Part shown: in pieces, positions 1 to 64,000 of the stretch
How positions within the stretch are numbered: the stretch's first letter is position 1
How the letters are laid out: every line of letters starts with the position of its first letter
NCBI GenBank assembly: GCA_024398435.1
Contig: JAKSJD010000003.1
Coordinates: forward strand, 186,001 to 250,000
Origin: Bacteroidaceae bacterium
Lineage (GTDB): Bacteria; Bacteroidota; Bacteroidia; Bacteroidales; Bacteroidaceae
Direction of reading: 5' to 3'
DNA length: 64,000 bases
Program-made: the position numbers and the translations under genes
The notes under the pieces: generated by a model
Seen by the model: only the letters and a program-made list of their open reading frames with translations
Database searches by the model: none
Told to the model about the DNA's origin: nothing

Positions 1-26
1 AGTCCCTTATAGCTTTTTATTGGATT

Positions 27-704
27 TTATCCTTGAAGTTTGTCGTATCCAGTTATGCCTAATTCTTTCAGGGATTGGATGGCTGGGTCGTAACCGCCTT
101 CGGCTGACTGCCTCCACAATTCAATGGCTTTTTCCTTGTTCTTCTCTACGCCTTGACCATTGAAATAGCAGAGTCCCAATCGGTATTTTATTCTCATATG
201 ACCTCCCAAACTCATCATTGCTGCGGGGTCGCTCTTCTCGATAATCTGTGTGTACAACTTGATGGCTTCTCCGTAGTCCTGCTTCACGCCACGGCCGTCG
301 TAGTACATATCGGCTAAGCATGCCTGGCAGTCGGCATCGCCTTTCTCTGCACCTTTGGCGTACCACTTGGCGGCTTCGGCTGGGGCCTTGGTTTCGTACA
401 GTGTGCCTAACCTCAGTATGGATGCTTCATCTCCTCGTTCAGCTGCCTTAGTGTACCATTCAATAGCTTTCTGTTCGTCTTTCTCCACGCCTCTGCCGTT
501 GATGTATGCCTGACCTAAATTGAACATGGCTGGAATGTTTCCTTTTTCGGCTGCCTTGGCATAGAGTTCCGCTGCCTTGGCTGGGGCATCGTAATGGTAC
601 TTGCAACCTTCTGTAAATAGTTGTCTTGCTGTCTTGTCTGCGCATGATGTGAGTGACATCGCTCCGATGCACATCATGATGATTGAATAAAAAGTTTTCT
701 TCAT
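27..704 (-). CDS. Sel1-repeat (TPR-like) lipoprotein
   Basis: A 225-residue secreted lipoprotein made almost wholly of Sel1-like repeats. The N-terminus has a short basic start, a hydrophobic stretch and a lipobox SLTSC (Cys at about residue 21), so it should be lipid-anchored. From about residue 35 on, units of roughly 36 residues recur with the family pattern A..LG..Y..G.GV..D..KA..WY.KAA..G; the third unit is shortened and one near residue 165 has an extra turn. Such helical solenoids bind proteins; no catalytic motif is visible and the partner is unknown. It lies 20 bases downstream of the GH97 gene on the same strand and may be cotranscribed with it. The family call is firm, the role is not. 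Confidence 0.85.
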   Translation of the reverse strand: MKKTFYSIIMMCIGAMSLTSCADKTARQLFTEGCKYHYDAPAKAAELYAKAAEKGNIPAMFNLGQAYINGRGVEKDEQKAIEWYTKAAERGDEASILRLGTLYETKAPAEAAKWYAKGAEKGDADCQACLADMYYDGRGVKQDYGEAIKLYTQIIEKSDPAAMMSLGGHMRIKYRLGLCYFNGQGVEKNKEKAIELWRQSAEGGYDPAIQSLKELGITGYDKLQG

Positions 705-724
705 AAATTAATAAATTATTTGGT

Positions 725-2635
725 TTACATATTAACAACGATAACGAATCCTCCGCGTGGACGCATATTGATTGACTGGGCAGAACTTGACTTGATTGTA
801 GCTTCTCCTATGGCAAATCCACGAGTCTTGTCGGGGTCTTGGAGTGTACCGTCAGCTTCTACATCGAAGAACATGGTTGCTTTTGCCTTGCTCTTGCTGA
901 GGAAACTCCAGTCGATGCGTGTGCTCTGCTGGGTATTCAGTCCGTTGATGCCGGCTACATACCATGTGTTGCCACTGCGACGGGCAATTACTGCATAGCG
1001 ACCTGGATATCCGTCGATGAACTTGATGTCGTCCCATGCTGCTGGAAGGTGGGTTAGATAGTCCTGCACTGCCTTTGGCTGACTGAGATAACTTTCTGGT
1101 TTGTCGGCAAGATGCTGAATGCCTGATTCGAAGAGGGCAGTGAGGGCGAGTTCGTGGGCATCGGTTGTGATGTGTGGGAACTGTGAATCGGAGAAGGTAC
1201 AAGGGGTGTAGTCCATCGGACCTACTACATTGCGTGTGAACGGAAGTGTGGCGTTGTGGGCTGCTGCCTGGTTGGTGAGCTGCGGTCCGTTGTTGTACCA
1301 TTCTGCTCCGAGTACGCCTTCAGTCGATACGAGGTTAGGGTAGGTGCGGCGCCATCCACGTGGGAGCGGTGCTCCGTGGAGGTTGACGAGGATATGGTGC
1401 TTCGCTGCATCGCGGAGGATGTCTTGGCAATAGCGCATGACTTCTTCCTTATCGCCTGCGAAGAAATCGATTTTCACTCCTGCAATGCCCTTCGACTCGA
1501 GCATCGAGAATTCGTTCTCTCGCGACTCTGGAGTGTTGAGCTTGAACTGAGGACCGTTGGCATCTGCAATCCAAGCGGTTGATGAGTTGTACCAAAGAAG
1601 GAGTTTCACTCCCTGCTGATTGGCATAGTTGATGGCATCGTCGATGTTTCCACCGTTGTGCATAATGTCCCATTCCCAGTCGATGAGTGTGTACTTGAGA
1701 TTGAGAGTCTTTGCCATGTCAATGTATTGAGTGACAATCTTATAATCCTGCGAACCGTGGTTGTATGCCCAATAAATCCATGATGCCACACCTGGCTTAA
1801 CCCAACTGAAGTCGCCGGTCTGGTTTGGAGCGGATGAGTCTTCAATGAGGGTGGATTCAACAACATCAGCCAATGTGCCGATGATGCCGACGCGCCATGA
1901 AGTGTGCCAACTGCCTGTAAGAGCAACCTTGTTTTCTGCTTGAACTACCTTGTAGAGATTCTTGCCACCGGCATTGTCAATCCACATGGCAGACTGATTG
2001 GCTTCGATATTACTTTCTGAAAGGAGCATCCACGACGAACCGTTTCCTGTTTCAAACTCGAAGAGAGCAGGAAGGCTCCAGTTGCGCTGCTGAATGCGGT
2101 CGGCTGTCTGCAAAGGGAAATAGCGCTCATAGCCATGGTCGTATGTCTGAATCCAACGGTTTGTGGCCTCGTCGAGGTTGAAGACGGTGGTTTCTTCAGC
2201 TACCGTGTTTCCACTGAGTCCTTCCACTTCGTAGCGGAATGTGATACCATCATTATATGCACGCATACGGACTGTGATTTCGCCATCGGCCGAACTGAAA
2301 ACATAAGCACATTCGTTGGCATGGTTTTCGCACTGGCTTTTCTTACCTGTTGGCATTGGATACTTCTCGTTGATGCTTGAAGTCTTGCCAGCCTTCACGA
2401 ACTTGAGGTCTGTATAGTTTCGACCATTGAATTTCATACCGAGATTCTCAATAGAGAATGCCATTGGCTTCTGCTGCACCTTATTGGTGTATGTCACCTT
2501 AAACAATGGTGAACCAGTAGTTGCCAACTCGATGTTGATAGCTTTGTTAGGAGATGAAAGTGTCTCTTTTGCCTGTACTGATGCAGTGGCAAAAATCATA
2601 CCCATAAGGGCAATGAGTAGTGTTGTACGCTTCAT
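725..2635 (-). CDS. Glycoside hydrolase family 97 (SusB-like alpha-glycosidase)
   Basis: A 636-residue GH97 enzyme with a cleavable signal peptide (cut near VQA-KE, residue 22), so it acts in the periplasm or at the surface. The N-terminal half is the GH97 beta-sandwich (about 25-270), followed by the (beta/alpha)8 barrel (about 280-530) and a C-terminal beta domain. Barrel landmarks include YTLIDWEWD (about 315) and STEGVLGAEW (Glu439, Glu445). The segment GVKIDFF places Asp390 where, as I recall the family, retaining members keep an Asp nucleophile and inverting SusB-type glucosidases do not. This hints at an alpha-galactosidase-type activity, which would fit the GH27 enzyme at 12.7 kb. Substrate is an inference; family membership is firm. 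Confidence 0.9.
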   Translation of the reverse strand: MKRTTLLIALMGMIFATASVQAKETLSSPNKAINIELATTGSPLFKVTYTNKVQQKPMAFSIENLGMKFNGRNYTDLKFVKAGKTSSINEKYPMPTGKKSQCENHANECAYVFSSADGEITVRMRAYNDGITFRYEVEGLSGNTVAEETTVFNLDEATNRWIQTYDHGYERYFPLQTADRIQQRNWSLPALFEFETGNGSSWMLLSESNIEANQSAMWIDNAGGKNLYKVVQAENKVALTGSWHTSWRVGIIGTLADVVESTLIEDSSAPNQTGDFSWVKPGVASWIYWAYNHGSQDYKIVTQYIDMAKTLNLKYTLIDWEWDIMHNGGNIDDAINYANQQGVKLLLWYNSSTAWIADANGPQFKLNTPESRENEFSMLESKGIAGVKIDFFAGDKEEVMRYCQDILRDAAKHHILVNLHGAPLPRGWRRTYPNLVSTEGVLGAEWYNNGPQLTNQAAAHNATLPFTRNVVGPMDYTPCTFSDSQFPHITTDAHELALTALFESGIQHLADKPESYLSQPKAVQDYLTHLPAAWDDIKFIDGYPGRYAVIARRSGNTWYVAGINGLNTQQSTRIDWSFLSKSKAKATMFFDVEADGTLQDPDKTRGFAIGEATIKSSSAQSINMRPRGGFVIVVNM

Positions 2636-2682
2636 ATTTAATGTATAATGTATAATTGATAATGATAACTTTTGGCGAGAGA

Positions 2683-2742
2683 TTCGACAGCAAAACTGTC
2701 GAACACCTAACCCCTAAGCTCATCATCCCCCCTTGGGGGGAC
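2683..2742. other. Two hairpins between ygiQ and the GH97 gene
   Basis: Two perfect inverted repeats lie in the 125-base spacer. TTCGACAG (2683-2690) pairs with CTGTCGAA (2696-2703) around a 5-base loop, and a run of six C pairs with six G around TT at about 2727-2740. No clear T-run follows on the minus strand, so a classical terminator for ygiQ is possible but not shown. They may equally be a processing site or a dispersed repeat. Confidence 0.35.
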
Positions 2743-2760
2743 AGGAGGAGGGGGCTTATA

Positions 2761-4653
2761 TTACTTATACCAGAAGAAGTATTGTCGTTGGGCAAGCTTT
2801 TCTTTCTGGCTCTTAGCCGAGAACACGGGTTCGAGTGTGTACGGATGATAGCCAGTGTACCATGCCTCTGTGCTGACGGTCATCGGAGTTGGGGTGAAGT
2901 CCTGCACTTGTTCGAGTTTGTAGCCCATGCGCTTCGTGATGTCGGCCAGTTGTTTCATGTCCTTCTCTGTACAACCAGGATGACTTGAAATAAAATATGG
3001 AATGATTTGCTGGTTGAGATGACACGAACGGCAAGTCTGGTCGAAAAGTCGCTTGAAATCATAGAACAACTGGAACGAAGGCTTGCGCATAATCTTCAGA
3101 ACGGTATCGCTTGTATGTTCGGGTGCTACCTTGAGACGACCACTCACATGATGTTCGATAAGTTCGCGTGCATAGCGGAGATTAGTCTTGTTGATGGCCT
3201 CGTCCTTTGTGTCGTGAAGAATAAGGTCGTATCTCACACCACTGCCAATGAAACTCTTCTTCACACCCTTGATGTTGTCAACGGCATGATAGATATCGAG
3301 AAGGGCAGAATGGTCGGTGTTAAGATTTTTGCAGACATTAGGATGAATGCATGATGGGCGTTTGCACTGCCGACATATATTAAGGTCTTTCCCATGCATA
3401 CCATACATATTGGCACTTGGTCCGCCTAAGTCGCTGATGTAGCCTTTGAAGTCATCCATCTTCACTACTTGTTCCACTTCCTTCAGAATGCTCTCCTTGC
3501 TTCGGTTCATAATGAACTTGCCCTGATGGGCTGAAATCGTACAGAAAGCACAACCACCGAAGCATCCGCGATGGAGATTCACCGAATGGCGAATCATTTC
3601 GTAGGCAGGAATGCGCTTGCCAGCATATTTAGGGTGTGGCAGACGAGTGTAAGGAAGGTCGAACGAATGGTCGATTTCCTTCTGTGTCATTGGTGGGTAT
3701 TGGGGATTGACCACTATATACGAATCACCGATAGCCTGAACAATTCGCTGTGCCTCCCACCTATTCGACTCTTCTTCGATATGGCGGAAGTTCTCAGCCT
3801 GCTTCTTCTTGTCTTTCAAGCATTCCTCGTGGCTATGGAGCAGAATGTCATTGTCGGAAAGTTTCACATCCTTCCGTGACAGATACATTGCTGTTTGACG
3901 CTGTGGATGGCGAAGCATCAGATTGTGGAAAGTCTCAGAAGTGGAATACTCGGCATCAGTTTTGTTGAGTTCTTCCTCGAGCAAATTTGCAATCGAAACT
4001 ATTGGTCGTTCACCCATACCATATATAAGAATGTCGGCATTGCTGTCGACGAGAATGCTTGGAAGAAGTCGGTCCTGCCAATAGTCGTAATGGGTGAGTC
4101 GGCGCATAGAGGCTTCGATTCCTCCAATTACAACTGGAGAATCAGGATACAATTCCTTCAATATCTTCGTATATACAATGGTAGGATATTCGGGGCGCTT
4201 ATCGTGGCGGCCATCAGGAGAATAGGCATCCTCACTGCGAAGACGCTTATTGGCCGTGTATTTATTCACCATTGAATCCATGCAACCAGCACAAACACCA
4301 AAGAACAAGCGAGGGCGACCCAACTTCTTGAAGTCGCGCCAATCTCCATGCCAATCTGGCTGAGGAACAATAGCCACACGAAGTCCTTCGTATTCAAGAA
4401 TTCGGCCTATTACGGAAGTGGCGAACGAAGGATGGTCGACATAGGCATCGCCGGAAAAGAGAATGACATCCAGTTCGTCCCATCCACGTTGCTCCACCTC
4501 TTTCTTTGTTGTAGGAAGAAAGTTTGATGCAGGATGATTTTTAGATGCAGGATGCAGGATGCAGGATGCAGAATTGTCTGTAATCTCTAACCTATAATCT
4601 CTAACCTGTAATCTCTGGCTGTTGGCTGTTATTTGTTTGTTATTGGTTTGCAT
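2761..4653 (-). CDS. ygiQ: YgiQ family radical SAM protein
   Basis: A 630-residue radical SAM protein of the YgiQ family (UPF0313), of unknown reaction. The iron-sulfur motif CxxxCxxC is CFGGCAFC, Cys364/368/371, preceded by a cobalamin-binding-like N-terminal domain (VILFSGDAYVDHP, about 63-75) and followed by the typical C-terminal DFTPTPMTVST segment. Family members usually begin a few residues before LPTTKKEVE (here residues 46-54). Here the only in-frame start is 45 codons upstream, and residues 8-44 are encoded by tandem 7-base words described separately. The start overlaps the last 25 bases of the upstream amidase gene, so the two are probably translationally coupled. Identity is sure; the N-terminus is odd. 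Confidence 0.93.
   Translation of the reverse strand: MQTNNKQITANSQRLQVRDYRLEITDNSASCILHPASKNHPASNFLPTTKKEVEQRGWDELDVILFSGDAYVDHPSFATSVIGRILEYEGLRVAIVPQPDWHGDWRDFKKLGRPRLFFGVCAGCMDSMVNKYTANKRLRSEDAYSPDGRHDKRPEYPTIVYTKILKELYPDSPVVIGGIEASMRRLTHYDYWQDRLLPSILVDSNADILIYGMGERPIVSIANLLEEELNKTDAEYSTSETFHNLMLRHPQRQTAMYLSRKDVKLSDNDILLHSHEECLKDKKKQAENFRHIEEESNRWEAQRIVQAIGDSYIVVNPQYPPMTQKEIDHSFDLPYTRLPHPKYAGKRIPAYEMIRHSVNLHRGCFGGCAFCTISAHQGKFIMNRSKESILKEVEQVVKMDDFKGYISDLGGPSANMYGMHGKDLNICRQCKRPSCIHPNVCKNLNTDHSALLDIYHAVDNIKGVKKSFIGSGVRYDLILHDTKDEAINKTNLRYARELIEHHVSGRLKVAPEHTSDTVLKIMRKPSFQLFYDFKRLFDQTCRSCHLNQQIIPYFISSHPGCTEKDMKQLADITKRMGYKLEQVQDFTPTPMTVSTEAWYTGYHPYTLEPVFSAKSQKEKLAQRQYFFWYK
4522..4632 (-). 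repeat. Tandem 7-base words inside the start of ygiQ
   Basis: On the plus strand, GATGCAG/TGCAGGA words recur between about 4528 and 4572, followed by a pair of 14-base units built on CTCTAAC and TGTAATC words up to about 4620. The same word types fill spacers elsewhere (for example 51895-51940 and 36722-36740). Here they are translated as residues 8-44 of YgiQ, between the start codon and the first conserved family residues, without a stop codon. Confidence 0.75.
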
Positions 4654-7600
4654 AGGAAATTAGTGATTGCTTGCATTAGTTTGCTGCAAAGGTCCTGGCT
4701 TTTTATACTTTCGAGAGGGAATCCCATCGTGACAGTCTTACAATCGTTACCATCATAAGCAATGGCTGCAAAACGCTGCTCGTTTGTGGAATCCGACTCA
4801 TAGACCAACATAGGGAAGGCTCCTTCTTCGGCAATGAGGGCGGAAACCGTAGGAACGGCATAGCTCTCGCTGTTCATGTCGCGATGAATGTCGAATTCGA
4901 GATTGCTTCCGCTTATGGTGTCGATGGTCTTGTCCTTAATGGTCATTGCATAGCGTGAATGAAGTTTCTCGTTGAGGAAAGTATTGCTGAGTCGGTCGAT
5001 ATTTGCACCACTTATCAATACTCGTCCACCTTTGGAAATATAGTTGCTGAGTATGTTGATGGTTTTCTCGTTGAACTTCTTTTGAACTCCACATACCACA
5101 TCAATCATAGCAAATTCGGCAGGAAGGACCACACCGCTAAGAAGTGCTTCCTCACTGCATGAACAGAATGAATGGTTGCCCACAGCCTTTATGCCTTGTC
5201 CGTGGATGACGGGATAGTCGAAAGTGTTGCCCATGATGAGTTTGCCTTCGAGTTCGCTGCTGCTATAACCCGTTCCGTTGGTGGCTTCACTGCCCATGTG
5301 AGTTTTGTCGAACACAAGTTGACGACCGCAGAACCCTGCAAACATTCCGTATTGTATGCCTGGATCTTCATCGATGTCGAAACCTTGTTCGCGGCCTGTA
5401 TTGATCTCTGCAGGTCCTTCGAGTCGGGTAAAGGCATTAAGGATTAGGATTGTTCCCACATTCATTGGAGCACAATAGGCACATAGTGTTTCGGAAGGGA
5501 AACTCTTTCCTCCTTCATTCATGGCTTCGACCTTAAACGAATAGATGCGGCCTGGCTGCATATCAATGTTGCACGAATTGCTCTTCACTTCCTTTCCATT
5601 GTCGAAGTCGCCATCGTCTATGCGAGTATAGACAATATATGACTTTGGTTTTGCAGTTGGTTCGGCAGTGTCGTTGGTATCGTCCCATGTGAGTTGGGCA
5701 ATATGCTTGTTGTCGTTGAGAGTGATAGCAAAATTGCGTACAGGCAGAGGTTGGATGATGTAGTCGCGATCATGTTGACATGCAAGATATTTCACCACTG
5801 TCTTATACACTGAACGCGAGAAATCGAACTTGAACTGAGGATTGTAACCGAGTTGGAGGTCCTCAAAGTTTTGGTGAGATAGCATTTCAAGAATCACAGA
5901 CGGAATCTGTGGTTCGCGTGTCTCACAATAGTTGCGGTTCCATATCTGTCGAATCTGCCAACCCTTGTATTTCTTCAAGTCGTTGCCGAGATTGAAGAGC
6001 AACATGCTTGCAAGGTCGTAACTTGCAAAACGGTCGATGCCAGCATCAGTCTTTCCATTGTAATAGTTTGCAGAACAGATACCGAGAGTTCCAATCTTTT
6101 CGCCTATAGTAGAAAAGCCCGCATCGGTATGGAAAGCCATTGCGAGTTCGAGTGGAACATTTCGTCCGCTTCGGTTTGGCATATAGACCGAACCGCCTGC
6201 AAGGTTGTTGACTGTCTTTGGACGGGCCCAAAGGTCACTATTGTAGTCGTTTGTTCCGTTGTAATGGTTGAATACAGTATCGGGCATTCCACTCCACCAT
6301 GAATTGTAGAGTGCAGCCTCGGCCCATTTGGGCTTGCCAGAAGTCTTGCCAATAAATTCTGGTTCAGCTTTGGTTTCTACAGGTTGGGTAGGGAAGAGTT
6401 GCCATGAAGAATTGTTTGTGGAATCCTTTGTGGCCACTTCAACGGAATTGTTGGCATTGGCTGGTGATTCCACAACTACAGGTGCTCCTCGTTTTACAAT
6501 GCCCATTCCTCCACCGAAACGGACAGCGTCTGCACTGACAATTCCATCGTCCTTGCTGTAATTGGTAAGTACTACCTTGTTCCTGTTGCTAACGCCTTTC
6601 TCGAAATCAAACGAACCAAGATAAACCCAAGTGCTGCCTCCCATCTGTTGGTTTACGGAGAATCGGGTGGCTGTGCCTTTGTGATAGACTGTATATTGAG
6701 CAGCTTCCGTACTTCCCTTCATTGTTTGGTATGACACGTAAACAGCATATCTGCCTTTCTCTGGTATTTCCGGAACCCATTCGATTGTAGCCGTTGCGTT
6801 CTTGTTGCTAGTGGTAGAGATGTATTTGGCTGTTCCGTCTGTGAACGGATGATCATTGAATGAGTACTGACTCTTCTTGTGGGCAAAGCCTGAAGCGCTG
6901 GATGTTTTCCATTGACCTTTCTCTGTATAGCGCGAATTGGTAGGAGAGTAGAACTGGCTGAATGATGATTTAGTGCCTTGCTTCTTTGCTATTTCAGCAT
7001 CATCATTATCTACAATCACTTCATTGTTTTGCCAATCACGTTCACGGGCCGAATAGACAACTGCCCCGGCATTCTCGAGCATTGGAATGATATAAGGCAC
7101 AACGAAAGTCTGCGAAAAGAGGTCTTCGGATGTACAGAAGAGATGAGGGCGTTGCCAAGTCCATCCTTCTTTCTCGTTTTTATAATAGGTTCCGTGACTT
7201 TGCCATAGGGCAATGTGATTGCCTTCAAGTCCTTTTGATGCAGAGAGGGGCGAACTTTCGTTTTTGACCCATGGAGCTCCTTCGTATTCGTCTTTCCAAA
7301 GTCGGGCTTCGTCCTTCTTTCCCTTGCGAAGGGCATTAGGAACGAGTTGCTCGATTGGATGATTGTCGGCAATGACTTGAAGGGAATAACTGGAGAGAGA
7401 GTCGGGTACGAAACTTCGTATATCACGATAGATATTGGCAACAATATTATCTGTGAATATCTGCTCCATAAAGCCTCCGCTTACGAATATCTTGATGGAC
7501 CGGGCATTGTGGTTGACTGCCAAACTGTCGAGCTTGGAAGCTTTGATGTATTGGTCGGAGCGTTGATAATTGTCGAGATATGAGAGTGTGAGGGCACGGA

Positions 7601-7706
7601 GACTCTGACCATAGGCAACGGACATATTCAGCCAAAGGGCCAAACATGTGAGAATGGTTGCAAACGGTATTGTTCGTGATAGTCTTTGTGTGCCTTCTCG
7701 TCTCAT
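4629..7706 (-). CDS. Secreted amidase-like protein with golvesin/Xly-type and Fn3-like domains
   Basis: A 1025-residue exported protein of a type often labelled xanthan lyase in Bacteroidales. A signal peptide ends near VAYG (about residue 34). Residues about 60-260 and 480-660 look like a split N-acetylmuramoyl-L-alanine amidase (Amidase_3-like) fold: IALWQSHGTYY, then AMAFHTDAG with candidate His/Asp zinc ligands, then PSVILEMLSHQNF with a candidate catalytic Glu. Between them sits a golvesin C-terminal/Xly carbohydrate-binding-like beta domain (about 280-400). An Fn3-like domain (about 690-780) and a C-terminal alpha/beta domain follow. It starts 5 bases after the T9SS plug gene and overlaps ygiQ. 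Cell-wall hydrolysis is the likely role, though no substrate can be read from sequence. Confidence 0.7.
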   Translation of the reverse strand: MRREGTQRLSRTIPFATILTCLALWLNMSVAYGQSLRALTLSYLDNYQRSDQYIKASKLDSLAVNHNARSIKIFVSGGFMEQIFTDNIVANIYRDIRSFVPDSLSSYSLQVIADNHPIEQLVPNALRKGKKDEARLWKDEYEGAPWVKNESSPLSASKGLEGNHIALWQSHGTYYKNEKEGWTWQRPHLFCTSEDLFSQTFVVPYIIPMLENAGAVVYSARERDWQNNEVIVDNDDAEIAKKQGTKSSFSQFYSPTNSRYTEKGQWKTSSASGFAHKKSQYSFNDHPFTDGTAKYISTTSNKNATATIEWVPEIPEKGRYAVYVSYQTMKGSTEAAQYTVYHKGTATRFSVNQQMGGSTWVYLGSFDFEKGVSNRNKVVLTNYSKDDGIVSADAVRFGGGMGIVKRGAPVVVESPANANNSVEVATKDSTNNSSWQLFPTQPVETKAEPEFIGKTSGKPKWAEAALYNSWWSGMPDTVFNHYNGTNDYNSDLWARPKTVNNLAGGSVYMPNRSGRNVPLELAMAFHTDAGFSTIGEKIGTLGICSANYYNGKTDAGIDRFASYDLASMLLFNLGNDLKKYKGWQIRQIWNRNYCETREPQIPSVILEMLSHQNFEDLQLGYNPQFKFDFSRSVYKTVVKYLACQHDRDYIIQPLPVRNFAITLNDNKHIAQLTWDDTNDTAEPTAKPKSYIVYTRIDDGDFDNGKEVKSNSCNIDMQPGRIYSFKVEAMNEGGKSFPSETLCAYCAPMNVGTILILNAFTRLEGPAEINTGREQGFDIDEDPGIQYGMFAGFCGRQLVFDKTHMGSEATNGTGYSSSELEGKLIMGNTFDYPVIHGQGIKAVGNHSFCSCSEEALLSGVVLPAEFAMIDVVCGVQKKFNEKTINILSNYISKGGRVLISGANIDRLSNTFLNEKLHSRYAMTIKDKTIDTISGSNLEFDIHRDMNSESYAVPTVSALIAEEGAFPMLVYESDSTNEQRFAAIAYDGNDCKTVTMGFPLESIKSQDLCSKLMQAITNFLCKPITNK

Positions 7707-7711
7707 CGCCT

Positions 7712-8959
7712 CTATTTAGCAGTGTATTTGATTTGCTGGAATCCTACGAGTTTGTCGTATCTTCCTCCGAACGGACGTTGATATACATAGATGTAGTATT
7801 CGTTCTCTGTTTGGAAGAAACTGCCTTCTGTTGGAATGGTGGTTCCAATCTCTTCTCCATCTGGCACGAAGAGGTATTGATAGTTGTACGAACCTTGCTT
7901 GAGAGGAAGAGTAATCTTGTAGGCATGGTTCATGAGGTCGTATTCCATCATGAATTCATCATCATACTTGCCATACGTGAAATCGCCATTGATATAGAGG
8001 TTGCCTCCTGGCAGTTCCGGCATCTTCAGTTGGAAATGAGTGAAGAAATAGTCGCTCTCGGTTTCGTTGTCCACATTGTTTGTGTTTCGAATCAAATACC
8101 TTCCGTTTTGGTCTTGGTCGTACTTGTAGTTGCGACGTTGCTCATCCTGCATTATTTCCGCATGGTAGAAAGGCTCTCGGTATTCCATGTGCTCTATACG
8201 CATCGTAGGCACATACTTGTCGAGAATCTCAAATCGACGGAACTCGTTGCCTGCCTCGAAGATGAGGGCACGGTTGTGAGTGTAGATGAGTTGGTTGTTG
8301 CGCATATACGAAGGACGGATTTCGAGAGGGCGGTTGTCCCATCGGTGATTCTGAAGTACGATTGGAATCAACTCGGTCATTGGGTCGGAAAGTGTAAGAT
8401 GCTGATAGTTGATGTTCATCTCCACCTGCTGATGCTGCTGATAAGTGTCGATGTCAGTATTTGGAGTGACCGAAGCCTCAATGCTGACGATTGGTTCGAG
8501 GATGCTGAAACAAGCGGTTGCCACTGGTTCGTCGTCGCCGTCTTCGAGTATGTCCACCTTATAGTTTCCGCTGATGAGTAGGCTCACGTCTTCGTTTGGA
8601 AGGCGGAAAGAATAGTGGTTGTACATCATTTCCGTATTCATCGACTGCTCGTAGTCGTCGATTCTCTCGCTTCCGTTCATGCCAGTCATGTAGTCGCCTT
8701 CGTAGAGGTCGGAAGGTGTCCAATCGGCATTGCAGTGGGTGATTCGGTAGGTGTAGCGAACATAATCGTGCTGAAGGTCATCGAAGGATATTTCAACAAA
8801 GTTGCTGCCTTTGAGATGAATCACTGGAGGTTCGCCCCATTTGCCGTTCACTTTCACTTGAATGGTCTTGAGGTTGTCGATGAATGTGCCGCTCGTTTGT
8901 GCCGACAATGAGGTGGCGCACAATGACAGAATCATTGCGCACACTACCTTTATCGCCAT
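7712..8959 (-). CDS. Type IX secretion system plug protein (former DUF5103)
   Basis: A 415-residue exported beta-rich protein matching the DUF5103 family, which was renamed type 9 secretion system plug protein after Plug was found on the SprA translocon. The start MAIKVVCAMI gives a good signal peptide ending at SLSAQ. Longer in-frame starts, up to 9085, would run through the end of uxaC and put the hydrophobic stretch far inside. Typical features are the early KGSNFVEISFDDL, the Y.Y.ITHCNADW segment and the GxYxYxYLFVPDG segment near the C-terminus. It would cap or regulate the outer-membrane SprA pore. The GH27 protein in this window ends in a T9SS-like tail, consistent with a working system. 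Confidence 0.8.
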   Translation of the reverse strand: MAIKVVCAMILSLCATSLSAQTSGTFIDNLKTIQVKVNGKWGEPPVIHLKGSNFVEISFDDLQHDYVRYTYRITHCNADWTPSDLYEGDYMTGMNGSERIDDYEQSMNTEMMYNHYSFRLPNEDVSLLISGNYKVDILEDGDDEPVATACFSILEPIVSIEASVTPNTDIDTYQQHQQVEMNINYQHLTLSDPMTELIPIVLQNHRWDNRPLEIRPSYMRNNQLIYTHNRALIFEAGNEFRRFEILDKYVPTMRIEHMEYREPFYHAEIMQDEQRRNYKYDQDQNGRYLIRNTNNVDNETESDYFFTHFQLKMPELPGGNLYINGDFTYGKYDDEFMMEYDLMNHAYKITLPLKQGSYNYQYLFVPDGEEIGTTIPTEGSFFQTENEYYIYVYQRPFGGRYDKLVGFQQIKYTAK

Positions 8960-8981
8960 TCGGAGGCTTGGAATGATTGGC

Positions 8982-10397
8982 TTAGAAGTTGAAATAGTTC
9001 TTTGCATTGTTGTAGCTGATATCTTCCACCATTTGTTCGAGTCGAGCCATTTCGCTTGCAGGAATTTCTCCATTCTCAACATCATTGCCGAGAAGGTTGC
9101 AGAGGGTGCGACGGAAATACTCGTGGCGAGGATAAGAAAGGAATGAGCGGCTATCGGTGAGCATTCCGACGAATCGGCTGAGAAGGCCGAGGAGCGAGAG
9201 CGCGTTCATCTGCTTTTCCATTCCGTTCTTTTGGTCGAGGAACCACCAACCCGAACCCCACTGAATCTTTCCTGCAACGGTTCCGTCCTGGAAGTTGCCG
9301 AGCATTGTGGCTACCATTTCGTTGTCGGCTGGGTTGAGGTTGTAGATGATGGTCTTTGTGAGCTTGTCGGCTGTTGCAAGGCGGTTGAAGAACTTCGACA
9401 TTGCCTTTGCTGTGTTGAACTGGCCGATTGAGTCGAAACCAGTGTCAGGGCCGAGGAGGCGGAACATCTTCGTGTTGTTGTCGCGGATGGCTCCATAGTG
9501 GAATTGCTGTGCCCAACCTGATGCATAGTCCATTTCGGCAAAGACGATGAGCATGCAACTCTTGTATTTGAGGATTTCTTCCTGTGAGAGTTGGGTGCCG
9601 CCATATACCTTATTAAATATATTGTTGATTTCCTCTTCGGTGTAGTCTTCAGCATAGAATTCCTCGATTCCGTGGTCGGAAAGTTTGCAGCCATTGGCTT
9701 CGAAGAAGTCGTGACGCTTCTGGAGGGCATCTACTACATCTTGGAACGCATTGATTGTGATGCCGCTCACTTGGCTCAACTTGTCGATGTAGGCACGGAA
9801 GTTCTGTGGATTTTCCACTGCCATTGCCTTGTCTGGGCGCCAAGCCGGAATCATCTGAGGGTCGTTCTCTGCCTTTTCTGCCTTATACTTGATGTGCCAT
9901 TCGAGCGAATCCACTGGGTCGTCGGTTGTGCATACGGTTTCCACATTATAGTGGCGCATGAGGCCGCGGGCAGTGAAGTTTGGGTCGTTCACGAGTTTGT
10001 CGGTACAAGCATCGTAAATCTCGCGGGCTGTCTGTGGATTGAGGATTGTGTCGATGCCAAAGGCAGTCTTGAGTTCGAGGTGGGTCCAATGGTAGAGAGG
10101 GTTGCGGAAAGTGTAAGGAACTGTCTCTGCCCACTTTTCGAATTTCTCCCAATCCGTTGTGTCAGTGCCTGTACAATAGCGTTCGGCCACACCATTGCTT
10201 CGCATTGCGCGCCATTTGTAGTGGTCGCCGCCGAGCCATATTTCTGTGAGTGAACGGAATTTATAGTCTTCTGCTACCATCTGAGGGCTCAAGTGGCAGT
10301 GGTAGTCGATGATTGGCATCTTTGATGCGTGTTCGTGATAGAGCTTCTGAGCAGTTTCTGTCTGCAACAGGAAGTTGGAATCCATGAATGGTTTCAT
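8982..10397 (-). CDS. uxaC: Glucuronate isomerase
   Basis: A 471-residue uronate isomerase converting D-glucuronate to D-fructuronate (and galacturonate to tagaturonate), the first step of hexuronate breakdown in the cytoplasm. Family signatures are MPIIDYHCHLSP (metal-binding HxH), EIWLGGDHYKWRAMR, RNPLYHWTHLELK and the C-terminal LTDSRSFLSYPRHEYFRR. The start MKPFMDSNFLL matches the family; an ATG 33 bases upstream (10430) is almost at the promoter. Length is as in other bacteria. It diverges from kdgK-kdgA, which handle a later part of the same pathway, across a 560-base spacer carrying four tandem 22-base repeats. The dehydrogenase and dehydratase (uxuB, uxuA) are not in the window. Confidence 0.97.
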   Translation of the reverse strand: MKPFMDSNFLLQTETAQKLYHEHASKMPIIDYHCHLSPQMVAEDYKFRSLTEIWLGGDHYKWRAMRSNGVAERYCTGTDTTDWEKFEKWAETVPYTFRNPLYHWTHLELKTAFGIDTILNPQTAREIYDACTDKLVNDPNFTARGLMRHYNVETVCTTDDPVDSLEWHIKYKAEKAENDPQMIPAWRPDKAMAVENPQNFRAYIDKLSQVSGITINAFQDVVDALQKRHDFFEANGCKLSDHGIEEFYAEDYTEEEINNIFNKVYGGTQLSQEEILKYKSCMLIVFAEMDYASGWAQQFHYGAIRDNNTKMFRLLGPDTGFDSIGQFNTAKAMSKFFNRLATADKLTKTIIYNLNPADNEMVATMLGNFQDGTVAGKIQWGSGWWFLDQKNGMEKQMNALSLLGLLSRFVGMLTDSRSFLSYPRHEYFRRTLCNLLGNDVENGEIPASEMARLEQMVEDISYNNAKNYFNF

Positions 10398-10446
10398 ACG
10401 ATATTTTGTTTTAAGAGTTAATAACTTCAATGATTAATTTAGTTTA

Positions 10447-10454
10447 CAAAGATA
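10447..10454 (-). promoter_or_regulatory. Promoter -7 box of uxaC
   Basis: CAAAGATA on the plus strand reads TATCTTTG on the minus strand, the Bacteroidetes -7 consensus TAnnTTTG. It lies about 50 bases upstream of the uxaC ATG at 10397 and supports that start over the one at 10430. Confidence 0.65.
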
Positions 10455-10630
10455 GTGAAAATCGGGCGAAGTACAAAGAAAAAAACGAAAAACTTACACG
10501 TTAAGCCTAAATTTATCCGTAGGATAGTGGTGGATTGTCGAAAATATGATAGAGGAATGTTTTCTTTTGCTTTGCGCAAAATAAGTTTCCGAACCTTGCA
10601 ATATTTGTTGTTTCTTCTTGAATGATTATT

Positions 10631-10718
10631 CGTACCAAACCCTAAGTACAATCGTACCAAACATTGAGTACAATTGTACCAAACGTTAGGTACAATCGTA
10701 CCAAACCCTAAGTATGAT
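10631..10718. repeat. Four tandem 22-base repeats in the uxaC/kdgK spacer
   Basis: Units at 10631, 10653, 10675 and 10697, each 22 bases. All share [CT]GTACCAAAC, a variable centre, then AGTA or GGTA and AAT/GAT. Unit junctions read as near-palindromes such as GGTACAATCGTACC. The array lies between the two divergent promoters, about 175 bases from the uxaC -7 box and 185 from the kdgK -7 box. Two helical turns per unit would put all copies on one DNA face, as expected for a cooperatively bound operator. The rest of the spacer (10455-10630 and 10719-10903) shows no gene. Confidence 0.8.
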
Positions 10719-10903
10719 TTATTTAGCCTTGAGTTTGATGTTTTTATTGTGGCTTCGCCAACTTTTTGAGCTTGCTCTATAATATTATAAATAATGTGTA
10801 TCGATTATACTCGTTTGGCTCGCATTTGGCCAAAAATTGAAAAAGTGGAGAGCTGAAAGTGAATTATTTGCCATTTCTTTACTGATAATTGTTAATTATT
10901 CAT

Positions 10904-10911
10904 TATCTTTG
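10904..10911 (+). promoter_or_regulatory. Promoter -7 box of kdgK-kdgA
   Basis: TATCTTTG, a full match to TAnnTTTG, 53 bases before the kdgK ATG. No convincing TTG box is seen at the usual 19-base spacing, which could mean activator dependence. Confidence 0.6.
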
Positions 10912-10964
10912 TGGCTGAATTAATAAAAAAGAACAATACACAGAAAGTATACAAACTATTGAAT

Positions 10965-11987
10965 ATGGCTAAAATCGTAACAATGGGCGAGATTATGCTC
11001 CGCCTCTCTCCAGAAGGAAATTTCCGTTTTGTCCAAGCCGACAAGTTCTGCATCATACCAGGCGGCGGCGAGGCAAATGTGGCTGTCAGTTGTGCTAACT
11101 ATGGACATGATTGCTATTTCGTATCGAAACTTCCAAAACATGAAATAGGACAAATAGCCGTGAATGGCTTGCGCAGATTCGGCGTGAACACCGACTTCAT
11201 CGCAAGAGGCGGCAACCGTGTAGGACTTTATTATGCCGAAACAGGTGCTTCGATGAGAGCATCAAAGGTGATTTACGACCGAGCTGGTTCGGCAATCGCA
11301 GAGGCAAAACCAGAGGACTTCGACTTCGACAAGGTGTTTGAAGGTGCAGATTGGTTCCATTGGAGTGGAATCACCCCAGCAATCTCTGATGCAAGTGCCG
11401 AATGTCTTCGCCAAGCTTGTATAGCAGCAAAGCGTCATGGAGTGACAGTAAGTTGCGACCTCAATTTCCGCAAAAAACTCTGGACATCAGAAAAGGCAAT
11501 AAGCATCATGCGTCCGCTCATGCAGTATGTGGATGTGTGCATTGGCAATGAGGAAGATGCAGAATTGTGTCTCGGCTTTAAACCCGATGCTGATGTGGAA
11601 GGCGGCAAGACAGATGCAGCCGGATACGAAGGAATCTTCAAGCAGATGAAGGAAGAATTCGGCTTCAAGTATGTGGTTTCTACACTTCGCGAAAGTTTCA
11701 GTGCAACCCACAACGGATGGAAGGCTCTTATCTATGACGGAAAGGAATTCTATCAGTCGAAGCGCTATGACATCAATCCAATCATCGACCGAGTAGGCGG
11801 AGGCGACAGCTTCTCAGCCGGACTTATTCATGGTTTGCTCACAAAGGCCACTCAAGGCGAAGCTCTTGAATTTGCTGTTGCTGCCAGTGCCTTGAAGCAT
11901 ACAATCCCAGGCGACTTCAATCATGTAAGCATCGAAGAAGTTGAAGCACTTGCCGGAGGAAATGCAAACGGACGAGTTCAACGCTAA
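10965..11987 (+). CDS. kdgK: 2-keto-3-deoxygluconate kinase (PfkB family)
   Basis: A 340-residue PfkB-family sugar kinase. The start [18 protein letters not shown] matches the family; an in-frame GTG/ATG further up (10911) overlaps the promoter. The N-terminal substrate part includes [14 protein letters not shown], and the C-terminal signature [12 protein letters not shown] carries the catalytic Asp at about residue 281. Neighbouring kdgA and divergent uxaC support phosphorylation of 2-keto-3-deoxygluconate to KDPG in the hexuronate pathway rather than fructokinase or ribokinase activity. kdgA begins 16 bases downstream, so the two form an operon. Confidence 0.92.
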
Positions 11988-12003
11988 AATAAAGAAAATC
12001 AAG

Positions 12004-12669
12004 ATGGCAAAATTCGATAAATTAGAAGTGATGCAGAAGATTGGTGCCACAGGAATGGTGCCAGTATTCTATCATAAGGATGCCGAAGTGGCAAAGAAAG
12101 TAATAAAGGCTTGCTACGAAGGAGGCGTCCGAGCATTTGAGTTTACAAACCGTGGCGACTTTGCTCATGAAGTGTTTGCTGAATGTGTGAAGTTTGCAGC
12201 AAAGGAATGTCCAGAGTTGGCAATGGGAGTCGGCAGTGTTGTTGATGCCCCAACAGCAGCTCTCTACATCCAACTTGGTGCCTGCTTCATCGTTGGTCCG
12301 CTCTTCAATCCTGATGTTGCCCCAGTTTGCAACCGTCGCCTTGTGCCTTATTGCCCAGGTTGCGGAAGCGTAAGCGAAGTAGGAAAGGCTCAGGAAATGG
12401 GTTGCGACTTGTGCAAAGTCTTCCCTGGAGATGTTTATGGCCCTGCATTCGTGAAGGGAATGAAAGCTCCAATGCCTTGGTCGAAGATAATGGTAACAGG
12501 CGGAGTAGCTCCAACAGAAGAAAACCTCACAGCTTGGTTCAAGGCTGGAGTTTATTGCGTCGGAATGGGCAGCAAGTTGTTCCCTAAGGACAAGGTAGCA
12601 GCCGAAGATTGGCAATATGTAACGGATAAGTGCCGCGAATGCCTCGAAATCATTGCCAAAGCAAAATAA
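12004..12669 (+). CDS. kdgA: KDPG / 4-hydroxy-2-oxoglutarate aldolase
   Basis: A 221-residue class I aldolase cleaving 2-keto-3-deoxy-6-phosphogluconate to pyruvate and glyceraldehyde 3-phosphate, the last step of hexuronate catabolism. The Schiff-base lysine lies in CKVFPGD (Lys138); the N-terminal GMVPVFY and FEFTNRG and the phosphate-binding [11 protein letters not shown] are all present. The start MAKFDKL follows the kdgK stop by 16 bases. The ATG upstream at 11941 lies inside kdgK and is unlikely. Confidence 0.95.
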
Positions 12670-12703
12670 TAATCTCCTTTATAGAGGAAAAAACAGCAAT
12701 TGT

Positions 12704-14458
12704 ATGAATACCAAAAGAATCATTGCAGGCATTGCTTTGCTTGCAACATTAAGTGTTTCCGCACAGGAAATCGTTGATGATAAAACCCCCACCATGGGGT
12801 GGAGCTCGTGGAATACTTTTGGCCTCAACATCAACGAAACGCTCATAAAGAGCCAGGCATCAGCCATGCGCACCCAAGGCTATATGAAGGCTGGGTACAA
12901 GTATATCAATATTGATGACGGCTACTTTGGAGGGCGTGATGAAAACGGACATTTGCTTATCCACCCAACTCGCTTCCCAAGAGGATTAAAACCAGTGGTT
13001 GAATATATTCACAAACTGGGACTTAAGGCTGGAATCTATTCCGATGGTGGCAAAAACACTTGTGGTTCTATGTTCGGAGGTGATGCAACTGGTATTGGTG
13101 TTGGCTTCTACGGACACGATCAGGAAGATTGCGACTTCTTCTTCAAGGAACTTGGTTTCGACTTCATCAAGGTCGATTTCTGTGGTGGTTCGCCTTATCA
13201 CAATAGCGAAGGCTTGTCTCTTCCTGAGAAAGACCGCTATACAGCAATCCGCAAAGCTATTGAAAATACAGGCCGAACAGATGTTCGCATGAATATTTGC
13301 CGTTGGGCATTCCCTGGAACTTGGGTTTATAATGTTGGAACAAGTTGGCGTACAACTGGCGATATCAATTGCAGTTGGGGTTCTGTTCGTGATATTATCA
13401 AGGAAAATCTCTACCTTTCTGCTTATGCAATCGATGGTTGCTACAACGATATGGATATGCTTGAAGTGGGTAGGGGACTTTCAGTGGAGGAAGATAAGAC
13501 ACACTTCGGAATGTGGTGTATTATGGCTTCGCCACTTCTTATTGGCTGCAATCTTTCTAGCATCAACGCAACAGCAAAGGCTCTTCTGAAGAACACAGAC
13601 CTTATCGCGCTCAATCAGGATTGCCTCCATTTGCAGGCTTATGTGGTTCAGCACAAGGGCGATACATATATTCTTGCAAAGGATATCGAACAATATCAAA
13701 GTCCTATCCGTGCCATTGCAATGTATAATCCAACTGACGAGGCAACAACAATGACTCTCGACTTTAAAGAAGTGGAACTCGCAGGAATTGTTAAGGTTCG
13801 TGACCTTTTTGAACAGCAAGACCTCGATCCAGTTGAGGGTAGTATGACAATTAATGTTCCTGCTCACGGATGCCGCATTTATCGTCTTGAAGCAGAACAA
13901 AGATTGGAACGCACACTCTATGAAGCCGAAACTGCATATCTCAGTGCTTATCAGGAGCTCACCAATAATCAGTCGGCTCGTTCTGCAATCTATGAAGATG
14001 CAGAATATTGTTCTGGCCGTGAAAAGGTTGGTTGGCTTGGCTATTCAGATGGAAACGACCTCCAGTGGCGTCATGTTTACAGCAAGGAAGGTGGCAACTA
14101 TAAGTTGACAATCGACTGTGTATGTGGTGAGTCACGCAATCTTTATGTCAAGGTAAACAACGGAAAGGAAAAGCGCTTCTCTGTAAACACCAGAGGTTGG
14201 AGTACAGTAGGCTCTGTTACGATGAACGTTGAATTGGCTCCTGGCGACAATGTTGTTCGTCTTTACAACAAGTCAGCTTGGATGCCAGATGTCGACTGCA
14301 TGCATCTCGAGTTTATCTCTCCTCTCGGCATCAGTCAGTTGGAAGCAACCAACAAAAAGAACAAAATATATACCATCAACGGCATAGATGTCAGCAATCA
14401 GAAGGTTGCCGAAAAGGGCATCTACATCATTGATGGTAAGAAAGTGATGGTAAAGTAG
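12704..14458 (+). CDS. GH27 alpha-galactosidase with C-terminal T9SS-like tail
   Basis: A 584-residue secreted alpha-galactosidase. A signal peptide ends at VSAQ (about 21). The GH27 barrel starts at TPTMGWSSWNTFG; the nucleophile Asp is in FIKVDFCGG (Asp158) and the acid/base Asp in YNDMDMLEVG (Asp251). After the barrel and its beta domain (to about 400) comes a galactose-binding-like beta domain (about 405-550) opening with LYEAETAYL. The last 30 residues, with INGIDV and GIYIIDGKKVMVK, resemble the sorting tail common on Prevotella exported proteins, suggesting type IX export. It follows kdgA by 34 bases and probably belongs to the same transcript, linking galactoside and uronate release. 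Confidence 0.9.
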   Translation: MNTKRIIAGIALLATLSVSAQEIVDDKTPTMGWSSWNTFGLNINETLIKSQASAMRTQGYMKAGYKYINIDDGYFGGRDENGHLLIHPTRFPRGLKPVVEYIHKLGLKAGIYSDGGKNTCGSMFGGDATGIGVGFYGHDQEDCDFFFKELGFDFIKVDFCGGSPYHNSEGLSLPEKDRYTAIRKAIENTGRTDVRMNICRWAFPGTWVYNVGTSWRTTGDINCSWGSVRDIIKENLYLSAYAIDGCYNDMDMLEVGRGLSVEEDKTHFGMWCIMASPLLIGCNLSSINATAKALLKNTDLIALNQDCLHLQAYVVQHKGDTYILAKDIEQYQSPIRAIAMYNPTDEATTMTLDFKEVELAGIVKVRDLFEQQDLDPVEGSMTINVPAHGCRIYRLEAEQRLERTLYEAETAYLSAYQELTNNQSARSAIYEDAEYCSGREKVGWLGYSDGNDLQWRHVYSKEGGNYKLTIDCVCGESRNLYVKVNNGKEKRFSVNTRGWSTVGSVTMNVELAPGDNVVRLYNKSAWMPDVDCMHLEFISPLGISQLEATNKKNKIYTINGIDVSNQKVAEKGIYIIDGKKVMVK

Positions 14459-14460
14459 GT

Positions 14461-14904
14461 TTACAATAGCTTGCAAACCTCTTCCAAGTATATTCGGTCG
14501 GTTTCGTCAAACGTATTCAACTGGTCGCTGTCTATATCGAGCACGCCTTTGATGGTGTGCTCTTTTCCATATATAGGCACAACTATTTCTGAACGGGAAA
14601 GACTGCTGCAGGCAATATGGCCAGGGAATTCCTCCACATCAGGCACAACGATACTTCGCTCTTCTTTCCATGCAGTACCACAAACGCCTTTGCCAAAGCC
14701 AATGCGATAACATGCAGCACTTCCCTGAAAAGGACCTAAATGCAGTTCACAACCTTTGACTTGATAGAACCCAACCCAAAAGAATCCGAACTCTTCCTTT
14801 ATCAAAGCCGAAACATTTGCCATTACGCTTATCTCGTCTTCTTCGCCTTCAATCATCAAGGCAAGGTCCTTCACAAACTGCTTGTATTTGTCTTCCTTCT
14901 GCAT
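14461..14904 (-). CDS. msrC: Free methionine-(R)-sulfoxide reductase (GAF domain)
   Basis: A 147-residue single-GAF-domain enzyme reducing free L-methionine-(R)-sulfoxide. The three family cysteines are Cys65, Cys75 (GKGVCGTAW) and Cys99 (FPGHIACSS). Their spacing of 10 and 24 equals that of the three cysteines in the E. coli enzyme, and SEIVVPI follows as expected. It acts in the cytoplasm with thioredoxin. The gene sits tail to tail with the GH27 gene (2 bases apart) and 41 bases after the nucleoside phosphorylase gene. Confidence 0.92.
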   Translation of the reverse strand: MQKEDKYKQFVKDLALMIEGEEDEISVMANVSALIKEEFGFFWVGFYQVKGCELHLGPFQGSAACYRIGFGKGVCGTAWKEERSIVVPDVEEFPGHIACSSLSRSEIVVPIYGKEHTIKGVLDIDSDQLNTFDETDRIYLEEVCKLL

Positions 14905-14945
14905 AATCCAAACAACTCGTATCTCGTAATTGTTATTATTAATTA

Positions 14946-15836
14946 TTAAATGCGGTCAACAACGAGTTCAATCAAGTCGTCAATCTCGTTCTTGTAACCA
15001 GTGTTTGCCTCAAGCGCAATACGGTTAGCCACTACAAGGCAAACGGTCAAGGCATTGTGTCCTAAATGGGCTGACAAACCTGCAAGGGCAGCTGATTCCA
15101 TCTCGAAGTTGGTAATCTTGTATCCCTTCCATTCAAACGAACAGATCTTCTCATTTCGCTTTGGGTCAGACAATGGGATACGAACTTCACGACCTTGTGG
15201 ACCATAGAAACCTCCACATGAGATTGTTACGCCTTTCACCATTCCGTCTTCTTCGCGATAAATGCGATTCAGCAATTCCTTGTTATTATCAACAACATAA
15301 GGAGAAGGAAGATTGTGGTAGTCCCATCCGAGATGTTCGGCGAAAGCCTTTTCGAATTCAAGGTCACAAATCTTATCGCGGTTGGCATAATAGTTGAGAA
15401 GTCCTTCAAAACCAATGCTCTTTTCCGAAGCAACGAATGTGCCGACAGGAGTGTTTTCCTGAAGTCCGCCACATGTTCCTATTCTGACAAGGTCCATTTG
15501 CTTCAAGTGAGACTTGACCATACGGGTGTTGAAGTCGATATTCTTCAAAGCATCAAGTTCGGTTACGACAATATCGATGTTGTCGCACCCGATGCCGTGG
15601 GATATGGCTGTTATGCGTTTACCCTTATAGCTACCGGTGATTGTGTGGAATTCCCTGCTTTGAATGTCGAATTCTTTTTCATCGAAATGCTTTGCAATAA
15701 GGTTTACTCGTTCTGGGTCGCCACACATAATGACTTTGTCAGCCACTTGATCTGGGCGAAGATGAAGGTGAAATGCGGTACCATCTTCATTGATAATCAG
15801 TTCTGATGGTGGAATTATTCTGTTGTCCATATTCAT
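14946..15836 (-). CDS. Nucleoside phosphorylase, uridine phosphorylase type
   Basis: A 296-residue member of the PNP/UDP phosphorylase family, splitting (probably) uridine with phosphate into uracil and ribose 1-phosphate. Family segments are VIMCGDPERV (phosphate binding), SHGIGCDNIDIV, RIGTCGGLQ and the ribose-contacting NFEMESAALAG. It is longer than E. coli Udp by about 40 residues, as is usual in Bacteroidales. Two Met codons open the gene (15836 and 15830), either of which could be used. The substrate is inferred from overall family resemblance. Confidence 0.88.
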   Translation of the reverse strand: MNMDNRIIPPSELIINEDGTAFHLHLRPDQVADKVIMCGDPERVNLIAKHFDEKEFDIQSREFHTITGSYKGKRITAISHGIGCDNIDIVVTELDALKNIDFNTRMVKSHLKQMDLVRIGTCGGLQENTPVGTFVASEKSIGFEGLLNYYANRDKICDLEFEKAFAEHLGWDYHNLPSPYVVDNNKELLNRIYREEDGMVKGVTISCGGFYGPQGREVRIPLSDPKRNEKICSFEWKGYKITNFEMESAALAGLSAHLGHNALTVCLVVANRIALEANTGYKNEIDDLIELVVDRI

Positions 15837-15869
15837 ATTTTCTTTAGTGGTTTATTATTGTTTCGTTTG

Positions 15870-15877
15870 CAAATATA
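15870..15877 (-). promoter_or_regulatory. Promoter -7 box of the nucleoside phosphorylase gene
   Basis: CAAATATA on the plus strand is TATATTTG on the minus strand, matching TAnnTTTG, 34 bases before the start codon. Confidence 0.55.
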
Positions 15878-15978
15878 GTGCAAATTGAGCGAAGAACAAA
15901 ATATTCCATGAAAAATATTTATCATCTCCTCACATTATTATATAATATATTGAAAAGGACTGTATATATAAATAGAAA

Positions 15979-16014
15979 GTCCTCGCTCACATTATCGTGA
16001 GGAGGACCTTAATG
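15979..16014 (-). terminator. Hairpin after the nfnAB fusion gene
   Basis: AAGTCCTCGCTCAC pairs with GTGAGGAGGACCTT, with one bulged base and a 6-base loop. On the minus strand it is followed by a T-rich run, about 50 bases after the stop of the fusion gene at 16063. Confidence 0.65.
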
Positions 16015-16062
16015 TTGTATTCTGTTTCAATGATAGCCGAAATGGCTATACAATGAATAGTT

Positions 16063-18417
16063 TTACTTCTTGAGCTTTTCGTCCATGTACTTGGCAGCAC
16101 GACGACCGTCACCCATTGCAAGGATTACGGTTGCACCACCACGGACAATATCACCACCTGCAAAGATAGTTGGAATGCTTGACTGCATTTCTTCATTTAC
16201 TGCAATAGTGTTCTTGCGACCGAGTTCAAGACCTTCGATTGACTTTGGAACAAGTGGGTTAGGGGATACACCAACAGCTACGATAGCCATATCGATATCT
16301 CTTGTCTCGATTGCTCCTTCTACTGGGACAGGACTGCGACGGCCGGAAGCATCTGGCTCGCCAAGTTCCATCTTCTGAAGGCGTACCTGACAAACAGCAC
16401 CCTTTTCATCTGCAATGTATTCGATTGGATTGTGGAGAGTGAGGAATTCAATTCCTTCTTCCTTTGCATGCTTAACTTCTTCAAGACGAGCTGGCATTTC
16501 TGCTTCGCTACGACGATAAGCAATGAACACCTTTGCACCAAGTCGCTTAGCTGTACGGCATGAGTCCATAGCTGTATTACCACCACCAACTACCATCACA
16601 CTCTTTGCCTTGAGAATAGGAGTGTCGCTTTCTGGATTTGATGCATCCATAAGGTTGACACGTGTGAGGTATTCGTTTGATGACATGATGCCAGTGCTGT
16701 TCTCTCCAGGAATGTTCATGAAGTTTGGCAGACCTGCACCTGACGCAACGAAGATTCCCTTGAAGCCTTCATCTTCCAATTCCTTAACGCTGATTGTCTT
16801 ACCAATGATACAGTCCTTGACGAACTTAACGCCAATCTTTTCAAGGTTGTTGATTTCAACGTCAACAATAGCATTTGGCAAACGGAATTCAGGAATACCA
16901 TACTTGAGTACACCGCCAATTTCGTGAAGAGCCTCAAATACTGTAACATCATAACCGTACTTCGCCATATCGCCGGCAAAGCTAAGACCAGCAGGACCTG
17001 AACCTACAACAGCAATCTTGATGCCATTTGCAGGGGCACACTGAGGAAGACACATGTTGCCGCTTTCGCGTTCATAGTCGGCAGCAAAGCGTTCGAGGTT
17101 ACCGATAGCGACGGCCTTCTTACCCATCTTCAAGTGGATACACTTGCTTTCGCATTGCTTTTCCTGTGGACAAACACGGCCACAAACTGCAGGAAGAGAA
17201 GATGTGCTCTTCAAAACCTTTGCAGCATCGAGGATGTTACCTCTTTCGATGCTCTTGATGAATGAAGGTATGTTGATGTTGACAGGACAACCTTCCATAC
17301 AAGTAGGCTTTGGACAGTCGAGACAACGCTTAGCCTCGACGAGTGCCTGATCGAGTGAAAGTCCCTTGTTGACTTCTTCTGTACGGGTTGTAGCACGATA
17401 TACAGGATCGAGTTCTGGCATTACACAACGCTCGATGTCAGTTCTGTCCTTAGGTTTCATGCTCTTTCTGAGTTCTTCGCGCCAAGGTTGGTTGCGGTCG
17501 ATGAGTTCTTCAAGTGGAGTAGTGCTTGTAGAAGAATTGTCAGCACACTTGCAATCACATGACTTCTGAGCAGCTTTAGCTGGTTGGTCAGCATTTACAT
17601 GTGCTTCGAGTTTCTTCATCTCTTCGATTTCGATTGACTTGAAGGCTCCCATTCGCTTGAACATCTCGTCGAAGTCGACTTCATGTCCGTCGAATTCAGG
17701 ACCATCAACACATACGAAGCGAGTCTTACCACCTACAGTGATACGACAAGCGCCACACATACCAGTACCGTCAACCATGATAGTGTTGAGGCTGACGTCT
17801 GTTGGCACATTATATTTCTTTGTAAGCAAACAGCAGAACTTCATCATGATGGCAGGACCGATGGCAAAGCACTTGTCCACCTTTTCACGAAGGATAACTT
17901 GCTCGATACCTACTGTTACAACACCTTGCTGTCCGTAGCTGCCGTCGTCGGTCATGATGATAACTTCATCGGAATTCTTTCTGACTTCGTCTTCGAGGAT
18001 GATGAGTTCCTTTGTGCGTCCTGCAAGAACTGAAATAACTCTGTTGCCAGCAGCCTTGAGGGCCTTGATGATAGGGAGCATTGGAGCAACACCTACACCA
18101 CCACCGGCACATACAACTGTTCCGAAGTTTTCAATGTGAGTGGCCTGACCGAGCGGACCTACAACATCAGTGATGTAGTCGCCTTCGTTGAGTTGGCAGA
18201 GTTTGGTAGATGTATAACCAACTGTCTGCACAACGAGTGTGATAGTACCTTTCTCCGTATCGCTGTCGGAAATGGTCAAAGGAATGCGTTCTCCCTTTTC
18301 ACCGACTCTTACGATTACGAAGTGGCCAGCCTTGCGTGACTTGGCAATGAGAGGTGCCTCGACTTCGAGTCGGAACACTTTCTCTGAGAATTGTGTTTTA
18401 CTTACAATCTTGTTCAT
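16063..18417 (-). CDS. NfnAB-type fusion: FAD/NAD-binding reductase plus glutamate-synthase-like subunit
   Basis: A 784-residue fusion of two flavoproteins usually encoded separately as NfnA/NfnB (or SudB/SudA). Residues about 1-250 form a ferredoxin-NADP-reductase-like unit with a 2Fe-2S motif around GMCGACRITV and a later FVCVDG cysteine. After a linker (about 265-310, Ala/Lys/Ser-rich with cysteines) comes the glutamate-synthase-small-subunit-like part. Its cysteine clusters are CLDCPKPTCMEGCP and CGRVCPQEKQCESKC (4Fe-4S), followed by FAD-binding VVGSGPAGLSFAGD and NADPH-binding VVGGGNTAMD. Likely role: electron bifurcation between NADPH, NADH and ferredoxin. It is the last gene of the run from the purH-like gene, 32 bases after serS. 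Confidence 0.85.
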   Translation of the reverse strand: MNKIVSKTQFSEKVFRLEVEAPLIAKSRKAGHFVIVRVGEKGERIPLTISDSDTEKGTITLVVQTVGYTSTKLCQLNEGDYITDVVGPLGQATHIENFGTVVCAGGGVGVAPMLPIIKALKAAGNRVISVLAGRTKELIILEDEVRKNSDEVIIMTDDGSYGQQGVVTVGIEQVILREKVDKCFAIGPAIMMKFCCLLTKKYNVPTDVSLNTIMVDGTGMCGACRITVGGKTRFVCVDGPEFDGHEVDFDEMFKRMGAFKSIEIEEMKKLEAHVNADQPAKAAQKSCDCKCADNSSTSTTPLEELIDRNQPWREELRKSMKPKDRTDIERCVMPELDPVYRATTRTEEVNKGLSLDQALVEAKRCLDCPKPTCMEGCPVNINIPSFIKSIERGNILDAAKVLKSTSSLPAVCGRVCPQEKQCESKCIHLKMGKKAVAIGNLERFAADYERESGNMCLPQCAPANGIKIAVVGSGPAGLSFAGDMAKYGYDVTVFEALHEIGGVLKYGIPEFRLPNAIVDVEINNLEKIGVKFVKDCIIGKTISVKELEDEGFKGIFVASGAGLPNFMNIPGENSTGIMSSNEYLTRVNLMDASNPESDTPILKAKSVMVVGGGNTAMDSCRTAKRLGAKVFIAYRRSEAEMPARLEEVKHAKEEGIEFLTLHNPIEYIADEKGAVCQVRLQKMELGEPDASGRRSPVPVEGAIETRDIDMAIVAVGVSPNPLVPKSIEGLELGRKNTIAVNEEMQSSIPTIFAGGDIVRGGATVILAMGDGRRAAKYMDEKLKK

Positions 18418-18449
18418 GTCGTAAATTGAATTATGTATTTGTGAGTGTA

Positions 18450-19766
18450 TTAATCAATATATTCGAAACCGCAATAAGGAACGAGAGCCTTTGGCATGCG
18501 GATTCCCTTTTCTGTCTGGTTGTTTTCGAGGATGGCAGCAACGATTCTTGGCAAAGCAAGTGCAGAACCATTGAGAGTGTGGCAGAGTTCTGTCTTCTTG
18601 TCTTCGCTTCTGCGATAGCGGCACTTCAAGCGGTTAGCCTGGTAAGTGTCGAAGTTGCTGACTGATGAAACTTCGAGCCAACGGCCCTGTGCTTCAGAAT
18701 ATACCTCAAAGTCGTAGCAGATTGCAGATGTGAAACTCTGGTCGCCACCGCAAAGACGAAGGATGCGGTAAGGGAGTTCGAGCTTTTGGAGGAGTCCTTC
18801 AACATGTGCAAGCATTTCCTGATGGCTCTGCTCTGAATGTTCAGGAGTATCGATTCTTACGATTTCAATCTTTGAGAATTCGTGCAGACGGTTGAGGCCT
18901 CGAACGTCCTTTCCATAGCTGCCGGCTTCGCGACGGAAGCACTGAGTGTAGGCACAATTCTTGATAGGGAGGTCTTTCTCGTCGAGAATCACATCGCGAT
19001 AGATATTTGTTACAGGAACTTCGGCTGTTGGGATGAGGTAGAGGTCGTCTACTTCGCAATGGTACATCTGACCTTCCTTATCTGGCAACTGACCTGTTCC
19101 ATAACCTGAAGCCTGATTGACTACGGTTGGAGGCATAATCTCTGTGTATCCGGAATTGCGAGCTTCGTCGAGGAAGAAGTTGATGAGAGCGCGCTGCAGA
19201 CGTGCACCCTTGCCAATGTATACAGGGAAACCTGCACCTGAAATCTTCACACCAAGGTCGAAGTCGATGAGGTTGTACTTCTTTGCGAGTTCCCAATGTG
19301 GAACCTGAGCCTCTGCATTTGTAGGCACTGTGTCCCAATTGCCGACTGTATCGCCTTCCTTGCATTCGCGAAGAGATGACTTAACGACAAGATTGTCTTC
19401 TGCGCATGAGCCTTCTGGTACGATATCGTAAGGAATGTTAGGAATAGTGCAGAGATGAGCTGTGAGAGCTGCCTCAGCTTCGTCCTTTTTGTCCTGCAGT
19501 TCCTGTGAGCGAGTCTTGAGTTCGGCAACCTTTGCCTTTGCGGCTTCAGCTTCCTCGCGTTGTCCTTGCTTCATGAGCATGCCAATCTGTGCTGCCATCT
19601 TCTTTTGTTCGGCAAGGCATGCGTCAAGTTCTGTCTGTACTGCTCGGCGAGTCTTATCGATGTCAATGGCTTTTTCCACTGCTTCCTTGGCTCCGTCGAA
19701 ATGTTTCTTCTCAAGACCTTTGATTACTTTCTCGGTCTGTTCCGTGATAAGTTTGAGTGTTAACAT
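18450..19766 (-). CDS. serS: Seryl-tRNA synthetase
   Basis: A 438-residue class II aminoacyl-tRNA synthetase charging tRNA-Ser. The N-terminal long antiparallel coiled coil (about 28-105, rich in Glu/Lys/Ala) is complete. Motif 2 is seen at CFRREAGSYGKDVRGLNRLHEF, with class II context PTAEVPVTNIYRD upstream, and motif 3 at LNGSALALPRIVAAILEN. Length is normal. It follows the small basic protein gene by 19 bases. Confidence 0.98.
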   Translation of the reverse strand: MLTLKLITEQTEKVIKGLEKKHFDGAKEAVEKAIDIDKTRRAVQTELDACLAEQKKMAAQIGMLMKQGQREEAEAAKAKVAELKTRSQELQDKKDEAEAALTAHLCTIPNIPYDIVPEGSCAEDNLVVKSSLRECKEGDTVGNWDTVPTNAEAQVPHWELAKKYNLIDFDLGVKISGAGFPVYIGKGARLQRALINFFLDEARNSGYTEIMPPTVVNQASGYGTGQLPDKEGQMYHCEVDDLYLIPTAEVPVTNIYRDVILDEKDLPIKNCAYTQCFRREAGSYGKDVRGLNRLHEFSKIEIVRIDTPEHSEQSHQEMLAHVEGLLQKLELPYRILRLCGGDQSFTSAICYDFEVYSEAQGRWLEVSSVSNFDTYQANRLKCRYRRSEDKKTELCHTLNGSALALPRIVAAILENNQTEKGIRMPKALVPYCGFEYID

Positions 19767-19785
19767 TGTCTTATGTATGTTTTGT

Positions 19786-19995
19786 TTATTTCTTTCTTTG
19801 CTGTGACTTGCGTGCTTTGACCCTCTGCCTGATTTCGGCCTTATGCTTGGCCGAACCCGAACCGTGAGCTCCTGTCTTGTAGCTCTTGCCGCGGGCTTTG
19901 GTCTTCACTTTGTCGGAATCGGAATCGTTCTTTTTCTTTCCTCCAAAGTTGATGCCGTTCATCATGGCATACATTATCTCGTTTTCACTTGCCAT
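19786..19995 (-). CDS. Small basic hypothetical protein
   Basis: A 69-residue, strongly basic protein. It begins MASENEIMYAMMNGINFGG and then consists of Lys, Ser, Gly and Arg-rich sequence ending KARKSQQRKK. There is no signal peptide and no recognised domain; the second half should be disordered and could bind nucleic acid. It sits between the purH-like gene (12 bases) and serS (19 bases) on the same strand, so it is probably translated from a shared transcript. A ribosome- or RNA-linked role is only a guess from composition and neighbours. Confidence 0.6.
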   Translation of the reverse strand: MASENEIMYAMMNGINFGGKKKNDSDSDKVKTKARGKSYKTGAHGSGSAKHKAEIRQRVKARKSQQRKK

Positions 19996-20007
19996 TGGTC
20001 GTAGGGA

Positions 20008-21189
20008 TTAATGGTGGAAGAGACGAATACCTGTGAATGCCATTGCGATGCCGTACTTGTCGCAAGTTTCGATTACATTGTCGTCGCGAACTGAACCTCC
20101 GGCTTGTGCAATATATTCGACGCCACTCTTGTGGGCGCGTTCGATATTGTCGCCAAATGGGAAGAAGGCATCGCTTCCGAGACTTACCTTTGTGTTCTGT
20201 GCGAGCCAAGCTTTCTTTTCCTCACGAGTGAGAGGCTCTGGCTTTTCGGTGAAGAACTGCTGCCAAGTGCCTTCGCGAAGAACGTCTTCGTATTCGTCGC
20301 CCATATAGACGTCGATTGTGTTATCGCGGTCAGCACGACGAATGTCTGCCTTGAATGGGAGGCTCATCACCTTTGGACACTGGCGAAGCCACCAGAGGTC
20401 GGCCTTCTGACCTGCAAGACGTGTGCAATGGATGCGGCTTTGCTGACCTGCTCCGATACCGATTGCCTGACCGTCCTTAACGTAGCAAACAGAGTTTGAC
20501 TGAGTGTACTTGAGGGTGATAAGTGCAATCTTGAGGTCGCGCTTTGCTTCTTCAGGAAGGTTTTTGTTGGCTGTTGGTATGTTTTCGAAGAGTTCATCGC
20601 CTGTGAGGTCGATTTCGTTTCGGCCTTGTTCGAATGTCACTCCGAACACTTGCTTTCTCTCTATTGGATTTGGCTTGTAGTCCTTGTCGATCTTGATTAC
20701 GCAATAAGTGCCTTTGCGCTTTTCGCGAAGAATCTGAAGAGCTTCTTGAGTGTAGTCGGGTGCAATGATTCCGTCGGAAACCTCACGCTTGATAAGCAGT
20801 GCTGTGGCTTCGTCGCAAGTGTCGCTGAGAGCAATGAAATCGCCGAAGCTCGACATGCGGTCGGCTCCGCGAGCTCGCGCATAAGCAGTTGCGATAGGGG
20901 TGAGAGGCACCTTCACATCGTCAACGAAGTAAATCTTCTTCAATGTGTCGCTCATTGGTACACCTACTGCAGCACCTGCAGGACTTACGTGCTTGAACGA
21001 AGCAGCTGCTGGCAGACCTGTTGCCTTGCGAAGTTCCTTCACAAGTTGCCAACTGTTGAGGGCATCCAGAAGATTGATGTAACCAGGACGTCCACACAAC
21101 ACTTCGATAGGCAGTTCGCCTTCGTCCATAAACACTCTCGATGGCTTTTGATTTGGGTTGCAGCCATACTTTAGCTCTAATTCTTTCAT
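20008..21189 (-). CDS. Stand-alone AICAR transformylase (PurH C-terminal type)
   Basis: A 393-residue protein covering only the formyltransferase part of PurH (AICAR to FAICAR with 10-formyl-tetrahydrofolate, the next-to-last step to IMP). It opens LKYGCNPNQKPSRV and carries the catalytic region AASFKHVSPAGAAVG with the Lys-His pair, then ISLSDTCDEATA-like and SLGSDAFFPFGDNIERA segments. The IMP cyclohydrolase domain of normal PurH (about 520 residues) is absent, with no trace upstream. A separate cyclohydrolase or a full PurH must exist elsewhere. It heads the run to nfnAB. Confidence 0.88.
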   Translation of the reverse strand: MKELELKYGCNPNQKPSRVFMDEGELPIEVLCGRPGYINLLDALNSWQLVKELRKATGLPAAASFKHVSPAGAAVGVPMSDTLKKIYFVDDVKVPLTPIATAYARARGADRMSSFGDFIALSDTCDEATALLIKREVSDGIIAPDYTQEALQILREKRKGTYCVIKIDKDYKPNPIERKQVFGVTFEQGRNEIDLTGDELFENIPTANKNLPEEAKRDLKIALITLKYTQSNSVCYVKDGQAIGIGAGQQSRIHCTRLAGQKADLWWLRQCPKVMSLPFKADIRRADRDNTIDVYMGDEYEDVLREGTWQQFFTEKPEPLTREEKKAWLAQNTKVSLGSDAFFPFGDNIERAHKSGVEYIAQAGGSVRDDNVIETCDKYGIAMAFTGIRLFHH

Positions 21190-21222
21190 AATCTATCTAT
21201 TTTCTTTTCGGTTTTCAAACTG

Positions 21223-21230
21223 CAAAGATA
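21223..21230 (-). promoter_or_regulatory. Promoter -7 box of the purH-like operon
   Basis: CAAAGATA on the plus strand gives TATCTTTG on the minus strand, 33 bases before the start at 21189. Confidence 0.6.
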
Positions 21231-21509
21231 GCAAAATATTATGAATAAAGCGACTCCAATCCCGAATTATCATTCGAAAACCCTATATATTTATATAAAT
21301 AAGGTGTAAATGCAACCAGTCAATTGGCATTTTATCCATTAAAAACGGAAAATAACTATTATTAGTTGACTCATTCTGACCGAATAGTGCTTTCGTTCTT
21401 CTCGCTTAAAGAAAAACTTAAATAATGGGGCAAAATTTTATTGTTTTAGGCTTAAAAAGTTGTAAAACACAAGGAAAAACTATGAAAATACCATGAATAT
21501 TCTTAAATT

Positions 21510-21593
21510 AACGTCGCAATTTAGATAAACGGCGACGTAATTTATATAAACAGCGACGAAATTTAATTAAACGGCGACGCTGATTTAATAATT
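21510..21593. repeat. Four tandem 21-base repeats with a GCGACG core
   Basis: Units start at 21510, 21531, 21552 and 21573. Units 2-4 begin [GA]GCGACG and all are followed by an AT-rich half such as AATTTATATAAAC; unit 1 has CGTCGC, the inverse of the core, and otherwise the same tail. Exact 21-base spacing puts the GC-rich cores on one helix face. The array lies in a gene-free spacer (21190-21869), 180 bases before the promoter of the 21870 gene. The rest of the spacer is AT-rich without any other feature I can support. Confidence 0.8.
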
Positions 21594-21773
21594 AACCTAT
21601 AGAAAACAACTTTTTATGCTAGGTTCCCGAACTTTGTTTCCTAGATGATTGAAACTACCATTCCTTGCCCTCAATTGATTCCGTAGGAAGCAATTCAACC
21701 CCTAATCCGAATAAATTGCATCATAAATCAAAAATAATCAATACTAAATACGAAACTATTGTGAATAATTTTG

Positions 21774-21781
21774 TAACTTTG
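21774..21781 (+). promoter_or_regulatory. Promoter -7 box of the 21870 gene
   Basis: TAACTTTG matches TAnnTTTG, 89 bases before the start codon, implying a leader of about 80 bases. Confidence 0.55.
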
Positions 21782-21869
21782 CAAGCAAATTGTTATATAG
21801 GGTAATAGGTGCTTGCCTCAAAGCACTTGCCCACGAAGACTTCGAAATACATAAAATTCAATATAAAAG

Positions 21870-23327
21870 ATGGCTAAGAAAGAAGAAGCTAAAGAAAAGG
21901 TGGCAACAAAGGAAGTTGCCGAAAAACCAGCATCTAAATCAACTAAGTCGACAAAATCAACCAAGAAGGCACAGCCAGTGATTGAGGTTGAACCAGTTGA
22001 GGAGAAACCAAAGGCAAAGAAGACTGCAGCTAAGGCAAAGAAAGTGATTGAAGTGGAGCCAATAGCCGTAAAGTCGAAAGCCGTAAAACCATCAAAGAAG
22101 GCAGAAAAACTCAATGAGGATAATTCTGCTGAAGCAGCTCCAAAAGCTAAGAAAACAAGAACCAAGAAGGCAGAAACTGTTGCAGCCGAACCTGCAGTTG
22201 TAGAAGAAGCTCCAGCAAAACCTGTTCGCAAGAGAATAGCAAAGAAGGCAGAGAAAGTTGAAATCGTTGAGGAAGTTCAACCAAAGCCAAGCAAGAAGGC
22301 TGTAGTTGTCGACGATGATGACGATGATGAACAGGGCTATACTTCATTGGCGGATCTCGGCCGCAAAGCTCTTGAAAAACAAGGTCTTACAGAAGAAAGT
22401 CTTGAAGAGGCAAAGCCGGTGGAAGTAAAGAAGCCAGAGCCAAAGATGGTGGAAGTTGAAGACGATGACGATGATGACGACGACGACCTCGATGATGAAA
22501 AGCCAAAGCGCTCTACCCGTTCAAGATCGATGAGAGGCAAGTCGAAGGACCACGATTTCGAACTTATGATCGACGATGAAAGTGCTTCTATCTCAACTCT
22601 TACCAAAGGCAATGTTTGGGCAGTCGATGTAGATACATTATATAATATGTTACTCGAAGGTCGCAGAACAGAACATTGGGACGAAAACCGAGTTCACTAT
22701 ATGAATATCGTCCGTCCTGTATTCGATGTTCAGTTTGTCAACCGCGACGACGAACAACTTGTTTCAAATCTTACAGATCTCGGCTTCAAGGTTCTCCCTT
22801 ATCCAAATATGGATGAAAACCTCAACGGAATAGCAATCCGCAAGCATCAGATAAAGAAGATTACCGACCTCACCCACGAAAACATCTACCACCTTTCTCC
22901 AAAGGAAGTGCTTCATCTCATCGAGGAGAACATGGGAATCGGTTGGAAAGGTCTTCCACTTCCATTGCAGGATATCATCGAAGCAGCATTCTATGTAGAT
23001 TCAAGCGAACTTCCAGCTTATGCAATGCATCGTGCCGGTGGTATGATCGACCGCAGAACAGCTGATGGTTACGAAGTTCTCGAAATCGAAAGAGGTTCTT
23101 GGATTGAGGCAGTTTTCTTGAAAGTGAAGCCAAAACAGGAAAAGATTCGCTACGAATCAACTCCTTCTAAGTTTGATAGCGACGAAGACGTTGACGATGA
23201 TGATGAAGATGTAGAAGAAACAGACGACAGAGACGAGGACGAAATCGACGACGAACCAATGGAAGAAGAACCTTCTCAGATTGAGGATATCGATTCTATT
23301 GAAATGGCCGACGATGAGGACGAATAG
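21870..23327 (+). CDS. Hypothetical protein with histone-like Lys/Ala tail and acidic tracts
   Basis: A 485-residue protein of no known function, probably conserved in Bacteroidales. Residues 1-145 are Lys/Ala/Pro/Val-rich with degenerate repeats (KKA, IEVEPV, KPSKKAEK), like histone H1 or bacterial Hc1 tails. Acidic runs of Asp follow at about 148-156 and 198-208. A folded part covers about 245-430 (VWAVDVDTLYNMLLEGRRTEHW, HLIEENMGIGWKG, MIDRRTADGYEVLEIERGSW). The C-terminus (about 440-485) is again Asp/Glu-rich. There is no signal peptide, so it is cytoplasmic. The tail suggests DNA or RNA contact; the function of the folded part is unknown. It is transcribed alone. Confidence 0.75.
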   Translation: MAKKEEAKEKVATKEVAEKPASKSTKSTKSTKKAQPVIEVEPVEEKPKAKKTAAKAKKVIEVEPIAVKSKAVKPSKKAEKLNEDNSAEAAPKAKKTRTKKAETVAAEPAVVEEAPAKPVRKRIAKKAEKVEIVEEVQPKPSKKAVVVDDDDDDEQGYTSLADLGRKALEKQGLTEESLEEAKPVEVKKPEPKMVEVEDDDDDDDDDLDDEKPKRSTRSRSMRGKSKDHDFELMIDDESASISTLTKGNVWAVDVDTLYNMLLEGRRTEHWDENRVHYMNIVRPVFDVQFVNRDDEQLVSNLTDLGFKVLPYPNMDENLNGIAIRKHQIKKITDLTHENIYHLSPKEVLHLIEENMGIGWKGLPLPLQDIIEAAFYVDSSELPAYAMHRAGGMIDRRTADGYEVLEIERGSWIEAVFLKVKPKQEKIRYESTPSKFDSDEDVDDDDEDVEETDDRDEDEIDDEPMEEEPSQIEDIDSIEMADDEDE

Positions 23328-23395
23328 TCGGAAGTTCTGGAATAGAATAAGAATATAGGTAAAATAAGTAAATAGGAATTCAACGAAATAGGATG

Positions 23396-23430
23396 ATAAG
23401 GGAGTGGCTTAGCTATTCCCTTATTATTAT
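23396..23430. terminator. Bidirectional hairpin terminator
   Basis: ATAAGGGA (23396-23403) pairs with TCCCTTAT (23417-23424), with inner complementarity in the loop (GCT/AGC) and T-rich sequence following. It lies between the convergent 21870 gene and pgeF; the pgeF stop codon falls inside the hairpin. Confidence 0.65.
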
Positions 23431-24285
23431 GCCGGTTAGCAATCTGCCCGACTTTATTCCCAATCTTCTTGCAGAGAAGAAATCGTCATGCTGCTTGTAG
23501 GTGCAGATTCCTGCCAAATGAACGTTCTCAGGTAAAAGGCCTTTCAAGAGAAGTTGCTGCTTGTTAGCTTCCCACAAATCAATGTGCCAAGCCTCTTTTC
23601 TCTCATCATTGCATGGATATTTGCGGGCAATCAGTTCCATGTTGAAGCCTTCCGCCATGAAAGCATCAAATACTTCGTCCCCAACTTCAAAGCTATCCAA
23701 TGATATTCCGGGGCCAATCACAGCCTTACAATCTTGGCCTTCCGTACCGAAAGCCTTCTTCATCAAGTCGAGAGTTGCCTCTGCAATCCGTCCAAGAGTG
23801 CCTCTCCAACCGGCATGAATGGCAGCTGCAGCTTTGTGTTTCTCATCATATAATAATATAGGAATGCAGTCGGCAGTGGAAATACACAGGCAAATGCCAG
23901 GAATGTTTGTGATTGTAGCGTCCACTCCTTCCAATTGTTCTGGGGTAGGGACTTGAGTATTTTCCTTGTTGTCGTATTGTTTGCGTGATTCGGAATGCTG
24001 TTTATTCAGTTCGGAAAGAATGACTGAATCGATATGAAGCACATTCGTACTGTGGGTTTGATGCGGAATAATGAGTTGTTGAGTTGTTATTCCGAGTGCT
24101 TTGGCAAGCAGTTGGCGGTTCTTTTCTACGGATTCGGGATTGTCGCCACAATAGTGGTTGGCATTGAACGAAGCATAGTTTCCGAAACTATAGCCGCCCT
24201 TACGTGTGGTCGTAAAGGCGGTTATATTGTTAGAGATATCGTATCTGAGGAGTTTGGGCTCTGTCGTGTTGTTATTGTGATTCAT
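23413..24285 (-). CDS. pgeF: Peptidoglycan editing factor / YfiH laccase-domain protein
   Basis: A 290-residue member of the PgeF (YfiH, DUF152) family. Conserved metal and active-site segments are NHYCGDNPESVEKNRQLLA, IPHQTHSTNV, ISTADCIPILLYDE (Cys), AAIHAGWRGTLGRIAE (His) and IGPGISLDSFEVGDEV. Members remove wrongly incorporated residues from peptidoglycan precursors or act as purine nucleoside phosphorylases. The start MNHNNNTTEP lies 5 bases after the obgE stop; upstream in-frame starts would lie within obgE and add low-complexity residues. It is the last gene of hpt-adk-obgE-pgeF. Confidence 0.92.
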   Translation of the reverse strand: MNHNNNTTEPKLLRYDISNNITAFTTTRKGGYSFGNYASFNANHYCGDNPESVEKNRQLLAKALGITTQQLIIPHQTHSTNVLHIDSVILSELNKQHSESRKQYDNKENTQVPTPEQLEGVDATITNIPGICLCISTADCIPILLYDEKHKAAAAIHAGWRGTLGRIAEATLDLMKKAFGTEGQDCKAVIGPGISLDSFEVGDEVFDAFMAEGFNMELIARKYPCNDERKEAWHIDLWEANKQQLLLKGLLPENVHLAGICTYKQHDDFFSARRLGIKSGRLLTGIIIRE

Positions 24286-24289
24286 AGCC

Positions 24290-25456
24290 TTATTCGTCAT
24301 CATCCTCGTATTCGAAATCGTCAAGGTCTTCGATGTCTTCGATGTCTTCAACTTCGTCGGAGAAGTTGTCAAAGTCGTCGTCGAATTCTTCTTGCATACG
24401 TGTGAAGTCTTTTGAATGGTGAACAATGTTTTCCTGTGTTTCGATGGCAGCGATTTTGTTGCTTTCGCTGTTCATCTCTTCCCAAAGAATATCCTTGAGC
24501 TTATCGATGCCGAATCCAGTTACAGAAGAAATGAATACGATTGGTAATCCTTCTGGAAGTGTTGTCTTCAGCATTTCGATGAGTTCTTCATCGAGTAGGT
24601 CGCACTTGGTAATAGCTAAAACGCGTCCCTTGTCGAGAAGCTCAGGATTGAATGTGGCCAATTCGTTGAGCAGAATATCGTATTCCTTCTTTATGTCGTC
24701 AGTGTCTCCCGGAACCATAAAGAGCAGAAGCGAGTTGCGCTCTATGTGGCGAAGGAATCTCAAGCCCAAGCCTTTTCCCTGACTAGCTCCCTCGATAATA
24801 CCTGGAATATCAGCCATTACGAATGACTTTCCATCGCGATACGAAACGATTCCGAGTGATGGTTCGAGTGTGGTGAAAGGGTAGTTGGCGATTTTTGGCT
24901 TTGCTGACGAAAGGGAAGAAACGAGAGTGGACTTGCCCGCATTAGGGAAACCAACCAAACCAACATCGGCCAGAAGCTTCAACTCAAGGATTACCATCAT
25001 TTCCTGCATTGGTTCTCCTGGTTGAGCATAGCGAGGTGCTTGGTTTGTAGGAGTGCAGAAGTTGAAGTTGCCCAATCCGCCTCGTCCGCCTTTGAGCAGG
25101 ATTACTTCCTGTCCATGTTCGGTTACATCACATATGTATTCACCGGTTTCGGCATTGTAGGCGGCAGTTCCGAGTGGCACTTCAAGAATCTTGTCGGCTC
25201 CTTGTTTGCCGCTGCTCTTGCTTTTGCTTCCGTTTCCTCCGTGTTCGGCAAAGGCGTGACGGTCGTAGCGAAGGTGGAGCAGTGTCCAGTAGTTGCGGTT
25301 GCCACGAAGAATCACACTGCCTCCGTTGCCTCCGTTACCGCCGTCGGGACCTCCCTTTGGCATGTATTTGGCGCGATGCATGTGTGTGCTTCCTCGTCCT
25401 CCCTTACCTGATCGGCAATAGATTTTGACGTAGTCGATGAAGTTGGTTTCTGCCAT
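24290..25456 (-). CDS. obgE: GTPase Obg
   Basis: A 388-residue Obg GTPase involved in ribosome assembly and growth control. The glycine-rich Obg fold fills residues 1-158 ([27 protein letters not shown]). The G domain has G1 [10 protein letters not shown]3 [16 protein letters not shown] and G4 TKCD. The C-terminus is an acidic tail of about 40 residues rich in Asp/Glu (about 350-388), a common variant in this phylum. It is followed directly by pgeF. Confidence 0.98.
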
Positions 25457-25536
25457 TCTTGTTGTATTCTGTCTCTTTGAAGTAGTAGTTTGTTAGTTGT
25501 GTCTAATCTTCCTTGAGGCGAAAGACGGTCAACTGA

Positions 25537-26112
25537 TTACTTGTTTTCTGCATCGAGGAATGCAAAGATTTCTCCGAGCATAGCTTCTTTGCTGCCTCCC
25601 CATGTGAAAGTGTGGCGCATGCCTTCCTTTTCAAACCATGCTGCGAGGGGTTCTGTCTGGCTGTGATAAACAGCGAAGCGCTTCTTGATTGTCTCTTCGT
25701 TGTCGTCGGCACGTCCTTGTTCGATGGCTCTGTTGAGCAAGCGAGCCATAAGGGTTTCTTCGTCGACGATGAGTTCGATCATGACTCCCATGTCGTGTTT
25801 TCTTTCAGCAAGCATCTGCTTGAGAGCTTCAGCCTGTGCGATAGTGCGAGGGAAACCGTCGAAGATTACGCCTTTGCCTGCTGGCATTTCGTCGTAAGTC
25901 TTTGCAAGGATGCTGATCATGAGTTCGTCTGGGATAAGTTGGCCATTGTCGATGTAGCCTTTTGCAATCTTACCCAATTCGCTGCCTTGCTTGATTTCTC
26001 CGCGGAGAACGTCTCCTGTTGAGATGTGTCCCATGCCGTAGCGTGCAACAATCTCATCGCTGTAGGTGCCTTTTCCACTTCCTGGAGCACCGAAGATAAT
26101 GATATTCTTCAT
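25537..26112 (-). CDS. adk: Adenylate kinase
   Basis: A 191-residue short-type adenylate kinase (ATP + AMP to 2 ADP). The P-loop is GAPGSGKGT (residues 7-15), the AMP-binding site GHISTGDVLR and the hinge FDGFPRT. The LID is the short form without zinc cysteines (LNRAIEQGRADDN). It lies between hpt and obgE on one strand. Confidence 0.98.
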   Translation of the reverse strand: MKNIIIFGAPGSGKGTYSDEIVARYGMGHISTGDVLRGEIKQGSELGKIAKGYIDNGQLIPDELMISILAKTYDEMPAGKGVIFDGFPRTIAQAEALKQMLAERKHDMGVMIELIVDEETLMARLLNRAIEQGRADDNEETIKKRFAVYHSQTEPLAAWFEKEGMRHTFTWGGSKEAMLGEIFAFLDAENK

Positions 26113-26156
26113 TGTTGTTATTTTGTAAGTGTGTAACTATAAAATTCTTTTTGGTA

Positions 26157-26690
26157 TCAATCTGCCACTACTGAATAGATGTCCTTGTAGTTGCGACCAA
26201 GTCCGTTGTAGTCGAGTCCGTAGCCAACGATGAAGTCGTTAGGAATCTGAAGGGCGCAATAATCTATTTTGAGGTCCACTTCCAGTTTTTCTGGCTTTTG
26301 GAGGAAGCATGCGATTTTGACCGAAGCTGCTCCTTTTTGTTTGAACAGAGGCAGAATGCTGTGCATCGTAATGCCTGTGTCGACAATATCTTCGACAATG
26401 ATAACATCGCGTCCGGCAAGGTCGGCTGTGACTCCCATCAGTTCCTTCACCTTTCCTGTTGTCTGCATTCCGTCGTATGACGAGAAGCGCGCAAAGATGA
26501 TTTCGGGTTGGAATGTGAGTTCGCGAACGAGGTCGGCTGCAAATACGAAAGCTCCATTGAGAATGCAAACCATAACCGGGCACTTGCCTTGATAGTCGGC
26601 ATTGATTTTTTCGGCTACAGCCTTGACTTTTTGTTGTATTTCATCATGTGTGATGGATACTTCAAAATTCTTGTCGAGTAGATGAATCAT
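26157..26690 (-). CDS. hpt: Hypoxanthine phosphoribosyltransferase
   Basis: A 177-residue purine-salvage enzyme joining hypoxanthine or guanine to PRPP. The PRPP-binding motif is VIIVEDIVDTG, with the flexible-loop and base-binding context FARFSSYDGMQ and DFIVGYGLDY. The start MIHLLDKNFEV is chosen because the longer in-frame Met codons (26720, 26798) lie at or upstream of the promoter at 26723-26730, and because 177 residues is the family length. Confidence 0.95.
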   Translation of the reverse strand: MIHLLDKNFEVSITHDEIQQKVKAVAEKINADYQGKCPVMVCILNGAFVFAADLVRELTFQPEIIFARFSSYDGMQTTGKVKELMGVTADLAGRDVIIVEDIVDTGITMHSILPLFKQKGAASVKIACFLQKPEKLEVDLKIDYCALQIPNDFIVGYGLDYNGLGRNYKDIYSVVAD

Positions 26691-26722
26691 GCTTTTTGAT
26701 AAGTTGAGATTGAAATTCATTG

Positions 26723-26730
26723 CAAAGATA
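26723..26730 (-). promoter_or_regulatory. Promoter -7 box of hpt-adk-obgE-pgeF
   Basis: CAAAGATA on the plus strand is TATCTTTG on the minus strand, about 33 bases upstream of the chosen hpt start. It decides between the possible starts of hpt. Confidence 0.6.
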
Positions 26731-26874
26731 CAAATTAATTGCGAAATACGAAATATGAAATACGAATATTTTTTGCTTTGCAACATAAAAAAGTTCATAA
26801 TCGATTGTTTTCAGTTGTTTGGAGTCGAATGGTTTCTCCGAAGCATGAAAACATACAATATAAATGAGTGAAAA

Positions 26875-27021
26875 TTTCTTGCTGTTCGTGAGGTCATTTG
26901 ACTCCGTCGAACTAAAGTTTCTTGCTAAACTCGACCCATTTTCTTGCTCAACAAAGCGTCATTTCTTGCTGTCTTATTTTTTATATAATGTGTGAACTTC
27001 AAAATAAGGCAATTTCTTGCT
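26875..27021. repeat. Spaced TTTCTTGCT repeats, period about 22
   Basis: TTTCTTGCT occurs at 26875, 26918, 26940, 26962 and 27013; intervals are 43, 22, 22 and 51 bases. The sequence between copies varies. The 21-base segment before the second copy includes GACTCCGTCGAACTAAAG, a word found at four other places in the window. The array fills the spacer between the divergent hpt and bamD promoters; no gene is seen in it. Confidence 0.7.
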
Positions 27022-27125
27022 CTTTGTTGACCTCTGAAAGAGCCGTAAAAGCTAAAGAAACGTTAAAAAGCACTTGCAGATAGAAATATTTCGTGAAATG
27101 CATCTTCAATTTCATTGATTTTTCG

Positions 27126-27133
27126 TATCTTTG
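27126..27133 (+). promoter_or_regulatory. Promoter -7 box of bamD
   Basis: TATCTTTG, 20 bases before the bamD ATG at 27153. The longer in-frame ATG at 27093 lies upstream of this box and cannot be the start of this transcript. Confidence 0.6.
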
Positions 27134-27152
27134 CACGGTAATTTGGATAAGT

Positions 27153-27977
27153 ATGAAGAAATCGCTCATAATAATACTCGCAGGAGCTGCAATTCTTTTG
27201 TCGGCTTGCAACTCATACAACAATGTTCTCAGAGCTGAGGACTATGAATACAGGTATGAGGCCGCTAAGGAATATTATGCTGCCGGACAATATACCCGCT
27301 GCTATCAGTTGCTCGAGGACATGGTGCTCATGCTGAAAGGCACGGATAAGGGAGAGGAATGTCTGTATATGCTGGCAATGTGCTACTACAACTTGCATGA
27401 TTACGAAACTTCTTCACTCTATCTCGATAAGTATTTCAAGACATACCCAAAGGGTACATACACCGAATTGGCTCGATTCTTCTCGGGTAAGGCATCTTAT
27501 CTCGATTCGCCAGACAGCCGACTCGACCAAACTTCCACACTTGCTGCCATTCAGCGCTTGCAGGAATATTTGGAATTCTATCCATATTCAGAGCGTCGCG
27601 AGGAGGTGAACGATATGATTTATCAGTTGCAGAACAAACTGGCAGAAAAGGAATACGATGCAGCCAAACTCTACTACAATCTTGGCAACTATGTTGGCAA
27701 CTGCGTGTATGGAGGCAACAACTATGAGGCTTGCATCATCACTGCAGAGAACACTCTGAAGACCTATCCTTACACCGTTTATCGTGAGGAACTGATTATG
27801 CTCGTACTTCGTTCGCGCTACAGATTGGCGCTCAACAGCGTTGACGAAAAGGTGGAGGAACGCTATCGCTCAACAATCGATGAGTACTACGGATTCAAGA
27901 ACGAGTTCCCAGAAAGCAAGTACATGAAGGAAGCCGACCAGATTTTCCGCCATTGCAGCGAGAAGGTGAAAGGCTAA
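27153..27977 (+). CDS. bamD: Outer membrane assembly lipoprotein BamD
   Basis: A 274-residue lipoprotein of the beta-barrel assembly machine. The signal sequence MKKSLIIILAGAAILLSAC ends in a lipobox with Cys19. Tetratricopeptide-like helices follow (YEYRYEAAKEYYAAGQYTRCYQLLEDM, then GEECLYMLAMCYYNLHDYETSSLYL). The protein would sit on the periplasmic face of the outer membrane and bind BamA. The order bamD, rpoZ-like, DUF4293 is typical of Bacteroidales. Confidence 0.93.
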   Translation: MKKSLIIILAGAAILLSACNSYNNVLRAEDYEYRYEAAKEYYAAGQYTRCYQLLEDMVLMLKGTDKGEECLYMLAMCYYNLHDYETSSLYLDKYFKTYPKGTYTELARFFSGKASYLDSPDSRLDQTSTLAAIQRLQEYLEFYPYSERREEVNDMIYQLQNKLAEKEYDAAKLYYNLGNYVGNCVYGGNNYEACIITAENTLKTYPYTVYREELIMLVLRSRYRLALNSVDEKVEERYRSTIDEYYGFKNEFPESKYMKEADQIFRHCSEKVKG

Positions 27978-28019
27978 ACAGAGAGAAAATAACAAATAGA
28001 TAAAAAGATATTTTTAATT

Positions 28020-28355
28020 ATGGATTTCAAGAAAACAAATGCTCCAACTAACACGGTAACACGTAACGTAATGGAGTTGAGCACAGAGACAGGAAACATT
28101 TATGAAAGCGTTGCAATCATTGGCAAGCGTGCTAACCAAATCTCAGCAGCGCTCAAGCAGGAACTGACACAGAAACTTCAGGAGTTCAGTGCAGCTAACG
28201 AAGGTCTCGAAGAAGAGTTCCACAACGACGAGCAGATCACAGTGTCAAAGCACTATGAGCGTCTGCCAAAGCCAACACTCATTGCAACTCAGGAATTCCT
28301 CGAAGACAAGGTGTTCTACCGCAACCCTTCTAAAGACACACAGGAAAAGTTCTAA
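28020..28355 (+). CDS. RNA polymerase omega subunit, Rpb6-like Bacteroidetes type
   Basis: A 111-residue protein of the Rpb6/omega family in its Bacteroidetes form. The core MELSTETGNIYESVAIIGKRANQIS aligns with the omega helix that clamps the beta-prime C-terminus, and the C-terminal KPTLIATQEFLEDKVFYRNP is typical of the phylum. It lies 42 bases after bamD and its stop overlaps the start of the DUF4293 gene. Confidence 0.88.
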   Translation: MDFKKTNAPTNTVTRNVMELSTETGNIYESVAIIGKRANQISAALKQELTQKLQEFSAANEGLEEEFHNDEQITVSKHYERLPKPTLIATQEFLEDKVFYRNPSKDTQEKF

Positions 28356-28834
28356 TGATACAACGAATTCAATCAGTTTACTTAGCCTTAGTTGCTGTTC
28401 TCAGCATACTGGGGCTTTGTTTGCCATTAGGGCAGTACTACGACGGAGCAAACCTCATGGCCACACTTGGCAGTTTCGTCTTCAACCCAACTGATGCCTA
28501 CGATGCATCAAAGGATTGGGGAGCAATCGGATTGGCCGTGATGGATATAATCATATTCCTCCTCACACTTATGACAATCATGCTATTCCGCTATCGTATG
28601 CGCCAGTTGCGTCTCGCCATCTTCTCAACAATTTTGTTGGTAGGCACAATTGCATACTTTGCAGTGCTCGCATGGAAATTCAATATGCAGATGCAGACAT
28701 TGGTTCCCGATGCAAGTTTCCACCTTTGCGTGGCAGCATTGTTCCCAGTGTTCAGCATAATCTTCAATTGCCTTGCCATTCATGGCATTCGCAAGGATGA
28801 GGCATTGGTTCGCTCTCTCGATAGATTGAGATAA
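28355..28834 (+). CDS. DUF4293 membrane protein
   Basis: A 159-residue protein of the DUF4293 family, of unknown function. Four hydrophobic helices are visible (about 8-28, 53-75, 86-107 and 121-143). It begins MIQRIQSVYLALVAVLSILGLCLPLG, the family's usual opening, and ends with a basic cytoplasmic tail. The start overlaps the rpoZ-like stop, implying coupled translation. Confidence 0.88.
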   Translation: MIQRIQSVYLALVAVLSILGLCLPLGQYYDGANLMATLGSFVFNPTDAYDASKDWGAIGLAVMDIIIFLLTLMTIMLFRYRMRQLRLAIFSTILLVGTIAYFAVLAWKFNMQMQTLVPDASFHLCVAALFPVFSIIFNCLAIHGIRKDEALVRSLDRLR

Positions 28835-28870
28835 ATCGTAAATAGTAAATCGTCAAATAGTAAATAAATA

Positions 28871-29386
28871 GTGGATTTCAAGGATATAGTACAGAAGCGC
28901 AGAAGCATTCGTAAGTTCACGGACGAAAAACTTACAGAAGAACAACTTCATACGATTCTTCGTGCCGGACTTATGGCTCCAACAGGTCATAGTCAGCGCG
29001 GTTGGAAGTTCATCGTCGTTACTGATGCCGCTCAGTTGGAACAAGTTTCGCAATGTAAGTCGGCTGGTGGCGAGTTCCTCAAAGGTGCAGCCGCAGCAAT
29101 CGTTGTTGCTTACGATTCTTCCCTGACTGATGTTTGGATTGAAGATGCTTCAATTGCTGCAGTCACAATGCAGTATCAAGCTACCGAACTCGGACTTGGC
29201 AGTTGCTGGTCGCAGATTCGTCTTCGTACAGATGCGGAGGGAGTTCTTGCTTCCGAAACATTGTGCAATCAATTTGGCCTTGCCGACAATTGGCAGGTTG
29301 AATGTGTTCTCGGTTTCGGCTATCCAGCAATCGAACGCAAACTCCAGGACGAGGCAAGCCTCAAATGGGAGTCAGTAGTTAAATAA
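28871..29386 (+). CDS. Nitroreductase family protein
   Basis: A 171-residue FMN-binding nitroreductase-fold protein. The opening DFKDIVQKRRSIRKFTDEKL and LMAPTGHSQRGWKFIVV are the FMN-phosphate and flavin contact regions. The second half has ELGLGSCWSQIR and VLGFGYPA. It starts with GTG; no ATG lies in frame nearby. The physiological substrate cannot be told. It lies between the DUF4293 and DUF2520 genes on the same strand. Confidence 0.9.
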   Translation: MDFKDIVQKRRSIRKFTDEKLTEEQLHTILRAGLMAPTGHSQRGWKFIVVTDAAQLEQVSQCKSAGGEFLKGAAAAIVVAYDSSLTDVWIEDASIAAVTMQYQATELGLGSCWSQIRLRTDAEGVLASETLCNQFGLADNWQVECVLGFGYPAIERKLQDEASLKWESVVK

Positions 29387-29397
29387 AGATATTTCGT

Positions 29398-30156
29398 ATG
29401 GACATTGTATTCATCGGTGCAGGCAATCTGGCCACAAATCTAAGTCATGCTCTCCATGAAGCAGGGCATAAGATTGTGCAGATATACAGTCGGACAGAAG
29501 CTTCCGCAAAGGCTTTGGCTGATGATTTTGGATGTCCGTTCACAAACAATGAGGACCAAATAGTTGTTGGTCCTTATATATATATAATATGTGTAACCGA
29601 TTCTGCTCTTGCAGAGGTTGCACAAAAGGTGATAAAGGGTAGGGAAGATTGCCTGTTTGTTCATACGGCAGGTAGTATGCAGATGGATGTACTTCCTTCA
29701 AAGAGAAGGGGAGTGTTCTATCCAATGCAGACATTCTCAAAAGCTCGGTTGGTCAACTTTACTGACATTCCGGTGTTTGTGGAAGCATCAGAAAATAAAG
29801 ATGCTGATACATTGCTTTCGTTGGCAAAGACAATTTCAGAAAAGGTCTACGAACTCAGTTCGGCCGACCGTCAGTATTTGCATCTTGCTGCTGTATTCTG
29901 TTGCAACTTTGCCAATCATTGCTACACTTTGAGTGAAGAGATTCTCGGTCAACACGGGATTCCTTTCGAAGTGATGAACTCGTTGATTGACGAAACGGCA
30001 GCGAAGGTACATAACATTTCTCCTTCTCAGGCACAGACAGGTCCTGCTGCCCGCAAGGATGAAAACGTGATAAGGAAACATCTGCAGTTGCTCGATGATA
30101 ATCCCCGACTTCAGACAATCTATGATATAATGACAAAAAGTATTGCTCATGATTAA
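29398..30156 (+). CDS. Rossmann-like/DUF2520 oxidoreductase-like protein
   Basis: A 252-residue protein. Its N-terminal NAD(P)-binding fold ([20 protein letters not shown], residues 4-23) resembles pyrroline-5-carboxylate reductase, and the DUF2520 helical domain follows ([37 protein letters not shown]). The reaction is unknown. The stop overlaps the kdsC start by 8 bases. DUF2520, kdsC and maf run together in many Bacteroidales. Confidence 0.87.
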
Positions 30157-30667
30157 TTACGACCTCACAAAGATTCGTGCCATTTTCTTCGATGTAGATG
30201 GTGTGCTCAGTAGAGAGACAATAAGTCTTCATCCCAATGGCGAACCAATGCGTTCGGTGAATATAAAGGATGGTTATGCAATGCAGCATGCAGTGAAACA
30301 AGGTTTCTTGCTCGCAATCATTACTGGCGCAAACACCGAATCTGTTCGCAAACGCTATGAAGGACTTGGAATCCAGGAAATTCATCAAGGTGCAGCTCGT
30401 AAGATGAGCGTATATGAAAGTCTTTGCCGGAAGTATGGTTTGAAGGATGAAGAAATCATTTTCATGGGTGATGATATTCCTGATTATGAAGTGATGAAGC
30501 GTTGCGGTTGTCCTTGTTGTCCGGCAGATGCGGCTCCTGAAATAAAGGATTTGTCAGTATATGTATCTGATAAGAATGGTGGAGAAGGATGTGGCCGCGA
30601 TGTGATAGAGCAAGTGTTGAAAGTTCAGGGCAAGTGGATGCACAATGTAGATGCTTTTGGATGGTAA
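30149..30667 (+). CDS. kdsC: KdsC-type HAD phosphatase (KDO 8-phosphate phosphatase)
   Basis: A 172-residue C0-type HAD phosphatase. Motif I is FFDVDGVLS (nucleophile Asp); motif II is IITGAN and motif III includes [15 protein letters not shown]. The family removes phosphate from KDO 8-P (lipopolysaccharide core) or related nonulosonate 9-phosphates. The start at ATG 30149 is preferred over TTG at 30143. It overlaps the DUF2520 gene. Confidence 0.9.
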
Positions 30668-30673
30668 TAGTGT

Positions 30674-31246
30674 ATGATTCAGTCGTTGGATAAATATAGG
30701 GTAGTGTTGGCCAGCAATTCTCCTCGCAGAAAAGAATTGCTCGCAGGTTTAGGAATTCAGTTCGAAGTGCGTACTGGTATTGAGGTTGATGAATCTTTCC
30801 CCGTCACACTTCCTGCAGAAGAGGTTGCTGAATATATTTCACATAAGAAAGCTCATGCATACTTGCCGACATTGGCTTCCGACGAATTGCTTATCACAGC
30901 CGACACTATTGTTACGATAGATGGTGAAATCCTCGGCAAACCAAAAGACCGTGAAGATGCGTTCCGTATGCTTCGCCAACTTGCCGGAAGAGTTCATAAG
31001 GTCATTACGGGTGTCACTATTGTCAAGGATGGCAATGTCAAGTCATTCTCATCTGTTACTAACGTTACATTTGCCAATTTGACAGATGAGGAAATAGCAT
31101 ATTATGTCGACAATTACAAACCATTCGATAAAGCAGGTGCTTATGGCATTCAGGAATGGATTGGTTTTGTGGGCGTAAAACATATAGAGGGCAGTTATTT
31201 CAATGTGATGGGATTGCCAATCCAACGACTTTATGAAGAAATATGA
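30674..31246 (+). CDS. maf: Maf-type nucleotide pyrophosphatase
   Basis: A 190-residue Maf/YhdE protein hydrolysing non-canonical or TTP/UTP-type nucleotides. Signatures are LASNSPRRKELLAGLG at the start, ITADTIV with the catalytic Asp, GKPKDREDAFRMLRQLAG, and GAYGIQEWIG with VKHIEGSYFNVMGLP. The stop overlaps the glf start by 14 bases. Confidence 0.95.
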   Translation: MIQSLDKYRVVLASNSPRRKELLAGLGIQFEVRTGIEVDESFPVTLPAEEVAEYISHKKAHAYLPTLASDELLITADTIVTIDGEILGKPKDREDAFRMLRQLAGRVHKVITGVTIVKDGNVKSFSSVTNVTFANLTDEEIAYYVDNYKPFDKAGAYGIQEWIGFVGVKHIEGSYFNVMGLPIQRLYEEI

Positions 31247-32441
31247 TTATCTTATAGTTGGTGCCGGTTTGTTCGGCAGTGTCATTGCATATCGACTCAA
31301 ACAAATGGGCAAGACTTGTCTTGTTATTGATAAGCGCCCTCATGTTGGAGGTAATATCTATTGCGAGAATGTTGATGGAATCAATGTCCATAAATATGGT
31401 GCACATATATTCCACACCAACAACAAGCAAGTGTGGGATTTCGTCAATTCGTTTGTTCCTTTCAATCGCTACACCAACCAACCAGTAGCCAATTACAAAG
31501 GTCGTCTATATAATCTTCCTTTCAATATGAATACCTTCTATCAGATGTGGGGCGTTACCACACCTGACGAAGCTCGTCAAAAAATTGAAAGTCAGAGGTA
31601 TAAAGGTGAAGTGCATAATTTGGAAGAACAAGCACTGTCACTTGTTGGTACCGATATCTACGAACGATTGATAAAAGATTATACCGAGAAGCAATGGGGT
31701 CGTTCTTGCAAGGAACTTCCATCATTTATCATTCGCCGACTTCCTTTGCGTTTCACTTTCGACAACAACTATTTCAACGCACTTTATCAGGGTATTCCTG
31801 TTGGTGGTTACAATCGTCTCATAGAAGCACTCCTTGATGGTATTGATGTGCAATTGAATTGTGATTTCTTTGATTCTTCATCAACCGCTAACCAAAATCA
31901 TTCTGCATCCTGCATTGACTTCGTCGAACTAAAGTTTCTGCATCCTGCATTAACTGTCAACTGTGAACCGTTAACCGTTAACCACCTAAAGGACTCTTGG
32001 CAGTCAATTGCTTCCAACTTAGTATATACAGGTCCTATCGACCAGTTCTACGACTATACGTTTGGTCATCTTCAGTATCGAACAGTTCGATTTGAAACTG
32101 AAACCTTACCAACAAACAATTATCAGGGTAATGCAGTTGTAAACTATACAGATAGTGCAACTCCTTTCACTCGCATTATCGAACATAAGCATTTCGAGGA
32201 ACTGGTTGTTGCCGAGCGCGAAGAACCAAAGACGGTTATCTCTCGTGAATACTCTACGGAATGGCAACCCGGAATGGAACCATACTATCCGGTGAATGAT
32301 GAGGCTAATAATTCATTGTATGAGAAATATGTAGAATTGGCTAAAGCCGAAACTAACATCATCTTCGGTGGTCGATTGGCAGAATACAAGTACTATGATA
32401 TGGATCGTATCGTAGAACTTGCTCTCAGTGTCAATCTATAA
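31233..32441 (+). CDS. glf: UDP-galactopyranose mutase with a repeat-derived insertion
   Basis: A 402-residue FAD enzyme interconverting UDP-galactopyranose and UDP-galactofuranose, supplying Galf to surface glycans. The FAD-binding start is YLIVGAGLFGSVIAY and the active-site segment VYTGPIDQFYDY. Family members are about 365-380 residues. Here residues about 216-254, between DFFD and the conserved strand before VYTGPID, are extra and encoded by spacer-type repeat words (31878-31994). The frame is kept and both flanks are intact, so the enzyme could still work. It ends the core gene run and lies 5 kb from the polysaccharide modules. Confidence 0.93.
   Translation: MKKYDYLIVGAGLFGSVIAYRLKQMGKTCLVIDKRPHVGGNIYCENVDGINVHKYGAHIFHTNNKQVWDFVNSFVPFNRYTNQPVANYKGRLYNLPFNMNTFYQMWGVTTPDEARQKIESQRYKGEVHNLEEQALSLVGTDIYERLIKDYTEKQWGRSCKELPSFIIRRLPLRFTFDNNYFNALYQGIPVGGYNRLIEALLDGIDVQLNCDFFDSSSTANQNHSASCIDFVELKFLHPALTVNCEPLTVNHLKDSWQSIASNLVYTGPIDQFYDYTFGHLQYRTVRFETETLPTNNYQGNAVVNYTDSATPFTRIIEHKHFEELVVAEREEPKTVISREYSTEWQPGMEPYYPVNDEANNSLYEKYVELAKAETNIIFGGRLAEYKYYDMDRIVELALSVNL
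31878..31994 (+). repeat. Repeat words inserted in frame in glf
   Basis: The stretch 31900-31943 matches 36722-36765 (a non-coding spacer) over 44 bases with 2 differences. It carries CTGCATC words and the dispersed word GACTTCGTCGAACTAAAG. It is followed by GTTAACC/GTGAACC 7-base words up to about 31985. The inserted length is a multiple of three and contains no stop in this frame. Confidence 0.8.
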
Positions 32442-32570
32442 TTCTCCATTCTCCATTGTCAATTCTCCATTCTCCATTGTCCATTGACTCCGTCGAACTA
32501 AAGTTTCTCAATTGTCCATTCTACATTCTTCATTCTACATTGTTCATTGTCCATTTTCCATTTTCCATTA
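32442..32570. repeat. CATTCTC/CATTGTC 7-base words after glf
   Basis: The whole spacer between the glf stop and the terminator consists of 7-base words of the CATTCTC, CATTGTC, TACATTC and CATTTTC kind. One copy of the dispersed word GACTCCGTCGAACTAAAG lies at 32487-32504. No coding signal is seen. Confidence 0.75.
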
Positions 32571-32600
32571 AAAAAGCGCTCCCGTTTGGAAGCGCTTTTT
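32571..32600. terminator. Bidirectional terminator between glf and carB
   Basis: AAAAAGCGCT (32571-32580) pairs perfectly with AGCGCTTTTT (32591-32600). A-runs and T-runs flank both sides, so it can stop the convergent glf and carB transcripts. Confidence 0.85.
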
Positions 32601-32616
32601 CATTCAATATGTGTCA

Positions 32617-35600
32617 TTACATGTATTCTTGCCAACTCTTGATTTGGATGTTCTCCATGTTCATTGAAGTGAATGCTTCGATGAATGCCTTTGCAAGACG
32701 TGCATTAGTCATCAACGGAATGTTGTGATCGATTGCGGCACGACGAATCTTGTAACCATTCGTGAGTTCGCGCTTTGTTTGATTCTTAGGAACGTTGACG
32801 ATCAAGTCGAACTGATGCTGAGCAATCATATCGAGTACATTGAGAGCCTTGTCATTGTTTTCGTCTGGCCATGCCACTTCGGTAGCATTCACACCGTTTT
32901 CCTTCAAGAACTTGGCTGTTCCGTGAGTTCCGTAAACATTGTATCCCTTAGCTACCAATGTCTGGCAAGCTTCAAGAAGATCGAGTTTGCCTCTTGCACC
33001 ACCTGAAGAAATCAAGATTGACTTCTTTGGAAGAGTGTATCCAGTAGCGATGAGTGCATTGAGAAGAGCTTCGTTGAAGTCATCACCGAGACAACCGACT
33101 TCACCAGTAGAACTCATGTCAACACCAAGAACAGGGTCGGCATTTTGCAGACGGGCAAATGAGAACTGACTTGCCTTCACACCGATGCGGTCGATATCAA
33201 ACTCGCTCTTGTCAGGTTGAGTATAAGGGGCATCGAGCATGATTCGTGTAGCAGTTTCGATGAGGTTGTGCTTGAGAATCTTGCTTACGAATGGGAATGA
33301 ACGACTTGCGCGGAGGTTACATTCGATTACTCTAACGATTTGTCCCTTAGCCAGATACTGAATGTTGAACGGACCAGAGATATTGAGTTCCTTAGCAATC
33401 TGACGGCTGATCTTCTTTATCTGTCGGATAGTAGAGTAGTAGATATTCTGTGCAGGGAATACGAGAGTGGCATCACCAGAGTGAACGCCTGCAAATTCGA
33501 TATGTTCACTAATAGCATATTCTACGATTTCACCTTCCTGTGCAACTGCATCGAATTCGATTTCCTTTGTGTCCTGCATGAACTGACTTACAACAACAGG
33601 GTAGTCCTGACTTACTTCGGTTGCCATCTTGAGGAAGCGTTCGAGTTCTTCTTCGTTGTAGCATACGTTCATTGCCGCACCAGAAAGTACATAACTTGGA
33701 CGAACAAGTACAGGGTAGCCAACTTCTTCAACGAATTCCTTGATGTCGTCGAGAGAAGTGAGGGCACGCCATGCAGGTTGGTCGATTCCGAGTTTGTCGA
33801 GCATAGCCGAGAACTTGTTACGGTTTTCTGCACGGTCGATGCTTATTGGAGAAGTACCGAGGATAGGAACATCCTGGCGATAGAGTTTCATTGCGAGGTT
33901 GTTTGGAATCTGTCCACCCACACTGACAATCACACCGCGAGGTTGTTCGAGGTCGATAACATCGAGCACACGTTCGAATGAGAGTTCGTCGAAGTACAGA
34001 CGGTCACACATGTCATAGTCGGTACTAACTGTCTCTGGGTTGTAGTTGATCATGATCGACTTGTATCCCAGTTTTCTTGCAGTGTTGATAGCATTTACAG
34101 AACACCAGTCGAATTCAACACTCGAACCGATTCTGTATGCACCACTACCGAGGACAACAACCGACTTCTCATGACTGTAGTAGTTCACGTCGTAACCCTC
34201 AACCGAGTAAGTCATGTAGAGGTAGTTGGTCAATTCTGGATGCTCACTTGCAACTGTGTTGATTCTCTTAACGGCAGGTACGATGCCCATTTCCTTTCTG
34301 TATTTTCTTACAGCAAGGTTAGCCTGTTCCATATTGCCTTCTGGTTTCAATACGAACTTGGCAATCTGGAAGTCGGAGAAACCACATATCTTAACTTCGC
34401 GCATGAGTTCTGAAGTTATCTCCTCGAGAGAGTTGAGTTTCAGAAGTTCATGCTTGAGGTCGACGATATGCTTCAGTTTTTCGATGAACCAAACATCAAT
34501 CTTTGTGAGTTCTTCAATCTTTTCAACCGAATAACCTTCCTCCAAAGCCTGAGCAACTGCGAATATACGCAGGTCAGTAGGGTTTGAGAGTTCGTTTTCG
34601 AGATTGTCGAACTTGATATGATCGTTACCAACGAATCCGTGCATACCCTGGCCAATCATTCGGAGACCCTTTTGAATCATTTCTTCGAAAGTGCGACCGA
34701 TTGACATGATTTCACCAACACTCTTCATTGACGAACCAATCTGACGGCTCACACCAGTGAACTTCGTGAGGTCCCAACGAGGAATCTTGCAAATCATGTA
34801 GTCAAGTTGAGGAGCAACGTATGCAGAGTTGGTTGTACCCATCTCGCCAATCTTGTCGAGAGTGTATCCGAGAGCAATCTTTGCTGCAACGAAAGCAAGA
34901 GGATATCCTGTAGCCTTTGATGCAAGAGCAGAAGAACGACTCAGGCGGGCATTGATTTCAATAATGCGGTAGTCGTTTGTGATAGCGTTGAAAGCAAATT
35001 GGATGTTACATTCACCGACGATACCGATATGGCGAACACACTCGATAGAGATAGCCTGGAGCATCTTCACCTGTTCGTCAGTAAGCGAACAAGTAGGGGC
35101 AACAACTATAGATTCACCAGTGTGGATACCCAGTGGGTCGAAGTTCTCCATGCTTGCTACAGTGAAGCAATGGTCGTTCTTATCGCGGATTACCTCGAAT
35201 TCAATTTCCTTCCATCCCTTGAGCGATTCCTCAACAAGAATCTGAGGAGCAAACGTGAAAGCACTTTCGGCCAATTCAAGGAAAGCCTTCTTGTCAGGAC
35301 AGATACCGCTGCCAAGTCCACCAAGAGCATAAGCAGAGCGAACCATTACAGGGAAACCGATATCTTCGGCAGCCTTGATGGCATCGTCGATATTTTCAAC
35401 AGCATGGCTAACAGGAGTCTTCATGCTGATTTCGTTGAGTTTCTTCACGAAGAGGTCACGGTCCTCAGTACACATGATAGCTTCAACAGAAGTACCAAGT
35501 ACTTTCACACCGTATTCTTCCAAAACACCAGAGCGATAGAGTTCCGTACCGCAGTTGAGAGCAGTCTGACCACCGAAAGCAAGGAGGATGCCGTCAGGGC

Positions 35601-35838
35601 GTTCCTTCTTGATGATTTCAGTTACAAAAAAAGGTGTCACTGGAAGGAAATAAACCTTGTCAGCAATACCTTCAGATGTCTGAATAGTAGCGATGTTAGG
35701 GTTGACCAGCACACTGCTGATACCTTCCTCCCTTAAAGCTTTGAGAGCTTGCGAACCAGAATAGTCGAACTCACCGGCCTGACCAATCTTCAAGGCACCG
35801 GAGCCTAAAACCAAAACTTTCTTAAATAGCTTTTCCAT
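32617..35838 (-). CDS. carB: Carbamoyl-phosphate synthase large subunit
   Basis: A 1073-residue enzyme making carbamoyl phosphate for pyrimidines and arginine. Two homologous ATP-grasp halves are visible: KVLVLGSGALKIGQAGEFDYSG with MVRSAYALGGLGSG in the first, VVLGSGAYRIGSSVEFDWC with LVRPSYVLSGAAMNV in the second. An MGS-like allosteric domain closes the protein (about 935-1073; ISSGGARGKLDLLEACQTL, VNVPKNQTKRELTNGYKIRRAAIDHNIP). Length is normal. The small subunit carA is not adjacent. It has its own promoter and an unusual 145-base leader holding a 31-codon ORF. Confidence 0.98.
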   Translation of the reverse strand: MEKLFKKVLVLGSGALKIGQAGEFDYSGSQALKALREEGISSVLVNPNIATIQTSEGIADKVYFLPVTPFFVTEIIKKERPDGILLAFGGQTALNCGTELYRSGVLEEYGVKVLGTSVEAIMCTEDRDLFVKKLNEISMKTPVSHAVENIDDAIKAAEDIGFPVMVRSAYALGGLGSGICPDKKAFLELAESAFTFAPQILVEESLKGWKEIEFEVIRDKNDHCFTVASMENFDPLGIHTGESIVVAPTCSLTDEQVKMLQAISIECVRHIGIVGECNIQFAFNAITNDYRIIEINARLSRSSALASKATGYPLAFVAAKIALGYTLDKIGEMGTTNSAYVAPQLDYMICKIPRWDLTKFTGVSRQIGSSMKSVGEIMSIGRTFEEMIQKGLRMIGQGMHGFVGNDHIKFDNLENELSNPTDLRIFAVAQALEEGYSVEKIEELTKIDVWFIEKLKHIVDLKHELLKLNSLEEITSELMREVKICGFSDFQIAKFVLKPEGNMEQANLAVRKYRKEMGIVPAVKRINTVASEHPELTNYLYMTYSVEGYDVNYYSHEKSVVVLGSGAYRIGSSVEFDWCSVNAINTARKLGYKSIMINYNPETVSTDYDMCDRLYFDELSFERVLDVIDLEQPRGVIVSVGGQIPNNLAMKLYRQDVPILGTSPISIDRAENRNKFSAMLDKLGIDQPAWRALTSLDDIKEFVEEVGYPVLVRPSYVLSGAAMNVCYNEEELERFLKMATEVSQDYPVVVSQFMQDTKEIEFDAVAQEGEIVEYAISEHIEFAGVHSGDATLVFPAQNIYYSTIRQIKKISRQIAKELNISGPFNIQYLAKGQIVRVIECNLRASRSFPFVSKILKHNLIETATRIMLDAPYTQPDKSEFDIDRIGVKASQFSFARLQNADPVLGVDMSSTGEVGCLGDDFNEALLNALIATGYTLPKKSILISSGGARGKLDLLEACQTLVAKGYNVYGTHGTAKFLKENGVNATEVAWPDENNDKALNVLDMIAQHQFDLIVNVPKNQTKRELTNGYKIRRAAIDHNIPLMTNARLAKAFIEAFTSMNMENIQIKSWQEYM

Positions 35839-35870
35839 ATATAATTAATGTTCGTGGGCGTGTACGTATA

Positions 35871-35966
35871 TCATATATAGAATATGTGCAACAGGTCGTT
35901 TGCTTTGTCAAGAACCACGTTGCCGTCTTCCTTTTGGTAAGAGAATACTATACCGATAAACATCAT
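35871..35966 (-). CDS. Possible 31-codon upstream ORF in the carB leader
   Basis: On the minus strand, between the carB promoter and start codon, an ORF opens ATGATG (35966-35961) and encodes 31 residues beginning MMFIGIVFSYQKEDGN and ending LLHIFYI, stop TGA at 35871. The composition looks protein-like rather than random. Its start codons lie in the loop of a hairpin: CCGATAAA (35984-35977) pairs with TTTATCGG (35960-35953). It ends 33 bases before carB. It could be a leader peptide that senses translation, or a small protein. It is not recognised from any family I know. Confidence 0.45.
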   Translation of the reverse strand: MMFIGIVFSYQKEDGNVVLDKANDLLHIFYI

Positions 35967-35988
35967 GCCTAATCTTTTTATCGGGTTG

Positions 35989-35996
35989 CAAAGTTA
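35989..35996 (-). promoter_or_regulatory. Promoter -7 box of carB
   Basis: CAAAGTTA on the plus strand is TAACTTTG on the minus strand, matching TAnnTTTG. Transcription would start near 35983, exactly at the foot of the leader hairpin, giving a 145-base leader. Confidence 0.6.
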
Positions 35997-36152
35997 CTGA
36001 TTTTTTTCGAACTTTCTAACATTTATGCAATTTATTTTATTTTATGCAAATAAAATTCATCATTTCTCCCCAAAATGACTTTTCAGCCATAAAAAGTGTA
36101 GAGTTCAAAAGTTATAAGAGTTATAAGAGAGAAAAGTGTAGAGATTCTTTCC

Positions 36153-36313
36153 GAAAATAAACCAAGATAAACCTTTTGTAAGTCAGCCGACTTTCTTCGT
36201 CAGTCTTACAGTCGGAATTGATGTCAGATATTATGAGCGAGGCTCCCATCTATGCCCTCAATCCCAACTGCATTGCTTTCAGCGATTTCACTGACTTCCA
36301 AAACGATAAACAG
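36153..36313 (-). repeat. Dispersed element, diverged copy (left border)
   Basis: Read on the minus strand, it opens CTGTTTATCG and closes GGTTTATCTTGGTTTATTTTC-like, the same ends as the three better copies at 36392, 51720 and 63683, with a similar length of about 160. The core is largely different. It lies head to head with the copy at 36392. It could be a decayed copy or a different element with shared ends. Confidence 0.4.
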
Positions 36314-36391
36314 TCGCTTCGCTCAAAACAAATTCAACCCTAACCAACAACGATAACGATAAAAGTGTAGAGTTTAGAGTGTGGAGTTGAA

Positions 36392-36567
36392 CTGTTTATC
36401 TTTGTTTATTGCTCTACCGGAATGTGTTGCCATCCCAATGGAGGGATGGTGGAGGTTGATTTTGATTGGATGATGAGAGCTTGCTCGCAATCATACAAGG
36501 AAAAGCAATCGCCAAATGCTCTGTAGAGAATCACATTCTGGGAGAGGGTTTATTTAGGTTTATTTTC
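36392..36567 (+). repeat. Dispersed element, copy 1, upstream of module 1
   Basis: About 176 bases from CTGTTTATC to TTTATTTTC. An exact 29-base match to the copy at 51720-51878 (inverted there) covers 36465-36493. Further shared parts are GAATGTG near the start, CACATTC near the end (mutual inverted repeats), CCATCC..GGATGG in between, and the closing GTTTATnTnGGTTTATTTTC. It lies about 270 bases before the module 1 promoter. No intact ORF is present. Confidence 0.7.
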
Positions 36568-36599
36568 CAAAGAAAATCATAGTCGGAGAAAAGAGCAAT

Positions 36600-36770
36600 G
36601 GGCTAGGCTCTGATAACCGTTAACTGAAAACCGTGAACTGTGAACCAATTTCATTCTACATTATCCATTATATACATTGTCAATTAGATAACTTCTCAAT
36701 TCTCCATTATCAATTAAATAGATTCTGCATCCTGCATTGACTGCGTCGAACTGAAGTTTCTGCATTTATG
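36600..36770. repeat. 7-base word tract before the module 1 promoter
   Basis: Words of the GTTAACC/GTGAACC, CATTCTA/CATTATC and CTGCATC types run on without a gene. The segment 36636-36697 is an inverted near-copy of 54001-54060 (two mismatches and a 2-base gap), and 36722-36765 matches the glf insertion. The remaining spacer sequence from 35997 to 36152 and 36314-36391 shows only AT-rich sequence with GTGTAGAG words. Confidence 0.75.
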
Positions 36771-36835
36771 AAGGCGATTTTTCAATATTTTGTTTCTATT
36801 TTCTTTGCAAATCATCAATAATTGTCAAAACTTTA

Positions 36836-36865
36836 TTGCTATCTCGCTAAAAATCAGTATCTTTG
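36836..36865 (+). promoter_or_regulatory. Promoter of polysaccharide module 1
   Basis: TTG at 36836-36838, a 19-base gap, then TATCTTTG at 36858-36865: a full Bacteroidetes promoter. The region around it (TTGCTAT...CGCT) is also similar to the module 2 promoter at 52027. Confidence 0.8.
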
Positions 36866-36949
36866 CAACCTCATATACATGTATGCGTATATGTGTACAT
36901 GCGCAGCCCTCATGTGACAGGCTGAGGCGAAGCTGTGGAATTAAATCCT
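36866..36949 (+). ncRNA. Structured leader RNA of module 1 (two-hairpin motif)
   Basis: The transcript from about 36871 begins with hairpin P1, CATATAC (36872-36878) with GTATATG (36887-36893). A 10-base linker and hairpin P2 follow, CAGCC (36904-36908) with GGCTG (36920-36924) around CTCATGTGACA, then a conserved tail GGCGAAGCTGTGG (36926-36938). The same architecture recurs at 52057-52130 with compensatory changes in both stems. The flippase ATG follows 11 bases after the tail. A protein-binding or antitermination leader is plausible. I do not recognise it as a known RNA family. Confidence 0.7.
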
Positions 36950-38482
36950 ATGAGTAACTACGAAAATAATAAACGAATAGCCAAGAACACTACAATGCTC
37001 TATATTAGAATGTTGTTGGTGATGATTGTGTCGTTGTATACATCAAGGGTTGTTCTGCAAGTATTGGGAAATGAAGACTATGGCACATATCAGGCAGTAG
37101 GAGGCATCGTAGGATTGCTCGTGTTTATTAATACAGCTTTAAGTCAAGGAACATCTCGTTTTCTCCTTTTTGAAATGGGCAAGCGTGATAGCAATAGGTT
37201 AGCAAAGTTGTTCTCAACAATGTTAAATGCGCATGTTATCATTGCACTAATAATTGTCCTTCTTGCAGAAACGATAGGATTATGGTTTGTGTATAATAAG
37301 CTTGTAATTGCTTCTGATAGGATGGATGCTGCGATAATCGTGTATCACTTGTCGGTTGTTACAGCTTTTGTGTCAATTACTCAAACGCCTTACAGTGCAG
37401 CAATAAAAAGTCATGAGAGATTTGATTTATATGCATACACAAGTATAATTGAAGTGGTCTTGAAATTGGTGATAGTTTACTTACTTACGATTTCTCCTAT
37501 AGATAAGTTAGCCTTTTATGCGTTGTTGCTGTGTCTATTGTCTGTAGGTGTTGCAATGTTCTATAGAGTGTATTGTATTCGTCATTTTAAAGAAACTCAA
37601 TACAATTTTATTTTTGATAAGGACATATTTAAGGAGGTGACATCATATTGTGGTTGGAATCTGTTTTCCAATATATCAGTTGCATTGAGCACGCAAGGTA
37701 TGATTGTTTTGATAAACATGTTTTTTAGTGGAACTATTGTAACATCGATTTCAATAGCAACAACAGTAAAAAACCAAGCAAAAGGTTTTGTTGACAATTT
37801 CCGTGTTGCAGCAATACCTCAAATAGTAAAGAAGTATGCAGGAGGCGAGACGGAATACAGTAAGCATCTATTGCTTGAAACATCTAAGTATAGTTATTTC
37901 CTGTTTATTTTATTTGGTTTGCCAATATATTTAGAATCTGAGAATATATTGTCATTGTGGTTAGGACAAATACCGGATTATTCTCCTATTTTCTTGAGAA
38001 TAATTGTGTTAACGGCTATAATGGAATTGTTTACAAGTTGTATGTTTACAACATTGGATGTTGTTGGCAAAATTCGTGAATACTCGATCATATACCCATT
38101 GATATTGTTTGCTACATTTCCTTTAACATATTTTTTCTATAAAATAGGAATGCCTCCGGTTACGGTTTCGTATGTTATGTTGGTAGCATATATGATATTA
38201 GCTTTTATTGTTATGCCTGTTTTGTCAGTAAGAATAGCAAAATATACCTTAAACGATATTATTCAATTATATGTGCCATGTCTGAAGGTTACTTTGTTGT
38301 CTGTGCCAATTCCAGCTTTGGCTTACATGTATTTGCCAATCGACAATGCTTTCCTTCATTTGTTAATCATTACGATTGTTTCAATACTATCAATAGGTGT
38401 GTGTATTTGGTATGTAGGATTGAATAATGATGTACGAACCTTGATTATGTCAAATGTAAAAAGTAAATTATTTCGTAGATGA
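36950..38482 (+). CDS. Polysaccharide flippase (Wzx-like)
   Basis: A 510-residue membrane protein of the polysaccharide flippase family, moving lipid-linked repeat units across the inner membrane. About 12-14 hydrophobic helices are visible. The N-terminus NNKRIAKNTTMLYIRMLLVM and TSRVVLQVLGNEDYGTYQAVGG is characteristic of Bacteroidales flippases. The start ATG at 36950 is preferred to an in-frame GTG at 36935, which lies inside the conserved leader tail. It is the first gene of module 1 and overlaps the SDR start by 4 bases. Confidence 0.92.
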   Translation: MSNYENNKRIAKNTTMLYIRMLLVMIVSLYTSRVVLQVLGNEDYGTYQAVGGIVGLLVFINTALSQGTSRFLLFEMGKRDSNRLAKLFSTMLNAHVIIALIIVLLAETIGLWFVYNKLVIASDRMDAAIIVYHLSVVTAFVSITQTPYSAAIKSHERFDLYAYTSIIEVVLKLVIVYLLTISPIDKLAFYALLLCLLSVGVAMFYRVYCIRHFKETQYNFIFDKDIFKEVTSYCGWNLFSNISVALSTQGMIVLINMFFSGTIVTSISIATTVKNQAKGFVDNFRVAAIPQIVKKYAGGETEYSKHLLLETSKYSYFLFILFGLPIYLESENILSLWLGQIPDYSPIFLRIIVLTAIMELFTSCMFTTLDVVGKIREYSIIYPLILFATFPLTYFFYKIGMPPVTVSYVMLVAYMILAFIVMPVLSVRIAKYTLNDIIQLYVPCLKVTLLSVPIPALAYMYLPIDNAFLHLLIITIVSILSIGVCIWYVGLNNDVRTLIMSNVKSKLFRR

Positions 38483-39318
38483 ACATATTTAAGAAAATCT
38501 ATAATGGAGCAGTAAATGCTGCAAAATCTGCTTTGTTCCAGAAGTTGATAAGAAGGGAACCCGTTGTTATCCGTGATGTGACAACGAATCTACTATCTGG
38601 TAAGTCTGCCATAGTAACAGGAGGTAATAGTGGCATTGGATATGCAATTGCAAAGAAGTTTATTGAAGCAGGTGCGGAACAGGTAACTATCATTGGACGA
38701 AATGCTGATAAAACCAAAAGTGTAGCAGAAGAACTTGGCTGCTCATATTTAGTTTTGGATGTTACTGATATTGATGCTATGGTTAATATAGTGTCAGCGT
38801 ATATTGCAAATCGTAAGGTTGATATTTTGGTAAATAGTGCTGGAGTACTTGATAAGGAACCATGGTTGGAGAAGACGTCAAAAGGTTTTGATGTCGTAAT
38901 GAATACAAATTTGAAGGCTGCTTATTTTATGAGCCAGACTATAGCCAAGCACATGGTAAGTAAGGGTATTCATGGTCATATACTGAATATCAGCTCGTCA
39001 TCAAGTAAAAGACCAGGGTGGGGACCTTATCAGTTGTCCAAGCATGCATTGAATGCGATGACAGAAGGTTTTGCCCATAATTTGGCTTGTCATGGAATAA
39101 CAGTTAACGGAATCGCTCCAGGCATTACTGCTACACCGATGCAAGATGGCAATTTAGAAGAAGGAAGTTTGACATATAATAATCCTATGCGCAGAGCGCA
39201 ATCTCCAGAGGAAATTGCAAATTTAGCTGTGTTTATGGTTAGTGATTTGGGCAATAGTATTATTGGAGACACTGTGATGATGACTGGTGGCAGTGGTAAT
39301 TTAAGTATTCATGGATAA
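38479..39318 (+). CDS. Short-chain dehydrogenase/reductase
   Basis: A 279-residue NAD(P)-dependent SDR. The cofactor motif TGGNSGIG follows an N-terminal extension of about 45 residues, the NNAG-type strand is LVNSAGVL, and the catalytic Ser and YQLSK (Tyr-x-x-x-Lys) are in place. Next to the TPP enzyme and the pyruvyltransferase, it may reduce a keto-sugar or a newly added keto side chain; the substrate is unknown. Confidence 0.88.
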   Translation: MNIFKKIYNGAVNAAKSALFQKLIRREPVVIRDVTTNLLSGKSAIVTGGNSGIGYAIAKKFIEAGAEQVTIIGRNADKTKSVAEELGCSYLVLDVTDIDAMVNIVSAYIANRKVDILVNSAGVLDKEPWLEKTSKGFDVVMNTNLKAAYFMSQTIAKHMVSKGIHGHILNISSSSSKRPGWGPYQLSKHALNAMTEGFAHNLACHGITVNGIAPGITATPMQDGNLEEGSLTYNNPMRRAQSPEEIANLAVFMVSDLGNSIIGDTVMMTGGSGNLSIHG

Positions 39319-39328
39319 GAGTTAAGAT

Positions 39329-41089
39329 ATGAAATATACAGATATTCGTAATACACAGATAGTGCTTTATCTTCTTAAAGCACATGGGATAAAAAAGGTG
39401 ATAGCATCGCCTGGTACTCAGAATATGAGCCTTGTTGTCAGTATGCAACATGATTCGTGGTTCGAAATGTATTCTGCACCCGATGAGCGCAGCGCGGCCT
39501 ATATGGCTTGTGGATTGGCTGCAGAAAGTGGCGAACCTGTAGTTTTGAGTTGTACAGGTGCAACAGCATCAAGAAATTACATTCCAGGCTTAACGGAAGC
39601 GTATTATAGAAAGTTGCCGGTTGTCGCAATCACTTCTACAGCGCGATTGGCTGCTGTTGGTCATAATGTACCTCAGATAATAGATCGTTCAGCCCATCAA
39701 AAAGATATAGTCAAAATCAGTGTGGTTGCTCGTGCAGTCTTTGATAAGATGGATGAGTGGGATTGTTCTGTTCAAGTGAATAAAGCTTTGTTGGAACTTA
39801 CACACAATGGAGGCGGTCCAGTTCATGTCAATCTCGAAAAGGTTGATGGTGATACCTTTTCCGTATCAGAACTTCCTAAATGCAGGGTGATAAATAGATA
39901 TTCTTTTAATGATGCGTTCCCCAAGATAGCAGGCAAACAAGTAGCTATATTTGTAGGGTCTCATATTGAATGGAGTAAATGTGACACACAAATACTTGAT
40001 GACTTTTGCTGCAAAACAGGAGCAATCGTATTTTGTGACCAAACTAGTAATTACCAAGGCAAGTATAGGGTACAGCATTCACTCGTAGCATCTCAAGAAC
40101 ATTACAATTCTTCAATTTTTGATGCTGATGTATTAATTAACATGGGCGAAGTATCTGGTGATTATTATCAGTTGATGAGATTAGGACAACATGCAAGAGA
40201 AGTATGGCGTGTTAGTGAGGATGGTGAATTGAAAGATACATTCAAAAAGTTGACGAAAGTTTTTGAAATGCCAGAAAGAGAGTTTTTTAAACGATATGTT
40301 GATGTGTCGTCTTCAATTGACTCAGTTGAATCAAGATTGAATATAGCAATCGATGAGTACGATAGAATCCACGGGAAGATTCCTGAATTACCATTCTGCA
40401 ATATTTGGATTGCAAGTAAGTTGCATTGTGAAATCCCAGATAATTCAGTGTTGCATTTTGGTATTTTGAATTCGTTGCGTGCTTGGAACTTTTTCAAGGT
40501 TGATCCAAGTGTGTTGGCATATAGTAATGTCGGTGGATTTGGAATAGATGGTGGAGTTTCAACAATGATTGGCTCATCTTTGGCCAATCCTCAGAAGTTG
40601 CATTTTGGTGTGTTTGGGGACTTGGCTTTCTTCTATGATATGAATTCCATCGGAAATCGTCATGTTGGCAATAATGTCCGCATTTTGCTGATTAATAATG
40701 CCAAAGGCTCTGAGTTCAAACTATATTCCCACCCTGCATCAAAATTAGGAGGAGAGGAAGATGAATATATAGCAGCCGCTAGACATTATGGAAACCAATC
40801 AAACAATCTTGTTAAGCACTATGCTTCTGATTTGGGCTTTTTATATCTCTCGGCTAATAATAAAGATGAGTTTTTGAATCAATATAAACAATTTGTATCA
40901 CCAGAAATAAGTGACCGACCAATACTGTTTGAAGTTTTTACTGATGCCCAAGATGAAAGTCGTGCTTTACAGCAAGTAAATAGTATCGAATATTCAACAG
41001 AATCAAAAGGCAAAAACTTAATCCATGATATAGTTGGCGATAAGGCTTATATAGCAATGTCAAATCTTAAATCTAAATTATCGAAGTAG
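39329..41089 (+). CDS. MenD-like thiamine diphosphate enzyme
   Basis: A 586-residue thiamine-diphosphate enzyme most like MenD in layout. The N-terminal Pyr domain has SPGTQNMSL and APDERSAAYMACGLA with the cofactor-activating Glu. The C-terminal PP domain has the GDL...NN motif (GDLAFFYDMNSIG to LLINNAKGSEF). In a polysaccharide operon it is unlikely to serve menaquinone; addition of a two-carbon or larger acyl unit to a keto-sugar, as YerE does for yersiniose, is a reasonable inference. The SDR upstream and pyruvyltransferase-family gene downstream are tightly spaced. Confidence 0.82.
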   Translation: MKYTDIRNTQIVLYLLKAHGIKKVIASPGTQNMSLVVSMQHDSWFEMYSAPDERSAAYMACGLAAESGEPVVLSCTGATASRNYIPGLTEAYYRKLPVVAITSTARLAAVGHNVPQIIDRSAHQKDIVKISVVARAVFDKMDEWDCSVQVNKALLELTHNGGGPVHVNLEKVDGDTFSVSELPKCRVINRYSFNDAFPKIAGKQVAIFVGSHIEWSKCDTQILDDFCCKTGAIVFCDQTSNYQGKYRVQHSLVASQEHYNSSIFDADVLINMGEVSGDYYQLMRLGQHAREVWRVSEDGELKDTFKKLTKVFEMPEREFFKRYVDVSSSIDSVESRLNIAIDEYDRIHGKIPELPFCNIWIASKLHCEIPDNSVLHFGILNSLRAWNFFKVDPSVLAYSNVGGFGIDGGVSTMIGSSLANPQKLHFGVFGDLAFFYDMNSIGNRHVGNNVRILLINNAKGSEFKLYSHPASKLGGEEDEYIAAARHYGNQSNNLVKHYASDLGFLYLSANNKDEFLNQYKQFVSPEISDRPILFEVFTDAQDESRALQQVNSIEYSTESKGKNLIHDIVGDKAYIAMSNLKSKLSK

Positions 41090-41091
41090 TC

Positions 41092-42189
41092 ATGAAAGTT
41101 GGAATTTTGACCTTTCACCGTGCCATTAATTATGGTGCTGTATTGCAAGCGTATGCAACGCAACAAGTATTAATTTCCATGGGACACGATGCCTATGTCA
41201 TAAATTATTTAATTCCATGTGTTGAAAATTCCGATAGAGCACCATTTTTGCCTAATGGAAAAATGAATCTTTTTATTCATGGTCATATTCGTTCGTGGTG
41301 GTTATATGATTCAAATAAATGCAATACTTTGAAAAAACGTAAGTTGTGGGATGATTTCTTGGCTTATAGGTTGCGTTTAACCGAATCATGCCTTCAAGAT
41401 TCGATACCTCAAGATTTTGATGCATACATAATTGGAAGTGATCAAGTTTGGAGTAGTTATATATGTAATGGACTTGATCCTGTTTACTGGGGAAATTTTA
41501 AACATCCGGAAGATAGTAGAGTGATAGCATATGCAGCGAGTACTTCTGTGACAGATATGAAAAAACAATCTCCGGATACATTATGTGGTTTGATGTCGAA
41601 TTTTAACTCAATTTCCGTTAGAGATGAAAAAGTGATGAGTTTTATAAATAAAGAATTGATTCTCAACTCAAATTATTCAATTCCTCATGCTTTTTTGACA
41701 ATCGACCCTACGATACTAGGAGGTAGGAATATTTGGGATACATTTACTAGCAAGCATTCACTGCCAGAAAAATATATTCTGTATTTTGCCGCACGAACAT
41801 ATAAGCCAAATCCTAATGCGATAAGAGAAAAAGCGATGCAGTTAGCTGATAAATTTGGATGCAGAGTCTTATCTATTAACTTTGGAGAGGATTCTCCAGA
41901 GGATTTTGTTGTAAAGATAAAGAATGCAGAAGCCGTCATTTCTTCATCGTTTCATGGTGTGGCTTTTTCGCTAATTTTCAATAAACCATTATTTGCAATT
42001 GCATATGGAGATGAACAGGATAGCCGATATGTAAATCTTCTCAATAATATTGGTGCTCAAAAAATGATTCATGGAATAGATGAAGATTTGGATCCCGATA
42101 TTGATTTTGATTATGATAAGATTAACATTAATATTGAGCGATTGAGAACTGCATCTTTGGACTATTTGACGAAATCCCTAAATTCATAA
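41092..42189 (+). CDS. Polysaccharide pyruvyl transferase family protein
   Basis: A 365-residue member of the polysaccharide pyruvyl transferase family (CsaB/EpsO type), which adds ketal-linked pyruvate from PEP to sugars. Family marks are KVGILTFHRAINYGAVLQAYA at the start, IIGSDQVWS in the first half, and SSFHGVAFSLIFNKPLFAI in the second. It begins 2 bases after the TPP enzyme stop. There is no signal peptide; it works in the cytoplasm at the membrane. Confidence 0.9.
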   Translation: MKVGILTFHRAINYGAVLQAYATQQVLISMGHDAYVINYLIPCVENSDRAPFLPNGKMNLFIHGHIRSWWLYDSNKCNTLKKRKLWDDFLAYRLRLTESCLQDSIPQDFDAYIIGSDQVWSSYICNGLDPVYWGNFKHPEDSRVIAYAASTSVTDMKKQSPDTLCGLMSNFNSISVRDEKVMSFINKELILNSNYSIPHAFLTIDPTILGGRNIWDTFTSKHSLPEKYILYFAARTYKPNPNAIREKAMQLADKFGCRVLSINFGEDSPEDFVVKIKNAEAVISSSFHGVAFSLIFNKPLFAIAYGDEQDSRYVNLLNNIGAQKMIHGIDEDLDPDIDFDYDKININIERLRTASLDYLTKSLNS

Positions 42190-42197
42190 GAGTAAAT

Positions 42198-43160
42198 ATG
42201 GATATTTTATTGTGTTTTAGTGACCGTTATACGATGCCAAGTGGTGTCACTATTTGCTCTATATGTGTAAATAATATTGAAGAGCTAATTAATTTTCATA
42301 TTATTTCAGATAGAGATTTTACCGATGAAAATAAAAATAAGTTGCGGACATTAGTTAGTGGCTATCCCAGTAAGTATATAAATTTCTATGAATTGAACGA
42401 CGAACTTATAAATACAACAATGAGATTCGAAAATCATTGGTGGCCAAAATATGTTTTTTATCGTTTGTTTATGGAGAAAATGCTTCCTAGTAATATCAGT
42501 AAAGTGTTGTATTTAGATAGCGATATTATCGTTAGGAATTCACTTTCAGCATTATGGAATGAAAACATATCTGATGTGGCAGTGGGTTGTGTCATTGATG
42601 CTTTGTCTGGTTCTATTGAACAATATAATAGGCTAGGATTTTCTTCTGATTATGAATATTTCAATGCGGGTGTACTATTAGTAAATCTAGAATACTGGCG
42701 AACTCATAATATTACAGATCGATTTGTTGATACATTAAAATACAAAGCCGATATTATCAAACAGCAAGATCAAGATGTCCTTAATTATGTTTTGCATGAT
42801 TCAAAACGATTACTGAAATTCACCTACAATTTCCAGTCAGGATTCATGTATAAGTTATCAATGTTAGGTTTGGACTATAATAAATATAAAAATGAAATAG
42901 ATGCAGCAGCTGACGATCCGATTGTGTTGCATTTGTCAGGAATGCGTCCGTGGATTTCTGGCAGAATGAAACACCCATACGAGTCGGAATTTTTTAAATA
43001 TAAAGCTTTATCTATATGGCGAGATGATTATTTGTGGCCATGCAATCTTACAATAAAAACTAGAATCATCAATTTCTTGCGTCCATTCTTGAGTAAGTTT
43101 GGAATTTGTCATATTATTCAAAATCCATTCGATAGTAAATATAAATTAAAACGAATTTGA
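42198..43160 (+). CDS. Glycosyltransferase family 8
   Basis: A 320-residue retaining glycosyltransferase of family GT8 (LPS glucosyl/galactosyltransferase type). The metal-binding DxD is in VLYLDSDIIV (residues 107-109). The later FNAGVLLVNLEYWR, QDQDVLNYVL and the HLSG motif (VLHLSGMRPW) all fit. It probably uses UDP-glucose or UDP-galactose. The sugar specificity cannot be read. Confidence 0.92.
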   Translation: MDILLCFSDRYTMPSGVTICSICVNNIEELINFHIISDRDFTDENKNKLRTLVSGYPSKYINFYELNDELINTTMRFENHWWPKYVFYRLFMEKMLPSNISKVLYLDSDIIVRNSLSALWNENISDVAVGCVIDALSGSIEQYNRLGFSSDYEYFNAGVLLVNLEYWRTHNITDRFVDTLKYKADIIKQQDQDVLNYVLHDSKRLLKFTYNFQSGFMYKLSMLGLDYNKYKNEIDAAADDPIVLHLSGMRPWISGRMKHPYESEFFKYKALSIWRDDYLWPCNLTIKTRIINFLRPFLSKFGICHIIQNPFDSKYKLKRI

Positions 43161-43166
43161 AAACTG

Positions 43167-43718
43167 ATGAAATTCTTGAATACAATTATTGATGGTGTAT
43201 ATATAATTGACCCAGATGTCCATGTTGATAGTCGAGGGCATTTTTATGAATCATTCAATCAAGCAGAGTTTGAATCTGCAATAGGAAATATTCATTTTGT
43301 TCAAGACAACGAAAGTTATTCACACCATGGGGTTATTCGTGGTTTGCATTATCAAAGGCCCCCGTATACACAAGCGAAGCTTGCTCGATGCGTTCGCGGT
43401 AAGATATTAGATGTTGCAGTGGATTTGAGAAGGAAATCAAAAACATATGGTACTTATGTTGCTGTTGAATTGTCAGAAGTCAACCATCGTCAGTTGTTTA
43501 TTCCTAAGGGATGTGCACATGGGTTCTCTGTATTATCCGAGTCTGCAATATTTCAGTATAAATGCGATGAGTATTATCACCCAGAGGCAGAGATCGGCTT
43601 TGCATGGGATGACAAACAAGTCAATGTTAACTGGCAAGTTGATATGTGTGATGTTGTTTTGGCAGATAAGGATAAGTCTAGAATGCTATTTCGAGAGTTA
43701 CCGCTTGATTTCGTTTAG
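43167..43718 (+). CDS. rfbC: dTDP-4-dehydrorhamnose 3,5-epimerase family
   Basis: A 183-residue cupin-fold epimerase. The catalytic His61 lies in VIRGLHYQ and the Asp in VDLRRKSKTYG; FIPKGCAHGFSVLSE and the Tyr region YKCDEYYHPEAE follow. It makes the 3,5-epimerised keto-sugar on the way to dTDP-L-rhamnose or a relative. The rest of the pathway (rfbA, rfbB, rfbD) is not in the window, so it depends on genes elsewhere or acts on another keto-sugar. Confidence 0.92.
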   Translation: MKFLNTIIDGVYIIDPDVHVDSRGHFYESFNQAEFESAIGNIHFVQDNESYSHHGVIRGLHYQRPPYTQAKLARCVRGKILDVAVDLRRKSKTYGTYVAVELSEVNHRQLFIPKGCAHGFSVLSESAIFQYKCDEYYHPEAEIGFAWDDKQVNVNWQVDMCDVVLADKDKSRMLFRELPLDFV

Positions 43719-43757
43719 GTTTTGAAATACGATTTTTCGTGTTACTAATTTAGAAAT

Positions 43758-45179
43758 ATGATATTTAACTCATTTCAATTTGTGTGGTTATTTCCAGTAA
43801 TATTTGTTATTTACTGGATGTTAACGGGGAGAAATACTAAATCGAATAGTTTTTCTCAATTGAGCAATGCTTTTTTGATAGTTGTTTCGTATGCACTTTA
43901 TATTCAGTGGAAGCCTGTATATGCCCTAGTGTTATTGGGTGTTACTGCTGTTACATATATAGGTGCAAGAATAATTGAAGTGAAGAATGCTTATGGAAAG
44001 CAAAAGTACTTGCTGTCAATTGCATTGTGCTTAGCTGCTCTGCCACTCTTAGCGTTCAAGTACTATGATTTCGTAAGTGGGCAACTGAATGTGTTGTTAG
44101 ATACTTTAAGCGTAGAATGGAGCCTTCCAGGTTTAAACCTCGCTTTACCTCTTGGAATTTCTTTCTTCACTCTTCAGGCAATAAGTTATTTGTATGATGT
44201 CTATAAACAGAAAATACCAGCTGAGCACAATTGGTGGCATTATATGCTGTTTGTCAGTTTCTTCCCTCAGATAGCATCAGGACCGATAAGTAAGGCCAGT
44301 GAATTGTTGCCTCAAATTAAATCACAGCGCCATTTTGACTATTCTCAAGCAGTTCAAGGGCTTAAATGGCTTCTATGGGGAATGTTCTTGAAGGTTGTAG
44401 TTGCCGATTCTATAGGTTTGCAAGTTGATGTCATTTATCAGTCATATAGTTCTCATAGCGGATTGGCGTTGTTGATAACAAGCATTTATTATATTATTCA
44501 GATATATTGTGATTTTGCAGGGTATTCATATATGGCATTGGGAGTAGGGCAAACGATGGGTTTTGAATTGATAAACAACTTTCAACGTCCATATTTCTCC
44601 GTTAGTGTAACCGAATTCTGGAGAAGATGGCATATATCTTTGTCTCGGTGGTTGAAAGATTATATTTTTATACCACTTGGTGGTAGTAGATGTGGAAAAT
44701 TAAGAAACTATTTAAACATTATCATTACATTTGTGATTAGTGGCATTTGGCATGGTGCTAACTGGACATTTATTATATGGGGATTGATTCATGGAGCGGT
44801 TCAAGTTTTTGAAAAAATGTTTGATTGTAGAACTTATGAAGGCCATAATCATCTAGTGCGTATTCTACGAATAGTTACTACATTTATGGTTTTCGACCTA
44901 TCTATGATATTCTTCAGAATGCCATCACTTGATGATGCAATTAATGTCTATGGTAAATTATTTACAGACTTTACTTTCGAGCCATTTGTTTGGACGTACT
45001 GCTCAATGCTTGTACTAATTGTGTTCTTTAAGGATTTGATGGATGAGCTGGATATAAAGCAATTAAGACTATTGCATAGCAAATATACAATAGTTAGATG
45101 GATTACGTATGTTGTCTTGATATCGTTTATCGCTATTTCAGGTGTATATGGTGGTCAGTTTATTTATTCTGGATTTTAG
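43758..45179 (+). CDS. MBOAT family O-acyltransferase (AlgI-like)
   Basis: A 473-residue membrane-bound O-acyltransferase with about 10-11 membrane helices. The motif segments are SFFPQIASGPI, FWRRWHISLSRWLKDYIFIPLGG and the catalytic His in ISGIWHGANWTFIIWG. It would pass acyl groups across the membrane for O-acetylation of the glycan, together with the exported partner encoded next. Confidence 0.93.
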   Translation: MIFNSFQFVWLFPVIFVIYWMLTGRNTKSNSFSQLSNAFLIVVSYALYIQWKPVYALVLLGVTAVTYIGARIIEVKNAYGKQKYLLSIALCLAALPLLAFKYYDFVSGQLNVLLDTLSVEWSLPGLNLALPLGISFFTLQAISYLYDVYKQKIPAEHNWWHYMLFVSFFPQIASGPISKASELLPQIKSQRHFDYSQAVQGLKWLLWGMFLKVVVADSIGLQVDVIYQSYSSHSGLALLITSIYYIIQIYCDFAGYSYMALGVGQTMGFELINNFQRPYFSVSVTEFWRRWHISLSRWLKDYIFIPLGGSRCGKLRNYLNIIITFVISGIWHGANWTFIIWGLIHGAVQVFEKMFDCRTYEGHNHLVRILRIVTTFMVFDLSMIFFRMPSLDDAINVYGKLFTDFTFEPFVWTYCSMLVLIVFFKDLMDELDIKQLRLLHSKYTIVRWITYVVLISFIAISGVYGGQFIYSGF

Positions 45180-45194
45180 GATTTAGTCATATAT

Positions 45195-46104
45195 ATGAGA
45201 AAGTTTCTTGTTAAACTATTTGTTTTAGCGTTAGTATTTGTATGTGTTGATGTTGCGTATGGATTTCTGTGTTGCTATTTGCAAGATAACGCAAAAAGGA
45301 GGTCAAACTCGTATGGATAATTTGATATGCGATTCAATAGATGCAGATATATTGATTTTCGGTTCTTCAAGGGCCCATCAACAATATTATCCAAAAATCT
45401 TTATGGATAGTTTGAATATGTCATGTTATAATTGTGGGTCGAGTGGAATGGGTATATTGTATCATTATGGTAGATGGCGAATGATTTCTAAAAGACATAT
45501 ACCCAGAGTGGTTGTATATGATGTACTACCTGTATTGGATATGATGGTGCGTGATGATAATGTGATTTTTATTAATCCATTGCGAAGATATTATGGTAAG
45601 GATTCATTGGTTGATAGACTTTTTTATGAGGTGGACTCAAATGAACGACTGAAAATGCTGAGTAATACATATAGATACCATTCGAGTATAATGGGACTTG
45701 TTTCGGATTATCGAAATGCAACTGTTTATGAGGATGGCTTCGAAGTGGTTACAGCTAAAATGCCGAAAGATGATGCTCTTGCGGTTACTGAAAAAGTAGA
45801 TTATGAAGTGGATAGCCTTAAATTACAATATTTAGAGCAATTTATTCTAGAAACGAAAGACAAAATAAAATTGATTTTTGTAGCGTCTCCACGATGGGGA
45901 TATCAAACAAGCGGTAAAGCGTTTGAACCATTACTGGAATTGTGTGCAAAATATAATATTCCATTTATTGATCACTATTGCGATAGCACATTCAATACAA
46001 ATCCAGAATTGTTCTCAAATGAATCACATATGAATGTGTATGGGGCCGATGTATGGAGTAAGGAAATTGCATCAGAAATAAAGAAATTATTAATATTTAA
46101 TTAA
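45195..46104 (+). CDS. SGNH-like partner of the MBOAT protein, frameshifted at its signal sequence
   Basis: The main frame (45238 or ATG 45313 to 46104) encodes a hydrolase-like domain: ADILIFGSSRAHQQYYP (GSS as nucleophile block), then FIDHYCDSTFNTN and a C-terminal NESHMNVYGADVWS with the expected His. The usual N-terminal membrane anchor is present but in another frame. ATG 45195 opens MRKFLVKLFVLALVFVCVDV and runs to a stop after 41 codons. Removing one A from the run AAAAA at 45293-45297 joins the two into a normal-looking protein. Downstream of the A-run a strong AAGGAGGT lies 8 bases before ATG 45313. Sequencing error, slippage switching and true damage are all possible. Confidence 0.7.
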
Positions 46105-46105
46105 T

Positions 46106-47272
46106 ATGTACGACAACAAACAGGTGATTGGTTATGTTACACCAGCCAATCCATTTACTGATAGAAAGCATTGGAGTGGTTTGACATATAAAATAAGGGA
46201 AGGCATAGAACGTGCTGGATACAAAGTAGTATGGATACCATACCCTACAGTTGGATTCCTAATTAGATGCTGGAATTTGATTATAAAGCTATACTCGAAA
46301 ATGCGATTCCCTGGACAAAGATATTTATTAGGCGAAAATTTTGTACCAACAGCGAAAATCTTGGCTAGGTCAATTAAGAAATGTCCATCTATTAATGAGT
46401 GTGATTGTTTGTTCTTCCCAGGTGGTGGGCAATTAGGATTATATCTTCAGACAAACATACCCATTATATACTATTCTGGCGCTACTGTCAAATCAATGAT
46501 AGGGTACTATTGGCATGATATATGTAAAAGGTCTCAAAAGATTGCTGTTGACATAGATAAGAGAGCATCACTAAGTGCAACTATTAATATAAAGGCTTCG
46601 GATTGGGCCATTAATAGTATTAATAACGATTATGGATGTCCAGCAAATAGATCTTTTGTGTTGGAATATGGTCCAGCTATTGATACCAAAGATATAACTA
46701 TTAAAGATGCGTATAAGGGGGGAAAGTTGAAAGTGCTGTTCTCTGGTGTGGATTGGGAACGAAAAAATGGTGACATTGCTGTTGCTGTTGTTTCCAAACT
46801 TCGTGATAAGGGTATTGATGCATCGTTGGTGGTAGCGGGAATAAGGCAGTTACCTGAGTATTGTAGTCGTTTAGAATATGTTGAAAGTGTCGGCTTTTTG
46901 AATAAGAATACACCAGATGGTTATAACAAATATATTTCTTTATTCAAAGAGTGCGATATATTATTTGTACCAACAAAGGCGGAGTGCGCAGGAGTTGTTT
47001 TCTGCGAAGCTTCTGCATTTGGGCTACCATCTTATACATTTGCTACAGGAGGTACACCTAATTATGTGGTGGATGGCAAAAATGGTAGGACAATTCAAAT
47101 TAGTGACTCTGCAGGTGATACTTTTGCACAGTTGATATATGACGACATAAAATCGGGAAAACTTTCAGAAATGCGAGATGGTGCTCTTGCTCATAGTAGA
47201 GAAAAACTTTCGTGGGAAGCATGGAGTGAAAGATTTAAGAAAATTATGAAGTCGTGTTTTGCTGAAGATTAA
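46106..47272 (+). CDS. Glycosyltransferase family 4-like
   Basis: A 388-residue GT-B glycosyltransferase. The C-terminal nucleotide-sugar domain has KVLFSGVDWERKNGDIAVAVV, ILFVPTKAECAGVVFCEASAFGLPSYTF with the EX7E-type glutamates, and TGGTPNYVVDGKNG. The N-terminal domain is more diverged. It starts 1 base after the SGNH gene stop. Confidence 0.88.
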   Translation: MYDNKQVIGYVTPANPFTDRKHWSGLTYKIREGIERAGYKVVWIPYPTVGFLIRCWNLIIKLYSKMRFPGQRYLLGENFVPTAKILARSIKKCPSINECDCLFFPGGGQLGLYLQTNIPIIYYSGATVKSMIGYYWHDICKRSQKIAVDIDKRASLSATINIKASDWAINSINNDYGCPANRSFVLEYGPAIDTKDITIKDAYKGGKLKVLFSGVDWERKNGDIAVAVVSKLRDKGIDASLVVAGIRQLPEYCSRLEYVESVGFLNKNTPDGYNKYISLFKECDILFVPTKAECAGVVFCEASAFGLPSYTFATGGTPNYVVDGKNGRTIQISDSAGDTFAQLIYDDIKSGKLSEMRDGALAHSREKLSWEAWSERFKKIMKSCFAED

Positions 47273-47273
47273 A

Positions 47274-48293
47274 ATGACAAATTGTAGAAATTCAAATATT
47301 GAAATACTCCGTATTGTCTTAATGGTGTTTATAGTGATCCACCATATAATAATGAAAGTTATTGGTGTTAATCATATAAATCATATGTGGGGGTGTATTG
47401 ACATTTTGATGCATACGTCGGTATTGACATTTGTGTTCATATCAGGATATTTTGGCATTAATTTTAAGTTTTCGAGGCTTTTAAATATTGTAGGAATAGT
47501 TATATTCTACTCGCTTATATTATCATGTGTGTCAGTATTTGTTTTTAATGAAGGAGATGCATTGTTTATAATTAAATCGTTTCTTCCTTTCACTAATGGA
47601 TATTATTGGTTTATTGCAGTATATTTGGAATTGTATTTACTCAGTCCAATATTGAATTATATTCGTGATAATATAAGTGATAAAATGTATTTGTATGTAA
47701 TAATTATTTTGTCATTTATTATATATTATTTAGGGTGGATTCGACATGATTTGATATGTATTGATGGCAAAAATATATTGAATTTTTGTCAAATATATTT
47801 GGTCGCAGGAGCTTTTAAGAGATTTGGTCAATATAATTGGGTGAAGCATGCATGCTCGTTGAGGTTCAACATGGCGGTATTGTTAGTCGCTGCAATTATG
47901 TTGTTGGCAATGTATTTCCTAAAACATGAGTCTTTTATTGTCTTCGTATTATTTATCAACAAATATAATTCACCTATCTTACTATGTATATCAATTGCAA
48001 TATTTAATTTATTTAATAAGACTTATTTTAATTCAAAATATGTGAATTATTTAGCCTCTTCAAGCTTGGCAATTTATTTAATGCATGAACACCCTTTGAT
48101 TCAAAAGTATATTTATATATCTTTTTTCCAAGGAATTAAAGATGATTATTCGTCTTTGATATTGCTGGTGATAGTAATTATATACGCATTGGTGCTGGCA
48201 ATTTCATGTATTTTTATTGATAAAATTAGAGTGTTGTTCTTTTCGCCTATTGAAAATCGGATAATTAAATTATTTGAACATAAAATGCAATAA
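47274..48293 (+). CDS. Acyltransferase family 3 (OafA-like) membrane protein
   Basis: A 339-residue membrane protein of the acyltransferase 3 family. The opening IEILRIVLMVFIVIHHIIMK carries the conserved His pair in the first helix; about ten helices follow and LYLLSPILNYI is typical. It likely O-acetylates a sugar of the repeat unit or an outer residue. The start ATG 47274 follows the previous stop directly; TTG 47259 is inside that gene. The sequence is very AT-rich even for this module. Confidence 0.87.
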   Translation: MTNCRNSNIEILRIVLMVFIVIHHIIMKVIGVNHINHMWGCIDILMHTSVLTFVFISGYFGINFKFSRLLNIVGIVIFYSLILSCVSVFVFNEGDALFIIKSFLPFTNGYYWFIAVYLELYLLSPILNYIRDNISDKMYLYVIIILSFIIYYLGWIRHDLICIDGKNILNFCQIYLVAGAFKRFGQYNWVKHACSLRFNMAVLLVAAIMLLAMYFLKHESFIVFVLFINKYNSPILLCISIAIFNLFNKTYFNSKYVNYLASSSLAIYLMHEHPLIQKYIYISFFQGIKDDYSSLILLVIVIIYALVLAISCIFIDKIRVLFFSPIENRIIKLFEHKMQ

Positions 48294-48303
48294 TTCGTAT
48301 AAT

Positions 48304-49245
48304 ATGAAATATTCCGTAACAATTCCAGCATATAAGTCAAAGTTTTTAAAAGAATGCATAGATAGTATTTTGGCACAGACATTCGAAGACTTTGAGATAG
48401 TAATCGTAAATGATGCATCTCCCGAAGATTTGGACTCTATAGTCAATCAATACACAGATCCGAGAATTCGTTATTACGTGAATGAAAAGAATTGTGGAGC
48501 AATTGATGTTGTTGACAATTGGAATAAATGTCTTCAATATGCACAAGGTGATTATATAATTTGTATGGGAGATGATGATATGCTTGCTCCTAATTGCTTA
48601 GAAGAGTATAATACATTAATGGAAAAGTATCCAAACTTGGATGTGTATCATACTCGTACTATGATGGTTGACGAGAACTCGCAATTTTGTGATTTACAGG
48701 AAGAGCGTCCGGAGTACGAATCTGTGTATTCTATGATTTGGCATAGATTTATGAAAGCCCGAATACAGTTTATCGGTGATTATTTATTTAAGACATCTGC
48801 ATTGAGAGACGCCGGGGGCTTTTATAAATTACCATTAGCATGGGAATCTGATTGTGTTACATCCTATATTGCAGCTAATAATAAAGGTATTGCAAATACT
48901 TCAACCCCCATCTTTTATTATCGACAGAATAGATCGTCTATTACTAATAGCCAAAATGTCCGTATAAAAATGGATGCGACATTGCAATTCGAGCAATGGT
49001 TGCATAATTTTCTCGAATATCAACCTAAGGATAATTTCGATAATAAGTATTGGACATTAATAAAACGAGATGTAGGTGGGCGTATAAAGCATAATAAAAT
49101 ATATATGATAGGTGATGATATAAAATGTTCCCATCTTTCTTCAATAATTTATTGGCTTAACAATAGGAAAAGGCTTGGACTATCTGTTCCAGAACTTTTG
49201 TTTTCCGTTGGTATAGGCGTGACATTGATGTTTAAAAGAAATTGA
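48304..49245 (+). CDS. Glycosyltransferase family 2
   Basis: A 313-residue GT-A inverting transferase. Start MKYSVTIPAYKSKFLKECIDSILAQ is typical; the nucleotide site is EIVIVNDASPED, the metal-binding acid cluster CMGDDDML, and PLAWESDCV is a typical later acid region. It is the last gene of module 1, 29 bases before a strong terminator. Confidence 0.92.
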   Translation: MKYSVTIPAYKSKFLKECIDSILAQTFEDFEIVIVNDASPEDLDSIVNQYTDPRIRYYVNEKNCGAIDVVDNWNKCLQYAQGDYIICMGDDDMLAPNCLEEYNTLMEKYPNLDVYHTRTMMVDENSQFCDLQEERPEYESVYSMIWHRFMKARIQFIGDYLFKTSALRDAGGFYKLPLAWESDCVTSYIAANNKGIANTSTPIFYYRQNRSSITNSQNVRIKMDATLQFEQWLHNFLEYQPKDNFDNKYWTLIKRDVGGRIKHNKIYMIGDDIKCSHLSSIIYWLNNRKRLGLSVPELLFSVGIGVTLMFKRN

Positions 49246-49273
49246 GCACCTTAAATTATAAAAAATATAACAC

Positions 49274-49307
49274 AATCGGAGGCTCTCTATGAGGGCCTCC
49301 GATTTTT
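49274..49307 (+). terminator. Strong terminator of module 1
   Basis: AATCGGAGGC (49274-49283) pairs perfectly with GCCTCCGATT (49295-49304), followed by TTTTTG. It ends the operon that began at 36871. Confidence 0.9.
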
Positions 49308-49395
49308 GTATCTATTCGCTGGTGTGGCGAGAGAAAGTTTTTCAAAAGATTTATGCATGTGTCCATACAAAATTCTTATAGGCTTATACCCTTAC

Positions 49396-49472
49396 GAACC
49401 TATAGAAAAGTACCTCCGAACCTATAGAAATGACCTCAAACATCAATAGAAATTGACATGCGAACCATAATG
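49396..49472. repeat. Tandem 22-base repeats after module 1
   Basis: Units at 49396, 49418 and 49440, plus a start of a fourth at 49462. The first two share GAACCTATAGAAA; the third keeps CAATAGAAAT and the fourth GAACCATA. The surrounding 49308-49618 has no gene. Confidence 0.65.
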
Positions 49473-49618
49473 TTTTTATGCATTGTCGATTTTTGCTGGA
49501 TGATCCTCCCTTAAACTGAGAACAATAGAGTTTTTATGAAAAATCCTTCATCTTTCACAAACCATGTCTATGTTGTTATTATTCAATGAAATATAAGCGT
49601 GAAGGTTATTTCGTATAT

Positions 49619-49646
49619 CTTCACATTCCTTCACACATCCTTCACA
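49619..49646. repeat. Left 28-base inverted repeat of the VirE unit
   Basis: This segment is the reverse complement of 51565-51592 at 27 of 28 positions. It is built from TTCACA words spaced 10-11 bases. The pair bounds a unit of about 1.97 kb holding promoter, leader and VirE-like gene. Confidence 0.65.
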
Positions 49647-49692
49647 ACATCTTTCCCATATCTCTACTTTATCACTTTTACCACTTTTGCCA

Positions 49693-49734
49693 TTTTTGAA
49701 AATAAACCTTATTATAATGGAGAATTGTGAATTG
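49693..49734 (+). repeat. 42-base copy of the 3' end of the 52764 gene
   Basis: It is identical over 42 bases with 53953-53994, which encodes the last residues (ENKPYYNGEL and stop) of the transferase gene there. Here it lies in a spacer. The following stretch to about 50040 is filled with 7-base and 9-base words (TTATCACTT, TATCTAA), an inverted copy of GACTACGTCGAATTAAAA (49755-49765 region), and nothing coding. Confidence 0.75.
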
Positions 49735-50101
49735 AGAATTCAAAATGCAGAAATTTTAATTCGACGTAGTCAAACTTTAGTTAGATGGTGTCAAATCAAC
49801 TGCTATCTAATATCTAACAACTAGTATCTGATATCTTATTTCACTTTTCTCGCTCTTATCACTTTTATAGCTGTTGCACTCTTATCACTTTTATCACTTT
49901 TGAACTTTTCAATTGCAATCCCGACTTTACAGTTTTTGGGCAAAAATGAGGTAAATGAATGAGGGTCAAATGGTTGGAAAGTTTTGTTAAATTTTTACTT
50001 TAAGTAGCGATATAATTACCTGTATATTAGATAGTTATCTTTGGTATTTCTGGCTTCTTGAAAATATTTTTGAACGGGCATGAAAATAGTTGCGAAAATA
50101 T

Positions 50102-50132
50102 TTGGAAATCGGCCGATTTTGTTGTATCTTTG
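50102..50132 (+). promoter_or_regulatory. Promoter of the VirE-like gene
   Basis: TTG at 50102-50104 and TATCTTTG at 50125-50132, spaced 20 bases. The ATG of the gene is at 50365, so the leader is about 225 bases. Confidence 0.65.
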
Positions 50133-50137
50133 TAGTC

Positions 50138-50364
50138 GAAAAACTCAGGTGTGGGGTTTGGGGTAAAACCTGTGCTCACACAGCTGTGAAAAACAACTTA
50201 AGCGAAAGCTATAATGGTTATGGGTTAATGGTTCGCTCGCAAGGCGCGGGTATCTTTTCCCCTCTGCCACTTTGCGTAGATGTTGCTGCTGCATTGTCTC
50301 TGTATTGAGGAAAAAAAAGAATGAAACTTATTATTGTATTTTTTAACCCTTTTAATCATTTAAC
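50138..50364 (+). promoter_or_regulatory. Long leader of the VirE-like gene, with a small ORF
   Basis: The 225-base leader is more GC-rich than its surroundings. It holds possible short stems (GGTTT with AAACC, the palindrome CACAGCTGTG, AGCGAAAGCT) and a 26-codon ORF at 50228-50308 that opens MVRSQGAGIFSPL. None of this resembles the leader motif of the polysaccharide modules. The function is unknown; a structured regulatory leader or small RNA is possible. Confidence 0.35.
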
Positions 50365-51558
50365 ATGCAAGTAGAAAATTTGACACTTGCCATGACTGAC
50401 CAACAGTGTCAGCTGGCTATGCTGGGGGAATTCCTCAGCCAAAATTACGAATTCAGGAGGAACATCCTTTCTGATACGTATGAAATCAGAGAAATTAACA
50501 ATGATGGCAGTGAGTCGGCTTTCCGTCCTCTGACCAAGGAGGCTCGCAACTCTCTTCTTCGCCGAATCAAGATGGCGGGCATCGAGGTGGACAGCCTTTC
50601 GCAGAATCTCGACGAATTCATCTACTCGGAGGAAACCAAGCAGTTCGATCCTGTCGGTGAGTATCTGGACAATCTCCCAAAGTGGGACGGCCGAAACCAT
50701 ATTGGTATGCTCTTCGGAAGGATTCCGGGGATGACTACCGAACAACATGGGTTTGCTGCCACTTGGCTTCGTTCGGGTGTTGCCCATTGGCTTGGTTTGG
50801 ACACTATACACGGAAACGAGTGTGTGATCACGCTCATCGGGCCTCAGGGGTGTGGAAAGAGTACGTTCTGCCATTGCCTCCTCCCGCCTCATCTTCGCGT
50901 CTACTATCTTGACCATCTAAATCTTGGCAACAAGAATGATAAGGAGATGGCTCTGACGAACAATATGCTCGTGAACCTCGACGAACTCGACCAGATTAAG
51001 ACGGGTCAGCATGCAGAACTGAAGCAGGCACTCTCGAAGGTGCAGGTGAATGGCCGCCCTATCTATGGAAGGGCACAGAAATGCAGGAGAAGGTTCGCAT
51101 CCTTCGTAAGCACAACGAATAACCTTCATCCATTGGCTGACCCAACGGGAAGCCGCCGATACCTGTGCATCCGAATTCCTGATGGAGAACTGATTGACAA
51201 TGACACTCCGATTGATTATGAGCAATTGTATGCTCAGGTGGTGTATGAGGTGAAGGAATTGGGAATGAGGTATTGGTTCACGAATGAGGAGACGAAGCGA
51301 ATTGAGGAACTGAACCAGGATTTCCAACGTGTGATGAGCCTAGAAAGTATGGTGGATGCTTGTTTCCGCCATCCAAAGGAGGGGGAAATAGTTCTGCCAA
51401 TTTTGGTGAAAGATATTATGAACTATTTGGTGGAAGAATTTCCAAGTTTGATAATGTCTGATGCCACTAATGCAAAACTTGGACGTACTTTGAAGAATTT
51501 GAAATATGAACAATCTCATCAAAGGGTAGGGAATGCATATATGATTGTCCGTAAATGA
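50365..51558 (+). CDS. VirE/VapE-like P-loop ATPase
   Basis: A 397-residue protein of the VirE (virulence-associated E) family, which resembles SF3 helicase/primase ATPases of plasmids and phages. The Walker A motif is GPQGCGKST (159-167), Walker B LVNLDELDQ (about 207-215), and the later QALSKVQVNGRPIYGRAQK and RFASFVSTTN fit the family. The N-terminal 100 residues lack an obvious primase domain. Such genes often sit beside capsule loci in Bacteroidales. It stands between 28-base inverted repeats. Confidence 0.88.
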   Translation: MQVENLTLAMTDQQCQLAMLGEFLSQNYEFRRNILSDTYEIREINNDGSESAFRPLTKEARNSLLRRIKMAGIEVDSLSQNLDEFIYSEETKQFDPVGEYLDNLPKWDGRNHIGMLFGRIPGMTTEQHGFAATWLRSGVAHWLGLDTIHGNECVITLIGPQGCGKSTFCHCLLPPHLRVYYLDHLNLGNKNDKEMALTNNMLVNLDELDQIKTGQHAELKQALSKVQVNGRPIYGRAQKCRRRFASFVSTTNNLHPLADPTGSRRYLCIRIPDGELIDNDTPIDYEQLYAQVVYEVKELGMRYWFTNEETKRIEELNQDFQRVMSLESMVDACFRHPKEGEIVLPILVKDIMNYLVEEFPSLIMSDATNAKLGRTLKNLKYEQSHQRVGNAYMIVRK

Positions 51559-51564
51559 TAATTA

Positions 51565-51592
51565 TGTGAAGGATGTGTGAAGGATTGTGAAG
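51565..51592. repeat. Right 28-base inverted repeat of the VirE unit
   Basis: It is the reverse complement of 49619-49646 with one mismatch and begins 7 bases after the VirE-like stop. A further TTCACACATC word at about 51605 faces it. Confidence 0.65.
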
Positions 51593-51719
51593 ATAAACAA
51601 AATAACCTTCACACATCTAACTTGTTGATGGATAGTGAAATATGGGGAGTTTGTGAAGGATGAAAGAAAATCAAGATAAATGAATTGTTGACACCAACTC
51701 GCTGACTGTAGTTTTCCTT

Positions 51720-51878
51720 GAAACAAAAACCTAAAAAACATTCTTCCGTAATGTGATGCTTCACAGCATTGGTGATAGTTCCTCTTGTCTGATTGCGAGC
51801 AAGCTCTCATCATCCAATTGAAACGAATTTCCACAATCCCTTCGTGGATGGATTCACATTCCAAAGAACGATAAACAG
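51720..51878 (-). repeat. Dispersed element, copy 2, upstream of module 2
   Basis: It is inverted relative to copy 1, with an exact 29-base match (51790-51818 to 36465-36493) and shared ends CTGTTTATCG and AGGTTTTTGTTTC-like. Read on the minus strand, an open frame runs through it (WMMRACSQSDK), whereas the frame in copy 1 is broken by a stop. It lies about 150 bases before the module 2 promoter. The spacers 51593-51719 and 51879-52026 hold CTCTAAC, GTTAACG and CATTCTC words only. Confidence 0.7.
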
Positions 51879-52026
51879 AAGATAAACAAGAAGCTATCAG
51901 CTCTAACCCCTAATCTCTAACCTGTAATTTGTAATCGTTAACGTTAACAGTTGAAAAGTGCAAGACATTTTCCATTCTCCATTATTAATTTTTAATTGTT
52001 ATTAGACAATTTTGTTTTCAAATGCA

Positions 52027-52056
52027 TTGCTATTCCGCTGATTTTCCGTATCTTTG
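52027..52056 (+). promoter_or_regulatory. Promoter of polysaccharide module 2
   Basis: TTG at 52027-52029, a 19-base gap and TATCTTTG at 52049-52056. Layout and flanking bases match the module 1 promoter. Confidence 0.8.
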
Positions 52057-52130
52057 CAAACTCATACACATATGCGTGTATGTGTATACGTGTACGACCC
52101 TCAATGTGACAGGTCGGGGCGAAGCTGTGG
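52057..52130 (+). ncRNA. Structured leader RNA of module 2 (two-hairpin motif)
   Basis: P1 is CATACAC (52063-52069) with GTGTATG (52076-52082); P2 is CGACC (52095-52099) with GGTCG (52112-52116) around CTCAATGTGACA; the tail GGCGAAGCTGTGG is at 52118-52130. Against the module 1 copy, P1 changes a U-A pair to C-G, and P2 changes A-U to G-C and G-C to A-U, so pairing is kept while sequence changes. The P2 loop and the tail are nearly unchanged. Here about 137 bases of repeat words separate it from the first gene. Confidence 0.7.
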
Positions 52131-52135
52131 GGAAG

Positions 52136-52267
52136 AGCTCTAAAAGTGCAAGAGTGCGAAAAGCTCTAAGAGTTATAAAAGCGCTAAAAGTTCTAAGAGT
52201 TCAAAAGTGCGAAAGTGCGAAAGTGCGAAAGTGCGAAAAGTTCTAAAAGTTCAAAAGTTCTAAATGT
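52136..52267. repeat. AAGTGCG/AGTTCTAA word tract in the module 2 leader
   Basis: Tandem words GAAAGTGC (four times near 52206-52237) and AAAAGTTCT/AAGAGTTAT fill the space between the leader motif and the first gene of module 2. These are the reverse complement of the TTATCACTT/TTATAACTT words found later in the module. Confidence 0.8.
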
Positions 52268-52657
52268 ATGATTCAGAGTTTTGAGGATTTATTCATATTT
52301 CAATCGGCTAGGGAGTTGTGTATTAAGATATACAAAATAACAGAAAACGAATCATTTGCATCTGATTATCGTTTTGTTCAGCAAATTCATGCTGCAGCTG
52401 GTTCTATAATGGATAATATCGCAGAGGGTTTTGAACGTTCCGGCAACAAAGAGTTCTTAAACTTTTTATATATAGCTAAAGCTTCGTGTGGTGAAGTTCG
52501 CAGTCAAATTATTCGTGCTCATGATGTCGGTCATATTACTACAGATGAATTTGAGAATCTATACAATGACACAAAAAAGTTGTCTGCATCAATAATGAAT
52601 TTTACCAAAGAACTAAAGAGCAAAGGATACAAAGGATTTAAGTATAGTGAGCAATAA
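52268..52657 (+). CDS. Four-helix-bundle protein 1 (23S rRNA IVS type)
   Basis: A 129-residue four-helix-bundle protein of the family first seen in intervening sequences of 23S rRNA genes and related to the Avd protein of diversity-generating retroelements. The hallmark IMDNIAEGFERSGNKEFLNFLYIAKASCGEVRSQI is split over residues 48-80. It is the most distant of four such proteins in this module and the first gene behind the leader RNA. Function is unknown; no retroelement or rRNA gene is present. Confidence 0.87.
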   Translation: MIQSFEDLFIFQSARELCIKIYKITENESFASDYRFVQQIHAAAGSIMDNIAEGFERSGNKEFLNFLYIAKASCGEVRSQIIRAHDVGHITTDEFENLYNDTKKLSASIMNFTKELKSKGYKGFKYSEQ

Positions 52658-52763
52658 GAGTTCAAAAGTGCAAGAGTACTCACTCTTATGACTTTTATGA
52701 CATTTATGACTCTTATAACATTTATCACTTTTTTTACTTTTATCACATTTATAACTTTCAATT

Positions 52764-53990
52764 ATGAAAATAATAGAGATTACACCAATCACTCCGGCAT
52801 CACAGAATATCAGGGGAACATCTGCTATTCAGTATCATTTGTTGGTGCATAGACCAAAGGATGTGGAGGTGGAGATATATTCGTTCAATAATAACCATCT
52901 TTCTGATGATAAGATTAAGGAAGTTGAGCAGGAACTGAGTTCAAAGATTCATATTATCTCCCAACCTAAATGGATTGATGTGGTACTGAAGTTGCATTTA
53001 CTGTTCGTGAGAGTGTTCTTGAAGTATCCAATATTCAATTACATAAAACTGTCTCAAAATATTGTTGATGAGATAATGGGCAAGCAACCTGATGGCATAT
53101 GGATTTATGGGCAGGATACATCGAGAATAACGCGTCAATTCCCAAATGTTCCAAGAGTACATACTTTGCCTGATAGTGAGGCTCTGTATTATTATCGTAT
53201 GTTAGGTCAGCGGTTCGTGTTTATTGATTGGAAATCATATCTTCGCAATGCAATTATGTATCCAAAATATACACGCATGGAACATAACTATCCTGTAGGC
53301 AAGGATATCCATTATCATCTTGTAGGTGATGCAGATGTCCGGTTTTTAAGAAACAACAATACAGCAATAGATGCTCATTTTCTGCGCCATCCTCATTATG
53401 ATATATCAGAACCTAAGAAGCAGATAAAGTTTTCGCAACCTAAAATCAAATTGCTTATAGCTGGTCAGTACAACCTGTACATGAAGCAAAGTGCGGATGA
53501 GTTGGTGGATGCTATGTGTGGTGATGTTGCAAAACAACTATCCAATCATTATGCCATAACGATTTTAGGCAAGGGATGGGAGAATATAGTTTCTCGTCTT
53601 CAAAATGAAGGATATGAAGTTAATCATATTCGGTTTGCAGATGATTACATCGAAGAGATTAAGAAGCATGATATACAATTGACACCAATAGCAATTGGAA
53701 CAGGTACGAAAGGTAAGGTGCTTGATGCCCTGGCAAATGGTTTGTTGGTTATCGGAACATACTATGCTTTGGAGAATATAGCAGTAGAATCGGGCGAGTC
53801 ATGTATTGAATACCACAGTGCAGAAGATGCAATCAATGCATTGCTTGATATCCCAGCGAATATATCTAAATATGAACAAATGGCTGAACTAGGTCGCCAG
53901 GCAGTGTTAACAGAGCACAATCGGGCTAAAGCATCTGATGCTCTTTTGTACTTTTTTGAAAATAAACCTTATTATAATGGAGAATTGTGA
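52764..53990 (+). CDS. Glycosyltransferase-like protein (GT-B fold)
   Basis: A 408-residue GT-B-like protein. The C-terminal half has KLLIAGQYNLYMKQSADELV, ITILGKGWENIVSRL and the donor-site TKGKVLDALANGLLVIGTYYALENI. The N-terminus starts EITPITPASQNIRGTSAIQYHLL, as in many Bacteroidales exopolysaccharide transferases. The last codons coincide with a 42-base sequence also found at 49693, and the stop lies within an AATTGTGAATTGA word, so the 3' end appears to be rebuilt from spacer repeats. Confidence 0.82.
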   Translation: MKIIEITPITPASQNIRGTSAIQYHLLVHRPKDVEVEIYSFNNNHLSDDKIKEVEQELSSKIHIISQPKWIDVVLKLHLLFVRVFLKYPIFNYIKLSQNIVDEIMGKQPDGIWIYGQDTSRITRQFPNVPRVHTLPDSEALYYYRMLGQRFVFIDWKSYLRNAIMYPKYTRMEHNYPVGKDIHYHLVGDADVRFLRNNNTAIDAHFLRHPHYDISEPKKQIKFSQPKIKLLIAGQYNLYMKQSADELVDAMCGDVAKQLSNHYAITILGKGWENIVSRLQNEGYEVNHIRFADDYIEEIKKHDIQLTPIAIGTGTKGKVLDALANGLLVIGTYYALENIAVESGESCIEYHSAEDAINALLDIPANISKYEQMAELGRQAVLTEHNRAKASDALLYFFENKPYYNGEL

Positions 53991-54209
53991 ATTGAAAATG
54001 GAGAAGTTATCTAATTGACAATGTATAATGGATACTGTAGAATGAAATTGGTTAACAGTTCACGGTTCACAGTTCACAGTTAATGGTTTGATACTCTAAT
54101 CTTTAAACTCTACACTTTACACTCTTATCACTCTTATAACTTTTGCACTTTTATAACTCTTATAACTTTTGCACTTTTATAACTTTTCAAACTCTTATCA
54201 CTTTATTTT
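53991..54209. repeat. Mixed word tract before the polymerase gene
   Basis: It contains AATGTAT, GTTCACG/GTTCACA words and then a long run of 9-base words TTATAACTT/TTATCACTC/TTGCACTT up to the next ATG. The segment 54001-54060 is an inverted near-copy of 36636-36697. Confidence 0.8.
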
Positions 54210-55346
54210 ATGTGGATATATATATTAATTTTTGCTATTGTTGCATATTTGACATATAACGATTATCAAGGTCATCCATTGACTAAGCAAGGTTTGGCCA
54301 TAGTTATGACTTGTCTTGCTTTATTTGTGGGGTTGAGTGACATGCTTGGAGGGTATGACCGATATATATATGGAGAGTTGTTTGATGATGTCGCAGACAT
54401 GGTCAGGGCTGGAGACTATAACTTTGAACAATCTGCGGTCATGCAGTTGTATGGACTGGAAAAAGGATATGTGTATTTCAATGTACTTATATCGTTCATA
54501 ACGAGAAATAGATATATATTTATTTTGATAATGACCCTGATGATTTATTTCAATATTTATCATGCAATTAAGAATTACACGGACAATTATTCGTTTGCCA
54601 TCATAATTTTCCTTGGCTTTTGGTTCTTCTTTACATTCACATATCTTCGTCAGGCCATGGCAGCCACAATAGCATGGTATGGCATAAAATATATTCTTGA
54701 CAGAAAGTTGTGGAAATTCTTAGCAGTTATGGCAGTTGCATATATGTTCCACAATTCCGCTATAGTTTTTGTTCCTTTCTATTTTATCCCAATAATTAAA
54801 TTCAATAGAAATACATTGATATGGATATTGGTTTCTATTTTTATTCTTGGTGCTTCTGGTTTCCCATCTTTGTTGTTTGAGGCATATGCTTCTGTAACGG
54901 CAGAGCAAGCTCGTCTAACCGAGTCTATGGAGGACACTGGTGTTCGTTGGGCATATTTAATAGAATCTGCAGTTATTATGTATTTTATATTTGCAAATTA
55001 TGATAAGTTGTTTGAAGATGAGCGCCAAACTTTGATGACCAACATGGCAATTGTATTTGCTGCTTTGCTAGTTTTGTTCTACCGCTCTGAAAATGGAGGT
55101 AGATTGAGTTGGGTATTTATTATAGGTTTAATTTCTACACTTTCAACTATTGCATCACAAAAGAAAGCAATGAGAAATATGTTGATTATATTATGCTTTG
55201 GTTTGTATATTCGAATAGTAATGGCGTGGGGAGTGTTGTTATCACCGTACAAGACATTCTTGACTCCAGGTATTCGTAATAATGATTATATTGAAGAATA
55301 TTATGAATATGATCACAATTATGATGTGGATAAATTCTATAGATAA
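54210..55346 (+). CDS. EpsG-like polysaccharide polymerase (Wzy)
   Basis: A 378-residue membrane protein with about ten hydrophobic helices. It has the EpsG family pattern: an early GGYDRYIYGELFDD loop, the FFTFTYLRQAMAATIAWYGIKYIL helix pair with the conserved Arg-Gln, and MFHNSAIVFVPFYF. It would polymerise flipped repeat units at the periplasmic face. Module 1 lacks such a gene, so it may serve both modules. Confidence 0.87.
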   Translation: MWIYILIFAIVAYLTYNDYQGHPLTKQGLAIVMTCLALFVGLSDMLGGYDRYIYGELFDDVADMVRAGDYNFEQSAVMQLYGLEKGYVYFNVLISFITRNRYIFILIMTLMIYFNIYHAIKNYTDNYSFAIIIFLGFWFFFTFTYLRQAMAATIAWYGIKYILDRKLWKFLAVMAVAYMFHNSAIVFVPFYFIPIIKFNRNTLIWILVSIFILGASGFPSLLFEAYASVTAEQARLTESMEDTGVRWAYLIESAVIMYFIFANYDKLFEDERQTLMTNMAIVFAALLVLFYRSENGGRLSWVFIIGLISTLSTIASQKKAMRNMLIILCFGLYIRIVMAWGVLLSPYKTFLTPGIRNNDYIEEYYEYDHNYDVDKFYR

Positions 55347-55387
55347 AAATGCACGCATTTTTATCGGTTAACAGTTAAGATGTCGAC

Positions 55388-55406
55388 TCAGAGGCGGAAC
55401 CTCTGA
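55388..55406. other. Perfect hairpin between polymerase and GT2 genes
   Basis: TCAGAGG (55388-55394) pairs with CCTCTGA (55400-55406) around CGGAA, in a 120-base spacer otherwise made of TTATCACTC words. There is no T-run, so it is not a standard terminator. Confidence 0.4.
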
Positions 55407-55466
55407 ACACGCAACTAAAACGGCTAAATCAACTTTTGCACTCTTATCACTCTTATCACTTTTTAA

Positions 55467-56267
55467 ATGAAACTATCGGTAATAATTGGAGTATATAATA
55501 ATGAGGAGACGCTGCAGGAGGCGTTGGATTCGTTGTATGCTCAGACATATAAGGATTTCGAAATCATTATATGTGATGATGGATCTACCGATGGAACATG
55601 GAATATAATATCACAGAATGCAGAACTGCATGAGAATGTTGTGGCAATTCGCAATGAAAAGAACTTGGGACTGAATGCAACATTGAACCGTTGCCTTGAA
55701 CTGGCAAAAGGTGAATATATTGCACGAATGGATGGGGATGATATATCGCTTTCAGAACGATTTGAAAAAGAAGTCCGTTTTCTCGATGAGCATCCAGAAT
55801 ATAGTATCGTCAGTTGTCCTTTGATATATTTTGACGAAACTGGTGAGATTGGCAGGGGTAAAGGTGGGTATGAACCAACAAAGAATGATTTTATGTATGG
55901 AACTCCATTATGTCATGCTGCATCTATGATCCGTCGCAGTGCATTGGATGCCGTTGGTGGTTATTCGGTATCTCCAAAGTTGTTGCGGGTGGAAGATTAT
56001 CACCTTTGGATGAAAATGTATGCAATAGGTTTGCGTGGATATAATTTATCTGAATGCCTATATATGGCCAGAGATGGAAAGAAAGCTCATCAACGTCGCA
56101 GTTTCCGCAATCGCTGGAATGAAATGTATGTCCATTTCCTTGCTTGCAGAACATTGCATCTCCCATTAAAAGGCTACGTATATTGCATACTTCCAATCCT
56201 AAAGTGGTTAGTTCCAAAAAGCGTTTATAGGTATTATCACCGCAAGCGGTTATACGATGCAGAATAA
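55467..56267 (+). CDS. Glycosyltransferase family 2
   Basis: A 266-residue GT-A transferase. The opening KLSVIIGVYNNEETLQEALDS is followed by IIICDDGSTDGTW (nucleotide site), YIARMDGDDISL (metal site) and LRVEDYHLWMKM. It is short and lacks membrane helices, and is preceded by 9-base words right up to the start codon. Confidence 0.93.
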   Translation: MKLSVIIGVYNNEETLQEALDSLYAQTYKDFEIIICDDGSTDGTWNIISQNAELHENVVAIRNEKNLGLNATLNRCLELAKGEYIARMDGDDISLSERFEKEVRFLDEHPEYSIVSCPLIYFDETGEIGRGKGGYEPTKNDFMYGTPLCHAASMIRRSALDAVGGYSVSPKLLRVEDYHLWMKMYAIGLRGYNLSECLYMARDGKKAHQRRSFRNRWNEMYVHFLACRTLHLPLKGYVYCILPILKWLVPKSVYRYYHRKRLYDAE

Positions 56268-56331
56268 ATACCTGGTTAACGGTTCACAGTTAACGGTTCA
56301 CGGTTATCAGTTGTTGGTAAAATATTAAATT

Positions 56332-56742
56332 ATGATGAAAAAGTCGATACTAGCAACAGAAGAAGAAAAGGGCAAAATGCAAATTCAAGATTTGTCCTAT
56401 GATTTTGCTAATCGTATAATTCGGATTTATGAATATTTAACTAAAGAAAGCGAATACAAAGAAAAAGTTTTATCATTACAATTACTGAGAAGTGGAACTA
56501 GTATAGGTGCAAATGTAAATGAGGCGCAGCATGCTCAGAGTGATAAAGATTTTTTGTCTAAATTATCTATAGCTTTAAAGGAAGCACGCGAAACGGAATA
56601 TTGGTTGAGACTCTTAAGAGACAATGGGTATATTGATTCGACTCAAGCCGAATCTTTGCTATATGATTGTGTACGTATTAATAAAATATTGATAGTGATT
56701 GTGAGAAAAATTTCAGATAAGCTCCAATCAAATAACAAATAA
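56332..56742 (+). CDS. Four-helix-bundle protein 2
   Basis: A 136-residue four-helix-bundle protein with the core LLRSGTSIGANVNEAQHAQSD followed by FLSKLSIALKEARETEYWLRLL. It is clearly related to proteins 3 and 4 at 57747 and 61170. It is flanked by GTTAACG/GTTCACA words on both sides and lies between two GT2 genes. Function is unknown. Confidence 0.87.
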   Translation: MMKKSILATEEEKGKMQIQDLSYDFANRIIRIYEYLTKESEYKEKVLSLQLLRSGTSIGANVNEAQHAQSDKDFLSKLSIALKEARETEYWLRLLRDNGYIDSTQAESLLYDCVRINKILIVIVRKISDKLQSNNK

Positions 56743-56752
56743 ACTGTTAACT

Positions 56753-57580
56753 GTGAACTGTGAACCGATAACCAACGGTAACGTTTTTATTACCGTTTTT
56801 ACTCCTGCATATAATCGTGCGCATTTATTGCCTCGGGCATATGAGAGCTTGAAGAGGCAGGGATACCGGGATTTTGAGTGGATCATCGTGGATGATGGTT
56901 CCACTGATGATACCGAGGCGGTGGTTGGTGGATGGTTGGAGAAAAGCGAATTTTCAATTCGATATATTAAGAAAGAGAATGGTGGAAAACATACTGCTAT
57001 CAATAGGGGAGTAGAAGAAGCAAAGGGGGAGCTGTTCTTTATCCTGGATAGTGATGATATGCTCACAGATGATGCTCTACAGATTGTGGCTGAGGAATAT
57101 GAAACTGTTCGAGAAAATGATACATTCGGTGGTGTATGTGGATTGATGAGGCATAGTGATGGAACGCAAATAGGTAGCGGATTGCCTCAGGAAACAATAG
57201 ATTGCAATTCAATAGATATAAGATATAAATATCATGTCTCTGGTGATTTGATGGAGGTGTTTAGGACGGATGTGCTAAAGGAATTTCCATTCCCGGAGAT
57301 ACAAGGAGAGAGATTCTGCCCAGAACAATTGGTGTGGTTTAGAATTGCTCAGAAATATAAACTCCGTTTCTTCAATAAGATTATTTATATTCGCGATTAT
57401 ATTGATGGCGGTCTCACAGACAATATTGTTCGTGTGAGAATGAACAGTCCTATTGCATCTATGATGTGCTATCAGGAGATGACTACATACAACGCTGTTC
57501 CTTTCCTCGAGAAATGCAAAGCAGCGATAAATTATTGGCGATTTCGTTGCTGTCGCAACAATGTAGAATGTAGAATGTAG
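56753..57580 (+). CDS. Glycosyltransferase family 2 with repeat-coded ends
   Basis: A 275-residue GT2 enzyme with FTPAYNRAHLLPRAYESL, WIIVDDGSTDDTEAVV and FILDSDDMLTDDAL, and a later GERFCPEQLVWFRIA. The only usable start is GTG 56753 (or CTG/TTG just upstream), which lies in a run of GTTAACT/GTGAACT words, so the first ten residues come from repeat sequence. The last residues (RNNVECRM) come from AATGTAG words, which also supply the stop. The catalytic core is intact. Confidence 0.9.
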   Translation: MNCEPITNGNVFITVFTPAYNRAHLLPRAYESLKRQGYRDFEWIIVDDGSTDDTEAVVGGWLEKSEFSIRYIKKENGGKHTAINRGVEEAKGELFFILDSDDMLTDDALQIVAEEYETVRENDTFGGVCGLMRHSDGTQIGSGLPQETIDCNSIDIRYKYHVSGDLMEVFRTDVLKEFPFPEIQGERFCPEQLVWFRIAQKYKLRFFNKIIYIRDYIDGGLTDNIVRVRMNSPIASMMCYQEMTTYNAVPFLEKCKAAINYWRFRCCRNNVECRM

Positions 57581-57746
57581 AATGGAGAATGTAGAATGTC
57601 GCAACAATGTAGAATGGAGAATTGATAATGTAGAATGCCGTAAGAATGTAGAATTGCCTCGGCTTCATTGGAGATATACTGTTTTGGCTCCATTAGGATA
57701 TATAATGCACCTTAAGGATTTGAGACAATGTAGAATGTAGAATGGT
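57550..57746. repeat. AATGTAG word tract after the GT2 gene
   Basis: AATGTAG, AATGGAG and related words run from the last codons of the GT2 gene to the next gene. The segment GTCGCAACAATGTAGAATG occurs twice (57552 and 57599), so part of the gene end is duplicated in the tract. Confidence 0.8.
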
Positions 57747-58130
57747 ATGAAAGAGAATCCGTTATTAGATAAATCAAAAGCATTTGCTGTAAGGGCTGTT
57801 AGATTGTATGTGTATTTAACTCAGAAATCAGATAATAAAGAATATATACTTTCAAAACAATTTGTCAGATCAGCAACATCTATAGGTGCCAATATTAATG
57901 AGGGTGTAAATGGTCAAACTAAAAGTGATTTCGCATCAAAGATGTCTATAGCACTAAAAGAAGCTGGCGAATGTTGTTATTGGATTGATTTGCTACATGA
58001 AACAGAATATATCTCAGATTCTGAATACACGTCTATTATTGCTGATTGCGAAGAACTCAAAAAGATGCTTACATCAATCGTTAAAACGACATACGAAGAT
58101 TTAGGAAAGCGTGGACATTCCGAAAAATAA
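57747..58130 (+). CDS. Four-helix-bundle protein 3
   Basis: A 127-residue four-helix-bundle protein with FVRSATSIGANINEGVNGQTK and FASKMSIALKEAGECCYWIDLL, related to proteins 2 and 4. It is preceded by AATGTAG words and followed by CATTTTC/CATTATC words that lead into the next transferase start. Function is unknown. Confidence 0.87.
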   Translation: MKENPLLDKSKAFAVRAVRLYVYLTQKSDNKEYILSKQFVRSATSIGANINEGVNGQTKSDFASKMSIALKEAGECCYWIDLLHETEYISDSEYTSIIADCEELKKMLTSIVKTTYEDLGKRGHSEK

Positions 58131-58166
58131 TTCTCCATTTTCCATTATCAATTATACATTAAATAA

Positions 58167-59204
58167 ATGAAGATTTTACATATAGCAAATACGGATAGAT
58201 TTTCGGGGGCGGAGAATGTGATATGCCAGATAATTTCGATGTTTCGGGATGATGAGGGCATTGAGATGGCATATGTCAGCAAGGATGGGCAGATAAGGGA
58301 GGCTCTGGAGGAAAGGAACATCAGGTTTATTCCTGTGGAGAGTGTTTCCGTTAAGGAACTGAAGCGTGTTATAAGGGAAGAGCACCCTGATGTGATTCAT
58401 GCTCACGATATGAAGGCGAGCTTGATTGCTGCATTGGCTTGTAGAAAGACAAGACTTGTTTGCCATCTTCACAATAACGATTATGCAAATAGGAAACTCA
58501 GTGCGAAGTCAATAGCTTTCTTGTTGCCATGTATAAAGGCATCTCACATATTCTTCGTGTCGGATAGTTCGTATGAAGGGTATATATTCCACAACTGGTT
58601 TAAAAAGAATAGCTCCGTGTTGTTCAATATAATCGACATCAATGCTTTGAATGATAAGGCAAGTCAGGACGAACAGACATACGACTATGATGTGGTGTAT
58701 GTTGGGCGACTGACCTACCCAAAGAATCCTCAACGACTGTTGGCGGTTGTGAAGAAAGTAACCGACCGATTGCCAGATATTAAGGTGGCTATTGTTGGTA
58801 CAGGTGAAATGGACGATGAGATTGCTACGCTTAGAACCAAATTGGGATTGGAACAGAATGTAGATATACTTGGCTTCAAAAGCAATCCAACGAAAATAAT
58901 GAAGGAAGCAAAGGTGATGATGATGACATCGAGATGGGAAGGAACCCCTATGTGTGCGTTAGAGTCATTTGCGTTGGGTACTCCAATCGTCAGTACACCG
59001 ACAGATGGCTTGATGGAGTTGATTCGGAATGGCGAAACAGGTTTTTTGAGTGATGATGACAACGAATTGGCAGATAGGATTGTGCAGATTATGTCGGATG
59101 ATGAATTGAGAACTCGGATGTCGATGAATTGCATTGAAGATGCAAGAAAAAGAAATGATATCAATGAATATAAGAATGAATTGAAAAAGGCATACAATGG
59201 CTGA
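58167..59204 (+). CDS. Glycosyltransferase family 4
   Basis: A 345-residue GT4 enzyme with N-terminal HIANTDRFSGAENVICQII and C-terminal VVYVGRLTYPKNPQRLL, MTSRWEGTPMCALESFALGTPIVSTPTDG (catalytic-type glutamates) and NGETGFLSDDD. Its stop overlaps the next transferase start by 8 bases, one of the few tight junctions in module 2. Confidence 0.93.
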   Translation: MKILHIANTDRFSGAENVICQIISMFRDDEGIEMAYVSKDGQIREALEERNIRFIPVESVSVKELKRVIREEHPDVIHAHDMKASLIAALACRKTRLVCHLHNNDYANRKLSAKSIAFLLPCIKASHIFFVSDSSYEGYIFHNWFKKNSSVLFNIIDINALNDKASQDEQTYDYDVVYVGRLTYPKNPQRLLAVVKKVTDRLPDIKVAIVGTGEMDDEIATLRTKLGLEQNVDILGFKSNPTKIMKEAKVMMMTSRWEGTPMCALESFALGTPIVSTPTDGLMELIRNGETGFLSDDDNELADRIVQIMSDDELRTRMSMNCIEDARKRNDINEYKNELKKAYNG

Positions 59205-60336
59205 GAAGAAAAAGATAATTCGGGCAACTACCATCCCGATGTCGTTGGACATATTCTGTAGGGATATGCTACGGGAGATGTCGGAAGAATATGATGTTGT
59301 GGCATTGTCATCGCCAGGGGAGGAAATGGCAGTTGTTGCAGAACGTGAGGGAGTGAGAACCATTTCGGTTCCAATGGAACGACATATTTCTTTGCTGAAA
59401 GACATAAAATCATTGTTCGCTTTAATCAAGGTGTTTAGGAATGAGAAACCATATGCAGTACATTCGATGACTCCAAAGGCAGGATTGCTGTGTATGATTG
59501 CTGCGTGGATGACGAAAGTACCCGTCAGGATTCATACTTTCACTGGACTGGTATGGCCAACATCGAAAGGAATAACACGGGCAATACTGAAGACAACGGA
59601 TAAGATTACCTGTGCTTGTGCTACACATATTATTCCAGAAGGTCAGGGCGTGATGAACGACTTGAGAAATGGCGGCATTACCAAGAAACCAATGAAGGTG
59701 TTGGGATATGGTAATGTGCGTGGAATTGATATGCAGCATTACGACAGAACGGAAGAAGTAATGGCTGAAGCTGACAAAATAAGAAATGATGGAGTATTCA
59801 CATTCGTATTTGTCGGTCGTATTGTTGGCGATAAGGGAATCAATGAATTGGTAAGTGCATTCAAACGATTGCATGAGAAATATGAACAGACACGCTTGTT
59901 GTTAATTGGATGGTTTGAAACTCAATTGGATCCTGTAAGTGGGGAGACGAGGAGAATTATAGAAGAGATGGATTCGGTTGAGGCAGTCGGACAACAATCT
60001 GATGTCCGTGCATGGTATGCAGCAAGTGATTGCTTTGTGTTTCCAAGTTATCGAGAGGGGTTTCCAAATACAGTGATAGAAGCAGGTGCTTTGGGATTGC
60101 CAAGTATCGTGACTGATATCAACGGTTCGAGGGAGATAATTATCGAAGGGGAGAATGGTGTGATTGTCCCTGTCAGAGATGCTGATGCCCTGTATGATGC
60201 TATGGAGATGATGTTGACAGATGAACAGAAACGATTGACGATGGCTGGTAATTCAAGGCGACTGATTGAAACGAGATTTGAAAAAAGTTACGTTAGGAAA
60301 TGCCAACTTGATTTCTATCGAGAGAAATTGAAATAA
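59197..60336 (+). CDS. Glycosyltransferase family 4
   Basis: A 379-residue GT4 enzyme. The acceptor domain has VHSMTPKAGLLCMIAAWM and TFTGLVWPT, typical of the PglA-like and capsule second-sugar transferases. The donor domain has VFVGRIVGDKGINELV and FVFPSYREGFPNTVIEAGALGLPSIVTD. Its closeness to the initiating transferase further down suggests it adds an early sugar, but this is inference. Confidence 0.93.
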   Translation: MAEKKKIIRATTIPMSLDIFCRDMLREMSEEYDVVALSSPGEEMAVVAEREGVRTISVPMERHISLLKDIKSLFALIKVFRNEKPYAVHSMTPKAGLLCMIAAWMTKVPVRIHTFTGLVWPTSKGITRAILKTTDKITCACATHIIPEGQGVMNDLRNGGITKKPMKVLGYGNVRGIDMQHYDRTEEVMAEADKIRNDGVFTFVFVGRIVGDKGINELVSAFKRLHEKYEQTRLLLIGWFETQLDPVSGETRRIIEEMDSVEAVGQQSDVRAWYAASDCFVFPSYREGFPNTVIEAGALGLPSIVTDINGSREIIIEGENGVIVPVRDADALYDAMEMMLTDEQKRLTMAGNSRRLIETRFEKSYVRKCQLDFYREKLK

Positions 60337-60433
60337 ATAACAGATATTAGTTAGTAGATATAAGATAGCAGTTATAAGATATTAGATATAAGATAGCAGT
60401 TATCAGTTAGTAGATATAAGTTAGGAAATAAGG

Positions 60434-61024
60434 ATGTTATATAAGATTTCGCATTACATACAAGACAATATTCCATTTTTATGGGAGATGGTGGAATGGT
60501 TTAATTCTTTCTTGTTCTGTATTCGATACGGAAATAGGATGAAGAGCATTGATGCTGTCTTGAATCAATATTCGGGAGAGTATACTATTAGGCAAGCAAA
60601 GGATGGAGATGTGGATGGTATGGTGAAGTTCTTTGCAGAGCAACCAGAGCCGTCGTTTGAGTTCTTTACTCCTCATGCATTTGATGCTAAAACCATTAAA
60701 AAGTTGATTCGCAGGAAATCACATCTGTCTTTTTTGATATTGGATGGTGATAAGATTATAGGATATTATTTCCTTCGTTGTTTCTTTATAGGTAAGAGTT
60801 TCTTGGGAAAGATGGTTGATTATAGATATCGAGGTCGAGGTGTTGGAAAAACTATGTGCATGTCGGCCATGGATGTAGCAATGGCATTAGGATTACGTAT
60901 GTATGAAACGATATCTAAAGATAATTTGGCATCGCTGTATAGTACACAAAAAGTCCTTGATGTCACCATTATCGAGGAAATGGATAATGGATATTTCTAC
61001 ATTGAAGACAGGAAGAAGAAATAA
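60434..61024 (+). CDS. GNAT-family N-acetyltransferase
   Basis: A 196-residue protein with an N-terminal helical region (1-45) and a GNAT fold (about 50-190). The acetyl-CoA site is seen as DYRYRGRGVGKTMCMSAM and the later ISKDNLASLYSTQKV. It may acetylate an amino-sugar precursor. Spacers on both sides consist of AGATATA/AGTTAGT words. Confidence 0.82.
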   Translation: MLYKISHYIQDNIPFLWEMVEWFNSFLFCIRYGNRMKSIDAVLNQYSGEYTIRQAKDGDVDGMVKFFAEQPEPSFEFFTPHAFDAKTIKKLIRRKSHLSFLILDGDKIIGYYFLRCFFIGKSFLGKMVDYRYRGRGVGKTMCMSAMDVAMALGLRMYETISKDNLASLYSTQKVLDVTIIEEMDNGYFYIEDRKKK

Positions 61025-61169
61025 GATAGAAGATATAAGATATAAGATATAAGTTAGAAGATATCAGATATTAGTTATAAGATAGCAGATAGTAGATAGT
61101 AGATAGCAGATAGTAGATAGTAGATAGCAGATAGAAGTTATAAGTTATAAGATAGCAGATAGTAGATGG
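61025..61169. repeat. AGATAGC/AGATAGT tandem tract
   Basis: Nearly pure 7-base repeats, AGATATA and GATATCA then AGATAGT/AGATAGC, about 140 bases long, run up to the start of the next gene. The clearest stretch is 61079-61135. Confidence 0.9.
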
Positions 61170-61538
61170 ATGGAGAATTTTAGAGAATATATTCGTGAGA
61201 AGTGTTTGACTTTTGGTGTTCATGTTGTTGAACTTTATAAAGTTTTGAAGGATAATAAAAACGAATATGTTATGTCAAAGCAACTTCTTAGAGCTGGGAC
61301 AAGTATTGGCGCGAATTTGGTTGAGGCACAACATGCAGTAAGCAAGGATGATTTTCGTGCCAAAATATATATCAGCTTGAAAGAATGCGCTGAGAGTTTA
61401 TATTGGATTGAACTGTTGCATAGAACAAATTATCTGGATGAAACAGAATTTAAGTCAATTAATGTAGAATGTCTGGAATTATATAGAGTGCTGACTTCAA
61501 CAACGAAAGCATTAGAGAATAATAAAACTGATATTTAA
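61170..61538 (+). CDS. Four-helix-bundle protein 4
   Basis: A 122-residue four-helix-bundle protein with LLRAGTSIGANLVEAQHAVSKDDF and KIYISLKECAESLYWIELL, a sister of proteins 2 and 3. It lies between the GNAT gene and the initiating transferase with repeat words on both sides. Function is unknown. Confidence 0.87.
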   Translation: MENFREYIREKCLTFGVHVVELYKVLKDNKNEYVMSKQLLRAGTSIGANLVEAQHAVSKDDFRAKIYISLKECAESLYWIELLHRTNYLDETEFKSINVECLELYRVLTSTTKALENNKTDI

Positions 61539-61575
61539 TAACTGGTATTTAATATCTAATAACTAGTAACTTAAC

Positions 61576-62217
61576 ATGAAGTTTGTTTTTGACCGTTTGG
61601 TTAGTTTGATTGGCTTGCTGTTGATTTGGTGGCTATTCATAATTGTTGCCATACTGATAAAGGTGAAGATGCCAGGGCCCGTGTTCTTTGTTCAGAAGAG
61701 AGTGGGTAAGGATGGAAAGTTGTTCAATTGCCATAAGTTTCGTAGCATGACTGTCAATCATGGAGGTTCTTCGGTCAGTGTGGCTGGTGAAAACAGAATC
61801 ACTCCATTAGGAGCGAAGTTGCGTCACTACAAACTTGATGAATTACCTGAATTGTGGGATGTACTGATTGGTAACATGAGTTTTGTCGGTCCTCGTCCTG
61901 ATGTACCTGGATATGCTGATAAGTTGGTAGGAGAGGATAGGGAAGTTCTGAAACTTCGTCCTGGTATAACTGGTCCTGCCACAATGAAATATCGAAACGA
62001 AGAAGAAATGATAGCAGAATATATCGCTTCGAACAAAGGTAAGGACGGAATGACAGATGAGGAATTGGCTGTGTGGTATAATGATAATGTGATATATCCA
62101 GACAAGGTACGACTTAATAGATATTATCTCCATAACTATAGTTTTATCACAGATTTCAAAATGATTTGCTGCACTGTGTTGGGTAAACATATGGAATATG
62201 GGGGAGAGGTGATTTGA
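61576..62217 (+). CDS. Initiating sugar-1-phosphate transferase (PglC/WcaJ type)
   Basis: A 213-residue monotopic phosphoglycosyl transferase that loads the first sugar phosphate on undecaprenyl phosphate. One N-terminal re-entrant helix (about 8-32) is followed by PGPVFFVQKRVG, NCHKFRSM, the catalytic DELPELWDVLIGNMSFVGPRPD (Asp-Glu pair) and LRPGITGPATMKYR. It is the short PglC-like form without extra membrane helices. Here it is the last biosynthetic gene rather than the first. Confidence 0.93.
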   Translation: MKFVFDRLVSLIGLLLIWWLFIIVAILIKVKMPGPVFFVQKRVGKDGKLFNCHKFRSMTVNHGGSSVSVAGENRITPLGAKLRHYKLDELPELWDVLIGNMSFVGPRPDVPGYADKLVGEDREVLKLRPGITGPATMKYRNEEEMIAEYIASNKGKDGMTDEELAVWYNDNVIYPDKVRLNRYYLHNYSFITDFKMICCTVLGKHMEYGGEVI

Positions 62218-62345
62218 CTGGTTAACGGTTATCAGTTAACAGTTATCAGTTGATTTCAGAAAATAATTATACATTATACATTTTTCATTATCAATTGAAT
62301 TGAACTCTTGCACTTTTAGAACTATTATAACTTTTATCTAACCTT

Positions 62346-63557
62346 ATGGATGAAAAACTACTACAGCAACTGACAGAGATGAGGCAATTGTTTGCTGAGG
62401 TGAAACCTACGGATAAGCAAACAGTTGAGCAGTATGCGTGGATTATTTGTAAGGTCCTGAATAAGGAATATAAGGAACTGGGAGCAACGAAATGCAGACA
62501 GTTGTTGGCTGATTACATAAAGTTGAATGTAGAACGACCATCACTTCTTCATTCTGCAGTGTTGATGGCTGCTATATGGATTGCATCGGAATTCAAGGAC
62601 TTTCATTTCATTCCGTTCCTGAATATGTGGAATCTGGAGAACCTTCGTGATGAAGATTACGAAAAGTTGGAGGACCCGAAGAAAGGTAAATTCCCTGCAT
62701 TGGCGGAACGTTTGGCAAAATGCTATGTGGAATCAATATTGTTTCGCCCAGAAGAACAATTGCAGGAGCCTTCAATGCTAGTGATGCAGAAAATATTGGA
62801 TGCGCAAGGTTATCATCGGATCAAACCGATGGTCGTTACTAATATAGTAGCGATGGGTAAGGACAACCATAAAACACGTCTTGCATGTCTTGTTGCAAAT
62901 GACGGAACGGAGGCAAGATGTGAGATTCATGCATTGAAAGCGAATCCAAATATCCCTCAATCGGCAAACAAACGCCATTATGTAAATATCGGTCAGGTGT
63001 ATGACGTGGCACTAAAGAATAATGGTGGAATAAGTGTAATCGTGGTGGATGCACTTCAATCGGACAAACCAATATCTGAATCATTCCCAGTGGAGGCGGG
63101 TTACATTGACTATATAGATAACGAACGTGGATTCATTCATGTATATGATAATCAATCGCGCCATTTCGTTTCTTTCGGTCAACGATGGAAATTACAAGAA
63201 CATATATTTGTGAAGTTCGTTCCTGTAGTTCCAGAAAGGAATAAATTCAAGTCGGCAATGATTCAGAGTATCTATTCTGCATCGGAAGGACCAAAAGCTT
63301 TTGGACTCAGGGAATTGATTGTTACATGCGTCAATCAAGACAAACACTATATAGGTTGGGAACTCGCAGATGCATCTTATCCTATTGTTGAGGCTGGAAT
63401 CGCAGAACCATCATACACTACGGGATATATCCCATTTTCTTTCTTCGAAGATAATAATATGAATATTCCTTCAGTTGGAGATAGAGTTTCTGCAATAGTA
63501 TTTCTCAAAAGAGGGAAGGATCAAAAGAAATATCCAGCTGTAGTTAGGGTAATGTAG
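62346..63557 (+). CDS. Hypothetical protein with an OB-fold-like segment
   Basis: A 403-residue cytoplasmic protein I do not recognise. Residues 1-150 are helical (KQTVEQYAWIICKVLNKEYKEL). About 215-300 contain a beta-rich stretch with GYIDYIDNERGFIHVYDN, which recalls the cold-shock or S1 pattern of a glycine-aromatic RNA-binding strand. The C-terminal part is again beta-rich. Its stop codon comes from the AATGTAG words that follow. Whether it belongs to module 2 is unclear. Confidence 0.65.
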   Translation: MDEKLLQQLTEMRQLFAEVKPTDKQTVEQYAWIICKVLNKEYKELGATKCRQLLADYIKLNVERPSLLHSAVLMAAIWIASEFKDFHFIPFLNMWNLENLRDEDYEKLEDPKKGKFPALAERLAKCYVESILFRPEEQLQEPSMLVMQKILDAQGYHRIKPMVVTNIVAMGKDNHKTRLACLVANDGTEARCEIHALKANPNIPQSANKRHYVNIGQVYDVALKNNGGISVIVVDALQSDKPISESFPVEAGYIDYIDNERGFIHVYDNQSRHFVSFGQRWKLQEHIFVKFVPVVPERNKFKSAMIQSIYSASEGPKAFGLRELIVTCVNQDKHYIGWELADASYPIVEAGIAEPSYTTGYIPFSFFEDNNMNIPSVGDRVSAIVFLKRGKDQKKYPAVVRVM

Positions 63558-63675
63558 AATGTAGAATGAAGAATGTAGAATGGATAATGTAAAATGTAGA
63601 ATGAAGAATGAATAATGTAGAATGTAGAATGGATAATGGAGAATGGAAAATCGGTTAACGGTTAACAGTTGATTT
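63551..63675. repeat. AATGTAG/AATGGAT word tract
   Basis: AATGTAG, AATGAAG and AATGGAT words start at the stop codon of the hypothetical gene and run to about 63650, followed by GTTAACG words. Confidence 0.85.
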
Positions 63676-63682
63676 AAGAAAA

Positions 63683-63840
63683 GAAAATAAACAAACATAA
63701 ACCCTCTTCTGAATGTGATACCTTTGGCATTGAATCTTGCATTTTCATTGTCTGCTTGTAAGTAAACTTCCATTCAGCCAATCAAAAGCAAATTCCACCA
63801 TCCATTAGATGGCTCACACATTCATCAGAGCGATAAACAG
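63683..63840 (-). repeat. Dispersed element, copy 3 (right border)
   Basis: Read on the minus strand, it opens CTGTTTATCGCTCT, has GAATGTG near the start, CCATC..GGATGGTGGAA, CACATTC near the end and closes GTTTATGTTTGTTTATTTTC. This is the same order as copies 1 and 2, with a more diverged middle. ATTATACATTATCAA words follow to about 63900. Confidence 0.65.
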
Positions 63841-63910
63841 AGATAAAATAGCTTCAGCAAAATAATTATACATTATCAATTATACATTATCAATTGAATA
63901 AATCTTTACA

Positions 63911-64000
63911 CTATATCCCTTCAACCTTAAAAACTATGCGGAACGAACCTTCGTTGTAGCTGGTACTTGTAATACGAAAAGCACCTATTTCTTTTGTTGA
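63911..64000 (-). CDS. C-terminal end of an unidentified protein (partial)
   Basis: An open frame enters from the right edge on the minus strand and ends at a TAG (63911-63913). The 29 visible residues (STKEIGAFRITSTSY..., ending VFKVEGI) look like alternating beta strands, as at the end of a secreted or beta-rich domain. Too little is visible to name it. Confidence 0.45.
   Translation of the reverse strand, partial: STKEIGAFRITSTSYNEGSFRIVFKVEGI

Follow-up and report, generated by a model that had tools for sequence, protein, structure and literature searches.

What reads the leader at the head of a long polysaccharide operon, and does it read RNA or DNA? The question is raised by two gene modules in a 64-kb stretch of Bacteroidaceae DNA (here called the window), each preceded by the same short leader. 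A preliminary description had taken this leader for a two-hairpin RNA of no described family and had suggested that a NusG-like antiterminator acts through it on the whole operon.

Two leaders in the window

The features of the two modules are as follows, all on the plus strand.

36858..36865, plus strand: -7 box TATCTTTG of module 1, Bacteroidetes type, with the same box in the second leader
36872..36893, plus strand: P1 (CATATAC..GTATATG), alternating purine-pyrimidine, probably no conserved part
36904..36908, plus strand: 5' arm of P2 in the first leader, CAGCC, covarying with 36920-36924 over nine distinct stems
36914..36919, plus strand: loop end GTGACA of the first leader, conserved
36920..36924, plus strand: 3' arm of P2 in the first leader, GGCTG, covarying
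36926..36938, plus strand: ops-like tail GGCGAAGCTGTGG of the first leader, core GCGAAGC at 36927-36933
36950..49245, plus strand: module 1 operon, first gene flippase-like (no Pfam match, named by similarity)
49274..49304, plus strand: intrinsic terminator after module 1, 14-bp stem and T run
52049..52056, plus strand: -7 box TATCTTTG of module 2
52095..52099, plus strand: 5' arm of P2 in the second leader, CGACC, covarying
52112..52116, plus strand: 3' arm of P2 in the second leader, GGTCG, covarying
52118..52130, plus strand: ops-like tail GGCGAAGCTGTGG of the second leader, placed by alignment with the first
52268..63557, plus strand: module 2 genes (glycosyltransferases, EpsG, bacterial sugar transferase, four 23S_rRNA_IVP-family genes)

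Promoters of the Bacteroidetes type have a -7 consensus, on which the box calls are based. The leader lies between a promoter, recognized by this consensus only, and the first gene of a long polysaccharide operon. The window's genome (77.6% complete, 32 contigs) contains two full copies, W1 and W2, both inside the window and 15,191 bases apart. They align through promoter, leader and tail (36835-36938 with 52026-52130; 84 of 107 positions identical, 79%, E 5e-18), which bears out the early observation that the leader recurs, promoter included, before module 2 some 15 kb away. The remaining 17 matches of the whole-genome leader search were short pieces, the best of them promoter-like. W1 extends from its -7 box to the end of the tail at 36938, and the ATG of the flippase-like gene follows 11 bases on; W2 extends from 52049 to 52130, with 137 bases between leader and first gene. 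The loop end GTGACA and the tail GGCGAAGCTGTGG are letter for letter the same in W1 and W2, in keeping with the remark that loops and tail hardly change. P2 differs by exactly the compensating changes first reported, an A-U pair becoming G-C and a G-C pair becoming A-U (CAGCC/GGCTG and CGACC/GGTCG).

In module 1, the flippase-like gene, for which two Pfam searches gave no match, shares 37% identity (E 4e-112) with the gene that comes first after the element in another genome (G394). Behind it come SDR, TPP-enzyme, pyruvyl transferase, GT8, RmlC-like and MBOAT genes, followed by unknown, GT4, acyltransferase and GT2 genes.

The surroundings of the two leaders hold further features. At 35984-36005 on the minus strand, 21 of 22 bases are identical to the W1 promoter, upstream of a large minus-strand gene (32617-35838). 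Between the modules, a 103-base inverted repeat (76%; 49544-49646 and 51565-51667) surrounds a VapE-like gene (50365-51558), and gene and repeat are possibly an inserted element. Degenerate short repeats of the AAAGTGCGAAAAGTTCTAA type occupy the stretch from W2 to the first gene of module 2 (52125-52273), and repeats complementary to this type lie downstream of module 1 (49652-49903). The four 23S_rRNA_IVP-family (S23 four-helix) genes stand among the glycosyltransferases of module 2, at 52268-52657, 56332-56742, 57747-58130 and 61170-61538.

P1, one of the two hairpins originally proposed, has the letters claimed for it (CATATAC/GTATATG in W1, CATACAC/GTGTATG in W2). It is alternating pyrimidine-purine DNA, able to pair in several registers, and its fold barely beats shuffles (z -0.58, with 56 of 200 as good, and z -0.92, with 32 of 200). 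P1 was seen in W1 and W2 only, with no counterpart by eye in the flanks of other copies, and we rejected it as a conserved hairpin. Judged by sequence comparison, the conserved hairpins of the leader number one, not two: the claim of two covarying hairpins stood for P2, which other genera keep by compensation, and failed for P1, which is not supported as a functional hairpin.

Copies in other genomes and the P2 stem

The survey covered draft genomes, one per species. A pattern for the 3' half, with at most two mismatches, matched 9 of 399 genomes of the family (the reversed control gave one match), and in four of the nine, namely the window's genome, G008, G214 and G109, a promoter-like leader and the stem were present. 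A structure-free model of the 29-base 3' half (R1) gave 61 matches in 54 of the 399 genomes at E up to 0.1; flanks were read for 30 loci and 17 were kept. Since R1 was built free of structure, the 5' arm of P2 played no part in finding these copies. From the 17 copies a second structure-free model (R2) was made. Across the order it gave 10 matches in 8 of 393 genomes, none of which was accepted outside the family; six such matches look like chance, mostly in coding DNA. In Phocaeicola, the genus of G214, R2 gave 21 matches in 18 of 61 genomes (17 accepted, 4 not), and in 40 chosen genomes 14 matches in 12 (9 accepted, 5 not). Acceptance was by eye, from the stem and an operon or leader context. 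The accepted copies are non-coding apart from those of G076 and G093, which sit inside a UpxY gene.

Altogether 26 copies were accepted, from 21 genomes and five genera, so that the search for copies elsewhere did find the element before glycan genes of other genera. Four variant copies (G250, G292, G791 and G149) were counted apart; that of G149 (L212, G149:C17:44721-44737) has the stem and GCGAAGCGTG and stands before a gene that by eye resembles an AAA/OLD-type ATPase. Matches dropped as chance after reading the flanks were L022, L025 and L028-L030 (pattern search); L051, L054-L056, L059-L061 and L063-L068 (R1); L095-L100 and L116-L119 (R2 in the order and in Phocaeicola); L234 and L236-L239 (R2 in the 40 chosen genomes); and L207-L210, from a search whose other 8 of 12 matches were kept.

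Named genomes, when scanned, yielded 24 stretches. Sixteen, from Bacteroides, Phocaeicola or Bacteroidales (P. plebeius, P. massiliensis and P. faecalis among them), were copies already in the survey, and of the eight from other groups seven were judged chance. The last, L084 in Bizionia myxarmorum (7331-7350), reads GTGACAGGTAGCGGCGAAGC and has a WecA-like gene downstream; the DNA it lies in is AT-rich and seemingly non-coding. No matching 5' arm was seen in this member of another order, and the stretch is chance or a distant relative. The exact 21-base pattern had no match in genome-contig or viral-contig collections, in which close relatives of the window's genome are possibly absent. Counting the variants, 27 of 30 copies have a TA-N(1-2)-TTT(T)G box no more than 140 bases upstream, a raw count uncalibrated against chance.

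Twenty-three of the 26 copies go with polysaccharide or upxY genes (one with a HAD-like gene first), and the G008 copy follows a Wza-like gene at the edge of its contig. Most target genes were named by eye from N-termini. The other two copies, in another genus, precede type VI secretion genes (L242, G049:C57; L241, G022:C46). Pfam identified the genes of G049 as ClpB-type ATPase, TssC, TssD, baseplate-injector domain and gp25; the first genes behind the element in G022 are the same by eye.

Do the copies keep the P2 stem? Over nine distinct stems, 44 of 45 cells are paired (97.8%), and further compensatory changes of the kind anticipated for copies elsewhere are thus present. Cells changed on both sides number 12, against 3.9 in shuffles (0 of 500 reach 12), and the covariation score is 0.844 against 0.359 (0 of 500 reach it), in a test where kinship alone can beat shuffles without structure and where three arms were positioned by pairing. 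Two of the five measures do not stand out over 500 shuffles: pairs with two-sided change (4 of 5 against 2.4; reached by 51 of 500) and further pair types (8 against 6.9; reached by 159 of 500). Single-copy strength ranges from p 0.03 to 0.86 across 24 copies, with a combined p of 0.006 for seven copies outside Phocaeicola. One 5-bp stem is weak in any single copy, and the case for P2 therefore rests on comparison. The loop is 11 to 49 bases long in the 24 copies, with varying letters; in Phocaeicola the 5' arm TTACC is constant, though the intervening loop is not, either in length or in letters. Folded by itself, W2 forms P2 in its lowest-energy structure, and W1 forms a longer hairpin that takes in the tail; the whole-leader folds have z -1.90 (W1) and z -0.67 (W2). 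Because the 3' half recurs in other genera and the stem is kept by compensatory changes, P2 and the tail together are beyond chance.

The tail core, ops and UpxY

In the aligned copies, the most conserved part of the leader is not the hairpin; it is the tail core, GCGAAGC. The core stands two bases after the 3' arm of P2, the second of these bases being mostly G, and A or C in some copies. GCGAAGC is present in all 17 copies of the alignment and in 25 of the 26 accepted copies; the odd one (G394) reads GCGGAGC, still a GNA loop. G.GACAG at the loop end is invariant in the 17 copies, and a later copy, in G022, reads GTGACGG.

The oligonucleotide d(GCGAAGC) is described as a very stable DNA mini-hairpin that melts at 78 C, one of a class in which two or more G-C pairs close a GNA or GNNA loop (PMC4686876). 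The ops element, GC-GGTA-GC, would be a GNNA case of this class. RfaH is reported to recognize ops in the form of a hairpin of the non-template DNA strand, in which C3 pairs with G8, G4-A7 form the loop and T6 is flipped out (PMC5995543). In the leader of E. coli K-12 rfbB we find CTGG..CCAG-G-GGCGGTAGCGTG, with core GC-GGTA-GC and the spacing of W1 and W2 (by eye, with our own stem assignment). JUMPstart/ops (Rfam RF01707), among which a conserved stem-loop was noted by Weinberg 2010 (PMC2864571), and the Bacteroidaceae element are thus alike in position, near the start of a polysaccharide operon, and in build, with a short stem, one base and then GGC-loop-GC; in several Phocaeicola copies the tail continues GCGTG as in ops. 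They differ in the loop, which is GAA in W1 and W2 and GGTA in ops, and in the T6 that RfaH is said to read in ops (PMC5995543) and that the Bacteroidaceae element lacks. The stem sequences are unrelated, and the proposed partner is UpxY instead of RfaH. By analogy with ops, we consider it more likely that GCGAAGC is read on the non-template DNA strand; the nascent RNA hairpin, predicted P2, would then stand just upstream of this candidate DNA site.

Standard DNA folding gave no stable structure for the W1 and W2 tails (MFE 0), with a program that may lack the special GNA-loop bonus. One Phocaeicola tail folded at -2.0 (z -0.62) and ops at -0.9 (z -2.12). The pause consensus G-10 Y-1 G+1 fits W1, W2 and ops, and 8 of the 18 tails tried overall.

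The leader had been called unlike any described family, and this held: Rfam families had no match in the 64-kb window, and in seven element loci, at E up to 10, two weak matches only, neither at an element. At its gathering score the RF01707 covariance model put 0 of 22 element genomes over the cut-off (another 16 matches fell below it, none of them at an element) and 1 of 14 control genomes, presumably E. coli.

Is there a protein in the window's genome that could read the site? Its canonical nusG (168.4 bits against a cut-off of 135.7) lies beside secE-like and rplK-like genes. The only other NusG-domain gene is on another contig (G000:C1:298537-298824, minus strand), directly behind an argD-like gene, and encodes 167 aa. 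This paralog is an UpxY by model NF033644 (112.1 bits against a cut-off of 100) and fails the RfaH and LoaP models (LoaP, 28.7 bits against a cut-off of 125); no solved structure matches it by sequence at E 0.001. There is no UpxY gene in the window's locus, where the first gene of module 1 is flippase-like, and UpxY would therefore act in trans. This orphan UpxY, the only one in an incomplete genome, is the presumed partner of the window's leader. G005, G009 and G010 have a near orthologue, yet no accepted motif.

Across Phocaeicola, the motif goes with close relatives of UpxY. All 14 motif-bearing genomes have one above 160 bits, against 19 of the 47 others (p 3.8e-5); above 130 bits, 23 of the 47 motif-less genomes do (p 3.6e-4). 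Excluding G076 and G093, in which the motif lies in the UpxY gene and one of which gave the query, leaves 12 of 12 (p 1.5e-4), and counting the four variant carriers as motif-bearing gives 18 of 18 against 15 of 43 (p 1.3e-6); all four p values are uncorrected for kinship. In a tree, UpxY-like rows stand apart from NusG (100/100), and a subclade (92/88) has 9 of 13 rows from motif genomes, against 0 of 8 in its sister (p 0.005, for a subclade chosen post hoc).

Motif and upxY are also linked physically. In five genomes (G201, G239, G362, G394 and G162), a motif-led run of flippase, glycosyltransferase, Wzz-like, porin-like and lipoprotein genes has upxY as its last member, with a convergent gene beyond it (the Wzz of G201 was identified by Pfam, the other genes by eye from N-termini). 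In a sixth locus, in G029, the contig ends right after the UpxY gene of the motif-led run. In G141 and G180 upxY is the first gene, with the motif further in; in G076 and G093 the motif lies within the first codons of upxY, with arm TTATC in G076 and TTACC in G093. Close upxY leaders of the variant carriers G250, G292 and G791 read TTACC..GGTAAC-A-GCGTAGCGTGC, or nearly so, a GCGTAGC version. Six of the 14 motif-bearing Phocaeicola genomes have their close UpxY elsewhere in the genome, and no motif lies within 10 to 20 kb around it in G214, G109, G330, G308 or G809 (G386 left out). A rule that upxY leaders generally carry GCGNAGC was rejected: 4 of 38 loci had it, against about 3 expected from farther flanks, in a test where one of the four is probably coding, 10 of 48 loci had no gene call and a few calls were plainly misplaced.

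Hence, we think the leader is a recruitment site for an UpxY-family antiterminator acting in trans, like E. coli JUMPstart/ops, with a probability of roughly 0.78. NusG-like control of the whole operon through the leader, as proposed at the outset, is supported by linkage, co-occurrence and architecture. RNA polymerase would start some 50 to 60 bases upstream, make the short P2 hairpin and then halt or slow at the tail. There GC-GAA-GC, exposed as single-stranded non-template DNA, would fold into a mini-hairpin with a GAA loop, for UpxY to read. The protein would then stay on the polymerase and carry it through the 12-kb polysaccharide operon. As a lone gene elsewhere in the genome, one UpxY would serve modules 1 and 2 alike, in trans.

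Perhaps UpxY or another protein instead binds P2 in the nascent RNA, in the manner of LoaP, with the tail as a second RNA contact? A small leader RNA hairpin is bound by LoaP (PMC12691694), and P2 is kept by compensatory change. However, the P2 loop varies in length and sequence, the strongest conservation lies in the tail, outside the stem, and the window's UpxY does not reach the LoaP cut-off. We regard this reading as improbable. Still less likely is a cis-acting RNA of polysaccharide operons with another purpose, such as an attenuator, translation control or a ligand-sensing RNA. Such an RNA would suit the covarying stem and the mere 11 bases to the first ATG in module 1, but the distance to the first gene varies (11 and 137 bases), there is no terminator-like site in the W1 or W2 leader and no Rfam match, and the element is also found ahead of type VI secretion genes and within an UpxY gene. 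Type VI secretion and polysaccharide targets together fit long-transcript processivity control better than sugar sensing. Least probable of all is that an ordinary regulator of initiation binds the element as DNA, the site having been duplicated along with promoter and module. Promoter and leader do recur together and the P1 region is palindromic, but in other genera stem and tail persist despite different flanks and promoter spacing, and a site read as duplex would have no need of the compensatory stem changes.

Known systems and meaning of the element

A recruitment site for UpxY invites comparison with the capsule leaders of Bacteroides. UpxY there reportedly recognizes the paused polymerase through exposed non-template and upstream duplex DNA, with a nascent RNA hairpin helping (Saba et al. 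2024, Nat Commun 15:10862). The likeness lies in a polysaccharide operon leader and the presence of an UpxY-family protein. The layout differs: there the operon opens with upxY, often accompanied by upxZ, and here upxY is an orphan in the window's genome, closes the operon in five Phocaeicola loci or carries the element within itself. The element also occurs before type VI secretion genes. In a paper citing that work, UpxY is said to contact the upstream DNA duplex (PMC12691694). The LoaP system, with its dfn/mln leader hairpin, is alike in that a leader hairpin lets a NusG paralog act on a long operon; it differs in protein family and in its UNCG RNA hairpin, and RfaH-type DNA reading was not found for LoaP according to the account in PMC12691694.

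We found no description of the Bacteroidaceae element in the open-access literature; a large set of candidate RNAs from human microbiomes has been published (PMC8040213). The mechanism class has reportedly been described already (Saba et al. 2024), and we therefore regard the element as a new sequence variant with a new layout. New here would be its own sequence, the orphan, terminal or self-contained upxY and the type VI targets.

A 2020 paper called it unknown how specialised NusG paralogs apart from RfaH locate their operons (PMC7593976). A sequence-defined candidate landing site with matching UpxY proteins makes the question testable outside B. fragilis and B. thetaiotaomicron. More tentatively, and as less likely than not, we envisage a trans-acting, RfaH-like UpxY regulon across several Bacteroidaceae genera, with the non-template DNA mini-hairpin GC[GNA]GC as its recruitment code, reached in parallel to GC[GNNA]GC of ops, with surface polysaccharide and type VI operons as targets and with the terminal upxY as a self-sustaining switch. 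If this is true, terminal upxY would be made only once polymerase has been carried to the operon end, and GC[GNA]GC and ops would both be drawn from a class of extraordinarily stable DNA mini-hairpins. The element suggests that ops and the GCGAAGC leader rest on a common principle, the DNA mini-hairpin, and sugar coats and type VI secretion may share one kind of elongation factor.
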